A DNA stretch of 64,000 bases from Isoetes taiwanensis (taxonomy: Eukaryota > Streptophyta > Lycopodiopsida > Isoetales > Isoetaceae), in the NCBI GenBank assembly GCA_021234155.1, contig JAJEKV010000167.1, positions 963,943 through 1,027,942 on the forward strand, in the 5' to 3' direction. Below are positions 1 to 64,000 of this stretch, in pieces (position 1 is the first letter of the stretch; each line of letters begins with the position of its first letter). The notes under the pieces were generated by a model. That model saw only the letters and a program-made list of their open reading frames with translations. It did no database searches and was not told where the DNA came from. The translations under genes and the position numbers were made by a program.

Positions 1-780
1 GCTACGAGCGCCTCTTGGGGTCCCATAGCGGGCTAGGCTCATAGCCGGTCACCGTGTGGGTCGGGTATGGGTCCGACACTTCCGGGTCAATGGTGTCGCC
101 TCGACTCTCAAGAGTTGCAAGTGTCGGCTTGGCTCTTGTTTTGGGGAGTTGGCCGGGTGCGGACGTGTGTCGCCGACGATCCTCTAGCTGCCCATGGAGC
201 CACCGCACCAGGGGGGGGAGATGCAACCCTTCCTACCTCATCGGACCCGGGAGATGCAACCCGGAGTAGTCTCGTTGGGTGATACCATGGGATTACGTCT
301 TCAGGAGTTCTGACCACGCCGTCGAGCCGATTTAGCCTATCCGCAAAGTATGCAATGTGGGGGCGGATGGAGTGGTCAACCCTAGCCATTGTCTATTGCC
401 AGCCCAAGTCATTGCCATAACTTCGATTCGTTTCTATCTGGAGGCCCCACCGTCGGTCGACTCCCCTTGAGTCCGAGCCCGGGTAGGAGCCTCTATTTGA
501 TGTATTTGATGCATTCATTGTATTGTTGTATTTGATGATAACGATTAGATGGATTATCACTACCCTCGAGGTAGTCTATTGTTGCTATGTTATTGCTAGT
601 GCTTATGTTTATATGTTGCTTCACGACATAGGGACCCCTAGAGGGGCGGGGACGGAATGACACCTCAGGTCCTCTACCGATAGTCCGGATCCCCACGCCG
701 AAGTCGACAGAGGGCCCATAATGACGGATGCCGCTTTGATGGGGAAGGTCCTTCGATGTATAATGGGCGGACCGTGATAT
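1..780 (+). repeat. LTR remnant of the chromovirus family
   Basis: The stretch aligns by eye to the distal part of the LTR at 36000-36660. Shared landmarks in the same order are a 'gcaaagt...gggcggatggagtgg' block near 342-377, an 'agcccgggtagga' block near 476 and a 'gaatgacacct' block near 656. It is in plus orientation and cut by the window edge on the left. It diverges far more from the 36-kb LTR than that LTR does from its partner at 48 kb, so it is an older or different subfamily copy. The right boundary is uncertain, somewhere between 730 and 830. No coding capacity. Confidence 0.65.
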
Positions 781-829
781 AGCGCCGGGATTAATCTGAG
801 CGTGATAGTGCTCGTTTTGGGCTTTGCAA

Positions 830-1645
830 GAGTAGAGGCATCCCACGTGGTGGCAAAAAGATAGCCCGCGATCCAATTGCCCATTCTGGCGATCGACCGC
901 GCGGCCACCATCCGTTGGTAATCCATAGACCACCTCCTAAACCATCCCTTACAATTGCTCGTGCCATACCCTCTTCACCGGGGCCCTCCGTTAACAACAC
1001 TTTGTGGGGGCAAGCGATGCTCATCCATCCCATCCACCTTATGGAAGCAAGTAAGATGCCTGCGCAAGATATGTATCGTCAGAAAGGCCGTAACCCCCGC
1101 CTCATACAACAAAATCGAGCACGGCATGATTGTCCTTCACTCCCAAGCTATATGTCAAGAAAGCTTTTCGCACCCTTTCCAACCTATCCCACGTATTTTT
1201 GCTAACCGCCGGGCCCCAAACCTCCACCCCATATATAGCAAAGACGCCACGACTAAAGCCCTAAACAAGTGTGCTCTCCTCGCCCATCCACAGATCTATC
1301 CGCAACACGCTGTTTTTGTAATCGCATATAAAGCCTTTTACCAGACTCGGCTCTCCTCTCCACACACTCATCCCACAGCATGTTAGTAGTGAAATCAATT
1401 CCCAGATACTTGAAGCTCCGCACCATCTCCACTTCCTGTCCCCTGTAATATAACTCCGGGATAGGGTGTTGCGAGGACAGGATCGCGAGAAGCTTAGTTT
1501 TGTGCAAGTTCACTGTCATTCCCGTTGCCCCACAGAACCCACTGAGGGCATCCAACTGCTGCTGCATACTGCTGGCCGTGTGGGCTAGCAAAGTTACATC
1601 ATCCGCATGATGCTTGTTTGCCTCTGTTATACCATATATAGCCAC
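830..1645 (-). pseudogene. LINE reverse-transcriptase fragment
   Basis: Minus-strand reading gives the RT palm in the 1253-1645 segment, with HADDVTLLA in place of the usual YADD core, then TVNLHKTK and FKYLGIDF, which are typical of LINE-type RT thumbs. In shifted frames, 1253 down to about 1100 reads YGVEVWGPAVS and LERVRKAFLTYSLGVK, the usual region after the RT. A stretch with RMGNWIAGYLFATTWD (about 830-926) is probably the C-terminal tail. The fingers part is missing and there are several frameshifts and stops. It is a 5'-truncated dead copy. The RT type differs from the LINE copies near 20-22 kb, which end in a zf-RVT domain. Confidence 0.7.
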
Positions 1646-2074
1646 AAATAGTAGTTTTTTTTGAGGAATGCTTTTGCTAAAGAGGTCAGGAGGAGATGAT
1701 TAAAATCCTTCAAAATATCATTTATTGAAAAAGAAGCATCTTATCAATGAGTATGAGCTTCACATTTTGTCCCCATATTTTATGCATGGGTGCAAGCTAG
1801 AGGATGTTTTTGACCAATTTTCATATGTATATGGATGGAAGGGGAGTTATATGGAGTCTTTTTTATATGTACTTGGGATAAATTTCATATGGGGGTATAT
1901 ATGGAATGTATGTTTTTCGTATATGAGGGTGTTTTCTTGCTACCCTACGTATCCCGAGGTATGAGAATGCTAAAAATAAGATTGGAGCCTCTCAAAGCAA
2001 CATGAAGGTATTTCAGAGTTACTATTATGAGCAATGGATGGCCTCATATCAAGAAGCGGCCATCATTTATTTCA
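1646..2074. other. AT-rich non-coding stretch
   Basis: I see no conserved coding signal. A 79-codon ORF at 1725-1964 is rich in Tyr, Phe and Trp, has no recognisable motif and is best treated as chance. Confidence 0.4.
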
Positions 2075-2160
2075 TTTTTTTTTTTTTTTTTTTTTGAAAG
2101 CAAGAAACAGTTTTATCATTAATTATAAAATCTCAAGTACATAGCATAGATGTGTTTGAT
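2075..2160 (-). repeat. Minus-strand poly-A end of a LINE-like retroposon
   Basis: A run of 21 T (2075-2095) on the plus strand is a poly-A tail on the minus strand. Just before it, reading minus, is TGATAAAACTG then TTGCTTTC, which resembles the end of the LINE at 20.46 kb (GAATAAAGCTTG then GTCCTTC). This suggests a related non-LTR 3' end. I could not find a target-site duplication. Confidence 0.4.
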
Positions 2161-2451
2161 AGGGAAACACATAATCAGCAAAATCAGCATGGATAATCAG
2201 CTTAGGGACTCATATTATAAGAACTATGAGCCCTGTAACATATGCAATGAAGTAATAAAGTTTTGATAGTCTGAGATAGTCAAAATGATCGGAGATGCAA
2301 ATGATCAGTCGAAGAAGAGCCGTTTATGCTGAGATCGAAAATTTCTTGAGCAATGAACACCTGCGAAACAGATAATCTTTCCCAAAAATAACTTAGATCA
2401 GAGTTAGAACAGAGCAGGATCATGCTTAGGAGAGGATAATGAGGATTGTGA

Positions 2452-2832
2452 TTATGGGTCGGCAAAGAAAATAGAGTTGAAATAGGCATTAAAGGAATCA
2501 GTGGAACCAAAGAAGTAATGGTCAGGGCCCCAATTGTTGGTATAAAAGAGCCAGAATTTATCTTTGTCCTCCAAGAGTAACAGCAGAGATCCATAAAGAT
2601 CAGCCAGCATTCTGTGACTGTAGTACAGAGTTCTATATCTGGTGAACTGCCTTTCCGACAAAATGAAGCTGTGATTTGATAGAAAAACCCAAAGACAATG
2701 GATCTGAACCACTTCTCTGCAGAATGTTGAAGCCCACTGGTCCTCATTTTCTTTCAGATACCTCATGTGACCTGTCCTCCATCTACTATTGTTGCAACTA
2801 GTAGTAAGCAGTGTAGAGCTGCAAGTGGGCAT
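2452..2832 (-). CDS. Unrecognised ORF upstream of the poly-A end
   Basis: An ATG-initiated ORF of 126 codons is rich in aromatic residues and Ser. It includes the stretch YFFGSTDSFNAYFNSIFF and has no family motif I know. A partly overlapping minus ORF of 155 codons (2280-2747) in another frame is equally unassignable. The only context is the minus-strand poly-A end about 350 bases downstream, so this could be the body of a retroposed copy. It may equally be chance. Confidence 0.2.
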   Translation of the reverse strand: MPTCSSTLLTTSCNNSRWRTGHMRYLKENEDQWASTFCREVVQIHCLWVFLSNHSFILSERQFTRYRTLYYSHRMLADLYGSLLLLLEDKDKFWLFYTNNWGPDHYFFGSTDSFNAYFNSIFFADP

Positions 2833-2932
2833 GATAGCTCTTCTCAGCTAGAGCCTCTTGCAAACGTCTTCAAATCTAATTAACATAAACTTACTGATAT
2901 GGCAATTGCAGGATGTTTTTATGCCTCTACTA

Positions 2933-3040
2933 TCTATATATATAATACTAAAACCGAAATAAGGTGATAGTTTGTGCGCGATCTTGGTCGTTGATATTTG
3001 TTGATTTATTTTAATCCCTTGATTTAACGGTTTGTTTCGC
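2933..3040 (+). mobile_element. Possible Helitron 5' terminus
   Basis: The sequence TCTATATATATAATACTAAA begins at 2933 directly after an A. Plant Helitrons typically start with TC in this A/T context and carry similar TATATA-rich, CTAAAA-type 5' ends. I did not find a convincing 3' end (short hairpin followed by CTRR and T) downstream, so the length is unknown and the call rests on the terminus alone. Confidence 0.35.
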
Positions 3041-3850
3041 TCGTAGTCTAAAATAGGATGCCATTGAAAAATTCAAATACAACACAGTGTCTCCAACCAT
3101 AATAGGGACATATCCTTTTTCTAGAATTCTGGCATCATCACAATCAGAAATGAATGACGAGCTTAGATGTCTCAACTTTGATTAACTTGATAAATGAAGG
3201 CATTACATTACTATCATCAATCGGGTCAAGAATATCAAGCAAGTTGCAAAACAAAGAGACAAATATGATCAAGTCCTGAGAAGGTAAAACCTAAAACAAA
3301 AGTTACAATCTAATAAAAAGGAAAAAAAGCTAATGAATAATCAACAAAACGAAACGAAAATAAACTTGATAGAAATAAACTTGACAAACTTGTCATTTCC
3401 GCACTACTCCACACCAGCACCAACAGGAGAGGTACAAAACCGATAGCCTTGCTAACTTTTAGCAATATTACTTTTCTGTCTTATCAAATTCAAAACTTGT
3501 CTTCACAGCATTGTAGATTAGGATAAGATTGTTCCAAAGAGACCAAATTCATTTAAATCGGAGTTGGAATTCACAAGTTATGCTCTTTTGAGTTATTATT
3601 CAAAACTTACTTCTTAAAGGTACTATAGCTTGAAAAATTCAGGTACAATTCAGATGATCTTACTTCAAACAGGAAGCATCTCGCTCCATTTTCAATTTTA
3701 CACCGTTAGATCAAATGGACGTTGTTGCCATTGTAGCCAATAACTACCTTTTTGGGCATTTTGGTAATTTTAGCAAGGTGTAGGGGCATTCTGGCTTTTT
3801 TCCTATGATCTATTTGCTGCTAGAGTACGTTTGATGAACTTGGTTGTGTC
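3041..3850. other. Non-coding stretch, possible Helitron interior
   Basis: AT-rich, with no coding motif. Phrases near 3700-3790, such as a 'ccgttagatcaaatgg' block and 'gggcattttggtaat', have the look of non-autonomous plant transposon filler. I can assign nothing further. Confidence 0.3.
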
Positions 3851-3922
3851 GGATCTATGGCGTAATGGTAGCGTGTCTGACTCTAGATCAGAAGGTTGTG
3901 TGTTTGATTTACGTTGAGTTCA
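3851..3922 (+). tRNA. Decayed tRNA-Trp with CUA anticodon
   Basis: The 72-base stretch aligns without gaps to the plant nuclear tRNA-Trp(CCA) consensus as I recall it. The anticodon loop is CTCTAGA (3881-3887), so the anticodon at 3883-3885 is CTA and would read UAG. Every difference I can count from the consensus is a C-to-T or G-to-A transition, including in the anticodon. That pattern fits decay by deamination of methylated cytosines. The B box is damaged (TGTTTGATTT where GGTTCGAnTCC is expected), and the acceptor stem has at least one mismatch and extra G-U pairs. It is most likely a pseudogene. No CCA is encoded, as expected for a nuclear gene. Confidence 0.8.
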
Positions 3923-4136
3923 ATTTTGTGCGCCAATATGAGAAGCACTTTCGTAATTTTTGGTGTTACACTCAGATGATTCAAGCAAGTAGAACACTCA
4001 TGTTACATTCCAAATGCTCTCGATCTCTAGCACAGTGAGTGTGACACTCCAAATGTTCTTTAACTCCAATTCAGCAACGCCTTTTTATTTGTATACAGAA
4101 CCTAGTATTAGAGGGCTTTAATCAAAATTCTATTAT

Positions 4137-4209
4137 GGGGTTGTAGCTCAGATGGTAGAGCGCTTTCTTTGCATGCGAGAGGCATTGGGATCGATACCTA
4201 ACTTCTCCA
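4137..4209 (+). tRNA. Decayed tRNA-Ala(UGC)
   Basis: The 73-base stretch matches plant nuclear tRNA-Ala(TGC). The A box is preserved (TTGTAGCTCAGATGG, 4140-4154) and the anticodon loop TTTGCAT (4168-4174) gives anticodon TGC at 4170-4172. The B box is altered (GGGATCGATACC), and the anticodon stem CTTTC/GCGAG has one mismatch and one G-T pair. The T stem and acceptor stem no longer pair properly. It is probably non-functional. It lies 214 bases after the tRNA-Trp relic on the same strand. Confidence 0.75.
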
Positions 4210-4397
4210 TTGTTTTTGTGCATCATTGTTAAATAAATGTTCCTAATTCTGAGAAATTATCGACTTCTCATATAGAAATAAACATGTACTTAAAATTACA
4301 ATTGATTTGGCTTGTATTTGCCATATCACATATATCACATGGTCTCACTAACGTTTGGATGTAACAATAAGTACTTGCATGCCAAAGCTGATACTCC

Positions 4398-5700
4398 GAA
4401 GACTACCCCTGAAATCAGTGCTCTGGTTATTGCTGCTCTCAAAGACCTGCAAGATCATGGTAATTGGGATGCAGACCTTGAGCTACTTAGAACAGCAGGT
4501 GACTCTAAATCTGCTAAGTATTAAGAGAAATGACTGGTATCACTTAAATGCCACAATGTTAGTTTTTTGCTTGTAGAATTGCAACTTAGATTTTAACACC
4601 ATAAGTTAATTACAATAAGTTTTATTGCTAGGTAATTATTGCTTTAGAATGGTATCGATGCAATCAATAAACGGATCAGGCTTTGCGCTACAGCATCTCC
4701 CGATCATTCACATTACACAATTAGTTTATAACTTGCAGGTCGGCTTTGCTTGAAGAAGTTGGAATGGATAAACCGGTACCATTTCCAACAGACAAGTGTG
4801 CAGTGAGCCACATCTGCGATATTCTCCGACTTTAGCAGAAACTTCTCTATGATCTCAGGCGGTAAGAACTCTATGATCTGCAGCTTTTCATAAGAACTTA
4901 TACGTTTGTTTTCCTAGATAAACACCAGGCCTTTTTTTCCTTGGTTCTAAAAATAGAAATTGCAAAAATAGCATCAACTTGGAACTTTTACTAGGAAGTT
5001 TGTGCAATCTTATGAATCTCACTCTCAATTTCTGCTCTGTTTTGAGCAAGTACAGGAACAACAAATATCTATCCTTCAAGTACCATACCTTCATGCTTTT
5101 AAAAAGGTTCTCTGCAGTGGGCCAATGACGCTTCATATTACAAATTCCTTCACTTACAGATTCATATAAGTAGCGCCATATAAGTTGGTGGGTCGACCCA
5201 ACTATGGTTTGCCCATGGGTGACTCCTTTGGGACCGATGCGTATTTTCACTGCATGTGGGTTCGATGGTGATAATAAGCAGCGCCAAAGAAATCCAGAAG
5301 CATAATTGCTTGCCTTTGTGCACATGCATAAAAACCAAAGCTAAGACGAGTTCTTTGTTTTATTTTGTTGCCCTTGATGATACATATGCCTATGGCTGCT
5401 GAGAGCTTTTCCTTTCTTTGGATCTATTTTGCGAGGTGCCCCTATCATATATGAAGTATTCCACCTGCGTACAAGAAACTTTTTGCATATGTCTTTGAAA
5501 TTTTTCAAAAATCTCGATTCCAACCACATATTGTACTAAAGTCGCCCAAAACCCCCTCTAGGTATGAGTATATGTACAGACTACAGTTCGTACACTAAAA
5601 CTATGTGACCCTCCCTTGGAATTCGTATTTCGTGTTTTGCTCCTGGTTGTTGTCCTAGCATTGATGAGAAAGCTGCTAGAGCAATTGAAAGTCAGATGGA
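4398..5700 (+). pseudogene. Exon-like pieces of an unrecognised conserved gene
   Basis: Three plus-strand pieces read like exons. About 4385-4520 encodes PKTTPEISALVIAALKDLQD and WDADLELLRTAG, with a GT donor after the AGCAG near 4498. About 4739-4861 starts after an AG acceptor ('cttgcag') and encodes LLEEVGMDKPVPFPTDKC, but has an in-frame TAG at 4833-4835 before a GTAAGA donor. About 5658-5700 encodes IDEKAARAIESQME between an AG and a GT. The amino-acid style is that of a conserved housekeeping protein, but I cannot name it. The stop and missing parts suggest a decayed copy. Confidence 0.3.
4900..5650. other. Intervening non-coding sequence
   Basis: Two minus-strand ORFs of 145 and 62 codons fall here (4888-5529). 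Neither shows a recognisable motif and both lie between the exon-like pieces of the opposite strand. I treat the stretch as intron-like or decayed. Confidence 0.25.
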
Positions 5701-5739
5701 GGTATTACTTATTATTTTAACTGAGCTTGACCCATGTAA

Positions 5740-6790
5740 TAGAAATAAGGAATAGAATAGAATAGAATATGATTTTATCGTCCACGGAGACCAACTGGCC
5801 TATGGGACCCAAGTACAAAGAGAGAGCAAAGCAGCGATTATTACCGTGATTAAAACCCTCACCAAGGGTTTTCGGGAAAACCTTAGTAGCAATAAGGATG
5901 CTAACATACCGCACGCTTATATACATAATCACAAGTACAAATTTGAGGTTAATGCCGGACGGGGGCATAATCGAAGTCCACAGATCCATTACCTCCCTGA
6001 GGTAACGATCCCAACAAGCCTACTGAGGCCATGCTCGCGAGCTCATGCAAGGCCCGATGGGGCACAACTAACCGATCATACCGAGCCCGGATATGCTCAG
6101 ATACACGGACAGGCCCGGAGGGCGGACTTTCATCCTCAATGGCGCCGCTGACAAAGACGACAGACTCGCCCTCACGCTGCTCCCCGAATCCATCTCCCCG
6201 TCTCAATGCGGAGGTGGTGTGCACTGCGCGAATGGAAGCAATCACCCCGCGCTTTTCATGGGTAGATGGGCGCTGTGTAGTGGTGTGGGCCCCTCGTGAG
6301 CATGGCATTAACCTGCTGTTGATAATTTGCCACCTTGACATGTGACGGGGCCTCTCTGATCCCAAAGCTTGGCCATGAAGCAAGCATCCAAGCTTCGCTT
6401 CAAGGCAGCCGCGTTCCTTTGTATGCACCGGTCCACATCTGTGTGCCTCGCACATTCCATAGCGAGAACCACCGGGCTTGCTTATCTTTCCAGCAGCTTT
6501 GAGTCGCCATGGGCCCATCGCCATCGCCAAAGCAAGGTTGGGCAGCCGGGCTTCATCCATAGCCACCACCTTCCTGGAAGTAAATAATGTGACGTTCCAA
6601 ATAAGACCCTCCAGAATGGAAGGAAGCATGCCTCTTGGAGCAAGATCCGATATGGGACCATGGATTTCACTCCTAGTGCCCCGCCAAGAAAGCCTCTCAG
6701 TACCGCCTAGATCGCTCCAAGTGGTGAGGGATATCACCGGCCCCCACACTTATAGAGGAGGACGGTTCAACCAAGGCCCCAACAAGTGTG
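5740..6790 (-). repeat. GC-rich repeat-like block with a minus 266-codon ORF
   Basis: Composition is clearly higher in GC than both flanks. On the minus strand an open frame of 266 codons (6749-5949) begins at GTG, with the first ATG about 40 codons in. It is followed by a TATATAAG box (near 5922), a polyadenylation-like ATAAAATC and four near-perfect 5-base repeats (GAATA on plus) at 5750-5770. That order recalls the U3-R-U5 part of an LTR or the 3' end of a LINE. The protein has no motif I recognise. I do not claim it is a gene. Confidence 0.3.
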
Positions 6791-7524
6791 CCTGGTGACC
6801 CCATGCATACAAACTACGCCTTTGGATTGTTGTTTTGCATTGCATACGTGGCTTTCCAAACCGCAAAGGACCGTGAACCCGATGGATGCATCCCAGTGTG
6901 TGGTAGTAGAAAACTCAATGCCCAAAAGGAAATGACAAATTATATCAGGCTGGAGATGGTAAGTGGTCCGTTGTTATTGTGTTGTTTATTGCAGTGAGGC
7001 AAATGTGGACCTGGATATGTATACAAGAGTTCTTCATTCTTGCAAAGGCAGTTCTCTTATGCTGATGTGGTTAGCGTGAAGGGGGGGCATAATTTGATAA
7101 TTTGCATTTGCATAGCATGAACTTAAGATAGTTGCATCCAATGCAACAAGCATCAATAGGATGTTGAAGGAGTTTCTTGGGTCGAGTAAGGACAAGCCAA
7201 CTGGGATATGGTCATGTGCAAGATTCTAAAGGATTTCAAGTTAAATTGCTTGTGAGGTATGGTTCGCTACTGCCTAAAGAAGGTGGACAAGCAACATCAC
7301 TAGCAAGTTTTCCATAATGTGGTTGATGATGATTTTTTAACAGGTGGAAGGTCATATGCCATTTATGACGTGGGGTTTTTTGGACAATAAAAACCTTAGA
7401 CTTAGGGTGATTCACTTTAGAAACTATAATGGAAAGTTAAATCCTGGTTTCAAATAGCTTGTGACAAAAATAATGGGAGGGTTGAATTATCCGCCCCCCT
7501 GGGAGAATCCGGCCCCCCTCCCGT
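6791..7524. other. No recognisable gene
   Basis: Low-complexity, AT-rich sequence. A 69-codon ORF at 6788-6997 has no motif. I see nothing assignable. Confidence 0.3.
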
Positions 7525-7564
7525 GCTTTTGTAGATGCGGATCTAATTCTGCATCCGCAAAAGC
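7525..7564. repeat. Short hairpin
   Basis: Arms 7525-7538 and 7551-7564 are reverse complements with two mismatches around a 12-base loop (GCTTTTG...GATGC / GCATC...CAAAAGC). A C-rich stretch precedes it. It may be a remnant of a small DNA transposon. Confidence 0.4.
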
Positions 7565-8093
7565 TCCACCGCCCAACTGGACATTCCTTTTCTGAAGTAA
7601 CAGACAGTCAGAGACAGAATTCCAGTCCAACTCTCTTTCTCCATAGATCAGAACCTTATTCTTCCCTCTAAGGCCGCAAAGATAACATTAAATATCGTGG
7701 ATCAGCCTATCAAAAACACTGAGGTACCGATTCATTCGGGGCAAAGGGCCTGTAATTCGCTTTTTTTGGGGAACTAAACTAGCCAAAAGAATTAGGACTA
7801 GGCATTTCTCTCTCTCTCCAAACGACTTTGCTTACATTCAGAAGCAGGTGCATGTGCATGTGGCATGGAGGTTAGCCAAGAACCCGCATATTGCATCAGC
7901 AAAGGATGTGGTAACAACTATATACAGAACTAGAAAGGGTGTGAAGCCAGTTTATAAGATGTTATGTAGAATGGTTGACCCCATGCCATTGTACTACGTC
8001 AAGGCAAGAAGAACAGGATTCTACAGGTTTTGTGGACCCATTTTCCATTCTTGACAAGAATGATTAGAGTATCAGGCAAGAACGCAGACCCAC
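7565..8093. other. No recognisable gene
   Basis: A 68-codon ORF at 7848-8054 has no recognisable motif and its end overlaps the start of the neighbouring repeat family. I assign nothing. Confidence 0.3.
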
Positions 8094-8423
8094 TTGCCTT
8101 GACGTTATGTAGAATGGCATGGGGGAAGCCATTCTTGCTGCCCCCATGACCTGCAAAATCAGGGAACGCCATGTAGGCACGATCTGATTCTGCAGGTCAT
8201 GGGGGCAGCAAGAATGGCTGACCCCATGCCATTGCTACGTCAAGGCAATCCTTAATCTGATTCTACAGGTTTTGTGAGGCCATTTGTCATTCTGAGCAAG
8301 AATCTGATTCTGTAGGTCATGGGGGCAACAAGAATGGCTACCCATGCCATTCTACTACGGCAAGGCAATCCTTAACCTGATTCTGCAGGTTTTGTGAGGC
8401 CATTTGTCATTCTGAGCAAGAAT
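8094..8423. repeat. Inverted repeat fused to a tandem duplication
   Basis: The left arm at 8094-8162 is the near-perfect reverse complement of 8184-8247 across a loop of about 21 bases, so the RNA or single strand would fold into a stem of more than 60 bp. The right arm is also the first part of a unit of about 118 bp (8184-8302) that is repeated directly at 8303-8422 with a few substitutions. A third, partial copy of the end of the unit ('gattctacaggttttgtg') lies at about 8018. No coding frame is preserved. Confidence 0.85.
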
Positions 8424-9128
8424 GGTTCAAAGATCTTGCAGGAACGCACTCCTACAGTAAGAGAAGGAGAAGGAGGAGAAGGAGGAGATATTGGAATGAG
8501 ATGAATACACAAAGCGAACTTGAACACTCATTTGGATGGAGACCCTGCAAACATCTTCAAACTTATGTGAAGCATTCTTGAGAATGCAAAATACATTACA
8601 CGATTGATGTTGCTTAATGTTTGTGATTGATGCTATTTGATGTTTGTCGAGATAATTTTCCAATTCCTAGCGGGGAGGGAAGTGCCCCTCCATCTTCTAG
8701 TTGCGGGAAATAGCAACCACAAACCAAATGTAAATGTGAAAGAGATAGCCAAGGTCCAGCCTCTTACTCGTCCTATTCATCCTCGGTATTGAGCATGCTT
8801 GCATTGCTTGTCCAATTCTTGTTGCAGTATATTCAGACCGTGTGCTTAATGAGAACCCGTATCTTGGACTTCATATAACTCCAGAACGATAAGTGTGCAT
8901 TTTGCAGCCTCAATATCAATGGGCTTTGTCGAAGGCTTTCCGCTTTTTGTCTCAACTTAGCGAGACACTTGGAAACATATAACTATGTTGATTTGGTAGG
9001 GGAGTGTAAATTAGCTTCCATCTGCATCAATGAGCAACAGTAGTGTGTCATCGATCACTCTACGCGCTAAGTGTAGTGTGTATTGGCTGCTTTGAATGTG
9101 CTACAATGCCTAGCATCATGCGGGAGAC
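8424..9128. other. Non-coding stretch with a purine-rich patch
   Basis: A GA-rich patch (about 8459-8490, GAAGGA/GGAGAA units) is the only feature. No protein motif on either strand, and in particular no DYW or E-domain residue belonging to the truncated PPR gene next to it. Confidence 0.35.
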
Positions 9129-9372
9129 TTTTACTTTGCGGCCCCCCCCCCTGTCCCGGTGAACACTACGGCATGCAGCAGGTGAATACTACAGAACAGG
9201 CGGAAGAAGACAAAAAAAAACTGTTCTTGATTCTACAACAAAACCACCAACAAAGCAATCAACCATGTCGCGACAAAGAATTCATGGTGCAAAGGATTCA
9301 TGTCGCGACAAAAAGACTTGCTGCAGGCCGTCACCTTCACCGGGACAGGGGGGGGGGGGCCGCAAAGTAAAA
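9129..9372. mobile_element. MITE with about 35-bp terminal inverted repeats
   Basis: The left end 9129-9163 (TTTTACTTTGCGG, a run of C, then TGTCCCGGTGAA) is the reverse complement of the right end 9336-9372, apart from the length of the C/G run. The 244-bp interior has no coding capacity. It holds two copies of the perfect palindrome TGTCGCGACA (9266-9275 and 9301-9310). The flanks do not give a clear TSD, so I cannot assign a superfamily. It sits about 60 bases beyond the stop codon of the truncated PPR gene. The C/G homopolymers may be mis-sized. Confidence 0.85.
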
Positions 9373-9432
9373 ACTAGCCCATCATGCTGCTGTAATTTCT
9401 AACTACATGCAGGTAAATACAAAGGATCTACC

Positions 9433-11169
9433 TTAACAGTTTGATCTAACCAGCTTCTTATCAAGATAGATGTTACACCCACCAAGAAATGCCATCCAAA
9501 TTACACCATCTGCTTTGACTGGCATTGAATTGATAAGATCAAAAGCCTCATATAAGCAGCCTGCGCGACTCACAAGGTCAATTAAACATGAGTAATGCTC
9601 AATTTTTGGCTGGATTTCATACAACTGCGTCATTGAATGGAAATAATAAAAACCGTTGTCAACCAGACCCATATGGCTGCATGCGACCAGAATTGAAATG
9701 AAAGTAACAGCGTTTGGTCTCACATGAAAGCATTGCATTGCTTGGAAAAGCTTCAAAGCTTCTTCGGCACACCCATGCTCAGCATAGCCAGAAATAATTG
9801 CAGTCCATGAGACAAAATTTCGCTTAGACATATGATCAAAAACATGGCGAGCATCATTTATGCTTCCACACTTTGCATACATGTCCATGAGTGTATTTTC
9901 CACAACAAGGCTCCATCCCATATCGTCTCTTATTAATTGGGCATGAACATGCTTGCCCAACTTCAGGTTGCCAGCATTGGTGCACGCATTGAAAGCACTA
10001 GCATATGTCACCATATCTGCCTTCAAGCCATATTGTTCAATTCGTCTAAATAGCTTGATGGCTTCTGTTGCATCCCCATATATTGCATACCCTGCAATCA
10101 AAACATTCCAGGAAATGATATCTCGTACATGCATCATATCAAATACCTGGCGAGCATGTGTTATGTCACCGCATTTGGCATACATGTCAATAAGAGTACT
10201 GCTTATGAAAACATCTGAATCCAATCCTGATCCCTTGAGATATGCGTGGAAGTACTTTCCCTGTTCTAAACTACTTTCAGCAGCACATCCTGTGAGCATA
10301 CTTATATACGTGGTAGTGTTGGGCTTCAATCCATATAGCTGCATTTGATCCACAAGAATGATTACATTCTTCCTTCCTGCATACTGGACGTATCCTAAAA
10401 TCAATGAGTTCCATGAAATCATATCTAGCACAGGAATGGTACCAAAGATTTGAATGGCATCCTGCACATCACCATAATTGATGTACATGCCAATTAATGA
10501 GTTCCCTACACAAGTATCTAAATTCAATCCCAACCTTACAGCATCTGAATGCAGATGCTTCCCCCACGCAAGTGTACAGACGCCCAGAGCACAAACATAT
10601 GTAACCACATTTGGTACAGTCCCGTTCATTCTCATGTCACAAAAGAGACTGATTGCATCATCTCCATTCCCTTGATCAGCATATCCTCCAATAATTATCG
10701 TCCATGAATAGATGTTTCTATCGGGCATTCTATTGAATACATGATGAGCATCCTGCATGCTGCCACACTTGGCATACATGTTCACAATCATATTGAACAA
10801 GAAGATGGATACATCAAATCTGGTTTTCAAAATGCGGGCATGAAGCTCTTTTCCTTTCACCACTGTATTTATTGTGATGCATGCCTGTAAGAGACAAATA
10901 TAAGTATTTGAAAATACTCGGATGCTTTGCTGGTGCATGATGTCTAGCATGCTAATTGCCTCCCTAAGGAACCCTTCTTTGCAAAGTGTTTGGATCACTC
11001 GTAAACGCTGCACTTTCGATAATGACAATAGGTTCGATGTGGTTGCAAGGGTGGCCCAATGAGGAGTGGTTTTGGTAATTCTCAGGCTCTGTTGGCCTCT
11101 GCTTTGTGCCTTATTCCCTTCACTCCCCTTGTTTTCTGACTTAATCCTGGAAGACATCCATAATGCCAT
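9433..11169 (-). CDS. PLS-class PPR protein without DYW domain
   Basis: An intronless ATG-initiated gene of 578 codons. PPR proteins bind organellar RNA, one base per repeat, in editing, splicing or stabilisation. After a basic, Ser-rich N-terminus that could be an organelle targeting peptide, repeats of the P, L and S types run to the end. Diagnostic strings recur: MYAKCGSMQDAHHVF, SWTIIIGGYADQG, TLIDMYAKCGDITHARQVF, SWTAIISGYAEHG. One repeat near residues 190-200 is about nine residues short (ALGVCTLAWGKHLH). The protein ends 21 residues after the first VIWMAFL of the E motif, so the E, E+ and DYW parts are absent. It may need a DYW partner in trans or be a decaying gene. The next PPR gene lies 707 bp upstream on the same strand. 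No other frame restores the missing part before the MITE. Confidence 0.93.
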   Translation of the reverse strand: MALWMSSRIKSENKGSEGNKAQSRGQQSLRITKTTPHWATLATTSNLLSLSKVQRLRVIQTLCKEGFLREAISMLDIMHQQSIRVFSNTYICLLQACITINTVVKGKELHARILKTRFDVSIFLFNMIVNMYAKCGSMQDAHHVFNRMPDRNIYSWTIIIGGYADQGNGDDAISLFCDMRMNGTVPNVVTYVCALGVCTLAWGKHLHSDAVRLGLNLDTCVGNSLIGMYINYGDVQDAIQIFGTIPVLDMISWNSLILGYVQYAGRKNVIILVDQMQLYGLKPNTTTYISMLTGCAAESSLEQGKYFHAYLKGSGLDSDVFISSTLIDMYAKCGDITHARQVFDMMHVRDIISWNVLIAGYAIYGDATEAIKLFRRIEQYGLKADMVTYASAFNACTNAGNLKLGKHVHAQLIRDDMGWSLVVENTLMDMYAKCGSINDARHVFDHMSKRNFVSWTAIISGYAEHGCAEEALKLFQAMQCFHVRPNAVTFISILVACSHMGLVDNGFYYFHSMTQLYEIQPKIEHYSCLIDLVSRAGCLYEAFDLINSMPVKADGVIWMAFLGGCNIYLDKKLVRSNC

Positions 11170-11876
11170 ATAAATTTCTGCGGAAAGAATGAAATGGGTA
11201 TAAAGAAACTACCCTAAAGTAATTGTAACATTAAGAAATGAGGCACTGCCAAATTGACATGTGAGCATATTGGGCCACAAAACTTCCAACTCTGACAGCC
11301 TGTATAAGCACAAAACGAGGGAATCAATCAGGATAAAATTTCCAGATATCTAACGAGCAGAAAATATGGGATTCTCAAACATGTCAAGCAGCAGCATTTA
11401 AGTTGTACATTGGAGAGCAAAATACTGTAGATTTCCATGTTTCCACTTCTCTGGGATAGAAAACTTCATTGGCTCATCCAAACAAGTTCAACGACTTAAA
11501 CAGCCAGCTCCCGAATAAAAAAAAACAGACAAATTACAGTGCATAGCTTTTGTCCCAATGCGGATCAAGAATATGCTTCGCCACTCCTTTGGCCTCAATG
11601 TGTATTGCATGAATATCAAGGAACATGCTGTTTATAATGGCCATGCCAGCATGACCATCGAGCTGATTCTTATGGATACCTGCTAATTGTTTTTCATATG
11701 TAACCACCAGGCATTGTTTCAGTACTCATTCTTTGAGATAATTTTTCAAAGGCCTTTTTCCTGCAACATGCTGCAGCATCATAGACTGGAGCATTGATTA
11801 TTGCTAAGCACTTCTTTGTTCATTGTAGCAAGTCGTGTCTTTGCTGTCAGGCTTGCTGAAGGTTGCTGAATGAAAA
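11170..11876. other. Intergenic spacer between the PPR genes
   Basis: AT-rich spacer holding the promoter of the truncated PPR gene and the 3' untranslated part of the DYW-PPR gene, both on the minus strand. I see no third gene. Confidence 0.4.
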
Positions 11877-14345
11877 TCACCAAAAATCTCCACAAGAACA
11901 CTTACCATCCTTGAAGTGATGAAATCGGTGAGCATCCCTTATCAGAAATTCTCGACCACAGATCTTTGAAATAAATTTGGTGGCTGTATGGCAGTCACCA
12001 CACACTCTGAGGTTCTTAAAAATGCGAATCATTGTTCCATATGATGTGCTAATGAGCCCAAAAGCAATAGCCAGCCTCTCACTGTGGTAACATAAAGAAG
12101 AGCTTTTCTTTTTTCTCATTAACATAAAATGAGTGTCTTGTACATATCCTAATTCTTCCATTTTCTCAGATAACCTTTTCAGCTCTTTGTGAATCTTGTT
12201 GATTTGTGGATGATTGACATCATCTGCTGTAAAAACATGCAAAATATCGTTGACTTCAATCCATGCACACCCAGGCTCTTTCTTCAGTCCCCTGATATCC
12301 ATTTCATTCCTCACTTTTGCTTTATCCAGCCATCTACCAGCTGCAGCATAAATATTTGATAGCAACACAAAAGCTGCAACATTTTGAGGTTCTATATCAA
12401 GTACATTTGCTGCAACACTTTCAGCTAATTCTACACTGTGATGGACTCTGCAAGCACTGAGGAGAGTCATCCATATTACCGCATTGGGTTGAAATGGCAA
12501 CATCTTGATGAGCGCTTGTGTCTCCTGCAAGCGCCCTGCACGCCCTAGTACATCAATCATACAAGCATAATGATCAACACTTGGTGAGATTCCATAATCA
12601 TGACTCATCAGCTTGAAATAACAGCATCCTTGTTGCACAAGTTTGGCATGACTGCATGCAGTTAAGACAGAGATAAAAGTAGCACCATCTGGATTCATAC
12701 CTTCATTTCGCATTTTCATGAAGAGCCTGAGTGCCTCTTTGCCATCACCATGTCGGGCATAGCCAGCAATCATAGAGTTCCATGAAATCAAATCTGGTTT
12801 AAAAATTCCATTAAAAACTTGGCGAGCGGCTCCTACGGTGCCACATTTTGCATACATGTCAATAAGGCTATTAGCAATCACAACATCCAATTCATGCCCA
12901 TCCTTTAGAAGCTGATTGTGAATTCTCTCCCCATAGCTAAGTGCCAGAATGCTGGTACATGCACTTAGTACACTAACAAAAGTGACTTTGTTAGGCTTTA
13001 TTCCTTCCTCCTGCATTGTCTTGAAAAGCCCAAGGGCTCCAATGCTGTTGCCATGTTGAACATAGCCGTTAATCATTGTTGTGCACGTCAAGACATCTTG
13101 TATTTCTATGATATTAAATACTTTCCTAGCTTCCTCTACCGTTCCACACTTGATATACATACTGACAAGGGCACCACCTAAAGTGGTATCTGCGTCCAGC
13201 CTTCTCTTCACTATGACAGCATGAATTTTCTTCCCATAGGCTAGGAATGTTATGTCAATGCATGCACTCACAATGCCGACAAATGTCACAATGTTTGGCT
13301 TCAGATTGTTTTTCTGCATGAGATTGTACAGCTCAATAGCTAGTCCTCCCTGCCCATTCTGGGCATAACAAACAATCAATGTTGTCCAAGAAAAGACATC
13401 CCATGTGCCCATTTGATTAAACACTTGATGAGCTTCCTCTATCCTCCCACATTTTGCATACATGTCAATGAGAGCATTACCAACAAAAACATTCCAGTTA
13501 GGATGGGTGTTTAAGATTATTGCATGTAGCCATTTCCCCTGCTCCAAATCCAATATACAGATGCAGGCAGTTATAGCACTGACAAAAGTTACGTCAGATG
13601 GTTTCAGACCTTCAAGCTGCATCATCTTGAAAAGGAAAAGAGCTTCCTTTCCATCTTCTTCTTGCGCATATCCTGCAATTATTGTTGTCCATGTAACCAA
13701 GTCTTGTGTAGTCATCAAATCAAATATGTTCCGAGCATTGTTCACACTTCCACAGTTGATATACATGCCAAGAAGTGAAGTGCCAACGAAGACATCAAAT
13801 GCATGGCCAGATTTAATAACGTGGGAATGAAACCATTTTGCTTTTGCCAAGATCAGAATGGAACTGGCAATGCTAACAAGAGTTACTTTGTTTGCTCTTA
13901 CATCCTGAAGCTCCATTTCGTGAAAGAGCTTAAGCACATTAACCTCTTGGCCCTGCCAGACATAACCCGATAGTATAATAGTCCATGTATGTGCGTTCCG
14001 TTTACCCATCTTATCAAACATTTGGCCTGCTTTATCTATGTCTCCAGATTGAATATATGCATTTAAAATGGTGTTATTTAGCATCAAATTAGCATTGAGC
14101 GTAGAGTTGAGAATGTCAGCATGGATCTTCTTGCTCCTTGCTATTTCTTTCATGCTGATACAGTTACGCAAAAGAGCCAGGTATATTTTGAAGTGATCCT
14201 TGTTAGAAAAATGGCAATCAGCCGGCCTCATTTGTTTTTCTTTGCATTCTATGATTTCATCATCCTGAACACGATCATATGTGCCCTTGCACATTGTTCT
14301 TACTACTTTTTCTGCTGATACAGTAATAAGCCAGCTAGTTAGCAT
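11877..14345 (-). CDS. DYW-type PPR RNA-editing factor
   Basis: An intronless gene of 822 codons. I start it at the ATG at 14345; the open frame extends eight codons further only by way of a TTG. Proteins of this class recognise a site in chloroplast or mitochondrial RNA and deaminate C to U. PLS repeats fill roughly residues 60-620, with repeated HAVIVKRRLDAD-, LVSMYIKCGTVEEARKVF- and NSMIAGYARHG-type helices. The E region starts near residue 623 (VIWMTLLSACRVHHSVELAE), followed by the PG box variant PGCAWIEV (about 691). The DYW domain runs to the end. The deaminase zinc site is visible as HSERLA (about 754-759) and CGDCH (782-786), and the C-terminus is HRFHHFKDGKCSCGDFW, so the last triplet is DFW. 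All catalytic residues are present and the gene looks functional. Its target cannot be read from the sequence. Confidence 0.97.
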   Translation of the reverse strand: MLTSWLITVSAEKVVRTMCKGTYDRVQDDEIIECKEKQMRPADCHFSNKDHFKIYLALLRNCISMKEIARSKKIHADILNSTLNANLMLNNTILNAYIQSGDIDKAGQMFDKMGKRNAHTWTIILSGYVWQGQEVNVLKLFHEMELQDVRANKVTLVSIASSILILAKAKWFHSHVIKSGHAFDVFVGTSLLGMYINCGSVNNARNIFDLMTTQDLVTWTTIIAGYAQEEDGKEALFLFKMMQLEGLKPSDVTFVSAITACICILDLEQGKWLHAIILNTHPNWNVFVGNALIDMYAKCGRIEEAHQVFNQMGTWDVFSWTTLIVCYAQNGQGGLAIELYNLMQKNNLKPNIVTFVGIVSACIDITFLAYGKKIHAVIVKRRLDADTTLGGALVSMYIKCGTVEEARKVFNIIEIQDVLTCTTMINGYVQHGNSIGALGLFKTMQEEGIKPNKVTFVSVLSACTSILALSYGERIHNQLLKDGHELDVVIANSLIDMYAKCGTVGAARQVFNGIFKPDLISWNSMIAGYARHGDGKEALRLFMKMRNEGMNPDGATFISVLTACSHAKLVQQGCCYFKLMSHDYGISPSVDHYACMIDVLGRAGRLQETQALIKMLPFQPNAVIWMTLLSACRVHHSVELAESVAANVLDIEPQNVAAFVLLSNIYAAAGRWLDKAKVRNEMDIRGLKKEPGCAWIEVNDILHVFTADDVNHPQINKIHKELKRLSEKMEELGYVQDTHFMLMRKKKSSSLCYHSERLAIAFGLISTSYGTMIRIFKNLRVCGDCHTATKFISKICGREFLIRDAHRFHHFKDGKCSCGDFW

Positions 14346-14780
14346 CCTAGTGATCCAATCCACATGCAAAATTGCATCGGATTCGAATTGTTATAACACA
14401 GAATGCAGCTATTAAAAAACCACAAAGTCGATGAAACCACAAAACTAACAGCAAGCTCCGCAAGTCGATGTAATAAAAAAAAATCTAGATTTTATACCTA
14501 GGTATAATGCCAATTCTCTTTTTCCTGCTTCTATCTATATGGTTCTCAAGTTCGTGCCGGACAGAAAATATAATGCTACGTTTGATTTAGTTGAAAGTTG
14601 TATCTCACAAAGTAAAAGCTGATGAAAAAAAATTGACAACCAAAAGAAATTACGGTTTAAATAAGCACCTCCAAACGGGTTGTCTTTCTTCTGGCTCGGT
14701 CGGAACGATATGGTTTTCTCACAACGGTGACAAAAAGATTAAACAATTAAGATTGATGGTTTTATTTTCCCCTGGGTTGG
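14346..14780. other. Upstream region of the DYW-PPR gene
   Basis: AT-rich; must hold the promoter. No obvious TATA box stands out. A 93-codon plus ORF at 14591-14872 has no motif. Confidence 0.35.
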
Positions 14781-15180
14781 CCTCCGTGGAAACCCTTCGG
14801 ATTTTCCACGGAAACTCTTCCACATTTCTAACTTTTGAAATTAGGAAACTCTTCCAAATTTCTAACTTTTGAAATTAGGATGGATTTCCGCAAAAATTCG
14901 GAAGGGTTTATTTTGAAAAATCAGAAGGGTTTTCGGGGAAAAAAAAGGTTTCACAAAACTATTTTATTTTTAGAATATTTGCACCCGTGAATCCTTATAG
15001 ATCACGCTTATCGACACGGATGCCTTCTATTAAGGCAGTTAAGGCGGCATGTCCATCAAGTATACGTCACCTCAAAATTCAAATTTTGAATGGAAATCCT
15101 TCCTATTTCCCAATGCCAAGAAAACCCTTCCTGATTTCCTTGCATGATAGAAATTAGAAAAGGTTTTCCCAGTTTCTGAC
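14780..15180. repeat. GGAAGGGTTT-type dispersed repeat block
   Basis: The words GGAAACCCTTC, GGAAGGGTTT and close variants occur in both orientations at about 14785, 14900, 14925, 15090 and 15120. They return at 16935-17010, so the 2.2 kb between is bracketed by the same motif. A 31-32-bp direct duplication containing 'ttctaacttttgaaattagga' lies at 14816-14880. It may be the ends of one large element, but I could not define termini or a TSD. Confidence 0.45.
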
Positions 15181-15928
15181 CATTTTTTGAAGAGCTACCC
15201 TTTCTGGCTAGACTCTTCCTAGCAGCATCCGTGTTCTTGCACTTTTACAATTTTCAGGATTCAACAGACTACCAACGAATCTGCAACAAAAAAAGAGTCC
15301 ATTTGCTTCATTGGACAGATATTAACACCATCTTTCTAAGTTGTTATTCCAAGCTTGTAATCTGCTTGTTCAAACATTTTCTAATTCTACAAAGCAGCTA
15401 AAAAGATGGAGCATCATAAAATTATAACTAGGATTGTTATGTTAAATTCCAATTTTCACTTGATCTGAGACATCGTTTTTAGCCTTAATAAAATTTTATA
15501 AATTTTAGCAGCTAGTTTCAATGTGTATAGCTGCTATTAATTGTCGTGATGTAACAAAGAACAGGGATTACCATTCAAAAGCCCTGAAACAGAGAATGCA
15601 TCAATTATCTATATGAATGTATTGTTCTTTCTGTAATATAGTTGAGAGCGAATGATAAATCACAGCTGCTACCATTTTGGCATACACGAATATTTGGAAA
15701 CCCAAATTTTTAAATCACAATGTACATCAATCAAACTACTTTCAAGAAAGAACTTAAAAGCAAGCCCATCAATTCAGGAGTCCTGGTTCAGACTCCACTT
15801 TTTCCACCAGACTTCGACTCCAATTGAATATTGCATATTTGTGCTTTCTTGAATGCAACTTTACACATAACATAAATAGTGAAACAAGCAAGCAACAGAA
15901 ACATCAACCATTGCTTCCATTTTTACAC
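15181..15928. other. No recognisable gene
   Basis: AT-rich. A 66-codon ORF at 15652-15852 shows no motif. It may be intron of the exon-like pieces that follow on the minus strand. Confidence 0.25.
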
Positions 15929-16375
15929 CTGTTGGACCAAATAACATCACCTCTGCATTTGCATCCACAGCCTGAAAAGCTTCATTTAACCTAACATTAA
16001 TATTAACACCGGGCAACAGGGGCAACAGAATATTGTGGCAAATGGGAATTAGGTTGCTAGCTTGTTTTGCAGCCTGTATTCCTAACTACCTGTGCAATCG
16101 TAAGGATATCCCTTTTTATTATCTTATTAGTAGCCACCCAGTTGTAATTACCAAAACGAATAGAAGAAAATCACGATGAGCCCATAAGAAAGTTTCAAGT
16201 TCAACCTGTAAAAACTTTGAAGAAATACGAACTACAACCTAACTCCAAATTAAGAATCTCACCATTATTTTGCAAACAATGCTAGAGTCTTCAGCTTCGA
16301 GCGCTTTAGTTAACTCTTCTTCAGTAGTTTCTTCAGAAAGAGTTGACTCTTCTTTTTTAGTTTCTTCATTTCAAC
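15929..16375 (-). pseudogene. Two exon-like pieces of an unrecognised gene
   Basis: Minus-strand 15990-15929 encodes LNEAFQAVDANAEVMLFGPT between a TTAG acceptor and a GTGTAA donor. Minus-strand about 16365-16263 encodes KKEESTLSEETTEEELTKAL and EAEDSSIVCKIM ending at a GTGAGA donor. The acidic Glu/Thr-rich style and good splice sites suggest a gene or gene relic running leftward. I cannot identify it. A further ORF at 16525-16731 with CCCLHFFLLFGCCAA is hydrophobic and unassigned. Confidence 0.3.
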
Positions 16376-17217
16376 AGAACAAATCCAACTCAAACAAGGT
16401 TATCAGACCTCGATAACTCCTCTACTGGTGATTTAGTCTTTTGCTCTACAACTTTGCTGGATTCTGTCATAGCCAGATAATGTATTCCCTATGCCCAGTT
16501 CAGTCAAGTTTATCTCCAAATCGCCTATGGAAAACTCAACGTCGATAGAACCTGAGCCGCACAGCATCCAAATAGAAGGAAAAAATGCAAGCAACAACAA
16601 ATTTTTTTGACCATTTTTAGCTTATGTGCTTTTTGCTTCTGAACCATTTTATGATTTGATGAAGCAAGGGCCGACGAAGCAGTTCCGGTGGATGTTGTGA
16701 TGCCAGCAGAGCTTAGATACTGAGCCTGCAAATATTTAAGTTCAATCTATAAACAAATGCTCCATAGCCAATCAAATCAATTGACAACCTGTCTGATCAA
16801 TTGTTCAATAACCCTAAATGTTTCTGTAGAAAGAGCATCTGCATCCGATCAATTCGGAAAGAGTATCCGGACCCAATCAATTTAGTAGAATTTAATGTTG
16901 GTGGATCCAGAAATTTGCTTTGATTCCATTTTTTCTACGGAAACCCTTCCCATTTTCCTCTAAAATCTGGAAGGGTTTCCAAATTAAAAACCAGGAAGGG
17001 TTTCCAAGCTTGGGAGTCCAACCCCAATTAGGGGGAGATAATTTAAGTGCATCAAGTGCTAGAATATCCTAGTAATGTTAAAGAAAGGCGTAATTTGATA
17101 TATGTATTAGAGAATTTTCTGACCGAAAAGATTCCGGCTCGTATTCGAGGTCGTCGAACAATTTTACCGCTGGGAAAATGTTAAACGTAATAAAAAGGAG
17201 GCTTAAATTTTAAGTAG

Positions 17218-17855
17218 ATGATTAGCAAATGTAAACGAAGGTTAAAAGGGCTGTCTGCTTTTTGGGTTCCCGAACATCAACAAACCCTAATGATTACAAT
17301 TCCCCTACATCTTGGTTGTGCGAAATTCATGGAAAAGCTTGCATCTTTGGGCGTCCCAATTCATATAATTTCAGCAAATTGGTCAAGATATTTAATTGAA
17401 GGAGCATTGCCAAGTCTTCCTCAAGATTTCTTTTTCATTCACTCGAGCGATCTTAACTACGATGAATATGATGTTTGCAAGGCACCTTTAGCTTGGATAT
17501 TCAAGGTTCTTTTGATAAAGAGTCTATATTACACTCATTACATTCATGTTGCTTCTCCCAGAAGATGATGGTGTTTATAGGAGACAGCATGAATGATTTA
17601 TTGCCTATGCTGGACGCAGATTTAGGCATCATTATGGCCATCGACAAAGTCATGGACGAGGATTTTGGGGTTATTATGGACACCAACACAACCTTGAAGA
17701 AGGTGTTATCTCTATTCAATGTTGAGGTCCTACCGTTGGAGGCTGCATTCTCTTTTATTCAAGCATCTGAAGCTCCAACGAGTTTCTGCCATACCAGCAA
17801 GCTCTTCCAGGCGACCACATGGGCACAAGTAGAAGGATGCCTTTTTAGTGCATGA
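17218..17855 (+). pseudogene. HAD phosphatase fragment resembling plant TH2 C-terminus
   Basis: Two overlapping plus frames make one HAD-fold sequence. The first (17218 to about 17480) has LHLGCAKFMEKLASLGVPIH and IISANWSRYLIEGAL, which is HAD motif II with the conserved Ser. The second (about 17480-17855) has VFIGDSMNDLLPMLDADLGI, the acidic motif IV, then LKKVLSLFNVEVLPLEAAF and TTWAQVEGCLFSA. This order, and the C-terminal TTWAQ-type ending, match my memory of the phosphatase half of TH2, the bifunctional TenA-HAD protein that hydrolyses thiamine monophosphate in plants. The frame changes by one base near 17480. Motif I (DxDxT), needed for catalysis, is not present upstream, and neither is the TenA part. 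This is a fragment or relic. A sequencing error could explain the frameshift but not the missing half. Confidence 0.65.
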
Positions 17856-17904
17856 AGTTAACATGAAGAATTTCATTGATTACGAAAGATTTATTTAAGC
17901 CCTA

Positions 17905-18045
17905 TTGAATTCTATGATAAGGCAATAAAAAATTACATTCTATGATAAGGCATCCAAAAGTTATATAATTTTTTGTACATCTAAAAATTATGTGTACATT
18001 CATGATAAGGCATCCAAAAGTAATGTGATTTTCTGTACAGACAAA
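17905..18045. repeat. Short tandem duplications
   Basis: The word ATGATAAGGCA recurs at about 17914, 17942 and 18003. The last two copies share a longer stretch ('catccaaaagt' then 'ttttgtaca' or 'ttctgtaca'). These are imperfect direct repeats with a spacing of roughly 30-60 bases. No coding sense. Confidence 0.6.
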
Positions 18046-18330
18046 ACCAATATATCTTTAATGATTGCTGATTTATATCATAATTTTTGTACTAATGCAT
18101 TAGTTTCTTGATTTAGAGATGAAATGTACTTCTCTTGTGGCATAGGCACATGTTTAAGGCAATTAATTAACTAAACATGTTCATAGCTCTATGCACAGAT
18201 TTCGAGGTGCCCAATTGTGTTGATTATCTTTGACAATAATAATAATGTCTCTTGATCATCTTTTGCACAATGTCCTTCACTTGCATGTCCAAGCAAAGAA
18301 GAGGCAACAACAGTTATCAAGATCAAGCCA

Positions 18331-18640
18331 AGGCACCGAAAATACTTCAAAAATTGAATTGGTAAAGCCATGGTGACATTCATAGCTGCTACATGGAGAA
18401 ATGACAGGTTTTACATTCTGCAACTCGTCTCAGGTCACTGATTTATGGGAGGATCGCGAGACCATTTCTACAATGATATAATCAGGCCACAAGCCATCCG
18501 GAAATACTTCAAAAATTGAATAGGTAAGGCCATGATGATACTCATAACTGTTACATGGAGAAATGACAGGTTTTACATTCTACAAATTCATCTCAGGTCA
18601 CTGATTTGTGGGAGGATAATGAGACCATTTCTACAATGAT
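18331..18640. repeat. 162-bp tandem duplication
   Basis: The segment starting near 18331 (AATACTTCAAAAATTGAAT at 18341) is repeated from about 18493 (same word at 18503). This gives a period of 162 bases over roughly 145 bases of similar sequence, with about a tenth of positions changed. Both copies include ATGGAGAAATGACAGGTTTT and GAGACCATTTCTACAATGAT. No protein motif is shared. Confidence 0.8.
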
Positions 18641-18791
18641 CTCGCTATCCTTTCACGTTTGTAGTCCTCTTGCATGAATTGCCCAGCAAGTAGTTTTTAA
18701 TAATTTGTTTTCATAAATAAAATCAGTTAGTCCTGTTGTTAATTCTTTTTGCATGAATTTGCATTTTCCATTGTCTTGCCAATTACAGATT

Positions 18792-18812
18792 AAAAAAAAA
18801 AAAAAAAAAAAA
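18792..18812 (+). repeat. Poly-A run of 21
   Basis: A single A-run that may be the end of a retroposed copy on the plus strand. No polyadenylation signal or TSD was seen, so its origin is open. Confidence 0.5.
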
Positions 18813-19780
18813 GCGCCCAAACTAGCTTTAGACAAAAGCCATACTAGCATGACCATCTACCTCAGTCAATCCCTTGGTAGACTTATCCAGCCATACATGG
18901 ACTAGGCTAATCCAAGATGGTACTCCAAATCCATGGTCCATGATACTTATCAAGGCATACAAAACTAGCCTAATCTTATAAGCCTTTAACATCAAATATG
19001 ACTCATAAATTAAAAGACCAAAATAATATATTTGATAAAGACATTTTAGTATGCCTTTACAGAACTGTGCATGTTCATACATGTCAAATACATGTTTTAA
19101 ACTACTTGTTCTCAAGTACATTATTAATCCACAAACTATGCAGCCTTATCATTCAAACATTAACCCACAAACTATGAAGGCTTATCGTTCAAATACGTGA
19201 CCAAATTTTACTTCAACTGAATGCCTTGTATATATACCAAAAAGGAAGGATCTCACCAATATGTAAATCTTCCACAAAGTATAAGAGTTATTGTCTATAA
19301 TCGTATCTTCAAGTCATCGATTTTGAAATAAGACTTCTAAGATATGAACTCTTGGTTACCTGCACCCAAACATGTCAAAATTAGCAATATACTCGGTAAT
19401 TAGACAAGGGATGACAGGTAAGCTATAAGACTCCATGGCTTTTCGCCCTTCACTTAAATCATATCATTCCATCAATAAACAAGGCCAGTTTACAATTATA
19501 GTAAGAGGTCTAGCATGTTAAAGAATGTTAAATCTATATGAACAATAGACTTTTAGCAAGATGTTGCATTACATACATATGCAGCAGCCCCTGTCGGGTT
19601 GTACTTAAAGGTGAAAACGAAAAGCATTATTAGTATAATCAGAGCTGTGTTAGCATTCTGTATGCTTGTTTTGAATAGTAGCACGTTTAGAATACATAGA
19701 CAGTAGATAGTTTTGTGGAATGCAAATGCCAGGTTATGTCAGGTTCTATTAGAGTGTCACTAGTCAAATGTCTTTGTAGC
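18813..19780. other. Non-coding stretch with a small duplication
   Basis: A 37-bp direct repeat (about 19126-19162 and 19163-19198, sharing CCACAAACTATG and CTTATC.TTCAAA) is the only structure. A 97-codon minus ORF (18828-19121) has no motif. Confidence 0.4.
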
Positions 19781-19793
19781 AATTGTATGCTGG

Positions 19794-20363
19794 GGTAAAC
19801 ACTGTTATTCATCGATTTCATCTAGAAGTCTCTGTGATCTGCCCTCTTTGCATGCAGAGGGATGAGACAATTGAGCACTGCTTTTTCCTATGTCACCATG
19901 TTCGACTTGCTTGGCAGTGGCTTTTGAGTCTTTTCCATTGTGACTTGAATAGTCAGGAGGTCCTATTGTCAGTCTATCCTAGTTCTTGGGACAAGTTGGC
20001 AAAGAGGACTTTCCACTTAGCATCTGCTTGGATCATCTGGTCCATCTGGAAGAGACGAAATCTCCTCATTTTCAAGGGACGGGTCTTTTCAGATACGCAA
20101 GTGCTTAGCGATGCTCGTAGTCATATTGTCAGGCGTACAAGTGTTTTTCCTTAAAGGATGATGTCAAGAGTGTCATTTGAGAGCAATATCTTCAGATTCA
20201 GACCTACTCATAGCAAACAGTTGTGCCCGTGGTGCTGCTTTTATATGTTATGTATGTGGTGGGTAGTGTTGCTCTAGTGGACATCTTCTCCACTGGGTTT
20301 TGAGTCCCCCATGTACTCTTTGTATTCTTTTGAGTAATAAAGGTCCACGTTCATCAAAAAACA
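19794..20363 (+). mobile_element. 5'-truncated LINE copy with 13-bp TSD
   Basis: The perfect direct repeat AATTGTATGCTGG at 19781-19793 and 20364-20376 flanks the insert exactly. Inside, 19794-20154 encodes the C-terminal zf-RVT domain of a plant LINE: CPLCMQRDETIEHCFFLCHH gives the zinc-binding Cys and His pairs, then WIIWSIWKRRN. The stop at 20152-20154 is followed by a 3' untranslated part with AATAAA at 20336-20341 and a short A-run. The copy is a dead, 5'-truncated tail of about 570 bp in a single unbroken frame, so it is fairly young. Confidence 0.92.
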
Positions 20364-20462
20364 AATTGTATGCTGGTTTGTTCCATAACAATATCTAAGA
20401 ATATGGATTTACTATATGCAACAATAAGCATATGCAAAAATCTGGTTCGAGGTGCTCCATAT

Positions 20463-22399
20463 TTTTTTTTTTTTTTTTTTTTTGAAGGACGACAAGCTTT
20501 ATTCACCAACTAAAAACTAGAGCAACATAAAATGCAAAGACAGGATTATAACCCGAGTGGACAAACCGATCCATCTGAGCACAACCACCTGCCTATGCAA
20601 AAGAATGAATCTAAAGGTAAGTATGCCAGATCAATACTTCCTTCTCTTGATCAAGAGAAGAACAATTGTAAGCCATAACAATTTTATTTTGCGCCCTTAA
20701 AGATAGACAACCTCCTTCTCTTCCAGATTAACCATAAAAGCCAGCCACATGCGAGATGAAAAGCTCGTTTCCGTAGTTTGGGCCAAGCATCAGGATAGCT
20801 AGCAAGCAAAATTTGCTGGCTAGACCGAGACGTGCCAAATAGGGTCAACAACCAAGACCATGCCTGCCGAAGCCGCTCACACAAGAAGAAATAATGCTCA
20901 ATACTCTCAACCATTTGCTGGCATAAAGGACAGAGCTCAGAAATCCGATTATCCATTTTATGGACTAACTTGTTGACTCTGAGGCATCTATGGATCACTT
21001 GCCACCACAGAACCACTACTTTGGGATGAAGCAGCTTATCCCATACCCATATCCAAACACTTTTCCATTGTGGCTGAGGAACCTGAAGATGCCACCTATT
21101 AGATGGAGGCAGGATTTCAAAATACAAAAGCAATTTATACAAGAAGACACAAAGCGCCCTGGCTGGATATCCTGATGGCAACCCCATACGACGACCTCAA
21201 TCTGTGGACCAGAATCCTGTGGCAACAATGCAGCAATATGATTCCAGATTACTCTGTCCCATCTGTACAACAAGAACTTTGTTCTAAATGCTTCCCATGA
21301 CATGAGATGACCAGACTCATATCAAGCTGCAATAGTGCTTATACCAGCTGTTATCCATCGTCGTTGTGTCTTTGGATGAACAACCACACTTAGAGGCACA
21401 TTCTCTGGAGTGTCCTGCAAAGGAATCCACTAGCATGGAGTGGACAACTGAAGACATGCCTCAGGATTAATATGAAACAGAGACCTGACAGTGTCCCAAG
21501 CGGCAAGCAACACCTTTAGAAAGGGAGAAGCATTAGGATACGGATGTATATGATAAAGCAAAGCCCAAGGAAGGAGGGGCTTAATGGTGGCCTTATGAAA
21601 TGGGAGACAATGCTGAATCGACTGCACCAACAACCTCAGGCCAGGAGAATCATCCTTACCAATGAAAATCCTCCAAATAAACTTTGATATCATCACCTTG
21701 CTTTGGAGGTGAAAATCCGACATACCAAGACCACCAGCTGCCTTAGGTCTAATGCATTTCGCCCAAGCTACTTTGACCACCAGACGATACGCACAATCTC
21801 CTCCATCTTACACTGCGGAGCTAATAGAGCAAATGCCATGTAGACATGAGTATTACTAAGAACACATTTAGCCACAGTGATTCTACCGGGCATGGACAGT
21901 TTAGTTGTATTCCACCAAAACAAGTGCTTTTGCAACCCACTAATGATTTCATCCCAAGCATCTGAAGCCGAGACGTGAATTCCAACTGGGATACCAAGCA
22001 ACTTTGTGGTATTGCCATGCAAAACAATCTTCCATGGATAGTCCAAAACACAGGGAGGGATGGGACTGTACAACGTCCACAAAGCTGCACATTTTTGCCA
22101 CCCTACAAGAACTCCTGATGCTAAGGAGAATGTGTCTAATAATAGCTTAGCATTACGAAGATTCTCAGCCTCGGCAATTAGGAACAAAAAAGTGTCATCG
22201 GCATATTGGTTACATACCTCTTGAGAACCATCGTCCATTGGGAGGCCTTGAATAACGCCAACTTGGGTAGCCACGGAAAAGAGCTGGGATAATACTTCTG
22301 CCACAATTGTGAAAAGCAAGGGTGCTAAGGGACAACCTTGCCGAATTCCTCTACCCACTACAAAAATATCAGATGGCTCGCCCTGGAAAATATCAGATG
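20463..22399 (-). mobile_element. 5'-truncated LINE copy, minus strand, with TSD
   Basis: A 22-T run (20462-20483) is the poly-A tail. GCTCCATAT at 20454-20462 and again at 22400-22408 is a plausible 9-bp TSD. Reading minus, the copy starts in the RT palm: GRGIRQGCPLAPLLF, then YADDTFL (near 22205), then KLLGIPVG and WWNTTKLSMPGRI of the thumb (frame 22399-21768). A one-base shift near 21775 leads to KAAGGLGMSDFHLQSKVMIS (21780-21430). After further shifts the zf-RVT domain follows in 21187-20684 (CPLCQQMVESIEHYFFLCER, WLLWLIWKRRR). The endonuclease and RT fingers are missing. It is of the same family as the plus copy 90 bp away: the 3' ends share an AATAAAG...TTC tail and the zf-RVT domains are alike. 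Confidence 0.92.
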
Positions 22400-22408
22400 G
22401 CTCCATAT

Positions 22409-25400
22409 AGTTATCGAAGCTCCATTGCTGCTGTTGGATTTGATATTCCATCACATAATAGCTTTGTCTTTAAGCATTTAGCCAGTAAGCATCATTTTGA
22501 TCCAATATCTGGAGACTAATGTAGCAGATAGTATTTTAATTACAACTTTGATCTTTTCTAGTCACAGACTCTTGCTAGAAAGCAAAGCTAAAATGATAAC
22601 ATTCTAAAAAAAAACCCGTTTATGTGATGCCTTTGTTAATGTGAACTTCTTAATGACAAGCTTCAACAAAAAAGTGAGCAAGATCTCCATCATTCTTCCA
22701 GCCAAATCCAATCACAAAAGCAAAGGGAACAATGGGAAGAAAATCACGTACCTGCAGCCAATCAGTACCCTGTTAATGTGAAAATGGTATCAGGGCAAGG
22801 ACCAAAAGGTACATTGGGATTTTTAGCTCATCAATGATTACCCATTGTGCCTCTTGCCCTTCTAGCCAAATTTAACTAAAAGAATGAAAAGAGAATTTCT
22901 ATGTAACTGCTCAAACAAATGTAATATTCCTGTTAATACACATTAACATGCATAAATATTGTTGTCAGCATGAATAGAAGGACAAACGTATTATCTTGTA
23001 GCAGATCTAAGTAGATAATAAACTTGGTACAGTCTGTATCATTATTTAACTGCAATATGTATTCGTATATTCTAATATAATCATAGAACCTGACTACTAT
23101 ATCAGACCTATACAAGAGCCTGATCTATAAATTCGTATATTATGCAACAACTAGGAGCTAGTGCAACATAAATGGCATCAAAACCCTGCAGAATACCCCT
23201 CCAGCATTAATTCTAGATAACTATCGAAGACATCTTGCTAAGCACAAAATGTTGTTACTGTTTCATGTGCAGGTCTAAGTTCTCAAGTATTCTAAAACTG
23301 GGAACATTTACCATCTTGCTTGCTCAAAGATGGTAAAAAACCAAAGAATGAAATATGCATAAAACCTATTTATAAGCTGCTCCATACCATTTGGAGAATA
23401 GACTCTGTTCAAGCCAACGTCACTCTCTAGGCTTTTGCAAAACGAAGTAAGCTTTTGCATACTCTCCAGGCAAACGCAAAATACTCCAAGTATTTCAATT
23501 TAGGGCTCTGTTACAAATGGCAACCGCAAAGGGATCTGCAACAAAATACTCTTCTTCTTATATCCCAAATCAACTGCTACAGAGCTACAAAAGGCATCTA
23601 CAGCAAGCTCCAAGCATTTTGCATTGCACCATTACAAATGGCAACTGCCGTCTTCCAAGCATTTGCATTTGATCTCTGCTACAAATGGCATCAGCCAACT
23701 TCTCCAGGCTTATCGTCTTGGACCTCTGCTCCAACGTTTTCTGGCATCAGCAAACCTTTCCGGTAGCGGCTCCCAGAGCATGCATATTATGGCATTTGAT
23801 TAGACCTAAACGTGAGTGTTTTATTTGACCATAAGATCAAACGACCCAACGCATCCATCTGCATTGCACAGTTTACCAAAAGCATGTAGACCACTGCCTT
23901 CTTGAAGATCACCAAGCAGACAAATGCAATAACTATTGCCAAGGCAATCAACACGATCTTAGGTTACAAAGCCATAACCTCAGTCTACTAGTGTAAGTCA
24001 TTTTTAGGTAAATATCCAATGAAAGGTGGATATACCAAGTTAATTTTGCATACTTATGGACCTTTAGAACTATAGAAAATTCCATTTAAGGCAAGCCAAA
24101 TTTGCATTGTGTATCAAATGAATCCATTTGGTCCAGATCCAGAACTTCTTAGGTCCTAAATGCCTTAGTGTGACCAAGGACCATCCTAATTTCAAATTTT
24201 GGTCATAATTCTATTGCCACGAGATAGTCTAACTCAAACATCCCACAATAAGCATAAATGATGGGTTTTGATCTATCGAACACAACAGACATAGAACTTT
24301 TGGTTCGTTCTACATTAGTCAAGAACAAGAGTTTAACTCTCCTTCCGACATTTCATAATGGTAAATGTGCAACAAATGTAATAAATGAAATGGCCATGTT
24401 TAAACCACCATTTGGCCAATGCCAATAAGTTAAATGCCAAATTTGCATCAGTCCAGAATTACATCCCGTACTTGTGCATCAAGAAAACTTTGCCATATCA
24501 AATAGCACATCTAGCTAAATTTTGAGTTATGGTCCAGTTCCACTATTGAAAAAAATCCATGATTGGACCTACACAAATATTTCGAGTCAGATATTGCCTC
24601 CTAGTGGACAATGGCCCTTGAATTTACCCAAAGGTAAATATGCACTCCAAGGTAATCATTTGGATTAAATGCACCCAATAGTGAATATCAATAGAAACAA
24701 GGTGCTGCGCACGAAGGGTTGCCCTCCATGGCCAGAAGGTGAAGTGACAATCAATTCAATTGCTACTTCTAGACAATAGAATACTTGATACCATGACTTT
24801 ATGGGAATTGGCCTCTCTCCCTCCCTCCCTCCCCCCAAAAGGAACGATAGCCATTTTGCAGACGATGAATGCATGAAAGTGAGGCCTCACGACATTTATT
24901 GCGTCATGTGACTTAAAATGTTTGCCCAAAAGTGTTATTATTTTGGTTAAAAACTATATAAGCTTGTCTGCAATTTATAATGCATATGAAACCCTCCATA
25001 AACCATCAAGAATAAATGAACATTATAGCAATTAGAATATGAATTTATTTTCCTAAAGCCAATAAAATTTCAACCTTCCAATATCTCTCACAGTATTGCA
25101 TCTTGTTATATATTCTGTTCTTGAAAACAAAAGAGAGCTCAAGTAATAGCAGGTTTAAAATATCTCGTCTCCAAACCCCAAAAAACATTACCAGATATCC
25201 TTTAGACACAAGATATTTTTGAAATTAAATGGGGTGTGGTTGACGATATACCAACTTATTAATGGTAAGACCAAGATTCCAATTTAAAACTCATAAGAAG
25301 ACAACAATCATAAGCAAGATGGGATGGACGAAAATTATTTTTAAATGACAATTTACAGTAGATAGCAAAGGCCCCTTAAAAGATAAACTGATTTTCGGCA

Positions 25401-26400
25401 AATCTTCAAGCAGAATGAATTCAATTTGCGTCTATTCATGGCAGGAATTTACACTATAATAATAGCTATATTAAGCTGCAACACAAATGATAATGGTACA
25501 CTATGGCTTTGGTATGCATGTATAAGAATAAATTTATCTGTCCACCAGCAACAAGATGATCAAGGCAACTTGGATATGTTTGCTTCGTGAGATTCCGTCA
25601 AGCTACCCACAAGCATTTAGTGCCACAAGAGTCAGTATATCCATTTATATGGAGATCAAAAGCCTACAATTAGAGAAAATAATGATTTAATTGGCTTCCA
25701 GTGCATGAAGGATGGGGGCATCCTTTTCAAAAAGACACTGGACCTGTTACCAAAAATGTTTCTTGGCATTAAAACATTTTACCAAATTCACAAGACCATA
25801 TAAAACCCTCAATATAGAAATTTACTTTTATTCCAAAGTATGGATCTGCAGCTCTTTCCAAGGAGAAATATGGAGGTGAATCAAAACATGTCACAACTGG
25901 ATATTGTTGCAATAGACAGGTTCTATTAGTAGTTAAATGATATCCATGGTAACATATTTACTCGTCAAAATGCAGCCACTTGAAATAATTGCAACCGCAT
26001 ATTATATTTGCTGCAAATATGTGAAATTGCATATGTATGATATAAGATTGAATGATCAGATTCAATCCAGTTGAGTTCACCTATGAACATGAAATCCCAT
26101 TTGTTCAACGAGGTAATTTAGAAAAAGACGAAAAGGCTGAGAACAAGGTGGTTCCATGAGAAACTTTCTTAAAAGAAAAACAAACTCCTTTGGTAAACAT
26201 AACATCAAGGCTAGTCACCGATGTGTAATTTTCTGCTGTATTGCTACACTCAAAGTGCTCCTACGTTGTTTATGCAAAATATTTAGTTCCAAAGAGAATT
26301 ACCAATTGCCAAAAAATAGAAACCATGTAGTTTACAAATTATATTGCCACCGTGAATGTAATTCTAGGCAAGAGAATAAGACTACCTTACCTCATCACGC
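22409..26400. other. About 4 kb with no recognisable gene
   Basis: AT-rich sequence with scattered short ORFs and no protein motif. Structures seen: a minisatellite-like block at 23430-23760, in which 'tacaaatggcaac', 'tctgctacaaatggcat' and 'caagcatttgcat' recur at irregular spacing; a CT-rich microsatellite ('ccctccctccctcc') near 24820; and a simple AT-rich tail. Nothing supports a gene. Confidence 0.4.
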
Positions 26401-26495
26401 CATCCCGGAATTAGGCCACCACTCTTCTAAAACAACACCAACAGCCACAATGCGTTCCTCAGCACTCTCTAATCTTCGATGTAGAGCTATCATTC
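26395..26495 (-). other. Possible short exon
   Basis: Minus-strand reading from about 26493 gives MIALHRRLESAEERIVAVGV and VLEEWWPNSGMA, then two stops, with a GTAAGG donor near 26391. The heptad-like Leu/Glu/Arg pattern looks like real coding sequence, but no partner exon is evident. Weak evidence only. Confidence 0.25.
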
Positions 26496-26499
26496 TTTT

Positions 26500-27200
26500 G
26501 CTTATATGAGGTTTCTTGTACAAAAACTTTAGAGAAGGTACATAGATACTTAGCAAAACTGCAAAACTTCAAGAAATACTCAGTGTTATAGCCGACCACA
26601 TATCTTCCATAATGAAAGAAAGGAACTCCGATCTTTTTCCTTGTAAAATTGCCCATGCATATATTGAAGCAACAATGATTAGAAAGCTTAGCAAAACGGC
26701 AATTGTGCAATATGTACATTGCCTTTGTTGCAAGCCTCCACGAACTTCAAAAGTGGATGCAATCCTTCTGCCTGGCCACCGTAATGCCTGGCACTACTCT
26801 TCTGCTCGGCCATGGAATTTCTACAGTAAATCCAACCACAGTAATTTATGCATGGTCTGATGATGCATCTTCCTAAAATGAGCGGCCAAATTGCCATTCT
26901 ACAAATCCATATTCTCCAAAGAAAACAACAATTGCTTCACACCTTCTTGTACGCATCAGCACCTGATGCTAATGTTATTATATTACTGCCTCTTATGAAT
27001 GATGGAGCAAATGGAGCAAAGGGAGACTGGGTGGTATTGCCACCTCTAGCACGATCCCAATGCTTGGGAGGTGCAAAAGGACCACCACATCTGTCGAACC
27101 CGTAAGCACAGGGCCTAGCATCAGCTTAGAGTTTTGGGCTGCCTTGCCAGTTACCCGATTGAAACATCCGCGATCCAGAATGCACGAGACTGCTAGTTCA
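26500..27200. other. No recognisable gene
   Basis: Somewhat higher GC than its surroundings, with overlapping ORFs of 60-85 codons on both strands. None has a motif. Confidence 0.3.
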
Positions 27201-27210
27201 CAGGCAACAA

Positions 27211-27280
27211 TGGGTTTGGAGCAGTCACCAGCATATCTTAGGTATATTATAGCATATACCTAGGATATGCCACAAACCCA
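27211..27280. repeat. Two-step hairpin
   Basis: The inner arms 27231-27246 and 27255-27270 pair over 16 bp with one G-T position around an 8-base loop. The outer arms 27211-27218 (TGGGTTTG) and 27273-27280 (CAAACCCA) pair perfectly. Between inner and outer stems there are 12 unpaired bases on one side and 2 on the other. The fold is about 70 nt. It could be the core of a short MITE or a small-RNA-like hairpin; there is no evidence of expression. Confidence 0.6.
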
Positions 27281-27334
27281 ATAAGCGAGGATTTGCCCCC
27301 TAGGGACAACCCAAAACATGATTAGCTACTGTAT

Positions 27335-27410
27335 TCATCCGGCCAAAGAAACATCTCTCCACCAAAGCAAGTGCCTAACGAGATCGAGAATGATCTGATC
27401 CCATGCTTGA
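27335..27410 (-). pseudogene. LINE RT-thumb scrap
   Basis: The minus-strand reading AWDQIILDLVRHLLWWRDVS parallels AWDEIISGLQKHLFWWNTTK of the LINE at 21.9 kb. It is therefore a small fragment of a related LINE. It ends where the tandem repeat begins. Confidence 0.6.
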
Positions 27411-27512
27411 GCAACCCATCCGATGACATGCCATCTTGATGATTCACGAGAGCAACCCATCCTATGAGATGCCAAGCTATATTGATGATTCACGAGGGCA
27501 ACCCATCTTGGA
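27411..27512. repeat. Tandem repeat, unit about 48 bp
   Basis: The word GCAACCCATC recurs at about 27411, 27453 and 27499, each time followed by a similar sequence (GATGA.ATGCCA, then TTGATGATTCACGAG). Two full units and the start of a third are present. Confidence 0.7.
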
Positions 27513-28006
27513 GGGCAACTTGTCACCTTGTTTATAATGGCATTTGGGGAATTTTTATAGGGCATTAAGAAAACTACATGGCAAATGTTGATAATGAACA
27601 TAGCTTTATCTATAATGGTCTGGTTGCCTCTGTTAGATCAAGCTTGTCGTGCGTCACAATTTTGTGGCTGTACTCGGTAGAATTCGTGATGCCTTTCTCT
27701 AGCAGTGCAACCTCATCTAAAAAATTCAGATCTCCTCATTTGCTAAGAAGTGGAAAAGCAGTCCATCTGTATCACATTTTTTGCGTTGTAGCAATTTCAA
27801 CCCTCTTTTTATATTTTGTTATTGTCATTGGCTGAGAGATTTATAATCACATTTGTTCGGTTCGCAACTTTCTGCCCTCTAAAAAAACTTAAAAAAAAAG
27901 GAAAGACCTAATGAAATAACTTCCAGACTCTTGCATTGATTTTCATATCAGATGCTATACTGTCTCTTCAGTGTTATCCATATCAATGCGTGGTTATCCA
28001 TGTTGA
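27513..28006. other. No recognisable gene
   Basis: AT-rich spacer before the ParB-like gene. An 85-codon plus ORF at 27578-27835 ends in a hydrophobic stretch and has no known motif. The spacer could contain the promoter of the downstream gene. Confidence 0.3.
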
Positions 28007-28380
28007 AGTTCAGCACTACTTACATCCGACAACACCGAAGGAGTTTACCAGCCGGGCATTATCGTGAATATGAAGACAGTTATCAAGAACGGGCACGAGG
28101 ACTGGCTCCGCGTGGTTGTTGAGAACATAGAAGACGCCAGGATAAATATTTACTATGTGGACTGGCAGTTCTATGATCCCACAATGGTGTCTGCAAGTAT
28201 TTCCAACATCAATGGCTCTGTTAAGTGACAGGGATGGGCTCTTCCCTCTTACAAGAGATTCCAAGAGGCAGATATACAAGGCCCTATGGAGATCTTAAGG
28301 GGATACAACATCCTTCAGAATCGACTGAACGAGTCGAAGAACTCTCCATCTTTGGTTGTTAAGGCCTTGCACCTCGCTTA
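28007..28380 (+). pseudogene. N-terminal segment of the ParB-like gene
   Basis: One plus frame from the TGA at about 28004 to the TAG at 28379 is open except for a TGA near 28227. It encodes GVYQPGIIVNMKTVIKNGHE, NIYYVDWQFYDPTMVSAS and, after the stop, PSYKRFQEADIQGPMEILRG. The amino-acid style is that of a real protein. The frame runs up to the next segment, which starts one frame over. I therefore read it as the broken 5' part of the same gene; its fold is unknown. Confidence 0.45.
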
Positions 28381-29574
28381 GTGGACACTGCTTGGCATCG
28401 GGCTCAGAAGAAAATGAAGACTCGTGTTGTCAAGGAGGTTCCTGCTACGGAGGACTCTTCTGCTACTGAAGAAGAGGTCAGAGAATCAGAACCAAGAGCG
28501 ATAGAAGTACATCAGAAGGAAAAGAAGGATAAGGTGGGGAAGGAAAGCAAGAGGGATGGAAAGGAAAACAAGAAGGAGAAGAAACGGGAGGGGAAGCAGG
28601 AAGGGAAGGATAAGGAGGGGAAGGGGGAAGGGGAAGTGAAAGAAATCAGTGCAAGGAAGGAGCAGGAAGGAGAGGAGGAAAAAGAGAAGACAAAGAGAAA
28701 ATATAGGCATGACACTACTCCAAAAAAACCAAGAAGACGAAGCCCTCGACCTTCTAGTCCACAGCCTAGTCCTCCTGCAAGTCCTGTGGCCTCTCCACAT
28801 CGTGAGGCTACTAGCAATAGTGGTGTTCGTGGTGGTTCCACCGCAAGCACGGCATCGAGGGGGGGAACCTCGGCACCACAAGCGCCATCACAATTAGTAA
28901 AACTGCGGATAGCCGGGCACTTGTTAGAGGTGCCCCAAGGCCTCAAGGTGGAAAGGTCCGAGGAGGAAAAGATTGCAGAAACCACATTATATAACATTCA
29001 TGAGCACCGTCATCTGTTTCCCCTCTGCATTACGTTCACGAAGAAAATAAACGTGTTCAGTTTATTCCAGGGCCCTCCAAATTTGACTTCCAAGCCAAGA
29101 AATATGGAACACGTCAAGACGCTGCTGGAATCTTTCCAGCGTGATCCTCACCCGGTATTCACCCCGGCCGGTGTGATCCCCTTCCACCCTAACACAAAGA
29201 AATTAGTTGCTTGGAAAACAGAGGACGATGTTATGGGGATGCACTACTATATAGTAAATGGCAATCACTCAGTACTGGCAGCGCAGCTTGTTTGCAGAAA
29301 GCTAGGCACTGCAAAGTCCCAGGAGCAGATGGCCAAAATATACGAGCACCAGTGGTGCCGGGTGTTGTCGGGAGAGGTGAACGAGCAAGACTGCCTGCAG
29401 CTCAGTTGTGAGGTGAATGACATTGCTGCGAAGACCATCTTCAAAGAACTGTTCATTGACAAGATCACCCACCTGAGGCACCAGTACGCACTTTGGGCAA
29501 GCCCGATCCTTCGGGCTGTGGGCAGACGCGATCGGAACCTTACAAGGTATGATGCATATTTTCATGTGTACTGA
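28381..29574 (+). CDS. ParB/sulfiredoxin-like domain protein, central segment
   Basis: An open frame of 397 codons, with its first ATG at 28414. Residues 40-120 are extremely rich in Lys, Glu and Arg (repeated KKEKK, EGKGEGE), so highly charged and probably disordered. Residues 120-165 are Pro/Ser/Thr-rich (SPRPSSPQPSPPASP). From about residue 170 a folded region follows: LVKLRIAGHLLEVPQG, then RNMEHVKTLLESFQRDPHPV, then MHYYIVNGNHSVLAAQLVCR, then a long helical stretch with LSCEVNDIAAKTIFKEL. The 'xxVNGNHSVLAAQ' box after a predicted strand is the pattern of the ParB/Srx nucleotide-binding fold (compare VDGHHRxxAA). In that superfamily the box binds a nucleotide and may support CTPase or nuclease activity. 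A good splice donor (ACAAG|GTATGA) lies at 29549. The function in plants is unknown to me. It could be a host gene or the protein of a mobile element. Confidence 0.6.
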   Translation: MDTAWHRAQKKMKTRVVKEVPATEDSSATEEEVRESEPRAIEVHQKEKKDKVGKESKRDGKENKKEKKREGKQEGKDKEGKGEGEVKEISARKEQEGEEEKEKTKRKYRHDTTPKKPRRRSPRPSSPQPSPPASPVASPHREATSNSGVRGGSTASTASRGGTSAPQAPSQLVKLRIAGHLLEVPQGLKVERSEEEKIAETTLYNIHEHRHLFPLCITFTKKINVFSLFQGPPNLTSKPRNMEHVKTLLESFQRDPHPVFTPAGVIPFHPNTKKLVAWKTEDDVMGMHYYIVNGNHSVLAAQLVCRKLGTAKSQEQMAKIYEHQWCRVLSGEVNEQDCLQLSCEVNDIAAKTIFKELFIDKITHLRHQYALWASPILRAVGRRDRNLTRYDAYFHVY

Positions 29575-29760
29575 TATGAAATTTTGCCACAGTGCCATTT
29601 GCAGTTAAATGGCGCCACGACGCTATTGCATATCAAATGGCACCACGACACCATTATCTTAGCCTCTACGTTTTCTTCGTTTCTCTAAATTGTTATATGT
29701 TTTGAAATGGCGCTACGGCGCCTTTTGCGTTTCATTGCTAACAAATGTCCTTTGCATCCA
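29549..29760 (+). other. Probable intron of the ParB-like gene
   Basis: It begins with GTATGA and ends with TTTGCATCCAG, with T-rich sequence before the AG. It carries three copies of an AATGGC(G/A)CCACGAC(G/A)C-like word at about 29607, 29636 and 29706. The coding frame on both sides reads like one protein. The downstream frame is off by one base, probably in the AAA of CCCAAAGAC near 29788. Confidence 0.5.
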
Positions 29761-30536
29761 GCGCTCCACGCGAGGTAAGTAGCCCAAAGACTTCAACTGG
29801 TGGGTCTTCATGCCTGAGGATATCTTTCAGTTGTTTCAGTCCCTTTGGAACCAATGGAAAACTGGAAAACTCAAGGACAACAGAGGACAGCCTATAGTCT
29901 GTGTCTAGGCCAAAGATAGTGACTACTTCAGTCAGATCTATCTGCGGTGCGACAGAGGCATGCACTATGAGGATTGCAAAATCTTATTCCAGGAGGTGCT
30001 GGACGAGAAGGTATACGTTAAGGTCTCCAGTGATTACACAGGTGACTACTTCTTCAAGACGACGGCTAGAGCTCTTAGGACATTATCGTTCTTGAAGAAG
30101 AAAATTTTTAAGTATGTCAGGGAAAACTACCCAAGGAAGTCCACTTCCTTCGAAGACTTCTCTTGGACTGTGCCAGGCTTTGACAATGTCAGCTTAAAGG
30201 ACATAAGGACACTGCATAACAAAGCATTTCCAAGGAGGGAATTTTTGGAAACATACCTCCAGCCTTGGCAAGGGTCATAAGAAACAAAGTTATGCAGAGG
30301 GAAAACATTGAGGAGTTCCGCTACGAGGTTGAGCTCACTGATAGCAGAGGGCAGATCAAATGCACTCCTCCTGATGTGGACTCGATGCTATTAAAGATGC
30401 TAAGTTCGACCTCGACAATCTCGATGTAGCTGACCTCACTGCCCATGTTTTTTACTTTGATCCCATCAACGGTGCCAGGCCATCTAATCCTATTGCTAGC
30501 ACTGAGGAGCCTGATACAACGGAGAAAGACTTGTAA
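29761..30536 (+). pseudogene. C-terminal segment of the ParB-like gene
   Basis: Plus-strand reading gives FNWWVFMPEDIFQLFQSLWN, then an in-frame TAG at 29906-29908. It resumes with KDSDYFSQIYLRCDRGMHYE and continues openly to 30280 (SWTVPGFDNVSLKDIRTLHN). Two more frame changes, near 30275 and 30385, lead to ENIEEFRYEVELTDSRGQIK and then AHVFYFDPINGARPSNP, ending in EKDL and TAA at 30534-30536. With one stop and three shifts the copy looks inactive, although its amino-acid pattern is well kept. The fold is not recognised. Confidence 0.5.
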
Positions 30537-30600
30537 ATTGTATACCTCAAATGTAAATATAATATTCTTGTATATAAATTTATCGAGCTCATACATTGCT

Positions 30601-30757
30601 CATGTCTCCAAGTGTCGATGGACATGTTCATAACTATAAGTTTTGCATTGTCATGTTTCTCTAAGTGTCGATGTATATGTTTTTAATGGTAACTTCTGCA
30701 CTGTCATGTTTCTCTAAGTGTCGATGGATATGTTCTTAACTGTGATTTCAGCATTGT
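30601..30757. repeat. Three tandem units of about 52 bp
   Basis: Units begin at 30601, 30652 and 30705 with CATGT(C/T)TC, each followed by AAGTGTCGATG.A.ATGTT. They start 65 bases after the stop codon of the ParB-like gene, so they lie in its 3' untranslated region. Confidence 0.85.
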
Positions 30758-31954
30758 TATATTTTTTAATGGTGCCAAATAATGGCATTTTTTATGCACA
30801 AATAAACAAAATGACGCCATAATAGCTCAAAAATTGGTCATAAAATAGACTAAACAATTTCGTCCCTAACTGAATTCACGAAATTTTCCATTTTAATGAA
30901 ATTGTGCTTATTGGTCAATCCCGCCGCTATCTTATCTGGCCATACAAGAAAAATTAAGTCCTAGATGGTACCATCCTTTCCTGGTGTACAACATTAATGT
31001 TCTCATATAACAATAGTCTATAGTCTAGTCTAGATTCCTAATTGTATCCCTAAGGATTGAATCCAGTAGTCAATATTCAATGATATCATACCTTAGCATA
31101 ACCATTGTAAAGAGAAGTCAAGGTCTTCTCTGCCCAATTTAATCAATATCCAATAATTCCAAAGGAAACCACATGCAGGTTACCTATGTAATGATCATGT
31201 TCCAAAGAGTCTTAACAGACATTAATAATTTGAATAGCCATAAGCCAATATACGCTGACCTCCATGATCTTTAAATAGACCATACAATTAAATTCCCATG
31301 CAGAAAGTGAAATGCCTTCAAGTTTCATAATAATGTAAAAGCCTTAACTGCCTAATTCAAAAGAAAAGATTTTTAGAATTAAATTCTATTTTATTACAAT
31401 ACATTACTCAATATAAATTCAGTTTTGAGGCTTCTTCCTTAAAGCCACATAAATTTCATGTAGGATCACTGTTTTTTGCTCAAAAAGCCAGTAGAACTTG
31501 TATACCATTAAGAACATTGAGGCTTTCAGTCATCAACATTCCATAACGGATATCCGTTCTCATAAATATGAGGGTGATTCCAGTACCATAACTAGAACAG
31601 TTAAAAACATCTGAAAAAGCTTACTGCAGCCAGTAGATATGGCGCATATGATTCATCTAGCATGTATAAAAATAAGATAACGTGGCCTAGTTTGTAGAAC
31701 CAGTACCCCGAGTAGCATATTATCATGCAAAAAGAGTATTTTAATGTTTAACGTCTGAGGAGCCTATTAACATAACTTAATATCCTCAAAAATTATGTAG
31801 AATTCTACAAAAAAACCCCTCTGTAGCAGAGTATCTTGGAATTGTGAAAGAAAGAACAAGCAACATCAAGCCTGATATCACACTTTTAGCTTTAACTTCC
31901 ATAATAATGTTTCCCTTTTCAACCAAAGTCCAACTTTGATCTTGGTCACTGTCA
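30758..31954. other. No recognisable gene
   Basis: AT-rich, with no ORF of note on either strand. It ends at the left TSD of the composite retrotransposon. Confidence 0.4.
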
Positions 31955-31959
31955 ACTTC

Positions 31960-33043
31960 TGTGACGTCCCCTACTCATATACGGTGCGCTCACCGTATAC
32001 AAACAGGAGTTCATCCCCCATACCAGCTCCATGCTGATACAAGGCCCTCCACGTATCACTGCAACCTTGACGAGTCCCAGTGGGAAGAATGAAGGGGTCA
32101 TTTTACCCTGTCTCCCTCAGGGCCTACCTAGCTGCGGAAGCGTAACATACATGTAAGTATACATACATCAATATCGCATGACCATCACGAGGGATGGTTC
32201 ACCACTTATCTGCATAGACAGAGATCAGCACATCACATACGGAGATCCTACCCAAGGCTCAGACTCAAGGGGGATGACTGACGGCTTGGGCCTCCAGAAG
32301 TCATTGCAGACAGAATTCATGGCAATTGGATTTGGCTGGCATAAGAACATGGCTTAGGGTAGTCCACTCCATCCGCCCCTCTTGTGCACACTTTGCTGAG
32401 TAGGTTGAAAGGTCTTGGGACCTGACTGTAGCCCGCCGGATGCGTAGCCAGAGGGGCTACTCCTGGGTTGCATCTCCCCAGTTCCGATGGGGCAGGTAGG
32501 GATTGCTCCCACCAGATGTTGGCATGCTGACTCAAGGTGACTAGAGGGCCACTGCCCGTACTCAACTGAACTCCATAGAAGGTGCACACCACCCCAGGAG
32601 TGTCGAACCCATGCAAAGCCCGCACGCAGTGGCAGAGCATTAGGTCTAGTGCACGGTAGTCCCCAATAGGCTTTACTACCAGAGGGACGTGATCATGAGT
32701 CAGGACATGAACCTCCTTATAAGCCAGTCTGGCCCCTCCACCCACAACCAGGTATGGCTCTTGTACACAGGCCGAATTTAATAGTGCATTTAAGAGGACT
32801 AGCTAGGAGCATCGACTACTAGGCTTTTAAGGCCTCTACCCCCCTTCCCAATACAATGATTCCACAGAGATCATCATCACATACATATCATAGAAGAACT
32901 AAAGAATAAGATTTAATCTAAATCACAGAGTTAGGTTCTTTAGTTATGGCTTGCTATCTAGAGGTCTAGATGGCTGCTATGGGCAATTCAATAGGCTAAA
33001 TCTACTTACTCTATTCCTGGGAGGCGGATTAGACTATTGAGTA
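31960..33043 (-). repeat. Outer element 3' LTR, truncated
   Basis: It aligns in reverse to the inner LTRs, from their end (about 36683) back to about 35600. Shared blocks include 'gagttaggttctttagtta', 'ctatgggcaatt' and 'gtagtccactccatccgcccctc'. The first 470 or so bases of U3 are missing. Homology jumps straight from LTR to 3' noncoding sequence at about 33043, so one deletion removed the LTR start, the polypurine tract and part of the 3' noncoding region. Confidence 0.85.
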
Positions 33044-33600
33044 CCATTTTAATTATTAATAAAATTATGGTTATAAGGGAACCACCCATCTAATTAACTA
33101 AATGAATGCATGACTAATCTCCCACAGGGAAGAGGATGCTTCTTCCATCGTGGCCGTGGAGACAGTGCCCTATAATGCCTATATCACGCACTTTTCGATC
33201 ATGGCCCGTGAGGGTTTAAGCGTAAGGGTCGTTTAAGACGATCCTATCATAGCCCATGATTGGGTGCTACCTTATGCATGACCTCCCTGATCATGCATAC
33301 CCCAGTGCATCATGGCCCAAAGGGTTTAAGCTAGAGAACATCCCTGATGATCTCATCCTCGCCCATGTTCACTTTTACGTTTAATCGCATGTCCTTCCCC
33401 TATGGACATGCTTTTACATTCTGATTGCAACATTGCTCATGTTCACCATTTGCCTAACTAATTCAAGCAAAACCGCGGTCATGCGCACAATGACATTACA
33501 CCACGCCCTAGAGATCACCGTAGTGGTCCCATCATCGTAATTACGCATGCAACCCATACCTAGCATAGGTCGCGCGAGATTAATCTTAACTACACATGAA
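33044..33600 (-). other. Outer element 3' noncoding region
   Basis: It aligns to 45780-46300 of the inner element. Shared blocks include the 'gatctctagggcg' reverse complement and the 'catgcattcat' region. It contains several reoccurring phrases, such as 'tcatggcccg..agggtttaag' at about 33201 and 33310. No ORF. Confidence 0.6.
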
Positions 33601-33601
33601 A

Positions 33602-34938
33602 TTAATCTAAACGTAAATCGACATGCCCGAGCCGATTACCCGGAGATGACCTTGCCGTCCCATTGCTCCATGAAGCTGGGGTCTTTGCTTTATCGGGGTC
33701 CTTCTTAAGTACCCATGTCGCGTCTTCCACCGGCAAGTGTTTCCACTTGACCAAATATTGGAGAAACTCTGATCTGCTTGTCTTCTTGATCGCCTTATCA
33801 AGGATCAAGTCTGGGACTATCTCTAGCTGCCCTTCTGTCATTTCCAACAACGTTGGTGTGTCCAAGACTTCTTCTGGGTTTGGAGTATGCTTCTTCAGCA
33901 AACTCACGTGGAAGACTTTATGAATTTTTAGGTGTGCTGGCAGCTCTAACTTGTAGGATTGGTTACCTACTCTCTTGGCTATTCTGAAGGGGCCAGCCCA
34001 CCTTGGAGCAAGCTTCTTACAATTTCCGATGCGGAGCTTTGCCTGCTTCACTTTGATCTTGAGCCAGACGTTGTCACCAACCTGGAACTCTCTGACCGTG
34101 TCGGCGACGCTCTTTTGTCGACTCCTTGCTGCAAGAAGATATCCTCGGACCTCTTCTACCAGCTGCTGCATGTTGGCCAACATTTGCTGCGAAACCTCTA
34201 CCTTTGATACAGGATTGTGCCAAGTGTCTGGAGTTAGACATTGGTAGCCGTAGTTGATCATGAACGGCGACATCTGGGAAGATTCCTGCTTGGTGCTATT
34301 ATAAGCGAATTCAACCAAGTGAAATCTTCCCACTTACTCTGCTTGTTCCAGACATAATTTCTTAGCATATCTTCTAAGATTCTGTTGGTCCGTTCTGTTT
34401 GTCCATCCGTCTGAGGATGATAGGCCGTGCTCATGGACAGCTTTGTCTGGATCGCCGCAAAAAGATCCTGCCAAAAGGCACTCAAGAACTTGGGGTCTCA
34501 CGTCGGAGATGATCTCTCGGTATACCATGGAGCACGAAGATTTCCTTAATTGAAGAGGGCCGTATCCAAGGTCAGGTTTGGGGGTGGTCGCAAGGCACAA
34601 AGTGTGCCATCTTCGACGGTTTGTCGACCACAACCATCGGGGCATTTTTCCTCTTTGCCGTCCTCGAGGCCTGTTATGAAGTCCATATCGATGACTTCCC
34701 ACTTAGCGTTTCGGCACCACTAATGGTTCCAATGCTCACGGAATTGAAGTCGCTTTGCCTTCGATTCACTTGGGCACACTGACACTTTGATGTAGCAAGC
34801 TATTCGCTTCTTCATCCTCGCCAATAATAAGCTGGCGTGCACTTTGAAATATGTCTTCATAAATCCTGCGTGGCCAGCTATTGGACTGTTGTGGGTGTCG
34901 TGGAGAATCAACTTCCTCACTCTTGATGATTCAGGCAC
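33602..34938 (-). CDS. Outer element integrase and chromodomain
   Basis: Reading minus: the zinc finger starts at 34938 (VRKLILHDTHNSPIAGHAGF, the His pair). The DDE core follows in shifting frames, with FWQDLFAAIQTKLSMSTAYH and PQTDGQTERTNRILEDML in 34485-34258, which includes the catalytic Glu. Next is the GPF-type region (PFRIAKRVGNQSYKLELPAH) and the C-terminal chromodomain (EFLQYLVKWKHLPVEDATWV) in the 243-codon frame 34333-33602. A chromodomain at the integrase end defines Ty3 chromoviruses and directs integration to modified histones. Several frameshifts lie in the integrase core (34700-34330). Some may be sequencing errors. Confidence 0.9.
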
Positions 34939-35118
34939 ACAAACTTATTCTTATGGTACAAAAGGTTACCTTCCTTCTTAAAATTCTTGAAGGTCTCCCT
35001 CTCCTTATACATTCTTGCCTCCTTGCACAAGCTTCGCCCACTTCCTTGAAGTCGCGACTGCCGGCAAGGTTTCTTCGATCTTATTTCCGAAGTCGCTGGT
35101 GGCGCCGAGATTGCGTTT
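34939..35118 (-). CDS. Outer element RNase H-integrase linker
   Basis: The minus reading aligns to 44270-44450 of the inner element (compare FKKEGNLLYHKNKF with YKKEGNLLYHKNKL). It ends abruptly at 35118, where the inner 5' LTR begins. Its upstream continuation is at 48224. Confidence 0.8.
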
Positions 35119-36683
35119 TGCGGACGTTCAAAGACAAGATATCACGGCTCGGGGCGCATATTGTATCGCCACGCCACGCGTATTACCGCCACCGATTGGC
35201 GGTGTGCATGCGGATAGCGGTGTAAGTAGCCCTAGGGGGCAACTTACTAGGAGTATTCATATATTATTAATGTGCACATGTGCACATTAATGAGGGCACA
35301 CCTTTCCATGTTGGCATATTTTGCCACCTAGCCACTAAAGGCAAGTGGGGCTTTCCAATTATCCCACATGCCAAATTGGGTAATTGGAAACCCTAGCCTA
35401 AACCCCATGTCTATTTGGGGTAGGAAAACCCTAGCTTTGCTAGTTTTTCGTCCTTAGGGTTTTAGAGCTCGGTTTGGCTGCCCCAGAGCCAAAAACCGCC
35501 TCCCCAGACGCCCAAGCGAATTAATTGCGCCATCGGTTTCCACTGAATTCACCAGCAGAGGGATGGTTGAACTCAGTCAGGAGGAGCCACTCAAGGATCA
35601 GGATTTGGTCAATTTAATAGCTTAAACCGTCTTCTAGTCATAGAATCGAGAGGTTTAGACTATTAAATTGCCCATAGTAGTTATCTAGATCTTAGATCTC
35701 GGACACTAACTAAAGAACCTAACTCGTGATTGGATCTAGTTCTTTAGTTCTTCTCGTGATATATTTGGATGATGTATTTCGTGAACTCCTTGTATTGGGA
35801 AGGGGGGTAGAGGCCCTAAAGCTGGTAGTTGATGCTCCTCTAGAGTAGCCTCTCTAGCACACACTGTAGGATTCGGCCTGTGTACAAGAGCCACACCTGG
35901 TTGTGGGTGAAGGGCTGACCGCTAAGAAGGAGGTTCATGTCCCGACTCTTGAACGGTCCCCCGGTGTGTAAAAGCCTCAGGGGGGACCATTGTGACTAGG
36001 TCTAATGGCTTACCACCGGTGCGCGGTAAGGCATGGGCTCGACACCCCCGTGAAGTGGTGTACACTTTCCGGTGGGTTGGTCGAACACAGGCGGTGGCCC
36101 TCTAGTCACCTTGAGTTAGCATGTAGATCTCTGGAGGGAGTGATCCCTACCGCCCCATCGAACGGGAGAGGATGAGGCCCGGGAATAGCCCCGCCGGGCG
36201 TCCGTGGCGGGCTACATCCAGGTCCCAACACTTTTCAGCCTACTCGCAAAGTGTGTGCGGGAGGGGCGGATGGAGTGGACAACCCTATGCCATGTTCTTA
36301 TGCACCCAAATCCATTGCCATGAATTTCATGCGCATGAACGAACGGGAGACCCAAGCCGCCGGGCCATCCTTTGAGTCTCGAGCCTTGGGTAGGATCCCC
36401 TATGTGATGTGCTGATCTTTGTCTATGCAGATATGAGGGGACCATCCTTCGAGATGGTCACGGGATGTTGATGTATGTGCTACCGACATGTATGTTTTAC
36501 GCTTCCGCGTACTAGGTAGGCCCCGGGGACCCGGGGTAGAATGACACCTTCACTCTCCCAACGGAGACTGGATGCGGGTGCAGCGATATGTGGAGGGCCC
36601 CGGTGACGATGGAGCTGGTGTGGGGAAAGAACTCTATTTGTATACGGTGAGTGCACCGTGATCACGAGTAGGGGACGTCCACA
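35119..36683 (+). repeat. Inner element 5' LTR
   Basis: It begins TGCGGACGTTC, where the 3' LTR has TGTGACGTTCC, and ends GACGTCCACA. It aligns over its whole length to 46660-48223. It contains a perfect 26-bp palindrome at 35266-35291. The U3-R-U5 limits are not obvious, as no clear TATA box is visible in the LTR itself. Confidence 0.93.
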
Positions 36684-36684
36684 G

Positions 36685-36697
36685 TGGGTATCGAGCA
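36685..36697 (+). other. Primer binding site (initiator tRNA-Met type)
   Basis: TGGGTATCGAGCA follows the LTR after one base. The usual plant initiator-Met PBS is TGGTATCAGAGC, so one G is extra and one A is missing. The outer element has the better form TGGTATCGAGCC. Confidence 0.75.
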
Positions 36698-36884
36698 ATG
36701 TTCTTGGAGACCAAGAGCAAAGCAATCGACCATGTTCCCGTGAGTACTAACTTGATAGGATCCTCAAGCCTCGAAAAGTGGGAAAATTTTTTCTCACCTT
36801 TGTAGTTATGCTAAGCTAGTAACAATTAAGTGAATTGGAATTTAACAAGATTAAAAAAGAACGAGCCAAAATTTTCCAGTGAGG

Positions 36885-37140
36885 TGGAGTCCCATTGGTC
36901 CAGCCGCGAAAACTAACTTTTTGTTTTGAAGCGAGGCAAGCTATGAGACATCGAGCCAAGAACACCAAAACATGATGAATTTGAGATAAATAATGTGGTA
37001 AGGCTAATTCTAAGGTAGGAATTAGTTAGAATAGCATGTTTTAATTACCTAAAAACCCTAGAATATGAGATCTCATTTCGCTACCGGTCGCAAAAACTAA
37101 ACATTAGTATTGGAACGAGGCTAAGCACGTGGAGACCAAT
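36885..37140. promoter_or_regulatory. Dyad-repeat pair b1/b2, inner element leader
   Basis: Two related blocks of about 65 bases (about 36885-36950 and 37065-37140) share AAAACTAA, a short spacer, then GAAGCGAGGC.AGC or GAACGAGGCTAAGC and a GAGAC ending. The left part of each has a partial reverse complement of the right part (for example GATCTCATTTCGCT against AGGCTAAGCACGTGGAGACC). The same unit recurs twice at 38729-38993. The pair is followed after about 100 bases by a TATA box and ORF1. Confidence 0.6.
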
Positions 37141-37237
37141 GGGTAGAAAAAGTCCGAAATAAGTATAAGTTTTAGATAAATTGGTGCCTTAGCATGTTAA
37201 ACAGAGCAACTTGAGTTTTGACCTAAAATTCCCCAAG

Positions 37238-37247
37238 CTATAAATAG
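37238..37247 (+). promoter_or_regulatory. Internal TATA box before ORF1 (inner)
   Basis: CTATAAATAG, followed 12 bases later by CCCCTCA. The same pair of words occurs before gag at 39179-39195. It lies about 270 bases upstream of the first ATG of ORF1. Confidence 0.55.
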
Positions 37248-37507
37248 ATGTAGAACCCCTCATTTTTTCGGCCCAAGCCCTAGAAATCCGCTTCTCCCCA
37301 ACTTAGGGCCATCTTTCGGACGCTTTTATCCGGATTGACGATCCGTAAAACATGGCCCTGAAACCAAACAGACAAGAAGGGAAGCTGCCGCCAGCGAAAC
37401 CACCAGCCACCGAGACGTAGATCATTCGGAAGATGCTTCGTGGAGAGGCTCGTGAAGAGGGGGTCGCTCGCCTTCGGACGAAGAGCAAGACACCTCCGAT
37501 TTGATCG

Positions 37508-38346
37508 ATGTCTTCAACCGCCAGTGGAGGAGGACGAGGCCACATCTCCAAACCCATGGACGAAGAGACGAGGGAGGTGTATGAGGAGATAGAGAGGGAG
37601 ATCCGCAGCAGGAACAAGGCATATTCGGGGACGCGACCCACCGGAGATCCTCGAAAGCGTGATGAGCAAGTGATGTGTCCGAGCCACCGAGGTAGCGTGC
37701 ATCTTAGAAGATTCATCAGAAATACGGCCGCAGTAAGAGAAGGGAGGACAAAAGAGGAAAAGGAAGGAGGAGGAACAAAAGGCAGCAGAAGAAAAGAAGA
37801 AAGCAAAAGGGAAGTTCGTGGCGGGTATAAGGAGAACAAAGGACCGCCCGCCAAGGAAGAGGACCAAACCCCAACATTATCATCAAGGAGCAAGAACCCC
37901 GATTTAAACCCCCAAACCCTTCCGACGACTCTTTCGGATGGGGACTTCAACCCTAACGCCGGTGGAAGCTCTTCCAAGAACCTGTGCGGACGAAAGCAAG
38001 AAGTACCCAAAATACGAAAGCAACCCCACCAAGACCAAGTACAGAAGCCCCCGAATACCCTAAGATGGGATAGAAAGAACAACCACGACCTGCCCGGAAG
38101 CCTACGCCACCGGCTGTGGTGAAGATTTATGAGAGGAAGATGAGAGAGCACGAGGCCTACATGAAGAAATGGGAGGCCTATAACAAATATTATGAAGAAA
38201 AAACGGGGTTAAGTTCATCGAGGGAGGGCTTACCAACAAAAGCAAAGAAAACCCTAAGGCCGCCACCACCGGCCCAAGGTTCCCAAGCCGCCACCCAGAA
38301 GAAAGCTGATAGGAAGGAGGTGGAGAGAAGAGCGCAGGGAGATTAG
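37508..38346 (+). CDS. Inner element extra ORF1, basic protein
   Basis: A plus frame of 204 codons (37508-38122) passes by a frame change into 38116-38346. The first part is very rich in Lys, Arg, Glu and Gly (RTKEEKEGGGTKGSRRKEES). The second has a Tyr/Lys/Glu helix, KMREHEAYMKKWEAYNKYYE, then a Pro-rich stretch. A homologue with the same helix and the following EIRHFQ motif lies in the outer element (54022-54840 minus). I know no such ORF between LTR and gag in standard chromoviruses. It may be a nucleic-acid-binding or virion-associated accessory protein. Function unknown. Many indels; the true length is uncertain. Confidence 0.6.
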
Positions 38347-38728
38347 ACACTTCCAAGAGCTTCCGTTCTCCTAATCCCCCCGCCCCCTTCGGCCGGTTGC
38401 GCAAGAAGTTATGCAGCCTATAGAACGATTTTAGAGTCACTGCACGAGGCGCCGCCGGCAATGCAAGAGGCGGCTGAGGCAAAGATAGTGCAACATTTTG
38501 AAGATTCAACAACCGCACTATCCACGCTTGCTGGTAACCTTAATGCGACAAGACATGAGTCTTGGCGACCGCATTAAGGGAGAACGCCCTTTAGAAACTT
38601 TTGTTGTAAATAATTAAAAATTTTTGTAATATAGAGCAATTTTGTGTACCTTGATGACATAAACTTGAGTAATTAGAGCAAATTAATAAGTTTTAGCTTT
38701 TATTTCAAGTGAAATAGGACATTTGGGA
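38347..38728 (+). other. ORF1 tail and spacer (inner)
   Basis: Weakly preserved frames continue ORF1 (EIRHFQELPF reading across 38335-38375, then EAPPAMQEAAEAKIVQHFED near 38440-38510). The frame ends near 38580. Non-coding afterwards. Confidence 0.4.
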
Positions 38729-38993
38729 GCCGAGAGACATGATGTTCACACCGTCCGAAAACAAAAAGTTAGATTGAAGCAGGCTAAGTCGCGGAGACCT
38801 ACCAAACTTGACCAAAACAGCCCAAATTGACCAAATAAGGGGTCGATGCGCCTAATTTGATGAGCCCATCACCCTTACACCATTAGTTTACCCAAGTTGA
38901 CATCTTTGATTAAAATGGGACTGATGTCTCATAGCTCGCTACTCGTCAGAAAAACAAAAGTTAGGATTGAAGCGAGGCTAAGCGCGTGAGACC
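38729..38993. promoter_or_regulatory. Dyad-repeat pair b3/b4, inner element
   Basis: Blocks at about 38729-38800 and 38928-38993 repeat the b1/b2 unit (AAAACAAAA.GTTAG.ATTGAAGC, AGGCTAAG, GAGACCT). In b4 the flanks TGTCTCATAGCTCGCT and AGCGAGGCTAAGCGCGTGAGACC form a clear dyad. Spacing between the two copies is about 190-200 bases, as for b1/b2. Confidence 0.65.
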
Positions 38994-39178
38994 TCTTACC
39001 AATTCTTCACCAGACTTGTCAAAGTCACCTTCAACCCATCGCGATAGCACCTTTAAGGTAACCTAGCCTTGTTCAAGCATCTCCTATAGTCCTCAAACTC
39101 CTATTTTGACCTCGATAAGTTAGAATTACCCAATCCTAGGAAATTTTCAAGTCATCCAAAAATTAGGGTTTTCCCTTC

Positions 39179-39189
39179 TCTATAAATAG
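39179..39189 (+). promoter_or_regulatory. Internal TATA box before gag (inner)
   Basis: CTCTATAAATAG followed directly by ACCCCTCACTT. The gag ATG is at 39304, about 115 bases on. Confidence 0.6.
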
Positions 39190-39303
39190 ACCCCTCACTT
39201 CTGGGGATAGCACCCTACAAATCTGTTCCCGCCCTTCTAGCCGATTTCCTAACTCCCCGAGGCTCTTGCAACCATTTGCTTTTACCTTCTTCCGCAATTA
39301 ATC

Positions 39304-42300
39304 AATGGCAACTTCTGATTTCCAGAGATGGTACAGCCACAAAGGGCCATGCCGGCGAGGTCGACGCCGACCAAATCTTCCGTGATCTTCAGAAGGAGGT
39401 AGACGCCCAAGCAACCTTGCACGCCCCAAATTTTATAGTAGAGTCCCCGACCGAGTTTCAAGCTAGGGTAGAACCAGCTTAGTGCAACTCCCCTTTGTAT
39501 AGGATATTTTGTTCCTAGACAGCCCCTCGAAAAGATTAGACGATGTCCCTAACATCGCCAAATACCTCACAAACAAAGCGCACCGCACACTCGAGCCAAT
39601 GGTCCTAATCGGCCAACAGACCAAGTACTTCTTTCAACACCGCCTCGGGCGATCTTTCTCACCCACCGCACCCGAACATCGCGGGGAAACCTCTATTCCC
39701 CCATGGACGGGATCCATTAGCCAGAAAGTTAGAACAACGGCTCCTCACACAGTACGAACAGGAGCAGGAAGGGAAGGGAAGAAGACTCCGGATGAACAGA
39801 ACTGAGGAGGAGGAAGACGATGTTGAGCTCGACCCAGCCAGAGGAGCAGCGGCCAAGCAGAGCGGAGTGGCAAGACTGAAAAGAAGCCGGGCAGACTCGT
39901 GAGTCGCACCACCCCTCGGTTAGGCATCACAAGCCTAGCTCCCATTATAATCGAAGGTGAGGAGTTTCTCGCTCCTACGACATTCAAAACCTCCCTGAAA
40001 GTGTGGAAAGGGAGTACCGACCAAGAGTTGCTGCACCAACTCCGGAAACAGACTTGACGACTTCATCGCCCCGAGGAGAGTCCGACTTCCCTCCAAATAA
40101 GGGAAGCCGACACTTACACGGAGAGTTTACCTCCGACATCCAAGCCTACAAAGAACATCGTGCAGATTATGGAGGCGCATAAGGCCGTAACAAGCTACCG
40201 ACGGAGGAAGAGTTCCTTGCTCTTCGTGAACGATGGGGATCCGCTTATGACCAAACATCCTAACGGGAAAGCTCGGCCAAAGACCTCCCCTGATAGGACA
40301 GCACTTAATTCACCGTGGAGGGCTTCAAAGAACAGCCAAGAGACTAAGGTGGAGCTCACCACGTGGAGGTTGATGATTTCGAAGCGCATTACGAGCTGGA
40401 TACCGAAAGTGGTCGAGGACCCGCCTCGCAAACCATTGTGTCACTACGCCATTACCCGCCACCCGCCGATGGATGGAAGAATAGCTGCTATCCACCGCAA
40501 GTTCACCCCCGTGAGGCGAGGAAGGAGTAGCGCTTGCTGATTGCACTCTCGTGATTCGGCCGCATGCACGGTTACCCCTTAACACCGAAAGTATGCAATC
40601 CTGGTGAAGAGAGCTGGGTAGCACTCGACGCCTTCGACCGCCATACCTTACAAAGCGGCAGTAAGACTGCCGCTGACAGCAGCCTTACACCTCCCACCGC
40701 AGAATAGAAGAATTAGCAAGAGCATTACAGGTGGATCTCCAGCCAATGTCTTAGGAACTTGGGCCATTCAAGTGGGAACAGCCCAAGTGAAAAAGTTCTT
40801 GGAGGATAATCCATCTTACCGCATCAACGAAGTGATTAGCGTGAGTTGCAAGCCCTTGTATTAGTGTAATATAAAATATAAATATAACATTCTCTTTGCA
40901 CTATAAATGTTTTGTTGATATATTTTGTGCCCCCTCAACCATGCCAACAAACATAAATAATGCAAGAAAGCAAGGAAAACTAACCATGTAGATATCAACC
41001 ACTTGTGTATGCAAGCCAGAGGCCCCGAGCAGTGGGGAACGACAACCGCTGGAACTTATGTGGGAATGAGCCCGCCCTGTGCCACGCCCGGCAAGGAACC
41101 CGCTTGAAGAATTTGGACAAATGACCCTTAAGAAGAAATATCGCGAAATGAGGACGGACCTCGAAAGCAGATAAAGGCTTTGCTAGCCGCATGCTGTGAG
41201 CAGTGTTCGGTGGTAACGCCAACCGCCGCAAGCATCACCGGAGAACAAGTAGAGACAAGAAGAGGAGCAAGAGAGGAAGGTCCCCAGCGGACTCCTCCGA
41301 CTCAAGCTCAGATTCGACCGATTCGAGGAAGAAGAAGAGCGTAACCAAGTCCGAAAAGTGCATTTAAAGGCGAGGAACCACCCGGAGGGATCTATAAAGG
41401 GACACAAGAACCTCCGACTACCGTAAGAAAGTAGACTCGCGATTGGGAAATGTTTGAAGGCCAGGAAGCTCGAAAGCAATTCTCAAAGCGAACAAGCGTC
41501 GCATGGAGGCAGAGGCTTGGCTTGACGAGATGAGTTAACACGGGCAATGCCTATGGTATGAAGGATAAGGATAAAGGCGGTGGTGGCAACAAATAACCCG
41601 AAGGAGCAAAGACGATTTGGTGGAAGGGCTATGCCAAGGCTCATGGCTTAAGCAGCAGATGCTTGCGGTGTTCAAGAAGTTTGCTAAAGCCTTCGCCTAT
41701 TATGTTCCAAGAGAGCACAAGTCCAAAGATGATGCAAAGAAATTTACACAAAGTTGCAAAGAAGGCAACAAGTCAAGATTTAAATACACAGAGGAATTTA
41801 TGAGGCTAAGGTCAGATGTGCCAAAGTTAGAGAGAAGCACGCAAGGGAAAGCTACATTGAAGGTCCAATGAGGAGATCCGCAGTTTGTAAGGGCAATAAA
41901 CCCGAGAACAAAGATCGCTTTTTGAGTCCAAGGCAATAAGTTTGCAAGGAACAGGACCTCTAATAGAATGGCAGAGGCAGCAAGATTACCAAGATAAAGG
42001 CAAGGCAGCGTGCAGTTTTAGCCCGAGAACAAATTTCAGACTCATTTAGAGCCCCATATAGTGGCAATCAAGGAAACAAAGCAGGAGAAGAAGTGTATCT
42101 TTCAAAGACAAACAGAAGGGTCAAGCTACTCCAAAGCCGCGAAGCCTTCAGCAGCTATGCCCAAGGAGAAGAGACAGAGTGCATAGAAAAGCGCCTTTGC
42201 TTCGTGTGTTTCCAGCCAAAGCATAGAACAAATGAACCGCATATATGTCATGAGTGCAGCTAGCAGAGTTGGGAGATTGGGACACTTTGATCGACGACGA
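39304..42300 (+). CDS. Inner element gag region, frame-broken
   Basis: Starting at the ATG at 39304 (MATSDF), a shift leads to HAGEVDADQIFRDLQKEVDA, which aligns to the start of the outer gag at about 53112. Further pieces: VPNIAKYLTNKA (39540, also in the outer copy as VPNIAKCTNNKV), AFAYYVPREHK and KYTEEFMRLRSD (41690-41820), the capsid part typical of Retrotrans_gag, and CFQPKHRTNEP near 42210, a degenerate CCHC knuckle. At nearly 3 kb the region is long for a chromovirus gag. No single frame exceeds 130 codons because of frequent indels. Confidence 0.7.
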
Positions 42301-42399
42301 CGGCGCTGCAGGAGGTCCGCGACTACATCGTGGTGAGTGTCATATCTTTGCCGCAATAGATACGCAGCAAGCAGAGAGCCAAGATAAAGTAATTTCCAT

Positions 42400-42690
42400 A
42401 AAGGGGAAAGGCCAAGGCCAAGTCATTTATAGTCCCGATAGATTCGGAAGTAGCCATAACTTTGCATCTCCCGCATGGTTCAAATGTTGAAGTTGAAACC
42501 ATTAAAGTCAAAGCCAAGGCCCGCTGTCTTAGCAAGTGGAGCAAGAAGGCGCATAAAGCCAGTAAAAGAATCAACTTTGACATCGACTTGCCGGGGATTA
42601 AGATCCGCATGGGGGCGAGGTAATGGGCATTGGCAAATATGACTTGATAATAGGTATGGAGTACCTTGGACCAGCAGGGCCATTATTGAT
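42400..42690 (+). CDS. Inner element protease
   Basis: Around 42425-42480 the reading SFIVPDR then FGSSHNFAS corresponds to the retropepsin active site D-S/T-G-S-S-H-N-F with the catalytic Asp just before a small indel. At 42635-42665 KYDLIIGMEYLGP is the conserved C-terminal flap (GMDWL in most Ty3 elements). It cuts the Gag-Pol polyprotein. Frame-broken here. Confidence 0.7.
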
Positions 42691-43059
42691 TGTGGAAAGC
42701 TTTAAGGTGACCTTCCCAACACCACGGCAAGATCATTGAGATAACAGTAAAGAAGTTGTTCCCATCATGCTGTGTATGTCTTCTAAACGGCTGTTCAAGT
42801 GCATCAAGAGTGAGCAGGTAGCATACATCTTCAAGCTTGAGATTAGTGAGCCGGAATTGGAAGGAAGCAAAGAAGACAAGATGCTCAGCAAGTTGCCGAG
42901 GCAAATAGCTAAGTTGATCACGGAGTTCCACGATCTCTTTCCGTGATGAGATCAAGCAGCCCTCCTTATAGGGAGTCGAAAAGCAGATAGCACTGAACCG
43001 AACAAACCGACAAGCAAGGCTCCATATAGAATGACAACGCAGAGTTGTCGGAGCTAAAG

Positions 43060-44270
43060 AAGCGAAGCTAGAGCTGCTCGACCTAGGTTTCATTAGACCT
43101 AGTGTCTGGCCGCTTGGAGCGCCCATTTTTTTGTCAAGAAGAAGGATGGATCTTTGAGAATGTGCATAGACTATAGACAGTTGAATAAGCACACCATTAA
43201 GAACAAGTATGCGCTTCCAAGATCAGACGACTTGATGGATCAGCTTCAAGGAGCAAAGATCTTCTCCAAAATCGACTTAAGGTCGTTATCATCGATACGG
43301 ATAAAGGAGGAGGATATCCACAAGACCGCCTTTTTGACGCCGCATGGGCATTATGAGTTCACAAAGGATGCCCTTCGGCTTATCAAATGCCCCCGCAACG
43401 CTCATGAGGCTCATGAACGATATCTTCTCGGGAGTTCCCGGACACCTTTTTGTGATTGTTTTCTTTGATGACATTTTGGTGTATAGCAGATCCCTTGAAG
43501 AGCACGCGCAACACTTGAGAAGGGTGCTAGAGAAGTTGAAGAGGCACCAGCCCACGCCAAGTTGTCAAAGTGCCACTTCGCTAAACGCAGAAGGTGGAAT
43601 ACCTTGGTCATGTGATCTCGCAGTAGGCATCTCGACGACCCCGCCAAGATTGAAGCAGTTGATTCAAAGGGCGGCCAAGAATGTGCACGAGGTCGAAGTT
43701 TTCTTGGCCTAGCAGGTGGTACTACGTGAAGTTCAGGAAGAACTTTATAAGATAGCAGCCCCCGCTAACGCACCCGACGAGGGGCAGAGAAGGTGAAAGA
43801 TTGGGCAGAGAGCATTGGCACAAGAAAGCCCAAAAGGGGTTTGAATTGTTGAAGGAAGCTTTAACAACAGCCCCGTTATTTAACCCCGCCGGACCCGGAG
43901 AAAGATAAGCTTGTAGCAACAGATGCAGTAAGATAGCTACAAAAAGGCTTATGCAAGAAGAGCGGTGGTAGCCGTGATGATTCCAGGAAGATGAACGACG
44001 CCGAGACGCCGCCACCCAACGCACGATCGAATTGCTTGGGGTTGTCGTGGCATTAAGAATATGGAGGCACTATCTCTTGGGAAGGAAGTTCCAATTGGAT
44101 ACCGACCATCGAGCCTCCAATATGTATTCACGCAACCACACCTCAACTGAGGGCCGGAGATGGATGGAGTTCCTCAAGAATATGACTTTGATATAGTCTA
44201 CAAGCGGGGAAGCTCAATGTGGTAGCAGATGCGCTTTCAAGGCATCCCCCGACAACTAGAGTGCATTGTA
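43060..44270 (+). CDS. Inner element reverse transcriptase and RNase H
   Basis: [22 protein letters not shown] (43150-43210), FSKIDLRS, then [20 protein letters not shown] (43370-43430) and [12 protein letters not shown] (43450-43490). FFDD replaces the more common YVDD or YIDD. The RNase H core follows ([10 protein letters not shown] counterpart near 43900, and [13 protein letters not shown] at 44212-44240). The product copies element RNA into DNA and degrades the template. Frames change at about 43275, 43355, 43560 and beyond. Confidence 0.88.
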
Positions 44271-45120
44271 ATGTAATTTCGACGCCTCCACGAATTTTGG
44301 TAAGAAGATTGAGGAGTCCTTGCCAACGGATGTGGATTTCGTGGAAGTATGGGCAAGCCTCTAAGGAGGCTAGAACAGATAAAGAGCGGGAGGCCTTCAA
44401 GCATTATAAGAAGGAAGGCAACCTGTTATACCATAAGAACAAGTTGTCGCGTGCACGGAATCATCGTGTAAGGAAGTTGATCCTCCACGACACGACAAAC
44501 AGCCCCAATAGTCGGGCCATGCGGATTCATGAAAAACATATTTCAAAAGCGCAGCAGCCTATTATTGGCCGTGAATGAAGAAGCAAATAGCTCGCTACAT
44601 CAAGGAATGTCAACTATGCCGCCAGACGGCGGAGCAACTTCAATTCTGTGGGCATTAGAGCCATTAGCGGTGCCAAACGCTTAAGTGGGAGGTAATCAGC
44701 ATGGATTTCATCACAGACTCCCAAGAATGTTAAAGAGGCAAGGATGCCTTGATGGTAGTGGTCTAATAAGTTGTCAAAGATGGCACATTTGTGCCTTGCG
44801 TGACCACGATACAAATTTATGGATACAAAGAAAGCTCTTCACCAAAGAGATCTTCGTGCTTCATGGCATGCCAAGGGAGATTATCTCCCATGTGGATCCG
44901 GTTCATGAGTGCCTTTTGGCAAGACCTCTTTTGACGATTCGCACTAAGCTATCCATGAGCACGGCGTATCATCCTCAGACGGATGGCCGACGGAAAGGAC
45001 CAACAGGATCTTAGAAGACATGCTACTTAAACTATGTCCTGAATAAGCAAAGTATGTGGGAAGAATTCATTCACTTGGTGGAGTTTGCATACAATAGCAC
45101 CAAGCAGGAATCGCCCCAAA
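44271..45120 (+). CDS. Inner element integrase
   Basis: The zinc finger is VRKLILHDTTNSPN, then a KKQIARYIKEC-like stretch. The core starts SMDFIT near 44700 and reads LSMSTAYHPQTDGRRKGPT near 44945-45010, where the canonical form is DGQTER. The catalytic Glu is obscured by an indel. It continues with FIHLVEFAYNS near 45070. Confidence 0.82.
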
Positions 45121-45715
45121 TGTCGCCATTTATGATCAATTATGGCTATCAAGTGTTTAACTCCGCACACTTGGCACAACCCCGTCAAAAGTAGAAGTTT
45201 CGCAGCAGATGTTACCGATATGCAGCAGCTAGTGGAAGAAGTTCGAGGTTATCCGCTAGCAAAGAAGAAGTCGTCGAAGAGCATCGCCGACAAGCATCGA
45301 AACAAATGAGAGTTCAAAGTTGGAGATGATGTATGGCTCAAGATAAAGGTGAAGCAGCGGCTCGATTGGCAATTGCAAGAAGTTTTGCTCCAAGGTGGGC
45401 TGGACCCTTCGTAATAATCAAGAGAGTAGGTAATCAATCCTACAAATTGGATTTGCCAAAGACACCTAAAGATTCATAAGGTCTTCCACGGAGTTTGTTG
45501 AAGAAGCATACTCCAAATCCGCACGAAGTCTTGGACACTCCAACGCTGTTGGAAATGACTGAGGAGCAGCTGGAAATAGTTCCAGAAATGATTCTTGATA
45601 AAGCTTTTAAGAAGACAAGGAGGTCGGAATTCCTCCAAAGATTTGGTCAAGTGGAAACACTTAATGCTGGAAGAAGACGCCACGGGTACTTAAGAAAGAT
45701 TTAGTAAAGCAAAGT
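45121..45715 (+). CDS. Inner element integrase C-terminus and chromodomain
   Basis: SPQMSPFMINYGYQ opens the segment. VWLKIKVKQ and PRWAGPFVIIKRVGNQSYKL are the GPY/F-type module. LLKKHTPNPHEVLDTPTLLE leads into the chromodomain at 45590-45700 (SEFLQRFGQVET, a frame-shifted form of the outer element's EFLQYLVKWKHL). Chromodomain spacing and sequence mirror the outer element. Confidence 0.82.
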
Positions 45716-46646
45716 ACCCACAATTTATGGAGCAATGGGATCTGCAAGGTCATCTCCTCAAGAAATCGGCCGTGCATGTCGATTTGTGTAGGTTAATTCT
45801 TGTATAGATTAATCTCACGCGATGCAACCCATGCTTGGTATGAGTCGACAAGCGTTGTTACGCATGATGAGACCACTACGGTGATCTCTAGGCGCGGGTG
45901 TAATGTCAATGTAGGCATGACCGCAAGCTTCCTTTGGGCATGAAAGTGGAAGGTAGATTAGAAAGTCTACTGTCCTCTACCGGAAGTAAATGACCTCGAG
46001 AGAAAAGAGGTCATTAAGGAATGCATTGATAGGGAAAGCACCTTTAGCCCCATATATGCTTTGATAGGAGGAATCCATCCTTCACGCTCCCCACGCCGAG
46101 AAGGATATCCTCCACGCCGGGCAACTAGAGGTGTAGGCATGAGCGCATATAGGCATATAGGGCGCCTCCTCCACGCCATTATGGAAGATTCATCCTCTTC
46201 CTACTGAGATTAGCCATGCATTCATGTAGATAGGTGGGGTGGTCACCATATAACCAAAATTTATTAAATAATTAAAACGGTACTAACGTAGTGTCGACTG
46301 CAGCCAAAGAGAGCCCCGGAGGGCAAGGAGGTCGAAAGACAAGACTTGCAACACAAGTTTTGTTGGAATGTGTTGCAAGGAATGAAGAGTACCTCGACAA
46401 TAATCATAGATATGAAATGTTGAAATTTTGTCTAACTTAACATAGTGAATAACTTGTTAATGGTGTTATGAATTGATAAGTATTCCATAATATAATAACG
46501 TAATAATGTTCTAAAAGTAATTACCTTAGAGTAATCGCGGATAAATGTATAAAGATTATATTGTAGGTATCACGCTGATTGCAAAGCTGCGGTGTTAGGA
46601 AGATCCCAAGGTGGAGACCCACCATGCCGCCGGACGCGATCATTTC
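45716..46646 (+). other. Inner element 3' noncoding region
   Basis: About 930 bases between the chromodomain and the polypurine tract, without an ORF. It contains clusters of 'ccacgcc' and 'ggcatatagg' repeats near 46090-46180. Confidence 0.6.
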
Positions 46647-46658
46647 AAGGTGGGGAGA
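46647..46658 (+). other. Polypurine tract
   Basis: AAGGTGGGGAGA lies one base before the 3' LTR (TGTGACG at 46660) and would prime plus-strand DNA synthesis. Confidence 0.8.
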
Positions 46659-46659
46659 A

Positions 46660-48223
46660 TGTGACGTTCCAAAGACAAAGATAATGCCCCAGACGTACAT
46701 TGTAACCGCCACGCCACGCAGACACGCCACCTCGATTGACGGTACGCATAACGATAGCTGTGTAAGTAGCCCTAGGGGCAACTTACTAGGAGTATTCATA
46801 TATTATTAATGTGCACATGTGCACATTAATGAGGGCACACCTTTCCATGTTGGCATATTTTGCCACCTAGCCACTAAAGGCAAGTGGGGCCTTTCCAATT
46901 ATCCCACATGCCAAATTGGGTAATTGGAAACCCTAGCCTAAACCCCCATGTCTATTTAGGGTAGGAAACCCTAGCTTGCTAGTTTTCGCCCTTAGGGTTT
47001 TAGAGCTCGCTTTGGCTGCCCCAGAGCCAAAACCGCCTCCCGTGACACGCCTGCCAAGCCGAATTGCGCCATCGGTTTCGATCAGCCTGCCAGATGGTTG
47101 AACTCAGTCAGGAGGAGCCACTCAAGGATCAGAGTTTGGTCAATTTAATAGCTTAAACCGCCTTCTAGTCATAGAATCAGAGGGTTTAGACTATTAAATT
47201 GCCCATAGTAGTTATCTAGATCTTAGATCGGACACTAACTAAAGAACCTAACTCGTGATTGGATCTAGTTCTTTAGTTCTTCCGCGTGATATATTTGGAT
47301 GATGTATTTCTGTGGAACTCCCTTGTATTGGGAAGGGGGTAGAGGCCCTAAAGTCGGTAGTTGATGCTTCCTAGAGTAGCCTCTCTAGCACACCGTAGAT
47401 CTCGCCTGCGGTACAAGAGCCACACCGGTTGTGGGTGAAGGGGCCTGACCGGGCTAAGAAGGAGGTTCATGTCCCCGACTCTTTGAACGGTCCCCCGGTG
47501 TAAAGCCCGGGACCATTGTGACTAGGTCTAATGGCTTACCACGAAAAGCGGTAAGGCATGGGCTCGACACCGCGGAAGTGGTGTACACTTTCTCCGTTGG
47601 TTCGGATTTAACACGGGCAAAGGGCCCTCTAGTCACCTTTGAGTTAGCATGTAGATCTCTCGAGGGAGTGATCCCTACCGCCCCATCGAACTGGGAGGAT
47701 GAGGCCCGTGAATAGCCCCTTCTGGCCATGTCCGTCCGGCTGGCTACTGGGCCAGTCCCAACACTTTTCAGCCTACTCGCAAAGTGTGCAATGTGTGAGG
47801 GGCGGATGGAGTGGACAACCCTATGCCATGTTCTTATGCCAGCCAAATCCATTGCCATGAATTCTGGCCTCGCAACGAACTCCTCGAGACCCAAGCCGCC
47901 GTACCATCCTTTTGAGTCTCGAGCCTTGGGTAGGATCCCCTATGTGATGTGTGCCGATCTTTGTCTATGCAGATATGAGGGGACCATCCTTCGAGATGGT
48001 CATGGATGTTGATGTATGTGCTAACGACATGTATGTTTACGCCCGCAGCCTAGGTAGGCCCCGAGGGAGACGGGTAGAATGACACCTTCACTCTCCCAAT
48101 CGGAGACTCAAGCACGCGCAGGATATGTGGAGGGCCCTCAGACGCGATGGAGCCGTGTGGGGAAGAACTCCTCGCTTGTATACCTGTGAGTGCACCGTGA
48201 TACCAGTAGTAGGGGACGCCACA
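46660..48223 (+). repeat. Inner element 3' LTR
   Basis: It begins TGTGACGTTCC and ends GGGGACGCCACA, collinear with 35119-36683. The same 26-bp palindrome is at 46805-46830. The differences from the 5' LTR are mostly changed homopolymer lengths and clustered short indels. Confidence 0.94.
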
Positions 48224-49470
48224 AGGCAGCAAAGGACTCTTGTTGTCGAGGATGCCTTGAAAGCCGATCCGCTACCACATTGAGCTTCCCGCTTATAAAT
48301 TATGACAAAATCAGATTCTTCGAGGAACTCCATCCACCTTCGCCGCCTCGTGTTGAGATGTGGTTTGCGTGAACACTTATTGAGGCTCAGATGATTCGCG
48401 GTCCAGCTGGAACTTCCTTCCCAACCGTGTAGTACCTCCAAATTCTTAATGCTCATAACCCAAGCAACTCTTGGTCATGAGTCGGGTGCGCTGCCAAGGC
48501 CGCTCATCTTTTTGAGAGTCATAAGCCACTACCCGCCTCCTCAGATCAATATCGCACCCGTGGGTAATTTTACTTGCATCCGTCGCCACAAGTTTGTCCT
48601 TCTCGGAATCTGGCAGGGTTAGGACGGGGGCGATTGTCAAAGCTTCCTTCAACAACTCGAATCCTGCTTGGGCTTTCTTCTGCCAATGATCTGCCCAATC
48701 CTTTACTTTTTTCGCCCTCGTCAAATCCGTTAGTGGGGCCGCTATTTTTGCAAAGTTCTTCACGAACTTCCTATAATACCCTGCTAGGCCGAAAAAGCTT
48801 CTGACCTCGTGGATGTTCTTCGGCGCCGGCCAATGTATGACTGCTTCGATCTTGGCACGATCCGTCGAAATCCCCTCCGCTGAGATCACGTGCCCCAGAT
48901 ATTCTACCCTCTCTGTTGCAAAGTGGCACTTCGACAACTTAGCGTACAACTGGTGCTTTCTTATCTTCTCGAGCACTTTCCTTAGGTATTGTACGTGTTC
49001 TTCCAGAGATTTGCTGTACACCAGAATATCATCAAAGAATACTATGACAAAAGTATCCAAAAACTCTCTGAAGATGTCGTTCATAAGTCTCATGAACGTT
49101 GCTGGGGCGTTTGACAAGCCAAACGGCATTACGGTGAACTCGTAATGCCCATACCTGGTTCTGAATGCTGTTTTGTGGACGTCTTCTTCCTTAATCCTGA
49201 TCTGATGGTATCCCGACCTTAGGTCTATCTTGGAGAAACCTTCGCGCCTTGGAGTTGATCTATCAGGTCGTCCGATCTCGGGAGTGCATACTTATTCTTG
49301 ATGGTGTGCTTATTTAGCTGCCTGTAATCTATGCACATCCTCAAGCTGCCATCCTTCTTCTTCACAAAAAGGATGGGTGCCCCAAATGGTGAGACGCTAG
49401 GTCTAATGAACCCTAGGTCAAGCAACTCCTGCAATTGCTTCTTCAACTCGGCTAGCTCTTGCGTCGCCAT
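48224..49470 (-). CDS. Outer element RT and RNase H
   Basis: Minus frames 49470-49225 and 49129-48446 together cover [93 protein letters not shown] and, for RNase [15 protein letters not shown]. The last part (48456-48224) continues in another frame to ADALKASS at the insertion junction. The 228-codon uninterrupted stretch is the best preserved coding part of either element. There is a two-base loss near 49240 (GAKVSPR where GAKxFSKID is expected). Confidence 0.93.
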
Positions 49471-49679
49471 CCCCGTATGGCGCTTTGCTCGCTTGGCCAG
49501 ACTGGGTTCGAAAGTGCTATCTCACACTCGACTCCCTCAGAAGGAGGAATCGCTTTGATCTCGCCTGGGAAGAGATCATGGAACTCCTTTACTAACTTAG
49601 CTACCTGTTTTGGTAATTTGCCAAGCACCTTATCTTCCTTGCTTTCTTCTTACTCGGGCTCTTCGATCTGAAGCTTGAA

Positions 49680-50110
49680 GACATAGGCTACCTGCTCGCT
49701 CTTTATGCACTTGAGCAGCCGCTACTAGACATACAATCGTATGATAGGAACAACTTCCTTACCCGCAATTTCTATGATTTTGCCGTTGAGGCCATCAAGG
49801 TCACTTTTACGGTTCCCACAAATGATGATGGCCTTTGCCGGAGCGAGGTACTCCATGCCGGCGATCAAATCATACTTCCCGATGTTCATTACTTTTTGCT
49901 CCCCATTTGATGTTGATCCCCGGCAAATCGATGTCGAATTTATCCTCTTTGCTGCCGGCTGGTGCCTTCACGCCCGCTTTTGCTAACACCACGGATCTCG
50001 CTTTGACTTCAATGGCTTGAGCTTCAACATCTCAACCATTCTTGGAGACGCAGTTGTGGGTGCTCCCCGTATCTATCGACTATGAAAAACTTGGCCTTGG
50101 CCTTCCCTAC
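49680..50110 (-). CDS. Outer element protease
   Basis: Minus reading near 50045-50095 gives KFFIVD then, after a two-base slip, TGSTHNCVSKNG, the retropepsin active site. NIGKYDLIAGMEYLAPAKAI follows at about 49890-49835. It lies between the gag zinc knuckle and the RT. The active-site residues are present if the slip is a sequencing error. Confidence 0.75.
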
Positions 50111-50269
50111 CGTGGAGATTACCCGATACTCATTTTTCTGCTTGGTCTGAATCTATGGTCGCAAAGATATGACACTCACCCTCCGGGAATGAAGTCAAGG
50201 CTTCCCCGCCGCCGCCGTCGAGGGAGTCTCCCATCCACCCAACTCGCTAATGTCGATTCATGACAAAAG

Positions 50270-53112
50270 GGCGCTTTGATGTTCTATGGCCTGGTTGGAA
50301 GCACTCGGGCGTAGCCGCTTTCAATGCACTCCTGCCTCTTCTCCTTAGGCATTGCTTATAAAAGGATCGTGACCGCTTTTGAGTAGTTTGACCCTTCCGC
50401 TGCGGCTTATCCTTGAAGGATACCCGCTTTCCCCGGGCCGCTTCCCATAATTGCCATCAGATGGAGCTTTTGCTGGTCCTGGACTAGCTGCCCTAGGGCT
50501 ATAACTTCCCGATGCTTTGCCCTTATCCCGTAGTAAAATTTGAGCCTGTCCGCTTCTAAGGGCCGGATCCTTGCAGCCGACCGCCGATTCCGCTTTCGAT
50601 ACGGTTCGAGGGTTGATTGCTCTTACCAGCCTTCCTTATCTCATCGCTTAATCCCTCGATGTACGCTTTCCACTACATGGCGTTTCACCGCCTTTCGCAC
50701 ATAAAGCCTCGCCATGAACTCTTCCGTATTTCTGCACGGACTTGTTGCCCTGCTGTAGCCGATAGAATTGCTGCATCATGTGGCATTTGTGCTCCCTTGG
50801 CACATAGTGGCGTTTGAATGCCTTTGAAAATTTCTTGAATCTGCAGCTATCCCTCGCTCAATTCATGGGCCTTAGCATAGCCCTTCCACCATATCCCTCG
50901 GTTGCTTCCTTTAAGATTGGCTATAGCCACTGGGCCTTTGTCTTTGTCCTTCATTCCAGATGCATTCCCATATTCCCTCATCTCGCCCGCCCAGGCCTCG
51001 GCCTCCATGCCCCGACCGACCGTCACCCGAGAATTGTTCGAGCTTTTTCTTGCCTTCCACACATTGCTCAAGCAGTCTACTTTCTTCTAGTAGTCGGGAG
51101 GTCCTTGTGTCCCTATGTTCCGCCGCCTCACGGTCCCAGACTGCTCCACCTCTTCCCTGGATCAAGAGTCCTAATCCCGAAGCTTGTGTCGAGGATTCAA
51201 AGGCTAGGGGACCTCCTTCTCTTGCTCTTCTTCTTATCCTTTCCCCGCTTTTCGAGGTGGTGCTTGGCAAACCGGACATTGTGGTCTGGGCCCAACCGCT
51301 TGGCCAGGCTTAATAAGGCCTTTTATCTCTTGAAGATCGATCTCATCAAGGACATCTCCTCTTGGGAGTCATGGGACCAATTCTTCGTGATTGAAGGTTT
51401 CTTGCTAGGTGTTCGCGGCGGTGTCTCTTCATCTCTATGGATTCGCCAGTCTTGTTCAGCTGTTCCTGGACCTCTAGCTGCATACACAAGTAGGCCATAC
51501 CTTACGGTTAGCTTTGTTTGTTTTATTGCATTTATGTGTTTGTTGATATAGTTGTGAAACGTAATACATCAACAAAACATTTAAAATGCCAAACAAAATG
51601 TATTTATATATATATATCGAAAACTCAGTTACAATGCTTCCGGGATCAAGAGTCTAACTATTCTTGGAATATCAATCTCCGGTAGGATGGGTTATCCTGA
51701 AGGAACTTCTTAACTTGGGTCGTTCCTACTGAGCGTCCCAAGTTCGGCCTTGTAAGGCTGTCACCAAGTCTTCCACTCTGCGGTCCGAAGTATAGGCCGC
51801 GGTCGCTGCTAATCTTCCTTGCCGGCGGTAGGGGTACCGCGGAAGTCGAAGATATCCAAGCACACCGCTTTCTTGACTAGGATGACGCGGATCAATTGAT
51901 GGGATCAACCAGCATGCCTACCAAATCCCCGAGAGTGCGATGAGCATGAATACTCCTTCTTCGCCTCGATGAACTTGTAAGTGATGACCGCCATTCTCCG
52001 CCCAATAGCAGAGGAAGGTAGTACCTTAGCGACTCGTCCCGACTTGTCGCCGTTGATTCTTCGCCGCACGCACCGCTCTATGTCTTCCCGCATATTCATC
52101 GACGGGAGTTTCCATCAGGTCTCAGAGTCCCTTATTGTTGAGGCGATTCTCGTCAGGTCTATCTCGCCTCTTCTCCGACACCTGTGGGGAACCGGGTGTC
52201 GTAAGAACTTGGCATCAAAATATTTGTGGTCTTGCACGGATCCCCATCCGTTCTTGGATGGCGAAAAATTTTCTTCTGGACGCAGATCCCGAGTTGCCAT
52301 CATTTTGCCTGGGATGCTACTATATGCCCCGATATCCAAGTCGAATTCCGGTGTAGGTGTCGCTTCTCTTTACGCGGATTGGGAAGTCGGAAGCCTCCCA
52401 TCGATGAACTCATCGAGGTCGGGTTGTTGCCGCAGTAAGATGCAAAGAACTCATCTCGCCTCAGACTCCCCGCTCTGCATTCGAGAGGTTTTGATGTCAC
52501 CCAGAGCAAGTCCTCGACCGCTGATGATGATGGGGGCTAGGCTTGTGATACCTAGCCCGAAAGGGAGCAATCCCGATGGTCTCGGCAGTCCTCGCCGAAC
52601 GATCGGATCTCCCGCCTCGCTTGTCGCCGCCTCGTCCGGCCTAACTCGACGTAGTCTCGGGCTCTTCCGAAGTCGAGCTCTTTCGGCTCTTCTTTGCTCC
52701 GGCTTGGTACCGGGAAGAGGAGCGACCGACCTTGACAAGAGGCTAGGGGGGTCCACATCCATGGCCGGATGGAGGGTTCCCCATTGGGTTCGGTGGCATG
52801 GTGAGAGAGAAAGATGGCTATGACAGCGGTATAGGAGAAATACTTCGCTCTATTTACTATCATGACCATGTAATCTGGCAGTCTAGCAACCTTGTTGTTC
52901 GTGCATTTGGCAATGTTGGGGACCTCACCAAGGTTTTTTGGAGGGACCATTAGGGAACAAAATATCCTGCATAAGGGGAAGTCGTTAAGGATGGTCCTAC
53001 CTAGCTTGGAATTCGGCCTCCATATAGGATGGGGTTGCCTCAGAAGGTGGCTTGGATGTCTATCTCCTTTCTCGAAAACTTCAAAAATGGCATTGATATC
53101 AGCTTTAGCCAC
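50270..53112 (-). CDS. Outer element gag region, frame-broken
   Basis: It starts near 53112 (VAKADINAIFEVFEKGD) in a 186-codon frame (53112-52552) that contains VPNIAKCTNNKVARLPDYMV, shared with the inner gag. Near 50640-50830 it reads HYVPREHKCHMMQQFYRLQQ and KYGEEFMARLYVRKAVKRHV, a capsid helix set. Near 50280-50330 CFQPGHRTSKRPF marks the zinc knuckle. The middle (50900-52550) keeps long open frames only in antisense. The plus-strand ORFs of 245 and 280 codons here are shadows of this region. Confidence 0.72.
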
Positions 53113-53266
53113 ATGAGCACCGGTAACCGCACCATCGCCTGAAAATCATAGCTGCCATTGATCTTGATTAAACGGGCTAACAAACAGCTCTTTGAAGCCT
53201 AAGGGAGTTGGAAAATCGCCTAAAAGCTGGGAGCAAACCTGTAAGATGCTAAGTGAGATATGGGGG
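53113..53266 (-). other. Outer gag 5' untranslated part
   Basis: Between the TATA box and the gag frame, counted on the minus strand; no other content. Confidence 0.4.
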
Positions 53267-53278
53267 CCTATTTATAGG
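53267..53278 (-). promoter_or_regulatory. Internal TATA box before gag (outer)
   Basis: CCTATAAATAGG on the minus strand, itself palindromic, about 155 bases before the start of the gag frame. This is the same place and word as in the inner element. Confidence 0.6.
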
Positions 53279-53469
53279 AAAAAGGGGAAGACCCTAATTT
53301 TTGAAAAACTTAGAAAATTTTTGGGTTGGGCAAATCTCACCTATTTTGAGGTCAAAATGATGATTTGAAAGCTAATTTGAGGGTTTGAACATGAGTAAAA
53401 CATCTAATGAACCTATTGCAACAAATTTGAGGTCAATTGGAGGTAGCATGAAAGAGATAATGCTGAAAA

Positions 53470-53537
53470 TACTCACGGTGTGCACTAGAAGGCTGACCTA
53501 AAATTTAGGTCGAGGTCCTGGCGCATACCGTAAGTAA
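53470..53537. promoter_or_regulatory. Dyad copy c1 (outer)
   Basis: A roughly 66-base imperfect palindrome. Outer arms are TACTCACGGTGTGC and GCGCATACCGTAAGTA; the centre is the perfect 17-base dyad GACCTAAAATTTAGGTC. Confidence 0.8.
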
Positions 53538-53672
53538 GTTGGCCCTATTTGGTCAAAACTTATCTAAACAGGATGAACTAAGGGTCAAAACATGATGGTC
53601 TCACCGAGATATGCAGGATTGAACCCTTACTTGGCCAGTTTGGAGATGTCTAGGACACTTTTTGATGTGAAA

Positions 53673-53737
53673 TACTCACACACTTACTGGGCCTGACCTA
53701 AATTTTAGGTCAATGCTCTGGCGCATACCGTGAGTAA
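53673..53737. promoter_or_regulatory. Dyad copy c2 (outer)
   Basis: Same unit as c1, 200 bases further. Centre GACCTAAATTTTAGGTC, then GCTCTGGCGCATACCGTGAG. The left arm has a short alteration. Confidence 0.8.
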
Positions 53738-54021
53738 CTTCTCACTTCTTGACCATAAGATTTCCATTTTAACTAAAACAAAAGGCAATTATTGCTATTC
53801 AACCCGATTAACAATATTTATGCACTTAGACTTTTCTCAAAATAACTTTTTATTTACAAAATTTGTTATTTACAAGATTTATCGTTCTCCTTTAATATAA
53901 CTAGCTAATTGCATGTCCTTGATCATTAGGGTCACTCTCTTGGCATGCATGGTGCATGCCCTCGAGTCTTCAAAATGCTGCGACCAGCGCTCCACCTGCT
54001 TCTTGCAAGGCTAGCAAGATC
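53738..54021 (-). other. Spacer between ORF1 and the gag promoter block (outer)
   Basis: AT-rich to about 53900, then the tail of ORF1. No separate gene. Confidence 0.4.
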
Positions 54022-54840
54022 TCACCGGACCCTCATGTTCGGTGGGCTAATTCTGTAGACGACCTCCTTGGACGCAGTATGGCTTAATGGTGCTCGGGGG
54101 ATGAGAAGGCCGTAACTTCTCTGAAAATGCCGGATCTCTCGGACTGCTTGCAACAGTCTTGATCCGGGCTTCCTTGCTACTGGCTGCTTGGGCGGAATGG
54201 GTTTCTCTCGAGGTGGCTTGAGAGCATTCTTCTTTTGAGGGCCGCCCTCCTTCACATAAGTTACTTTATTGGCTCGGTAGTAGGAGTTATAGGCCTCCCA
54301 CTTCTTCAAGTACTCTTTGTAGGCCTTTAATTTCTTTCCGGTAGACCCTCGATGGTCACCACGAAGACCTGTGGTAGGTCAGGTCGACTTCTTGGGATCC
54401 TTTTTGTCCTTCTCCCATGTTGGGTAGGGTGGGGTATATGTACCCTGTTGCTCTCGGCCGGTTTTGAGGAGCTCCCCCCTCTTGGTCTCCCTCTCGGGAA
54501 GGGCTGGTAATTCACATCGAGTCGCCGATGATGGGGGCTGGTCTGATTGCCGCTCCTTGATGATGATCTTGGTCGTTGGGGTCTTCCTGAGTTTCCTCTT
54601 TGGCTCCTCCTTGCCCCTTCCCCTGAGTTTCTTCTCCCTCCCGCCTCCTGTTCCCCTCGTTTTTCTTTTTCTCGGCCTTTTCCTCCTCTTGTGTTGTGAC
54701 TTCGCCTCCTGCATTTGGATCCAGGCTTCGAGTTCTTCTTCCAGGGTCGGCTCGGGGGTGGCCTCCTTCTGTTCATCTGGTGCCTTGGCAACCGCTCTAT
54801 TCTCGCCTTGTTCTTGTTCTGTATCTCCTGCCACTGCCAA
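54022..54840 (-). CDS. Outer element extra ORF1, basic protein
   Basis: The minus frame 54840-54379 encodes EEELEAWIQMQEAKSQHKRR, then a block of Lys and Arg (KRKTRGTGGGREKKLRGRGK), then Pro/Thr-rich sequence. After a frame change, 54309-54022 gives MKKWEAYNSYYRANK, a KKNALKPPREKPIPPKQP stretch and LLQAVREIRHFQRSYG. It is the counterpart of 37508-38346 in the inner element. The likeness of sequence and place in two separate elements argues that it is a true gene of this lineage. Function unknown. Confidence 0.65.
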
Positions 54841-55105
54841 ACACTCTTTGAGTCTCCTCGTCTATCGAGCCTTCAGATTCTACTTCTGTTTCTCCATCTA
54901 ACTCCTGGTTGATGAGGTCAACCAGTTCTTCTAGTGATCCTTGCTCGGATCCTTCCTCCTGTAGCTCGTCCGAAGTGCTCTCCTCAGCTGATGGAAGTTG
55001 GCCTCCTCGAGCGAGAAGCTGCTCTCAAAGTAGCTGCTGTATCCGCCTCTTATCTTGGGTGCTAGGATGTTCAAACAGAAAGTCTACAAATGAGAGGGGT
55101 TTGGG
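54841..55105 (-). other. ORF1 N-terminal part (outer)
   Basis: Minus frames continue upstream with Glu, Ser and Leu-rich acidic sequence (EEGSEQGSLEELVDLINQE-like, near 54950-54900). The start codon of ORF1 is probably near 55060, but frame breaks prevent a firm choice. Confidence 0.35.
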
Positions 55106-55116
55106 TCTATTTATAG
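55106..55116 (-). promoter_or_regulatory. Internal TATA box before ORF1 (outer)
   Basis: CTATAAATAGA on the minus strand, followed by CCCAAACCCCTC. It lies about 105 bases downstream of dyad copy c3 (in minus direction). Confidence 0.6.
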
Positions 55117-55217
55117 TTTGGCAAATTTTAGGTCAAATTCTAAGTTGCTCATTTTCATGCGTGAAGGCACCTGTTAACTTAAAACATGTACTTTCTTTAG
55201 AGTTTCCTAAGTAAAAT

Positions 55218-55283
55218 TACTCATGGTGTGCGCTAGAGGGCTGATCTAATATTTAGATAAAGGCTCTGGCGCATACCATGAGC
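55218..55283. promoter_or_regulatory. Dyad copy c3 (outer)
   Basis: TACTCATGGTGTGCGC...GGCGCATACCATGAGCA arms around GATCTAATATTTAGAT. Same unit as c1 and c2. Confidence 0.8.
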
Positions 55284-55430
55284 ATTTTTGCATTTTAGAC
55301 TAAATTATATAACTTTTAGACATATTCCTAGGGGTGTGATATACAATTCTAGCTAAACCTTACCTTAAAACTCGATCTAGCATATTATCTTGTTCAAATT
55401 CTTCAAGTTTCAAGGTGAATGTGGTAGGGT

Positions 55431-55494
55431 TACTCATGGTGCTACCTGGGGCCGACCTTAAAATTTAGATCGATGCTCGCACATACGATGAGCA
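55431..55494. promoter_or_regulatory. Dyad copy c4 (outer)
   Basis: TACTCATGGTGC...GCACATACGATGAGCA arms around GACCTTAAAATTTAGATC. Slightly shortened unit, about 210 bases from c3. Confidence 0.75.
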
Positions 55495-55682
55495 ATTTTC
55501 CACACTTGGTCAAAATTTAGTTCAACTTTTAGTTTGGTTTTCAATTCTTCTAACTCAGAACTAGATTAGCATAAACTACAAAAATGAGAAAAAAAATTTC
55601 CCACTTTTTCGAGGTCCGAGAATTCTACTAAGTTAGTACTCATCGGGAGCATGGCTGCTTTGCTCTTGGTCTCCAAGAACTT

Positions 55683-55694
55683 GGCTCGATACCA
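55683..55694 (-). other. Primer binding site (outer)
   Basis: TGGTATCGAGCC on the minus strand, directly after the 5' LTR. It is the initiator tRNA-Met type lacking one A. Confidence 0.8.
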
Positions 55695-55695
55695 T

Positions 55696-57640
55696 CGCGG
55701 ACGCCCCCTACTCATATACTGCAGGCGCCACCGTGATACAAACATGAGTTCATCCCCCATACCTCCCATGCCGATACAAGGCCCTCCACGACACCGCAGA
55801 ACCTTGACGAGTCCCCGTGGGAAGAATGAAGGGGTCATTTTACCCCGCCTCCCTCGTGGCCTACTTAGTCATGGAAGTTTAACATACATGTAAGTATACA
55901 TACATCAATATCACATGACCATCAAGTGGGATGGTTCACCACTTATCCAAGATAGACAGAGATCAAGACATCACATATGGAGATCCTACCCAAGGCTCCT
56001 AATAAATTAGCTTTGCATAAGTCTCAGATAACAGGGTGTCTTTGGCCATCCCTTGAAACAGATGGCATATCCCCTTTGTTATAAGTGAATTCCCTGTGGC
56101 TTGGACCGTTATATGTATAAACGATACTGAGTTAGGTATTTTTGTTTTGCTTTCAGAAGGCCTTGTCGCTAGGGTATTCTCTCAGAGTTTGTTGCTAACG
56201 CTAATTCTGCAGCCTTTGATTTCTTCGCTTTATGCATTCCAGCTTGTCCCTGTGTTTCTTGGACCCCTTCCCTCTACTTGCATTGGCATCCCGGGCCCCA
56301 TCTCATGCTCAAGTTATTTTTCCCTCGCATCGAGGTGCGCCGACACTTTCGTGGCCTCGATCTATGATGGGGTAGGTTCCTCTTTGTGTCGGATGATGAC
56401 ATTTATGCATAAGGATCTTTCCCTAGGATGCTATGGTTCTCTTCTTATATAGAATAGAACCATCATTCTAGAGAAAGAACACCAGTTTTGGCGCCAGCTC
56501 TCCTTTTGGATGCAGGCTTTCTTTGGCACAAGCCTGCTATAGCGCAGGGGTTTTTTGGCCTTTTCTCCCATAAAAGCATTGTGTCTCCCCTCAGATTCCT
56601 CATCGGCGCTTTTCTCGAAGCTAAATCTTGTTGTGGTACGTAGTTCTCTCCTCCCACCTTTTGTTCTGCTATATAGGTTTTACCTTTCGTTCAGTGTTGG
56701 CCAATGGGCTTCTGCATATTTCCCAGCGTAGCACATGGCGCTTCTGGAGGGCACAAAGGGGAAACTTCCCCTATCTTTTCCTATCTCCGCATAAGCCCGT
56801 GGCTTTCGAGGATCCTCATGGATCATTTTTTCAATTTTTTGATATTGTGCTCATTGCTAACTCTTGGCCCGTAGATGGCTCCTCACAGTTGACAATCACA
56901 TGTGGTTTGATCTTGTAGTTTGAGCTCACCGACGCACATGGGGCTGTTTTTTTATATGCCCCCGGTCAAGCCTATATTTTCCTATCTCTAAGATAGCCCC
57001 GTGGCTTCCGAGGTCGAGGATCCTCATGGATCGCCTTTTTCAATTTTCAATATTGTGCTCTTGTATTTCTAGTCCAACTTTATAGCTTGCTGACTCTTAA
57101 TTGTAGATGGCTCCTAACACAGTTGACAGATATAGTTTGGTCTTGCAGTTTGGAGCTCACTGATGTTATGAATTGGCAAAATACCTGATCCTTGGCTTGC
57201 TCCTCCTCGCCTCAACGGCCCATGCCGCAGAATCGCTTGAAGATGAAGTCCAAAGGGAAGCCGATGAGCTAGACCGCTTAGATGACTTTGGGAGTCGAGA
57301 TTGACTCTTGGAGCAAGCTTAAACGGAAGTTCTAGAAGGTCGTGGGAAGAAAATGGAAAGTTAGGGTTTCTGATGCCTTATATAAGCTTATAAGTTAGGG
57401 CTAGGGTTTCCATCAACCCTTGGGCTTGTGGGATAATTGGATGTGGCCCACTTGCCTATATTAATTAAGTGGGCTAAAGTGTACACATGAATAAATATGC
57501 ACACACTTGCAAGTTGCCCCCTAGGGTGCTATTTGCTTAACTACACGTCGGCGTACACGTCAATCGGGATGGCGGTAACGCGTGGACGATAAAAGATGCG
57601 ATATCGCCCTAGGGATCAGATATCGCGGCCGAACGCCACA
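55696..57640 (-). repeat. Outer element 5' LTR with replaced middle
   Basis: The two ends match the LTR family. 55696-56000 corresponds to the last 300 or so bases of the inner LTRs, and 57176-57640 to the first 470 or so ('ccctaggg', 'aagtggg', 'aattatccca', 'aaccctagcc' blocks). The middle 800 bases of a normal LTR are absent. In their place are about 1.17 kb (56001-57175) without similarity to the other LTRs. The outer left LTR still has the normal middle. Confidence 0.75.
56764..57166 (+). repeat. Direct repeats inside the LTR insert
   Basis: 56764-56932 and 56967-57166 are imperfect direct copies. Shared words include TTTTCCTATCTC, CCCGTGGCTT, GAGGATCCTCATGGATC, ATATTGTGCTC and GTAGATGGCTCCT. 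The block is T/C-rich on the plus strand. Not recognised. Confidence 0.75.
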
Positions 57641-57645
57641 ACTTC

Positions 57646-58552
57646 CCACCACCGATACAAATCGGACAAAAGAAATACATTAAGAGGAGAAGCCCGCACT
57701 GCAGCCAACCAATACACAATTAGCCATAAACCGGGTAAAATGCAAGGGCCAAAGGTACCTTAGGCTTTGGGTTGTCAACCGATCACCTAATGTAGGCCAT
57801 TTGCCCAAAAGACCAAATGAGCATACAGGAAGAAAATAAAAATAAAGATTTCTCCTTTGATCACTGGCCACCAAATCCCAAATTGCAACATTTACCGTAG
57901 CCTTCCACATTGGTGAAGCAATCTTCCAAAAGAATGTTTTGCATACTTAAAGGTTATTCCGCTTTATCAAGTCAAGCGCCACATCTAAGTCCAAATTTTA
58001 TCACATTCAAAGATGGAGAATCCGTTTCTCACAAAAGCAAACTGGCTAGAGTCCATGCAATCATGGCCTAGAAAAAAAAATATTAAAGGGGAAAGTTCAG
58101 TAAGAAAATATAGTCCAGAACACTGCAAGTGTCCATATGTCCACTATGGAATTAATTAAGTCCAACAAACATAGCACTATAGAAAACAAACTTTTTTTCC
58201 AACTACTTGGAAATAATACAAAGTCTGAAGTAATTTTGAGGCCAACAACTGCAAGGTCTTAAGCACCCTATGGTAACTAATTCCTTAAGTTATCAGCAAA
58301 TCCCTAAAAAGAATGTTATTGGGTTACATTCTATCCACGTATTGCCACCATTAGGAGGCAATACAATACAGATCAAGTTAGATAAACCACACTAAGCATT
58401 CATATAAAACAATGCTAGAAGAGACTCCCACAAGCTGCCTGCATTAAAAAAAAAAACCTTTTGGTCTGGAAAACCCAAACCATTATACTTGAAAAACAAG
58501 CATCAATAAGCAGTTCTCAACACATATAGGTGCATATGCGTTAAAACTTAGA

Positions 58553-58588
<36 letters not shown>

Positions 58589-58695
58589 AGCTTCAACAAA
58601 AAAAAAAGGAAAGATCCTCAGCTCTTCACGCCTCATCTGTAAGAATAATTCAAAAAGTTAGAAAGCTATAACATGAAATACAAAGCAGAAACTAA
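57646..58695. other. Non-coding flank with poly-A runs
   Basis: Sequence right of the composite element. A run of 30 A (58556-58585) is the only feature. No gene motif. Confidence 0.4.
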
Positions 58696-58702
58696 TTACT
58701 TA

Positions 58703-59180
58703 CTTTCAAGACAATTCTGAAAATTTACAAATTCTGCAGCATCCACTGGGTCTTCTGTCTCATCTTGGTTGGATCCCAAAAAGGCACTTATTGTCTCATC
58801 TTCATCGGATTTAGCTTCTTGCAGATGCTCCCTCCACATTTCCTTGGAAAGAGCTTCACAAGAATCCAAAAACTTTGTACCGGTTTCAGAAGACAAGCTG
58901 GTTTCATCTGAGCTTGTGGAATCAGAGCTTGTTTCATCCATGCTTTCTTCATCGTGGCTTGATTTAGACAATTCCAGGTCTTCTGCATAAAGATCTTCTC
59001 GTGATAACCGTGATACACTCCATCTCAGAGGCCATGACCCTATCCCATACCAAGCAAAAGCTCTTGCAAGGGAAGAGAAATTAGAGTTCGGGCGAGATTG
59101 TTTTTGGTAGGAGGGAGGCAGAGCGGAGCGCTCAGTTTTGTTGAGAGAATTGAACGAGATGCTTCTCCCTCGCGATCATA
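58703..59180 (-). CDS. Possible first exon of an acidic protein
   Basis: On the minus strand an open frame from about 59180 runs to a strong donor (GAAA|GTAAGT) at 58703. It reads SLARAFAWYGIGSWPLRWSV, then an acidic Ser/Glu/Asp block (ESMDETSSDSTSSDETSLSS), then CEALSKEMWREHLQEAK and DEDETISAFLG. The first in-frame ATG is the Met of SMDETS near 58940, so the true start is uncertain, and the upstream part may be untranslated. No family recognised. No downstream exon was found before 57.6 kb. Confidence 0.4.
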
Positions 59181-59279
59181 TAACTGGCGGTAATAAATTT
59201 CGGAGGCTACGATTTTAGGATTTTTGTACCATTGGAATCTTAATCGTAATGATTTAATAGGATACGAAGTGAAATGCAA

Positions 59280-60900
59280 TTACTTTAAATGACCATAATT
59301 TTATTTTCTAGAACATTAAAAAAAAAAAAAGAACACTATCTATCTTGAAATACCCATCATCTTTTTTGTATATCAATCATCTTATGTTGGCTTGACATTT
59401 GTTTGGTAATTGTAATTATCATTGGCTAGTGTAACTTGCAATTGCCTTGAGGTCCCATTTTGAATAGAATTTGTTAGTGTAAATTGAAGTTGCAACAACA
59501 AGTCAAAATTTGATCAATGAAAGTCAAACTTTTACTTTCACACTTGTTGACTTGCGCTTTACCAACCATGCTGTAGACAATATGCCTTAACATAATGCAT
59601 AGAATAGCATTATGACTAGAATATCTTATGACTAGCCTTGTTGACTTGGCACTTGCTGATGTGGTATTTGTTGACTAAATATGCTGTCGACGCTGGGGGA
59701 TTTGATATGGACGTAAAAATAACAATTCCTGAAACCATAGACCATATATGACTAAAACAATTGAAAAAAAAAACATAGATTCAAGATAAAAAATAATCAC
59801 ACTAGTTCACTAGGTACATTGATTAAAGTAGTCTTATTAGGAGAGTTATTTTGATAGAGATTCAAGCCTTTGTATTTCATATTCTAAAATCTTAGGCAAA
59901 GCCACATAGAGGTTCGATATTCCCTCAAAACCTTAGGAGAAATCGTATTTCATATTTCAAAACCATAGGCGCCTCCAATCATAAATGACTATAAGCGAAA
60001 CAAGAGGTGCCCAGAGGCTCCAACATACGATCTGAGTTGTAGGATTGATGAATCCGACGATTGTGGTAGTCCAGGGTGCACCTCGCTTAGAATATGTTGT
60101 ATCATTTAAGTCAAAATTTGGTCAATGAAAGTCAAACTTTTTAGGGTAATGTTTAGTTCCTCCTGCATGTCCAGTTCCTCTGCTACAAAGTTTGCAAAAT
60201 CCAGAAGGAGGAGGACCAGAGCTTCTCTTTGTTGTTAACTTACACTTTACCAAACATGTTGTCGACTAGAATATGTTGTACCATCTCAGTAAAATTTGCT
60301 AATTTGTGTTGATTTGGCATTTTTGACTTGGTAATTGTTGATTTGGCAACATCGAGCATTATTGCAATATGTTATTGTTGTCTTACCAAACATGTTGTCG
60401 ACTAGAATATGTTGTGCCATTGAATGCATATAGGATATTTAAGGCCATTATAAAAAAAAAGAAGTCAAAATATATGCCTTAATGTTCCAATAGGCATTTG
60501 TGTTGATTTGGCATTTGTTGACTTAATAATTGTTGATTTCGCAACATGTGGAACATTGAATACATGTGGGATATTTAAGCCCATTATAAAAAAAAGTGTG
60601 GACGAGGATTACATTTTGAAAGGTCATGATACTTTGACCTATAGTGAAGATTACAAGCCAGAAAGCCATAACTTTTCATCATCTAACCTCTATCCATACT
60701 CTTCAATGAAACAACAAAAGACTATTTATGTATGCGCATGAATTTTGTAATATATGCATGTGGGATATTGCTAACTTTGGTTTTGCCTTGCATGTTTTTA
60801 TTCCTTAAAAAATTAACTATTTAAATTTCATAAAGAAAGCCCATGTTAGGTTTCTGCTAAGTATTTATACTGCAAGGGTCAAAATTAGGGGGTTGCTCTT
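59280..60900. repeat. Degenerate dispersed repeats, TTGTTGACTTGG type
   Basis: Several phrases recur. 'tcaaaatttg(a/g)tcaatgaaagtcaaacttt' is at about 59503 and 60111. 'ttaccaaacatgttgtcgactagaatatgttgt.ccat' is at 60247-60284 and 60383-60420. 'tttgtgttgatttggcat' is at about 60303 and 60499. 'gatatttaag.ccattataaaaaaa' is at about 60432 and 60569. This is an old, scrambled satellite-like array. The 77-codon ORF at 60508-60741 lies partly in it. Confidence 0.65.
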
Positions 60901-60904
60901 TTGA

Positions 60905-60985
60905 TCATATTAATTTCAAAAATGCACAAGACCTTTGCACATAAGCAATTACGTTCACTTCTGAAACTAGCTTGTGACCAAAGCA
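60905..60985 (-). repeat. Duplicated copy of the FCP1-like last exon
   Basis: The 80 bases 60905-60985 are a near copy of 61165-61245. Both encode on minus VNVIAYVQRS after KLV or KLI. The copy here has no upstream partner exon. Confidence 0.75.
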
Positions 60986-61116
60986 TGCGGGAGATTTGAG
61001 CCTATTATAACGGAAACTGCATATCGGAGAATTATAAAGTTTTTTAAATGTTTGTGGTGTTGATAAACACCAAATTAAAATAAAAAATAATCTAATATTA
61101 AAAAACATACAACAAT

Positions 61117-61872
61117 TTAGGACAAATCCATGGTCTTCAGTACCTCCAACACGTTTGTGCTCTTTTCATCATACTGATTTCGAAAATGCACAGACCTTTG
61201 TACATAAGCAATTACGTTCACTTTTGGAATTAGTTTCTCCAAGTAAGGTACCATAGTCTTCAACAGGTAATCACCGTCATTTATGTCAGGCATGAAGGAC
61301 CTCGGTGTGATGCATGAATTTGCATTATTCTTAAAATTCACGTACCTCTAAGGATCAATCAACAAAGTTGTCCTTGTGCTAAATTCAGAACATTTCTTAT
61401 AAACTTTTGTCAGTTTTTTGATGTGGCAAGAAGTTTCTTTTTTCACTTTCAAAAGATGCACCATCCATTTGAAAAGAAATTTATTCACTAAGGCCTGAGG
61501 AATGAAAGACCTCAGACAGCTAATCACTGAGTGATTGGAAGACCATATACCAACAGCAAAGTGTTCGACGACGAAATGCATGAACTGCACTGCACCTGGC
61601 CTGATAGCAAAAACCTCTTTTCTTGATGGATGAAGTTGGACACCTTCCACCACATCAGATATTGCTTTAGCCTTTTTGAAAACCTTGTACAGGAAGTCCT
61701 CTGGCTCAATAACTAAAAGGTTTGTCCAATTTGGAAACATAATCATCTATATTCTATTCTGTTTCACATTCTTCATCTATTACTTGCATAGTATTGTCTT
61801 CAATTATGTTAGAAATGTCAACTATAGACTTTGAAATATCCAAACTTGAGTCTGCATCATTCAAATTATTAA
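61117..61872 (-). pseudogene. FCP1/NLI-type phosphatase homologue lacking catalytic Asp
   Basis: Minus pieces: 61872-61750 (FNNLNDADSSLDISKSIVDI, after a TTTAG acceptor), 61746-61348 and 61341-61117. The central one has NLLVIEPEDFLYKV where family members have the DxDG(T) strand, then VFAIRPGAVQFMHFVVEHFA, VGIWSSNHSVISCLRSF and STRTTLLIDP. The last has ITPRSFMPDINDGDYLL and LIPKVNVIAYVQ. The order LR/IRPG, GIWSS, TLLIDD and ED.YL is that of FCP1-like (NLI-interacting factor) domains, which dephosphorylate proteins such as the RNA polymerase II tail. The nucleophile region reads IEPED, so it lacks the paired Asp. The ends of the two long frames overlap only by a frame change near 61345. This is a decayed or pseudo-phosphatase gene. 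Confidence 0.55.
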
Positions 61873-62199
61873 ACTAAATAAGTACGTATAGTAGAAAAAG
61901 CCAAAGTAGTTATACTTCACAAGAATAACTTATTTTTCGGGCCTTTTACAACTTTACTTTGTTCAGTATTGTCTCTCTTCAAGCTTGCTTGTCGAAGATA
62001 ATAAAGTGCAATCTTCAATAGATTTGATAATTATATCGGGCTCCTCCAAGTCACAGGTGTGTTTAATGATCAGGTGTGTTTAATGATGGATCTTGGCTCT
62101 TTTCAATGGATCAGACCAAGATCAGAATTGGGGAGCAGCATTCCATTGCAGTTCTAATGGAAGTCTAATGGACCTGACCAATTATGAGGCATCCGGCTC

Positions 62200-63256
62200 T
62201 CACAAGAGGGACAAGTTGATCTCTTTGAGAAACATATGTAAGTTTAAATTGGACGAAAAACTGTGCATGCAATATGCAACAATGGCTGAGACACAAAGTG
62301 GGTCATAGGCATATGTACAGTAAGAATAACTTTGTAAACTTGCAAATGCTATGAAAGAGCATTTTGGATGCTCCAAAAATGGAAGGTTGAGTTGCAGTCC
62401 AAACATCTTACTCGGAGATGAAGCTATTTCTTTCAACTTCTCCAGCCTTGGTTGGAGTCCATGTTCTTCATCTTCTGCTTGTTTAAAAATAAAAAAAATG
62501 ATGAATGATGATGAATGGTCATTAGCAATTACCCCTTTGTGAATTTCCTCCATACTCTTGTATACTATTGTCGCCTCCAAAAGTTCCTTTTCCTTGGAAA
62601 CCAGCATTGATGACAAGAATGTAATGACACTGGAGTGCTCACACCTCGCCTTTGCTGCTTCAATTTGCTGGTTTGCAGCATCCACCGCATAACTGCACTT
62701 CTTCCACAACTTCCTTTTTTCCTTCATTTCATTGGCTGCACTTTTAACTCTTAACATTCAAGTAATCTTTCTGCTTATCTAACTCAGCAATCAAGGGGTT
62801 GATGACAGAATAGTCCACTACACAACCAACTACATTTGCATGAGGAAACAAGAACTCATACTCATCTTCTTTCTCAAACTTTGCTGTAACATTTTTCTTC
62901 ATTTTAACCACAAATGATTGCCAGCTAATCTTTTGCCCTCTCACATGCAAAGTGAATGCCCGTGCAAAAAAATTCCCAATCTCTCCAACACAAACATCAC
63001 TTCTTTGGTAACATCTTATGTAGATGTTCATAAACTGATCCACAAATAGTGGATTCATTCGACTAGACTTATAAATTTACTTGGTACCCACCAGTTTTAC
63101 ACAGCCAAATATTTTGCTTATCTCATCTTCAGCCACATCTGCCTTTCTTACATCTGAAGAGGTCATGCCCTCATAAGGCAACATGGATATATCAAACATC
63201 CTCCTTGCTTCCTCTTCGTCTATGATCACCTTAGGTTGAGTTTTCTTTGTTGCCAT
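62200..63256 (-). pseudogene. Coiled-coil protein gene with one stop and one shift
   Basis: From the ATG at 63256 (MATKKTQPKVIIDEEEARRM) the minus frame is open to 62744 except for a TAA at 63077-63079 (LVGTK, stop, IYKSSRMNPLFVDQF). It reads on through FFARAFTLHVRGQKISWQSF and FEKEDEYEFLFPHANVVGCV. Near 62750 it shifts one base into the 62757-62200 frame: ANEMKEKRKLWKKCSYAVDA and MLVSKEKELLEATIVYKSME, a coiled coil. A short intron may lie at about 62477-62540 (GTAATT to ACAAGCAG), followed by GLQPRLEKLKEIASSPSKMF. Family not recognised. It points the same way as the FCP1-like pieces and could be the 5' part of the same gene. Confidence 0.45.
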
Positions 63257-63259
63257 TCT

Positions 63260-64000
63260 ATCCCTGCAACAACTTTGAAATTATATATCAGTGGAAGTTC
63301 TTCATTGTGTCTACAAAAAAACTAAACCATCCAAATCATAGCACTAAGTATCCTGAATAGTATTAACTTTAAGAGCTTAGCAATGAACCGCTACTTTTTT
63401 CCAAACAATTACTAATTGTCAGCAACACCAATAAACTTGAACCTACTGTCTGCAAAATAGCAAATGATTAGCATGTCATGATAAATAGCAGGTAACTCTT
63501 TTCAACTTAGCACTGAACTTCATCTTCTTAGCAACCGCTGCTAATAACAAATTGAGCCTGCAAGTGTAGCACCAAATTTGCATTGTTAACGTAACCTGCT
63601 ACTTAGCAAATGCCCAAATGTTGCCTGCAAACATAGAATCAAATCACTAACTCGTACACAACACATTGCCTGCGAAACATAGTACCAATATAACCTGTTA
63701 GCATAATTTGTTAACTGGCAGCTGTTGCCTGCAAACATAGTACCAAATGCTTAACTCGTTAGCATCAACTACTGAACTTGCACGACCAAATATTACTGCG
63801 CTGTACTTTCTGCTGATGCCAAACCCAAAAAATTCTAGCTTGAAATATCACACTAATACAGAGATGAATCAAAGCGAGATGGAATGCAATCCTCCACACC
63901 TGCTACGTTAGCCTTTGTCCTCAATATAAAAGCATCAAATGTAATAAAATGAAACCATTTCCACATTATTTACCATTCCTAAAGATTTGTCACAAAGATT
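63260..64000. other. Upstream region with short repeats
   Basis: AT-rich. The phrase 'ttgcctgcaaacata' recurs at about 63619 and 63726, with a variant at 63667, separated by 50-60 bases with 'ctaactcgt' and similar. A degraded minisatellite. No gene seen to the window end. Confidence 0.5.

What the first reader, a model, noticed from the sequence alone, without database searches (positions are those of the whole stretch)
36885..55494. Two chromoviruses share a double internal-promoter layout with four dyad repeats each
In the outer element four copies of a roughly 65-bp imperfect palindrome lie in two pairs (53470-53537 and 53673-53737; 55218-55283 and 55431-55494). Each pair is followed downstream by a TATAAATAG box (53267-53278; 55106-55116) and then by an ORF. 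The inner element has the same plan with a different dyad sequence: pairs at 36885-37140 and 38729-38993, TATA boxes at 37238 and 39179. In each element the first block precedes the extra ORF1 and the second precedes gag. The repeated arrangement in two separate copies implies selection for it. My inference is two internal, dyad-regulated promoters, a plan I do not know from Ty3 elements.
Basis: partly seen in the sequence, partly recalled or inferred. Interest (0 to 1): 0.85.

Follow-up and report, generated by a model that had tools for sequence, protein, structure and literature searches.

The report
Histone-carrying plant retrotransposons with internal promoters
Two nested jumping elements in what is probably a quillwort genome carry, ahead of their usual genes, an extra gene that resembles histone H3, and each gene is preceded by what looks like its own switch, a pair of palindromes plus a TATA box; a mobile element that makes its own chromatin protein under its own promoters would be unusual.

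Summary
The observation largely holds. The four outer dyads lie as stated. In 30 copies per block they score as dyads in 27-30 of 30, spaced 203 or 213 nt, and TATAAATA follows at a fixed distance in 59 of 60. The window's inner dyads do not exceed shuffles; some other inner copies show them. The "different dyad" claim is half right: half-sites read CTCAY-NNN-NN-GCGCC with a family-specific triplet (GGT, AGC, ACG) shared by both arms. The two elements are relatives (pol 71-77% identical), not independent cases.

Outer copies show purifying selection (pN/pS 0.33-0.36; wrong frames 0.98-1.22). The genome holds at least 103 copies.

Best reading: two internal, dyad-controlled Pol II promoters, one for the H3-like gene, one for gag. 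In 82 of 94 copies with the TATA box, the first ATG after it lies where the ORF begins. Promoter activity and protein function are inferred, not shown.

The parts
31960..33040 (-). 3' LTR (partial) of the outer element
   Evidence: blastn to inner LTR and to 55700-55998
55700..55998 (-). 5' LTR end of the outer element
   Evidence: 86.5% to 31963-32260
55431..55494 (-). outer dyad 1, block 1
   Evidence: score >=26 in 27 of 30 copies; not above shuffles in the window copy itself
55218..55283 (-). outer dyad 2, block 1
   Evidence: score 36 vs shuffle maximum 27; 30 of 30 copies
55108..55115 (-). TATA box of block 1 (TATAAATA on minus strand)
   Evidence: 30 of 30 copies; no transversion in 14 core columns of 29 copies
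53882..55005 (-). outer ORF1, histone H3-like gene; degenerate in this copy, N-terminus not readable; start placed only from the usual 110-nt TATA-to-ATG distance
   Evidence: tblastn with L037 and L062 proteins; uninterrupted 402-aa copy in L037
53673..53737 (-). outer dyad 3, block 2
   Evidence: 28 of 30 copies; not above shuffles in the window copy
53470..53537 (-). outer dyad 4, block 2
   Evidence: score 32 vs shuffle maximum 27; 30 of 30 copies
53269..53276 (-). TATA box of block 2
   Evidence: 29 of 30 copies
50250..53158 (-). outer ORF2 / gag region, broken frames; ATG at 53158
   Evidence: N-terminal part pN/pS 0.34 among copies
48446..49129 (-). outer reverse transcriptase piece
   Evidence: Pfam RVT_1 1.4e-20
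33602..34333 (-). outer integrase C-terminus with chromodomain
   Evidence: Pfam SH3_Tf2-1 4.3e-22, Chromo 3.6e-7
35123..36683 (+). 5' LTR of the inner element
   Evidence: 86.7% to 46663-48223
46663..48223 (+). 3' LTR of the inner element
36885..36960 (+). inner dyad 1, block 1
   Evidence: homologous half-sites in L087 and L079; 7 of 30 copies score >=26
37071..37142 (+). inner dyad 2, block 1
   Evidence: 2 of 30 copies score >=26; left arm differs between copies
37239..37246 (+). TATA box of inner block 1
   Evidence: 30 of 30 copies
37352..38590 (+). inner ORF1, histone H3-like gene, frames broken
   Evidence: tblastn; Pfam Histone 2.1e-29 for the homologous piece of L062
38729..38800 (+). 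inner dyad 3, block 2 (window copy only)
   Evidence: repeat relation to 38923-38993
38923..38993 (+). inner dyad 4, block 2 (window copy only); AGC-core half-site at 38928 with 2 mismatches
39181..39188 (+). TATA box of inner block 2 (window copy only)
39305..41900 (+). inner ORF2 / gag region, broken frames; weak Retrotrans_gag hit at 41575-41868, below the curated cut-off
43338..44193 (+). inner reverse transcriptase and RNase H pieces
   Evidence: Pfam RVT_1 4.1e-14, RT_RNaseH 1.1e-9

Best explanation
These are two related families of a chromovirus lineage (Ty3/Gypsy with an integrase chromodomain) that carries a histone H3-like gene (ORF1) between the primer-binding site and gag. Each of the two internal blocks is a Pol II promoter module. 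A pair of about 66-bp dyads, roughly 190-216 bp apart, is bound by a dimeric DNA-binding factor, and a TATA box 133-137 bp (ORF1) or about 228 bp (outer gag block) past the second dyad centre fixes the start. One module makes an mRNA for the H3-like protein, the other an mRNA for the gag-side ORF. This lets a downstream ORF be translated although a 400-codon ORF lies in front of it in any LTR-started RNA. Shown: anatomy, presence in the outer family, conservation, spacing, a family-specific half-site core shared by both arms, H3 homology, purifying selection on outer ORF1. Inferred: transcription starts, the bound factor and its identity, that the H3-like protein enters nucleosomes, and that it changes how host chromatin treats the element.
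For: Layout and presence. TATA at its usual distance in 89 of 90 copies, while TATAAATA occurs only 116 times on one strand in the 296 kb of these loci. First ATG >=28 nt after TATA lies at 105-125 nt in 22 of 30, 30 of 30, 25 of 29 and 5 of 5 copies that have the TATA. Transversions per pair and site in the outer family: dyads 0.014-0.031, spacers 0.037-0.045, upstream flanks 0.060-0.072, fourfold sites of ORF1 0.15. Half-sites that fit the scan carry the core GGT in 120 of 136 (outer), AGC in 26 of 28 (inner) and ACG in 12 of 12 (L091-L093, L095), in both arms. Four of six divergent loci keep two dyads 213-216 nt apart. ORF1: Pfam Histone 2.8e-20 and 2.1e-29, H3 chains in PDB 1.7e-20, pN/pS 0.33-0.36 against 0.98-1.22 in shifted frames.
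Against: No RNA data, so no start site is mapped. In block 1 the dyads (0.912, 0.917 identity) are no better kept than the spacer (0.907) or the stretch up to the TATA (0.921); only transversions are fewer, with overlapping bootstrap intervals. The inner family shows clear dyads in few copies, and only 28 of 120 possible inner half-sites fit the scan. L094 keeps TATA and ATG without dyads; L096 has other palindromes and no TATAAATA at the usual place. Copies were found by similarity to the blocks, which favours conserved blocks; spacers inside the same queries are the fair control. A loose first count gave pN/pS 0.64-0.80 among inner copies, where broken frames disturb it. The LTR promoter may also operate.
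Confidence: 0.66

Rival explanations
1. The dyads act as RNA hairpins in the genomic RNA (packaging, dimerisation or translation control), not as DNA sites.
For: Both strands of six well-preserved dyads (two in the window, two each in L091 and L093) fold far better than shuffles, z -5.4 to -8.7, 0 of 200 shuffles in each of 12 folds. Fixed non-Watson-Crick positions lie at similar places in different families.
Against: At positions that are Watson-Crick in most outer copies, G-U cells (83) are no commoner than A-C cells (79), so nothing favours wobble pairs. Over all mismatches A-C on the sense strand exceeds G-U (345 vs 144; copies are not independent). Dyads sit at a fixed distance upstream of a TATA box in both blocks.
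Confidence: 0.14
2. The dyads are insulator or enhancer sites for a host factor, as the Su(Hw) sites in the gypsy leader (recalled), and the TATA boxes are not used.
For: Paired inverted sites in the leader with steady spacing.
Against: A second arrangement of the same kind lies before gag, and the TATA-to-first-ATG geometry is kept in both blocks.
Confidence: 0.1
3. The arrangement is passive: dyads and TATA are inherited from a recent ancestor and the captured histone gene is a passenger.
For: Inner copies are 96-99% alike upstream of the TATA outside the dyads; the two elements are related; in block 1 dyad and spacer identity are about equal.
Against: pN/pS 0.33-0.36 with shifted-frame controls near 1. 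ORF1 identity goes down to 56% with the layout kept. Both arms changed together between families.
Confidence: 0.05
4. The gag-side ORF is reached by splicing or read-through from one LTR transcript; the blocks are leader sequence only.
For: The window's inner copy has GTGAGTACTAAC just after the PBS.
Against: That donor-like GTGAGT is seen in 1 of 29 inner and 0 of 22 outer copies in which the site could be read.
Confidence: 0.05

Closest known systems
Sirevirus (Ty1/copia) repeated motifs, PMC2829016 (passages read)
   Same: Palindromic repeated boxes upstream of a TATA box and again before an extra gene (env); the authors say their boxes support an internal promoter hypothesis for env
   Different: Ty1/copia; boxes in the LTR as well as before env; CGG-CCG boxes rather than pairs of 66-bp dyads; they could not conclusively identify an internal promoter; no histone gene in the passages read
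hAT DNA transposons that captured histone H3 in fungi, PMC6710886 (abstract, outline and passages read)
   Same: A transposon family carrying histone H3 sequence in tens to hundreds of copies
   Different: DNA transposon; in Pseudocercospora fijiensis the captured copies are inactivated by RIP, in Pyrenophora tritici-repentis many are potentially active; here an LTR element with a diverged H3, long linker and purifying selection
Orchid Gypsy elements with a 2-ODD m6A demethylase ORF, PMC9289625 (passages and section 12 read)
   Same: Gypsy elements with an additional host-like ORF kept over several subfamilies
   Different: Different domain. The screen covered 121 angiosperm genomes, so no lycophyte; section 12 names no histone domain among the extra domains (its supplementary chart was not seen)
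Chromoviruses of non-seed plants, PMC2864245 (12 passages read)
   Same: Ty3/Gypsy elements with a chromodomain, surveyed also in lycophytes
   Different: No histone H3 ORF or paired dyads in the passages read
Foamy virus internal promoter (recalled, no call)
   Same: A retroelement with a second, internal promoter upstream of an accessory gene
   Different: Position in env; the accessory gene is a DNA-binding transactivator, not a histone

Membership tests
Chromovirus (Ty3/Gypsy with chromodomain) | LTRs flanking gag-pol with RT and RNase H before integrase | tested here: met
   LTR pairs; RVT_1, RT_RNaseH and integrase C-terminal pieces in that order
Chromovirus (Ty3/Gypsy with chromodomain) | Chromodomain at the integrase C-terminus | tested here: met
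   Pfam Chromo 3.6e-7, above its cut-off, outer element; the inner piece 45480-45701 gave no Pfam hit
Chromovirus (Ty3/Gypsy with chromodomain) | Placement in a named clade by RT phylogeny | not tested
   no tree was built
Histone H3 family (ORF1) | H3 histone fold | tested here: met
   Pfam Histone 2.8e-20 and 2.1e-29; H3 chains in PDB; by sequence only, no structure was predicted
Histone H3 family (ORF1) | ARTKQTARKS tail | tested here: inconclusive
   ARTKQTARK in L037 and several copies of both families, residue 10 is not S; L091 and L092 read ...ARV and ...TRV
Histone H3 family (ORF1) | About 136 aa without a long linker | tested here: not met
   402 aa with roughly 300 residues before the fold, so H3-like, not canonical H3
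Sirevirus-type regulatory repeats | Palindromic boxes in the LTR upstream of TATA of a Ty1/copia element | tested here: not met
   the element has a chromodomain; a half-site scan of the window found no outer-type match in the LTRs

The most novel reading that the evidence does not exclude
The element makes its own histone H3 variant from a dedicated, dyad-controlled promoter. The variant is built into nucleosomes, where its H3-like tail is either read by the element's own integrase chromodomain, steering new insertions, or blocks host silencing marks on element copies. The dyad-binding factor shifts specificity with the family, since the half-site core changes in step in both arms within one family.
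Probability: 0.22. Interest if true: 0.95.

Novelty: new variant of a known kind. Interest (0 to 1): 0.8.

Why it matters
Chromoviruses are defined by a domain that reads chromatin. A lineage that also supplies an H3-like protein would put both sides of that contact in one mobile element and make testable how LTR elements steer or escape heterochromatin. The paired promoters also suggest how an LTR element can express two consecutive long ORFs without splicing. For users of this assembly, patchy errors in young repeats may distort LTR dating and ORF counts.

Tried and rejected
Leader splicing: a donor-like string after the PBS is not conserved. RNA hairpin reading: strong folds but no wobble preference; kept as a rival. 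Searches used loci that were partly in the wrong orientation (43 of 90, found); family conservation and ORF conclusions rest and later. A first pN/pS count used loose tblastn pieces and gave 0.38-0.41 outer x outer, 0.64-0.80 inner x inner and 0.46-0.63 outer x inner; replace it with stricter pieces, which left 45 of 90 loci, all outer, some of them the same element fetched from both blocks. The inner family's ORF1 constraint is therefore not shown by counts. Relatives outside this genome: residues 1-300 of ORF1 gave 0 of 2847 candidates at E <= 0.001. The full ORF1 gave 578 proteins at E <= 1e-5, the best 120 listed; the three I read (P0001-P0003) hold repeated H3 folds and no such linker. 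A gag-side piece gave 0 of 548. RT clade placement was not done.

Print: ten searches listed no title or abstract start that reports a histone gene in an LTR retrotransposon. I opened five papers, in passages. The library lacks most subscription journals and preprints.
Full report
Setting. The window is part of an unnamed 1.658-Gb genome in 1110 contigs. Size and contig count agree with Isoetes taiwanensis (1.66 Gb; 204 scaffolds plus 909 contigs; PMC8566536, passages read), but this identity is inferred. The inner element (plus strand) has LTRs at 35123-36683 and 46663-48223. It lies inside the outer element (minus strand, LTR pieces 31960-33040 and 55700-55998). Their pol regions are 71-77% identical and their LTRs about 76%. 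Both are chromoviruses of one lineage: RT and RNase H pieces were found in both and a chromodomain in the outer one.

The observation. In the window copy two of the four dyads exceed all shuffles and the rest do not. In 30 copies per block, taken by similarity to the blocks and including the window's, dyads score at or above 26 in 28, 30, 27 and 30 of 30; 7.6% of 900 background windows reach that score. Median centre spacing is 203 (block 2) and 213 (block 1). TATAAATA follows in 29 of 30 and 30 of 30. Of 40 scored block-2 places, 20 have a scored block-1 place upstream at 1745-1910 nt, a lower bound because only 40 of 560 and 40 of 585 candidates were scored.

Inner family. Copies are 96-99% identical upstream of the TATA but 84-88% inside the dyads, and 88-89% in leader and ORF1 start. 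Printed rows (16 of 30) show 10-20 nt stretches, mainly left arms, that differ at random beside identical DNA. The inner LTR pair shows a similar pattern: 17% differing columns, a variance/mean of 3.2 in 20-nt windows, and an identical run of 115 nt where random placement gave at most 85. A short outer LTR piece is also somewhat clustered (variance/mean 2.1) but without an excess run. The published assembly of the presumed species used Nanopore reads polished with short reads. I infer uncorrected errors in young repeats; real hypervariability is not excluded. Clear inner dyads exist in some copies, for instance the first dyad of L087 and L079. Median inner spacing is 188.

One dyad type, three cores. 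Half-sites fit CTCAY-NNN-NN-GCGCC. The triplet is GGT in the outer family (56 of 66 and 64 of 70 fitting half-sites), AGC in the inner family (26 of 28) and ACG in L091-L093 and L095 (12 of 12), in left and right arms alike. Half-sites that did not fit the scan are left out: about 120 per block set were possible. Symmetry has thus been kept through changes on both arms. Among six loci upstream of divergent ORF1 copies (56-61% identity where one search lists the whole ORF), four have two dyads 213-216 nt apart with the TATA 133-134 nt after the second centre. L094 lacks dyads; L096 has other palindromes and no TATAAATA at the usual place. L091-L093 are one promoter family (87-100%), so they count as one case; that search scored 40 of 2464 candidates, all at 86% or more, and added 40 short opposite-strand matches that mirror the dyads.

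Constraint. In the outer family transversions per pair and site are 0.014-0.031 in dyads, 0.037-0.045 in spacers, 0.060-0.072 in upstream flanks, 0 and 0.034 in the two TATA cores, and 0.15 at fourfold sites of ORF1 (0.083 in its fold). Intervals for dyad and spacer overlap in block 1, and in block 1 overall identity does not separate dyads (0.912, 0.917) from spacer (0.907); in block 2 it does (0.935, 0.948 against 0.914).

ORF1 is a histone H3-like gene. L037 holds an uninterrupted 402-aa ORF that begins MARTKQTARK and ends in an H3 fold (Pfam 2.8e-20; PDB H3 chains 1.7e-20). The inner family has the same (L062 piece, Pfam 2.1e-29). Against a plant H3, 47 of 101 and 59 of 124 aligned positions are identical. 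R83, C110, H113, R116, V117 and D123 are kept in both; R63, L65 and F84 differ in both, and T118 and R129 in L037 (their roles are recalled). About 300 residues lie before the fold and residues 1-300 found no relative in the protein collection. The genome holds at least 103 scored places for the outer type (27,980 first-look candidates; main rows 56-100% identity; 31 of 103 list no internal stop, by my count, many rows covering only part) and 150 scored places for the inner fold (10,778 candidates; 73-100%). pN/pS among outer copies is 0.33 (fold) and 0.36 (linker); the same codons read in shifted frames give 0.98-1.22. Two gag-side pieces give 0.34 and 0.48.

Promoter logic. The first ATG at least 28 nt after the TATA lies at 105-125 nt in 22 of 30 (outer ORF1), 30 of 30 (inner ORF1), 25 of 29 (outer gag side) and 5 of 5 divergent loci with a TATA, which is where the ORFs begin. 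Control windows of 82 nt without any ATG make up 0.15, 0.07, 0.43 and 0.70 in the same sets, so the control is informative for the first two sets and weak for the last two. A 400-codon ORF in front of gag would hinder gag translation from an LTR-started RNA; two promoters solve that. This last step is inference.

DNA or RNA. Both strands of the dyads fold strongly. At positions mostly Watson-Crick, G-U (83 cells) and A-C (79 cells) are about equal, so I see no sign of selection on RNA pairing. Most copies are neutral after insertion, which weakens this test.

Known relatives. Palindromic repeats upstream of TATA and before an extra gene are reported for Sireviruses. Histone H3 capture by transposons is reported for fungal hAT elements. 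Extra host-like ORFs in Gypsy elements are reported for orchids. The main text of the Isoetes genome paper does not hold the word histone. I found no report of a histone gene in an LTR element in the listings of ten searches of the held library. I therefore rate it a new variant of a known kind, with a possible function that would be new.

Noticed in passing
window 35266-35291 and 46805-46830: A perfect 26-nt palindrome (ATTAATGTGCACATGTGCACATTAAT) in both inner LTRs.
   Followed up: no
L091 and L092, start of ORF1: The histone-like tail reads ARTKQTARV and ARTKQTTRV, so K9 is missing in two divergent loci while K4 stays; assembly error is possible.
   Followed up: partly
window 35123-36683 vs 46663-48223: LTR differences of the inner element are clustered, so its apparent age from LTR identity is doubtful.
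   Followed up: yes
window 36706-36723 and 55657-55674: An 18-mer GGAGACCAAGAGCAAAGC just after the PBS is kept in 24 of 30 outer and 29 of 30 inner copies.
   Followed up: partly
window 331-430: A 100-nt stretch 70% alike to the inner LTR, probably another related LTR fragment.
   Followed up: no
window 9433-11169 and 11877-14369, minus strand: Two long ORFs that look like plant PPR proteins, the second with a DYW-type end (from the translation; family name recalled).
   Followed up: no
window 28381-29574, plus strand: A 397-aa ORF with a charged N-terminal half and an unidentified C-terminal part.
   Followed up: no
L026:2089-3246: Two pieces of the gag-side ORF have no Pfam hit, and the longer one no database relative.
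   Followed up: partly
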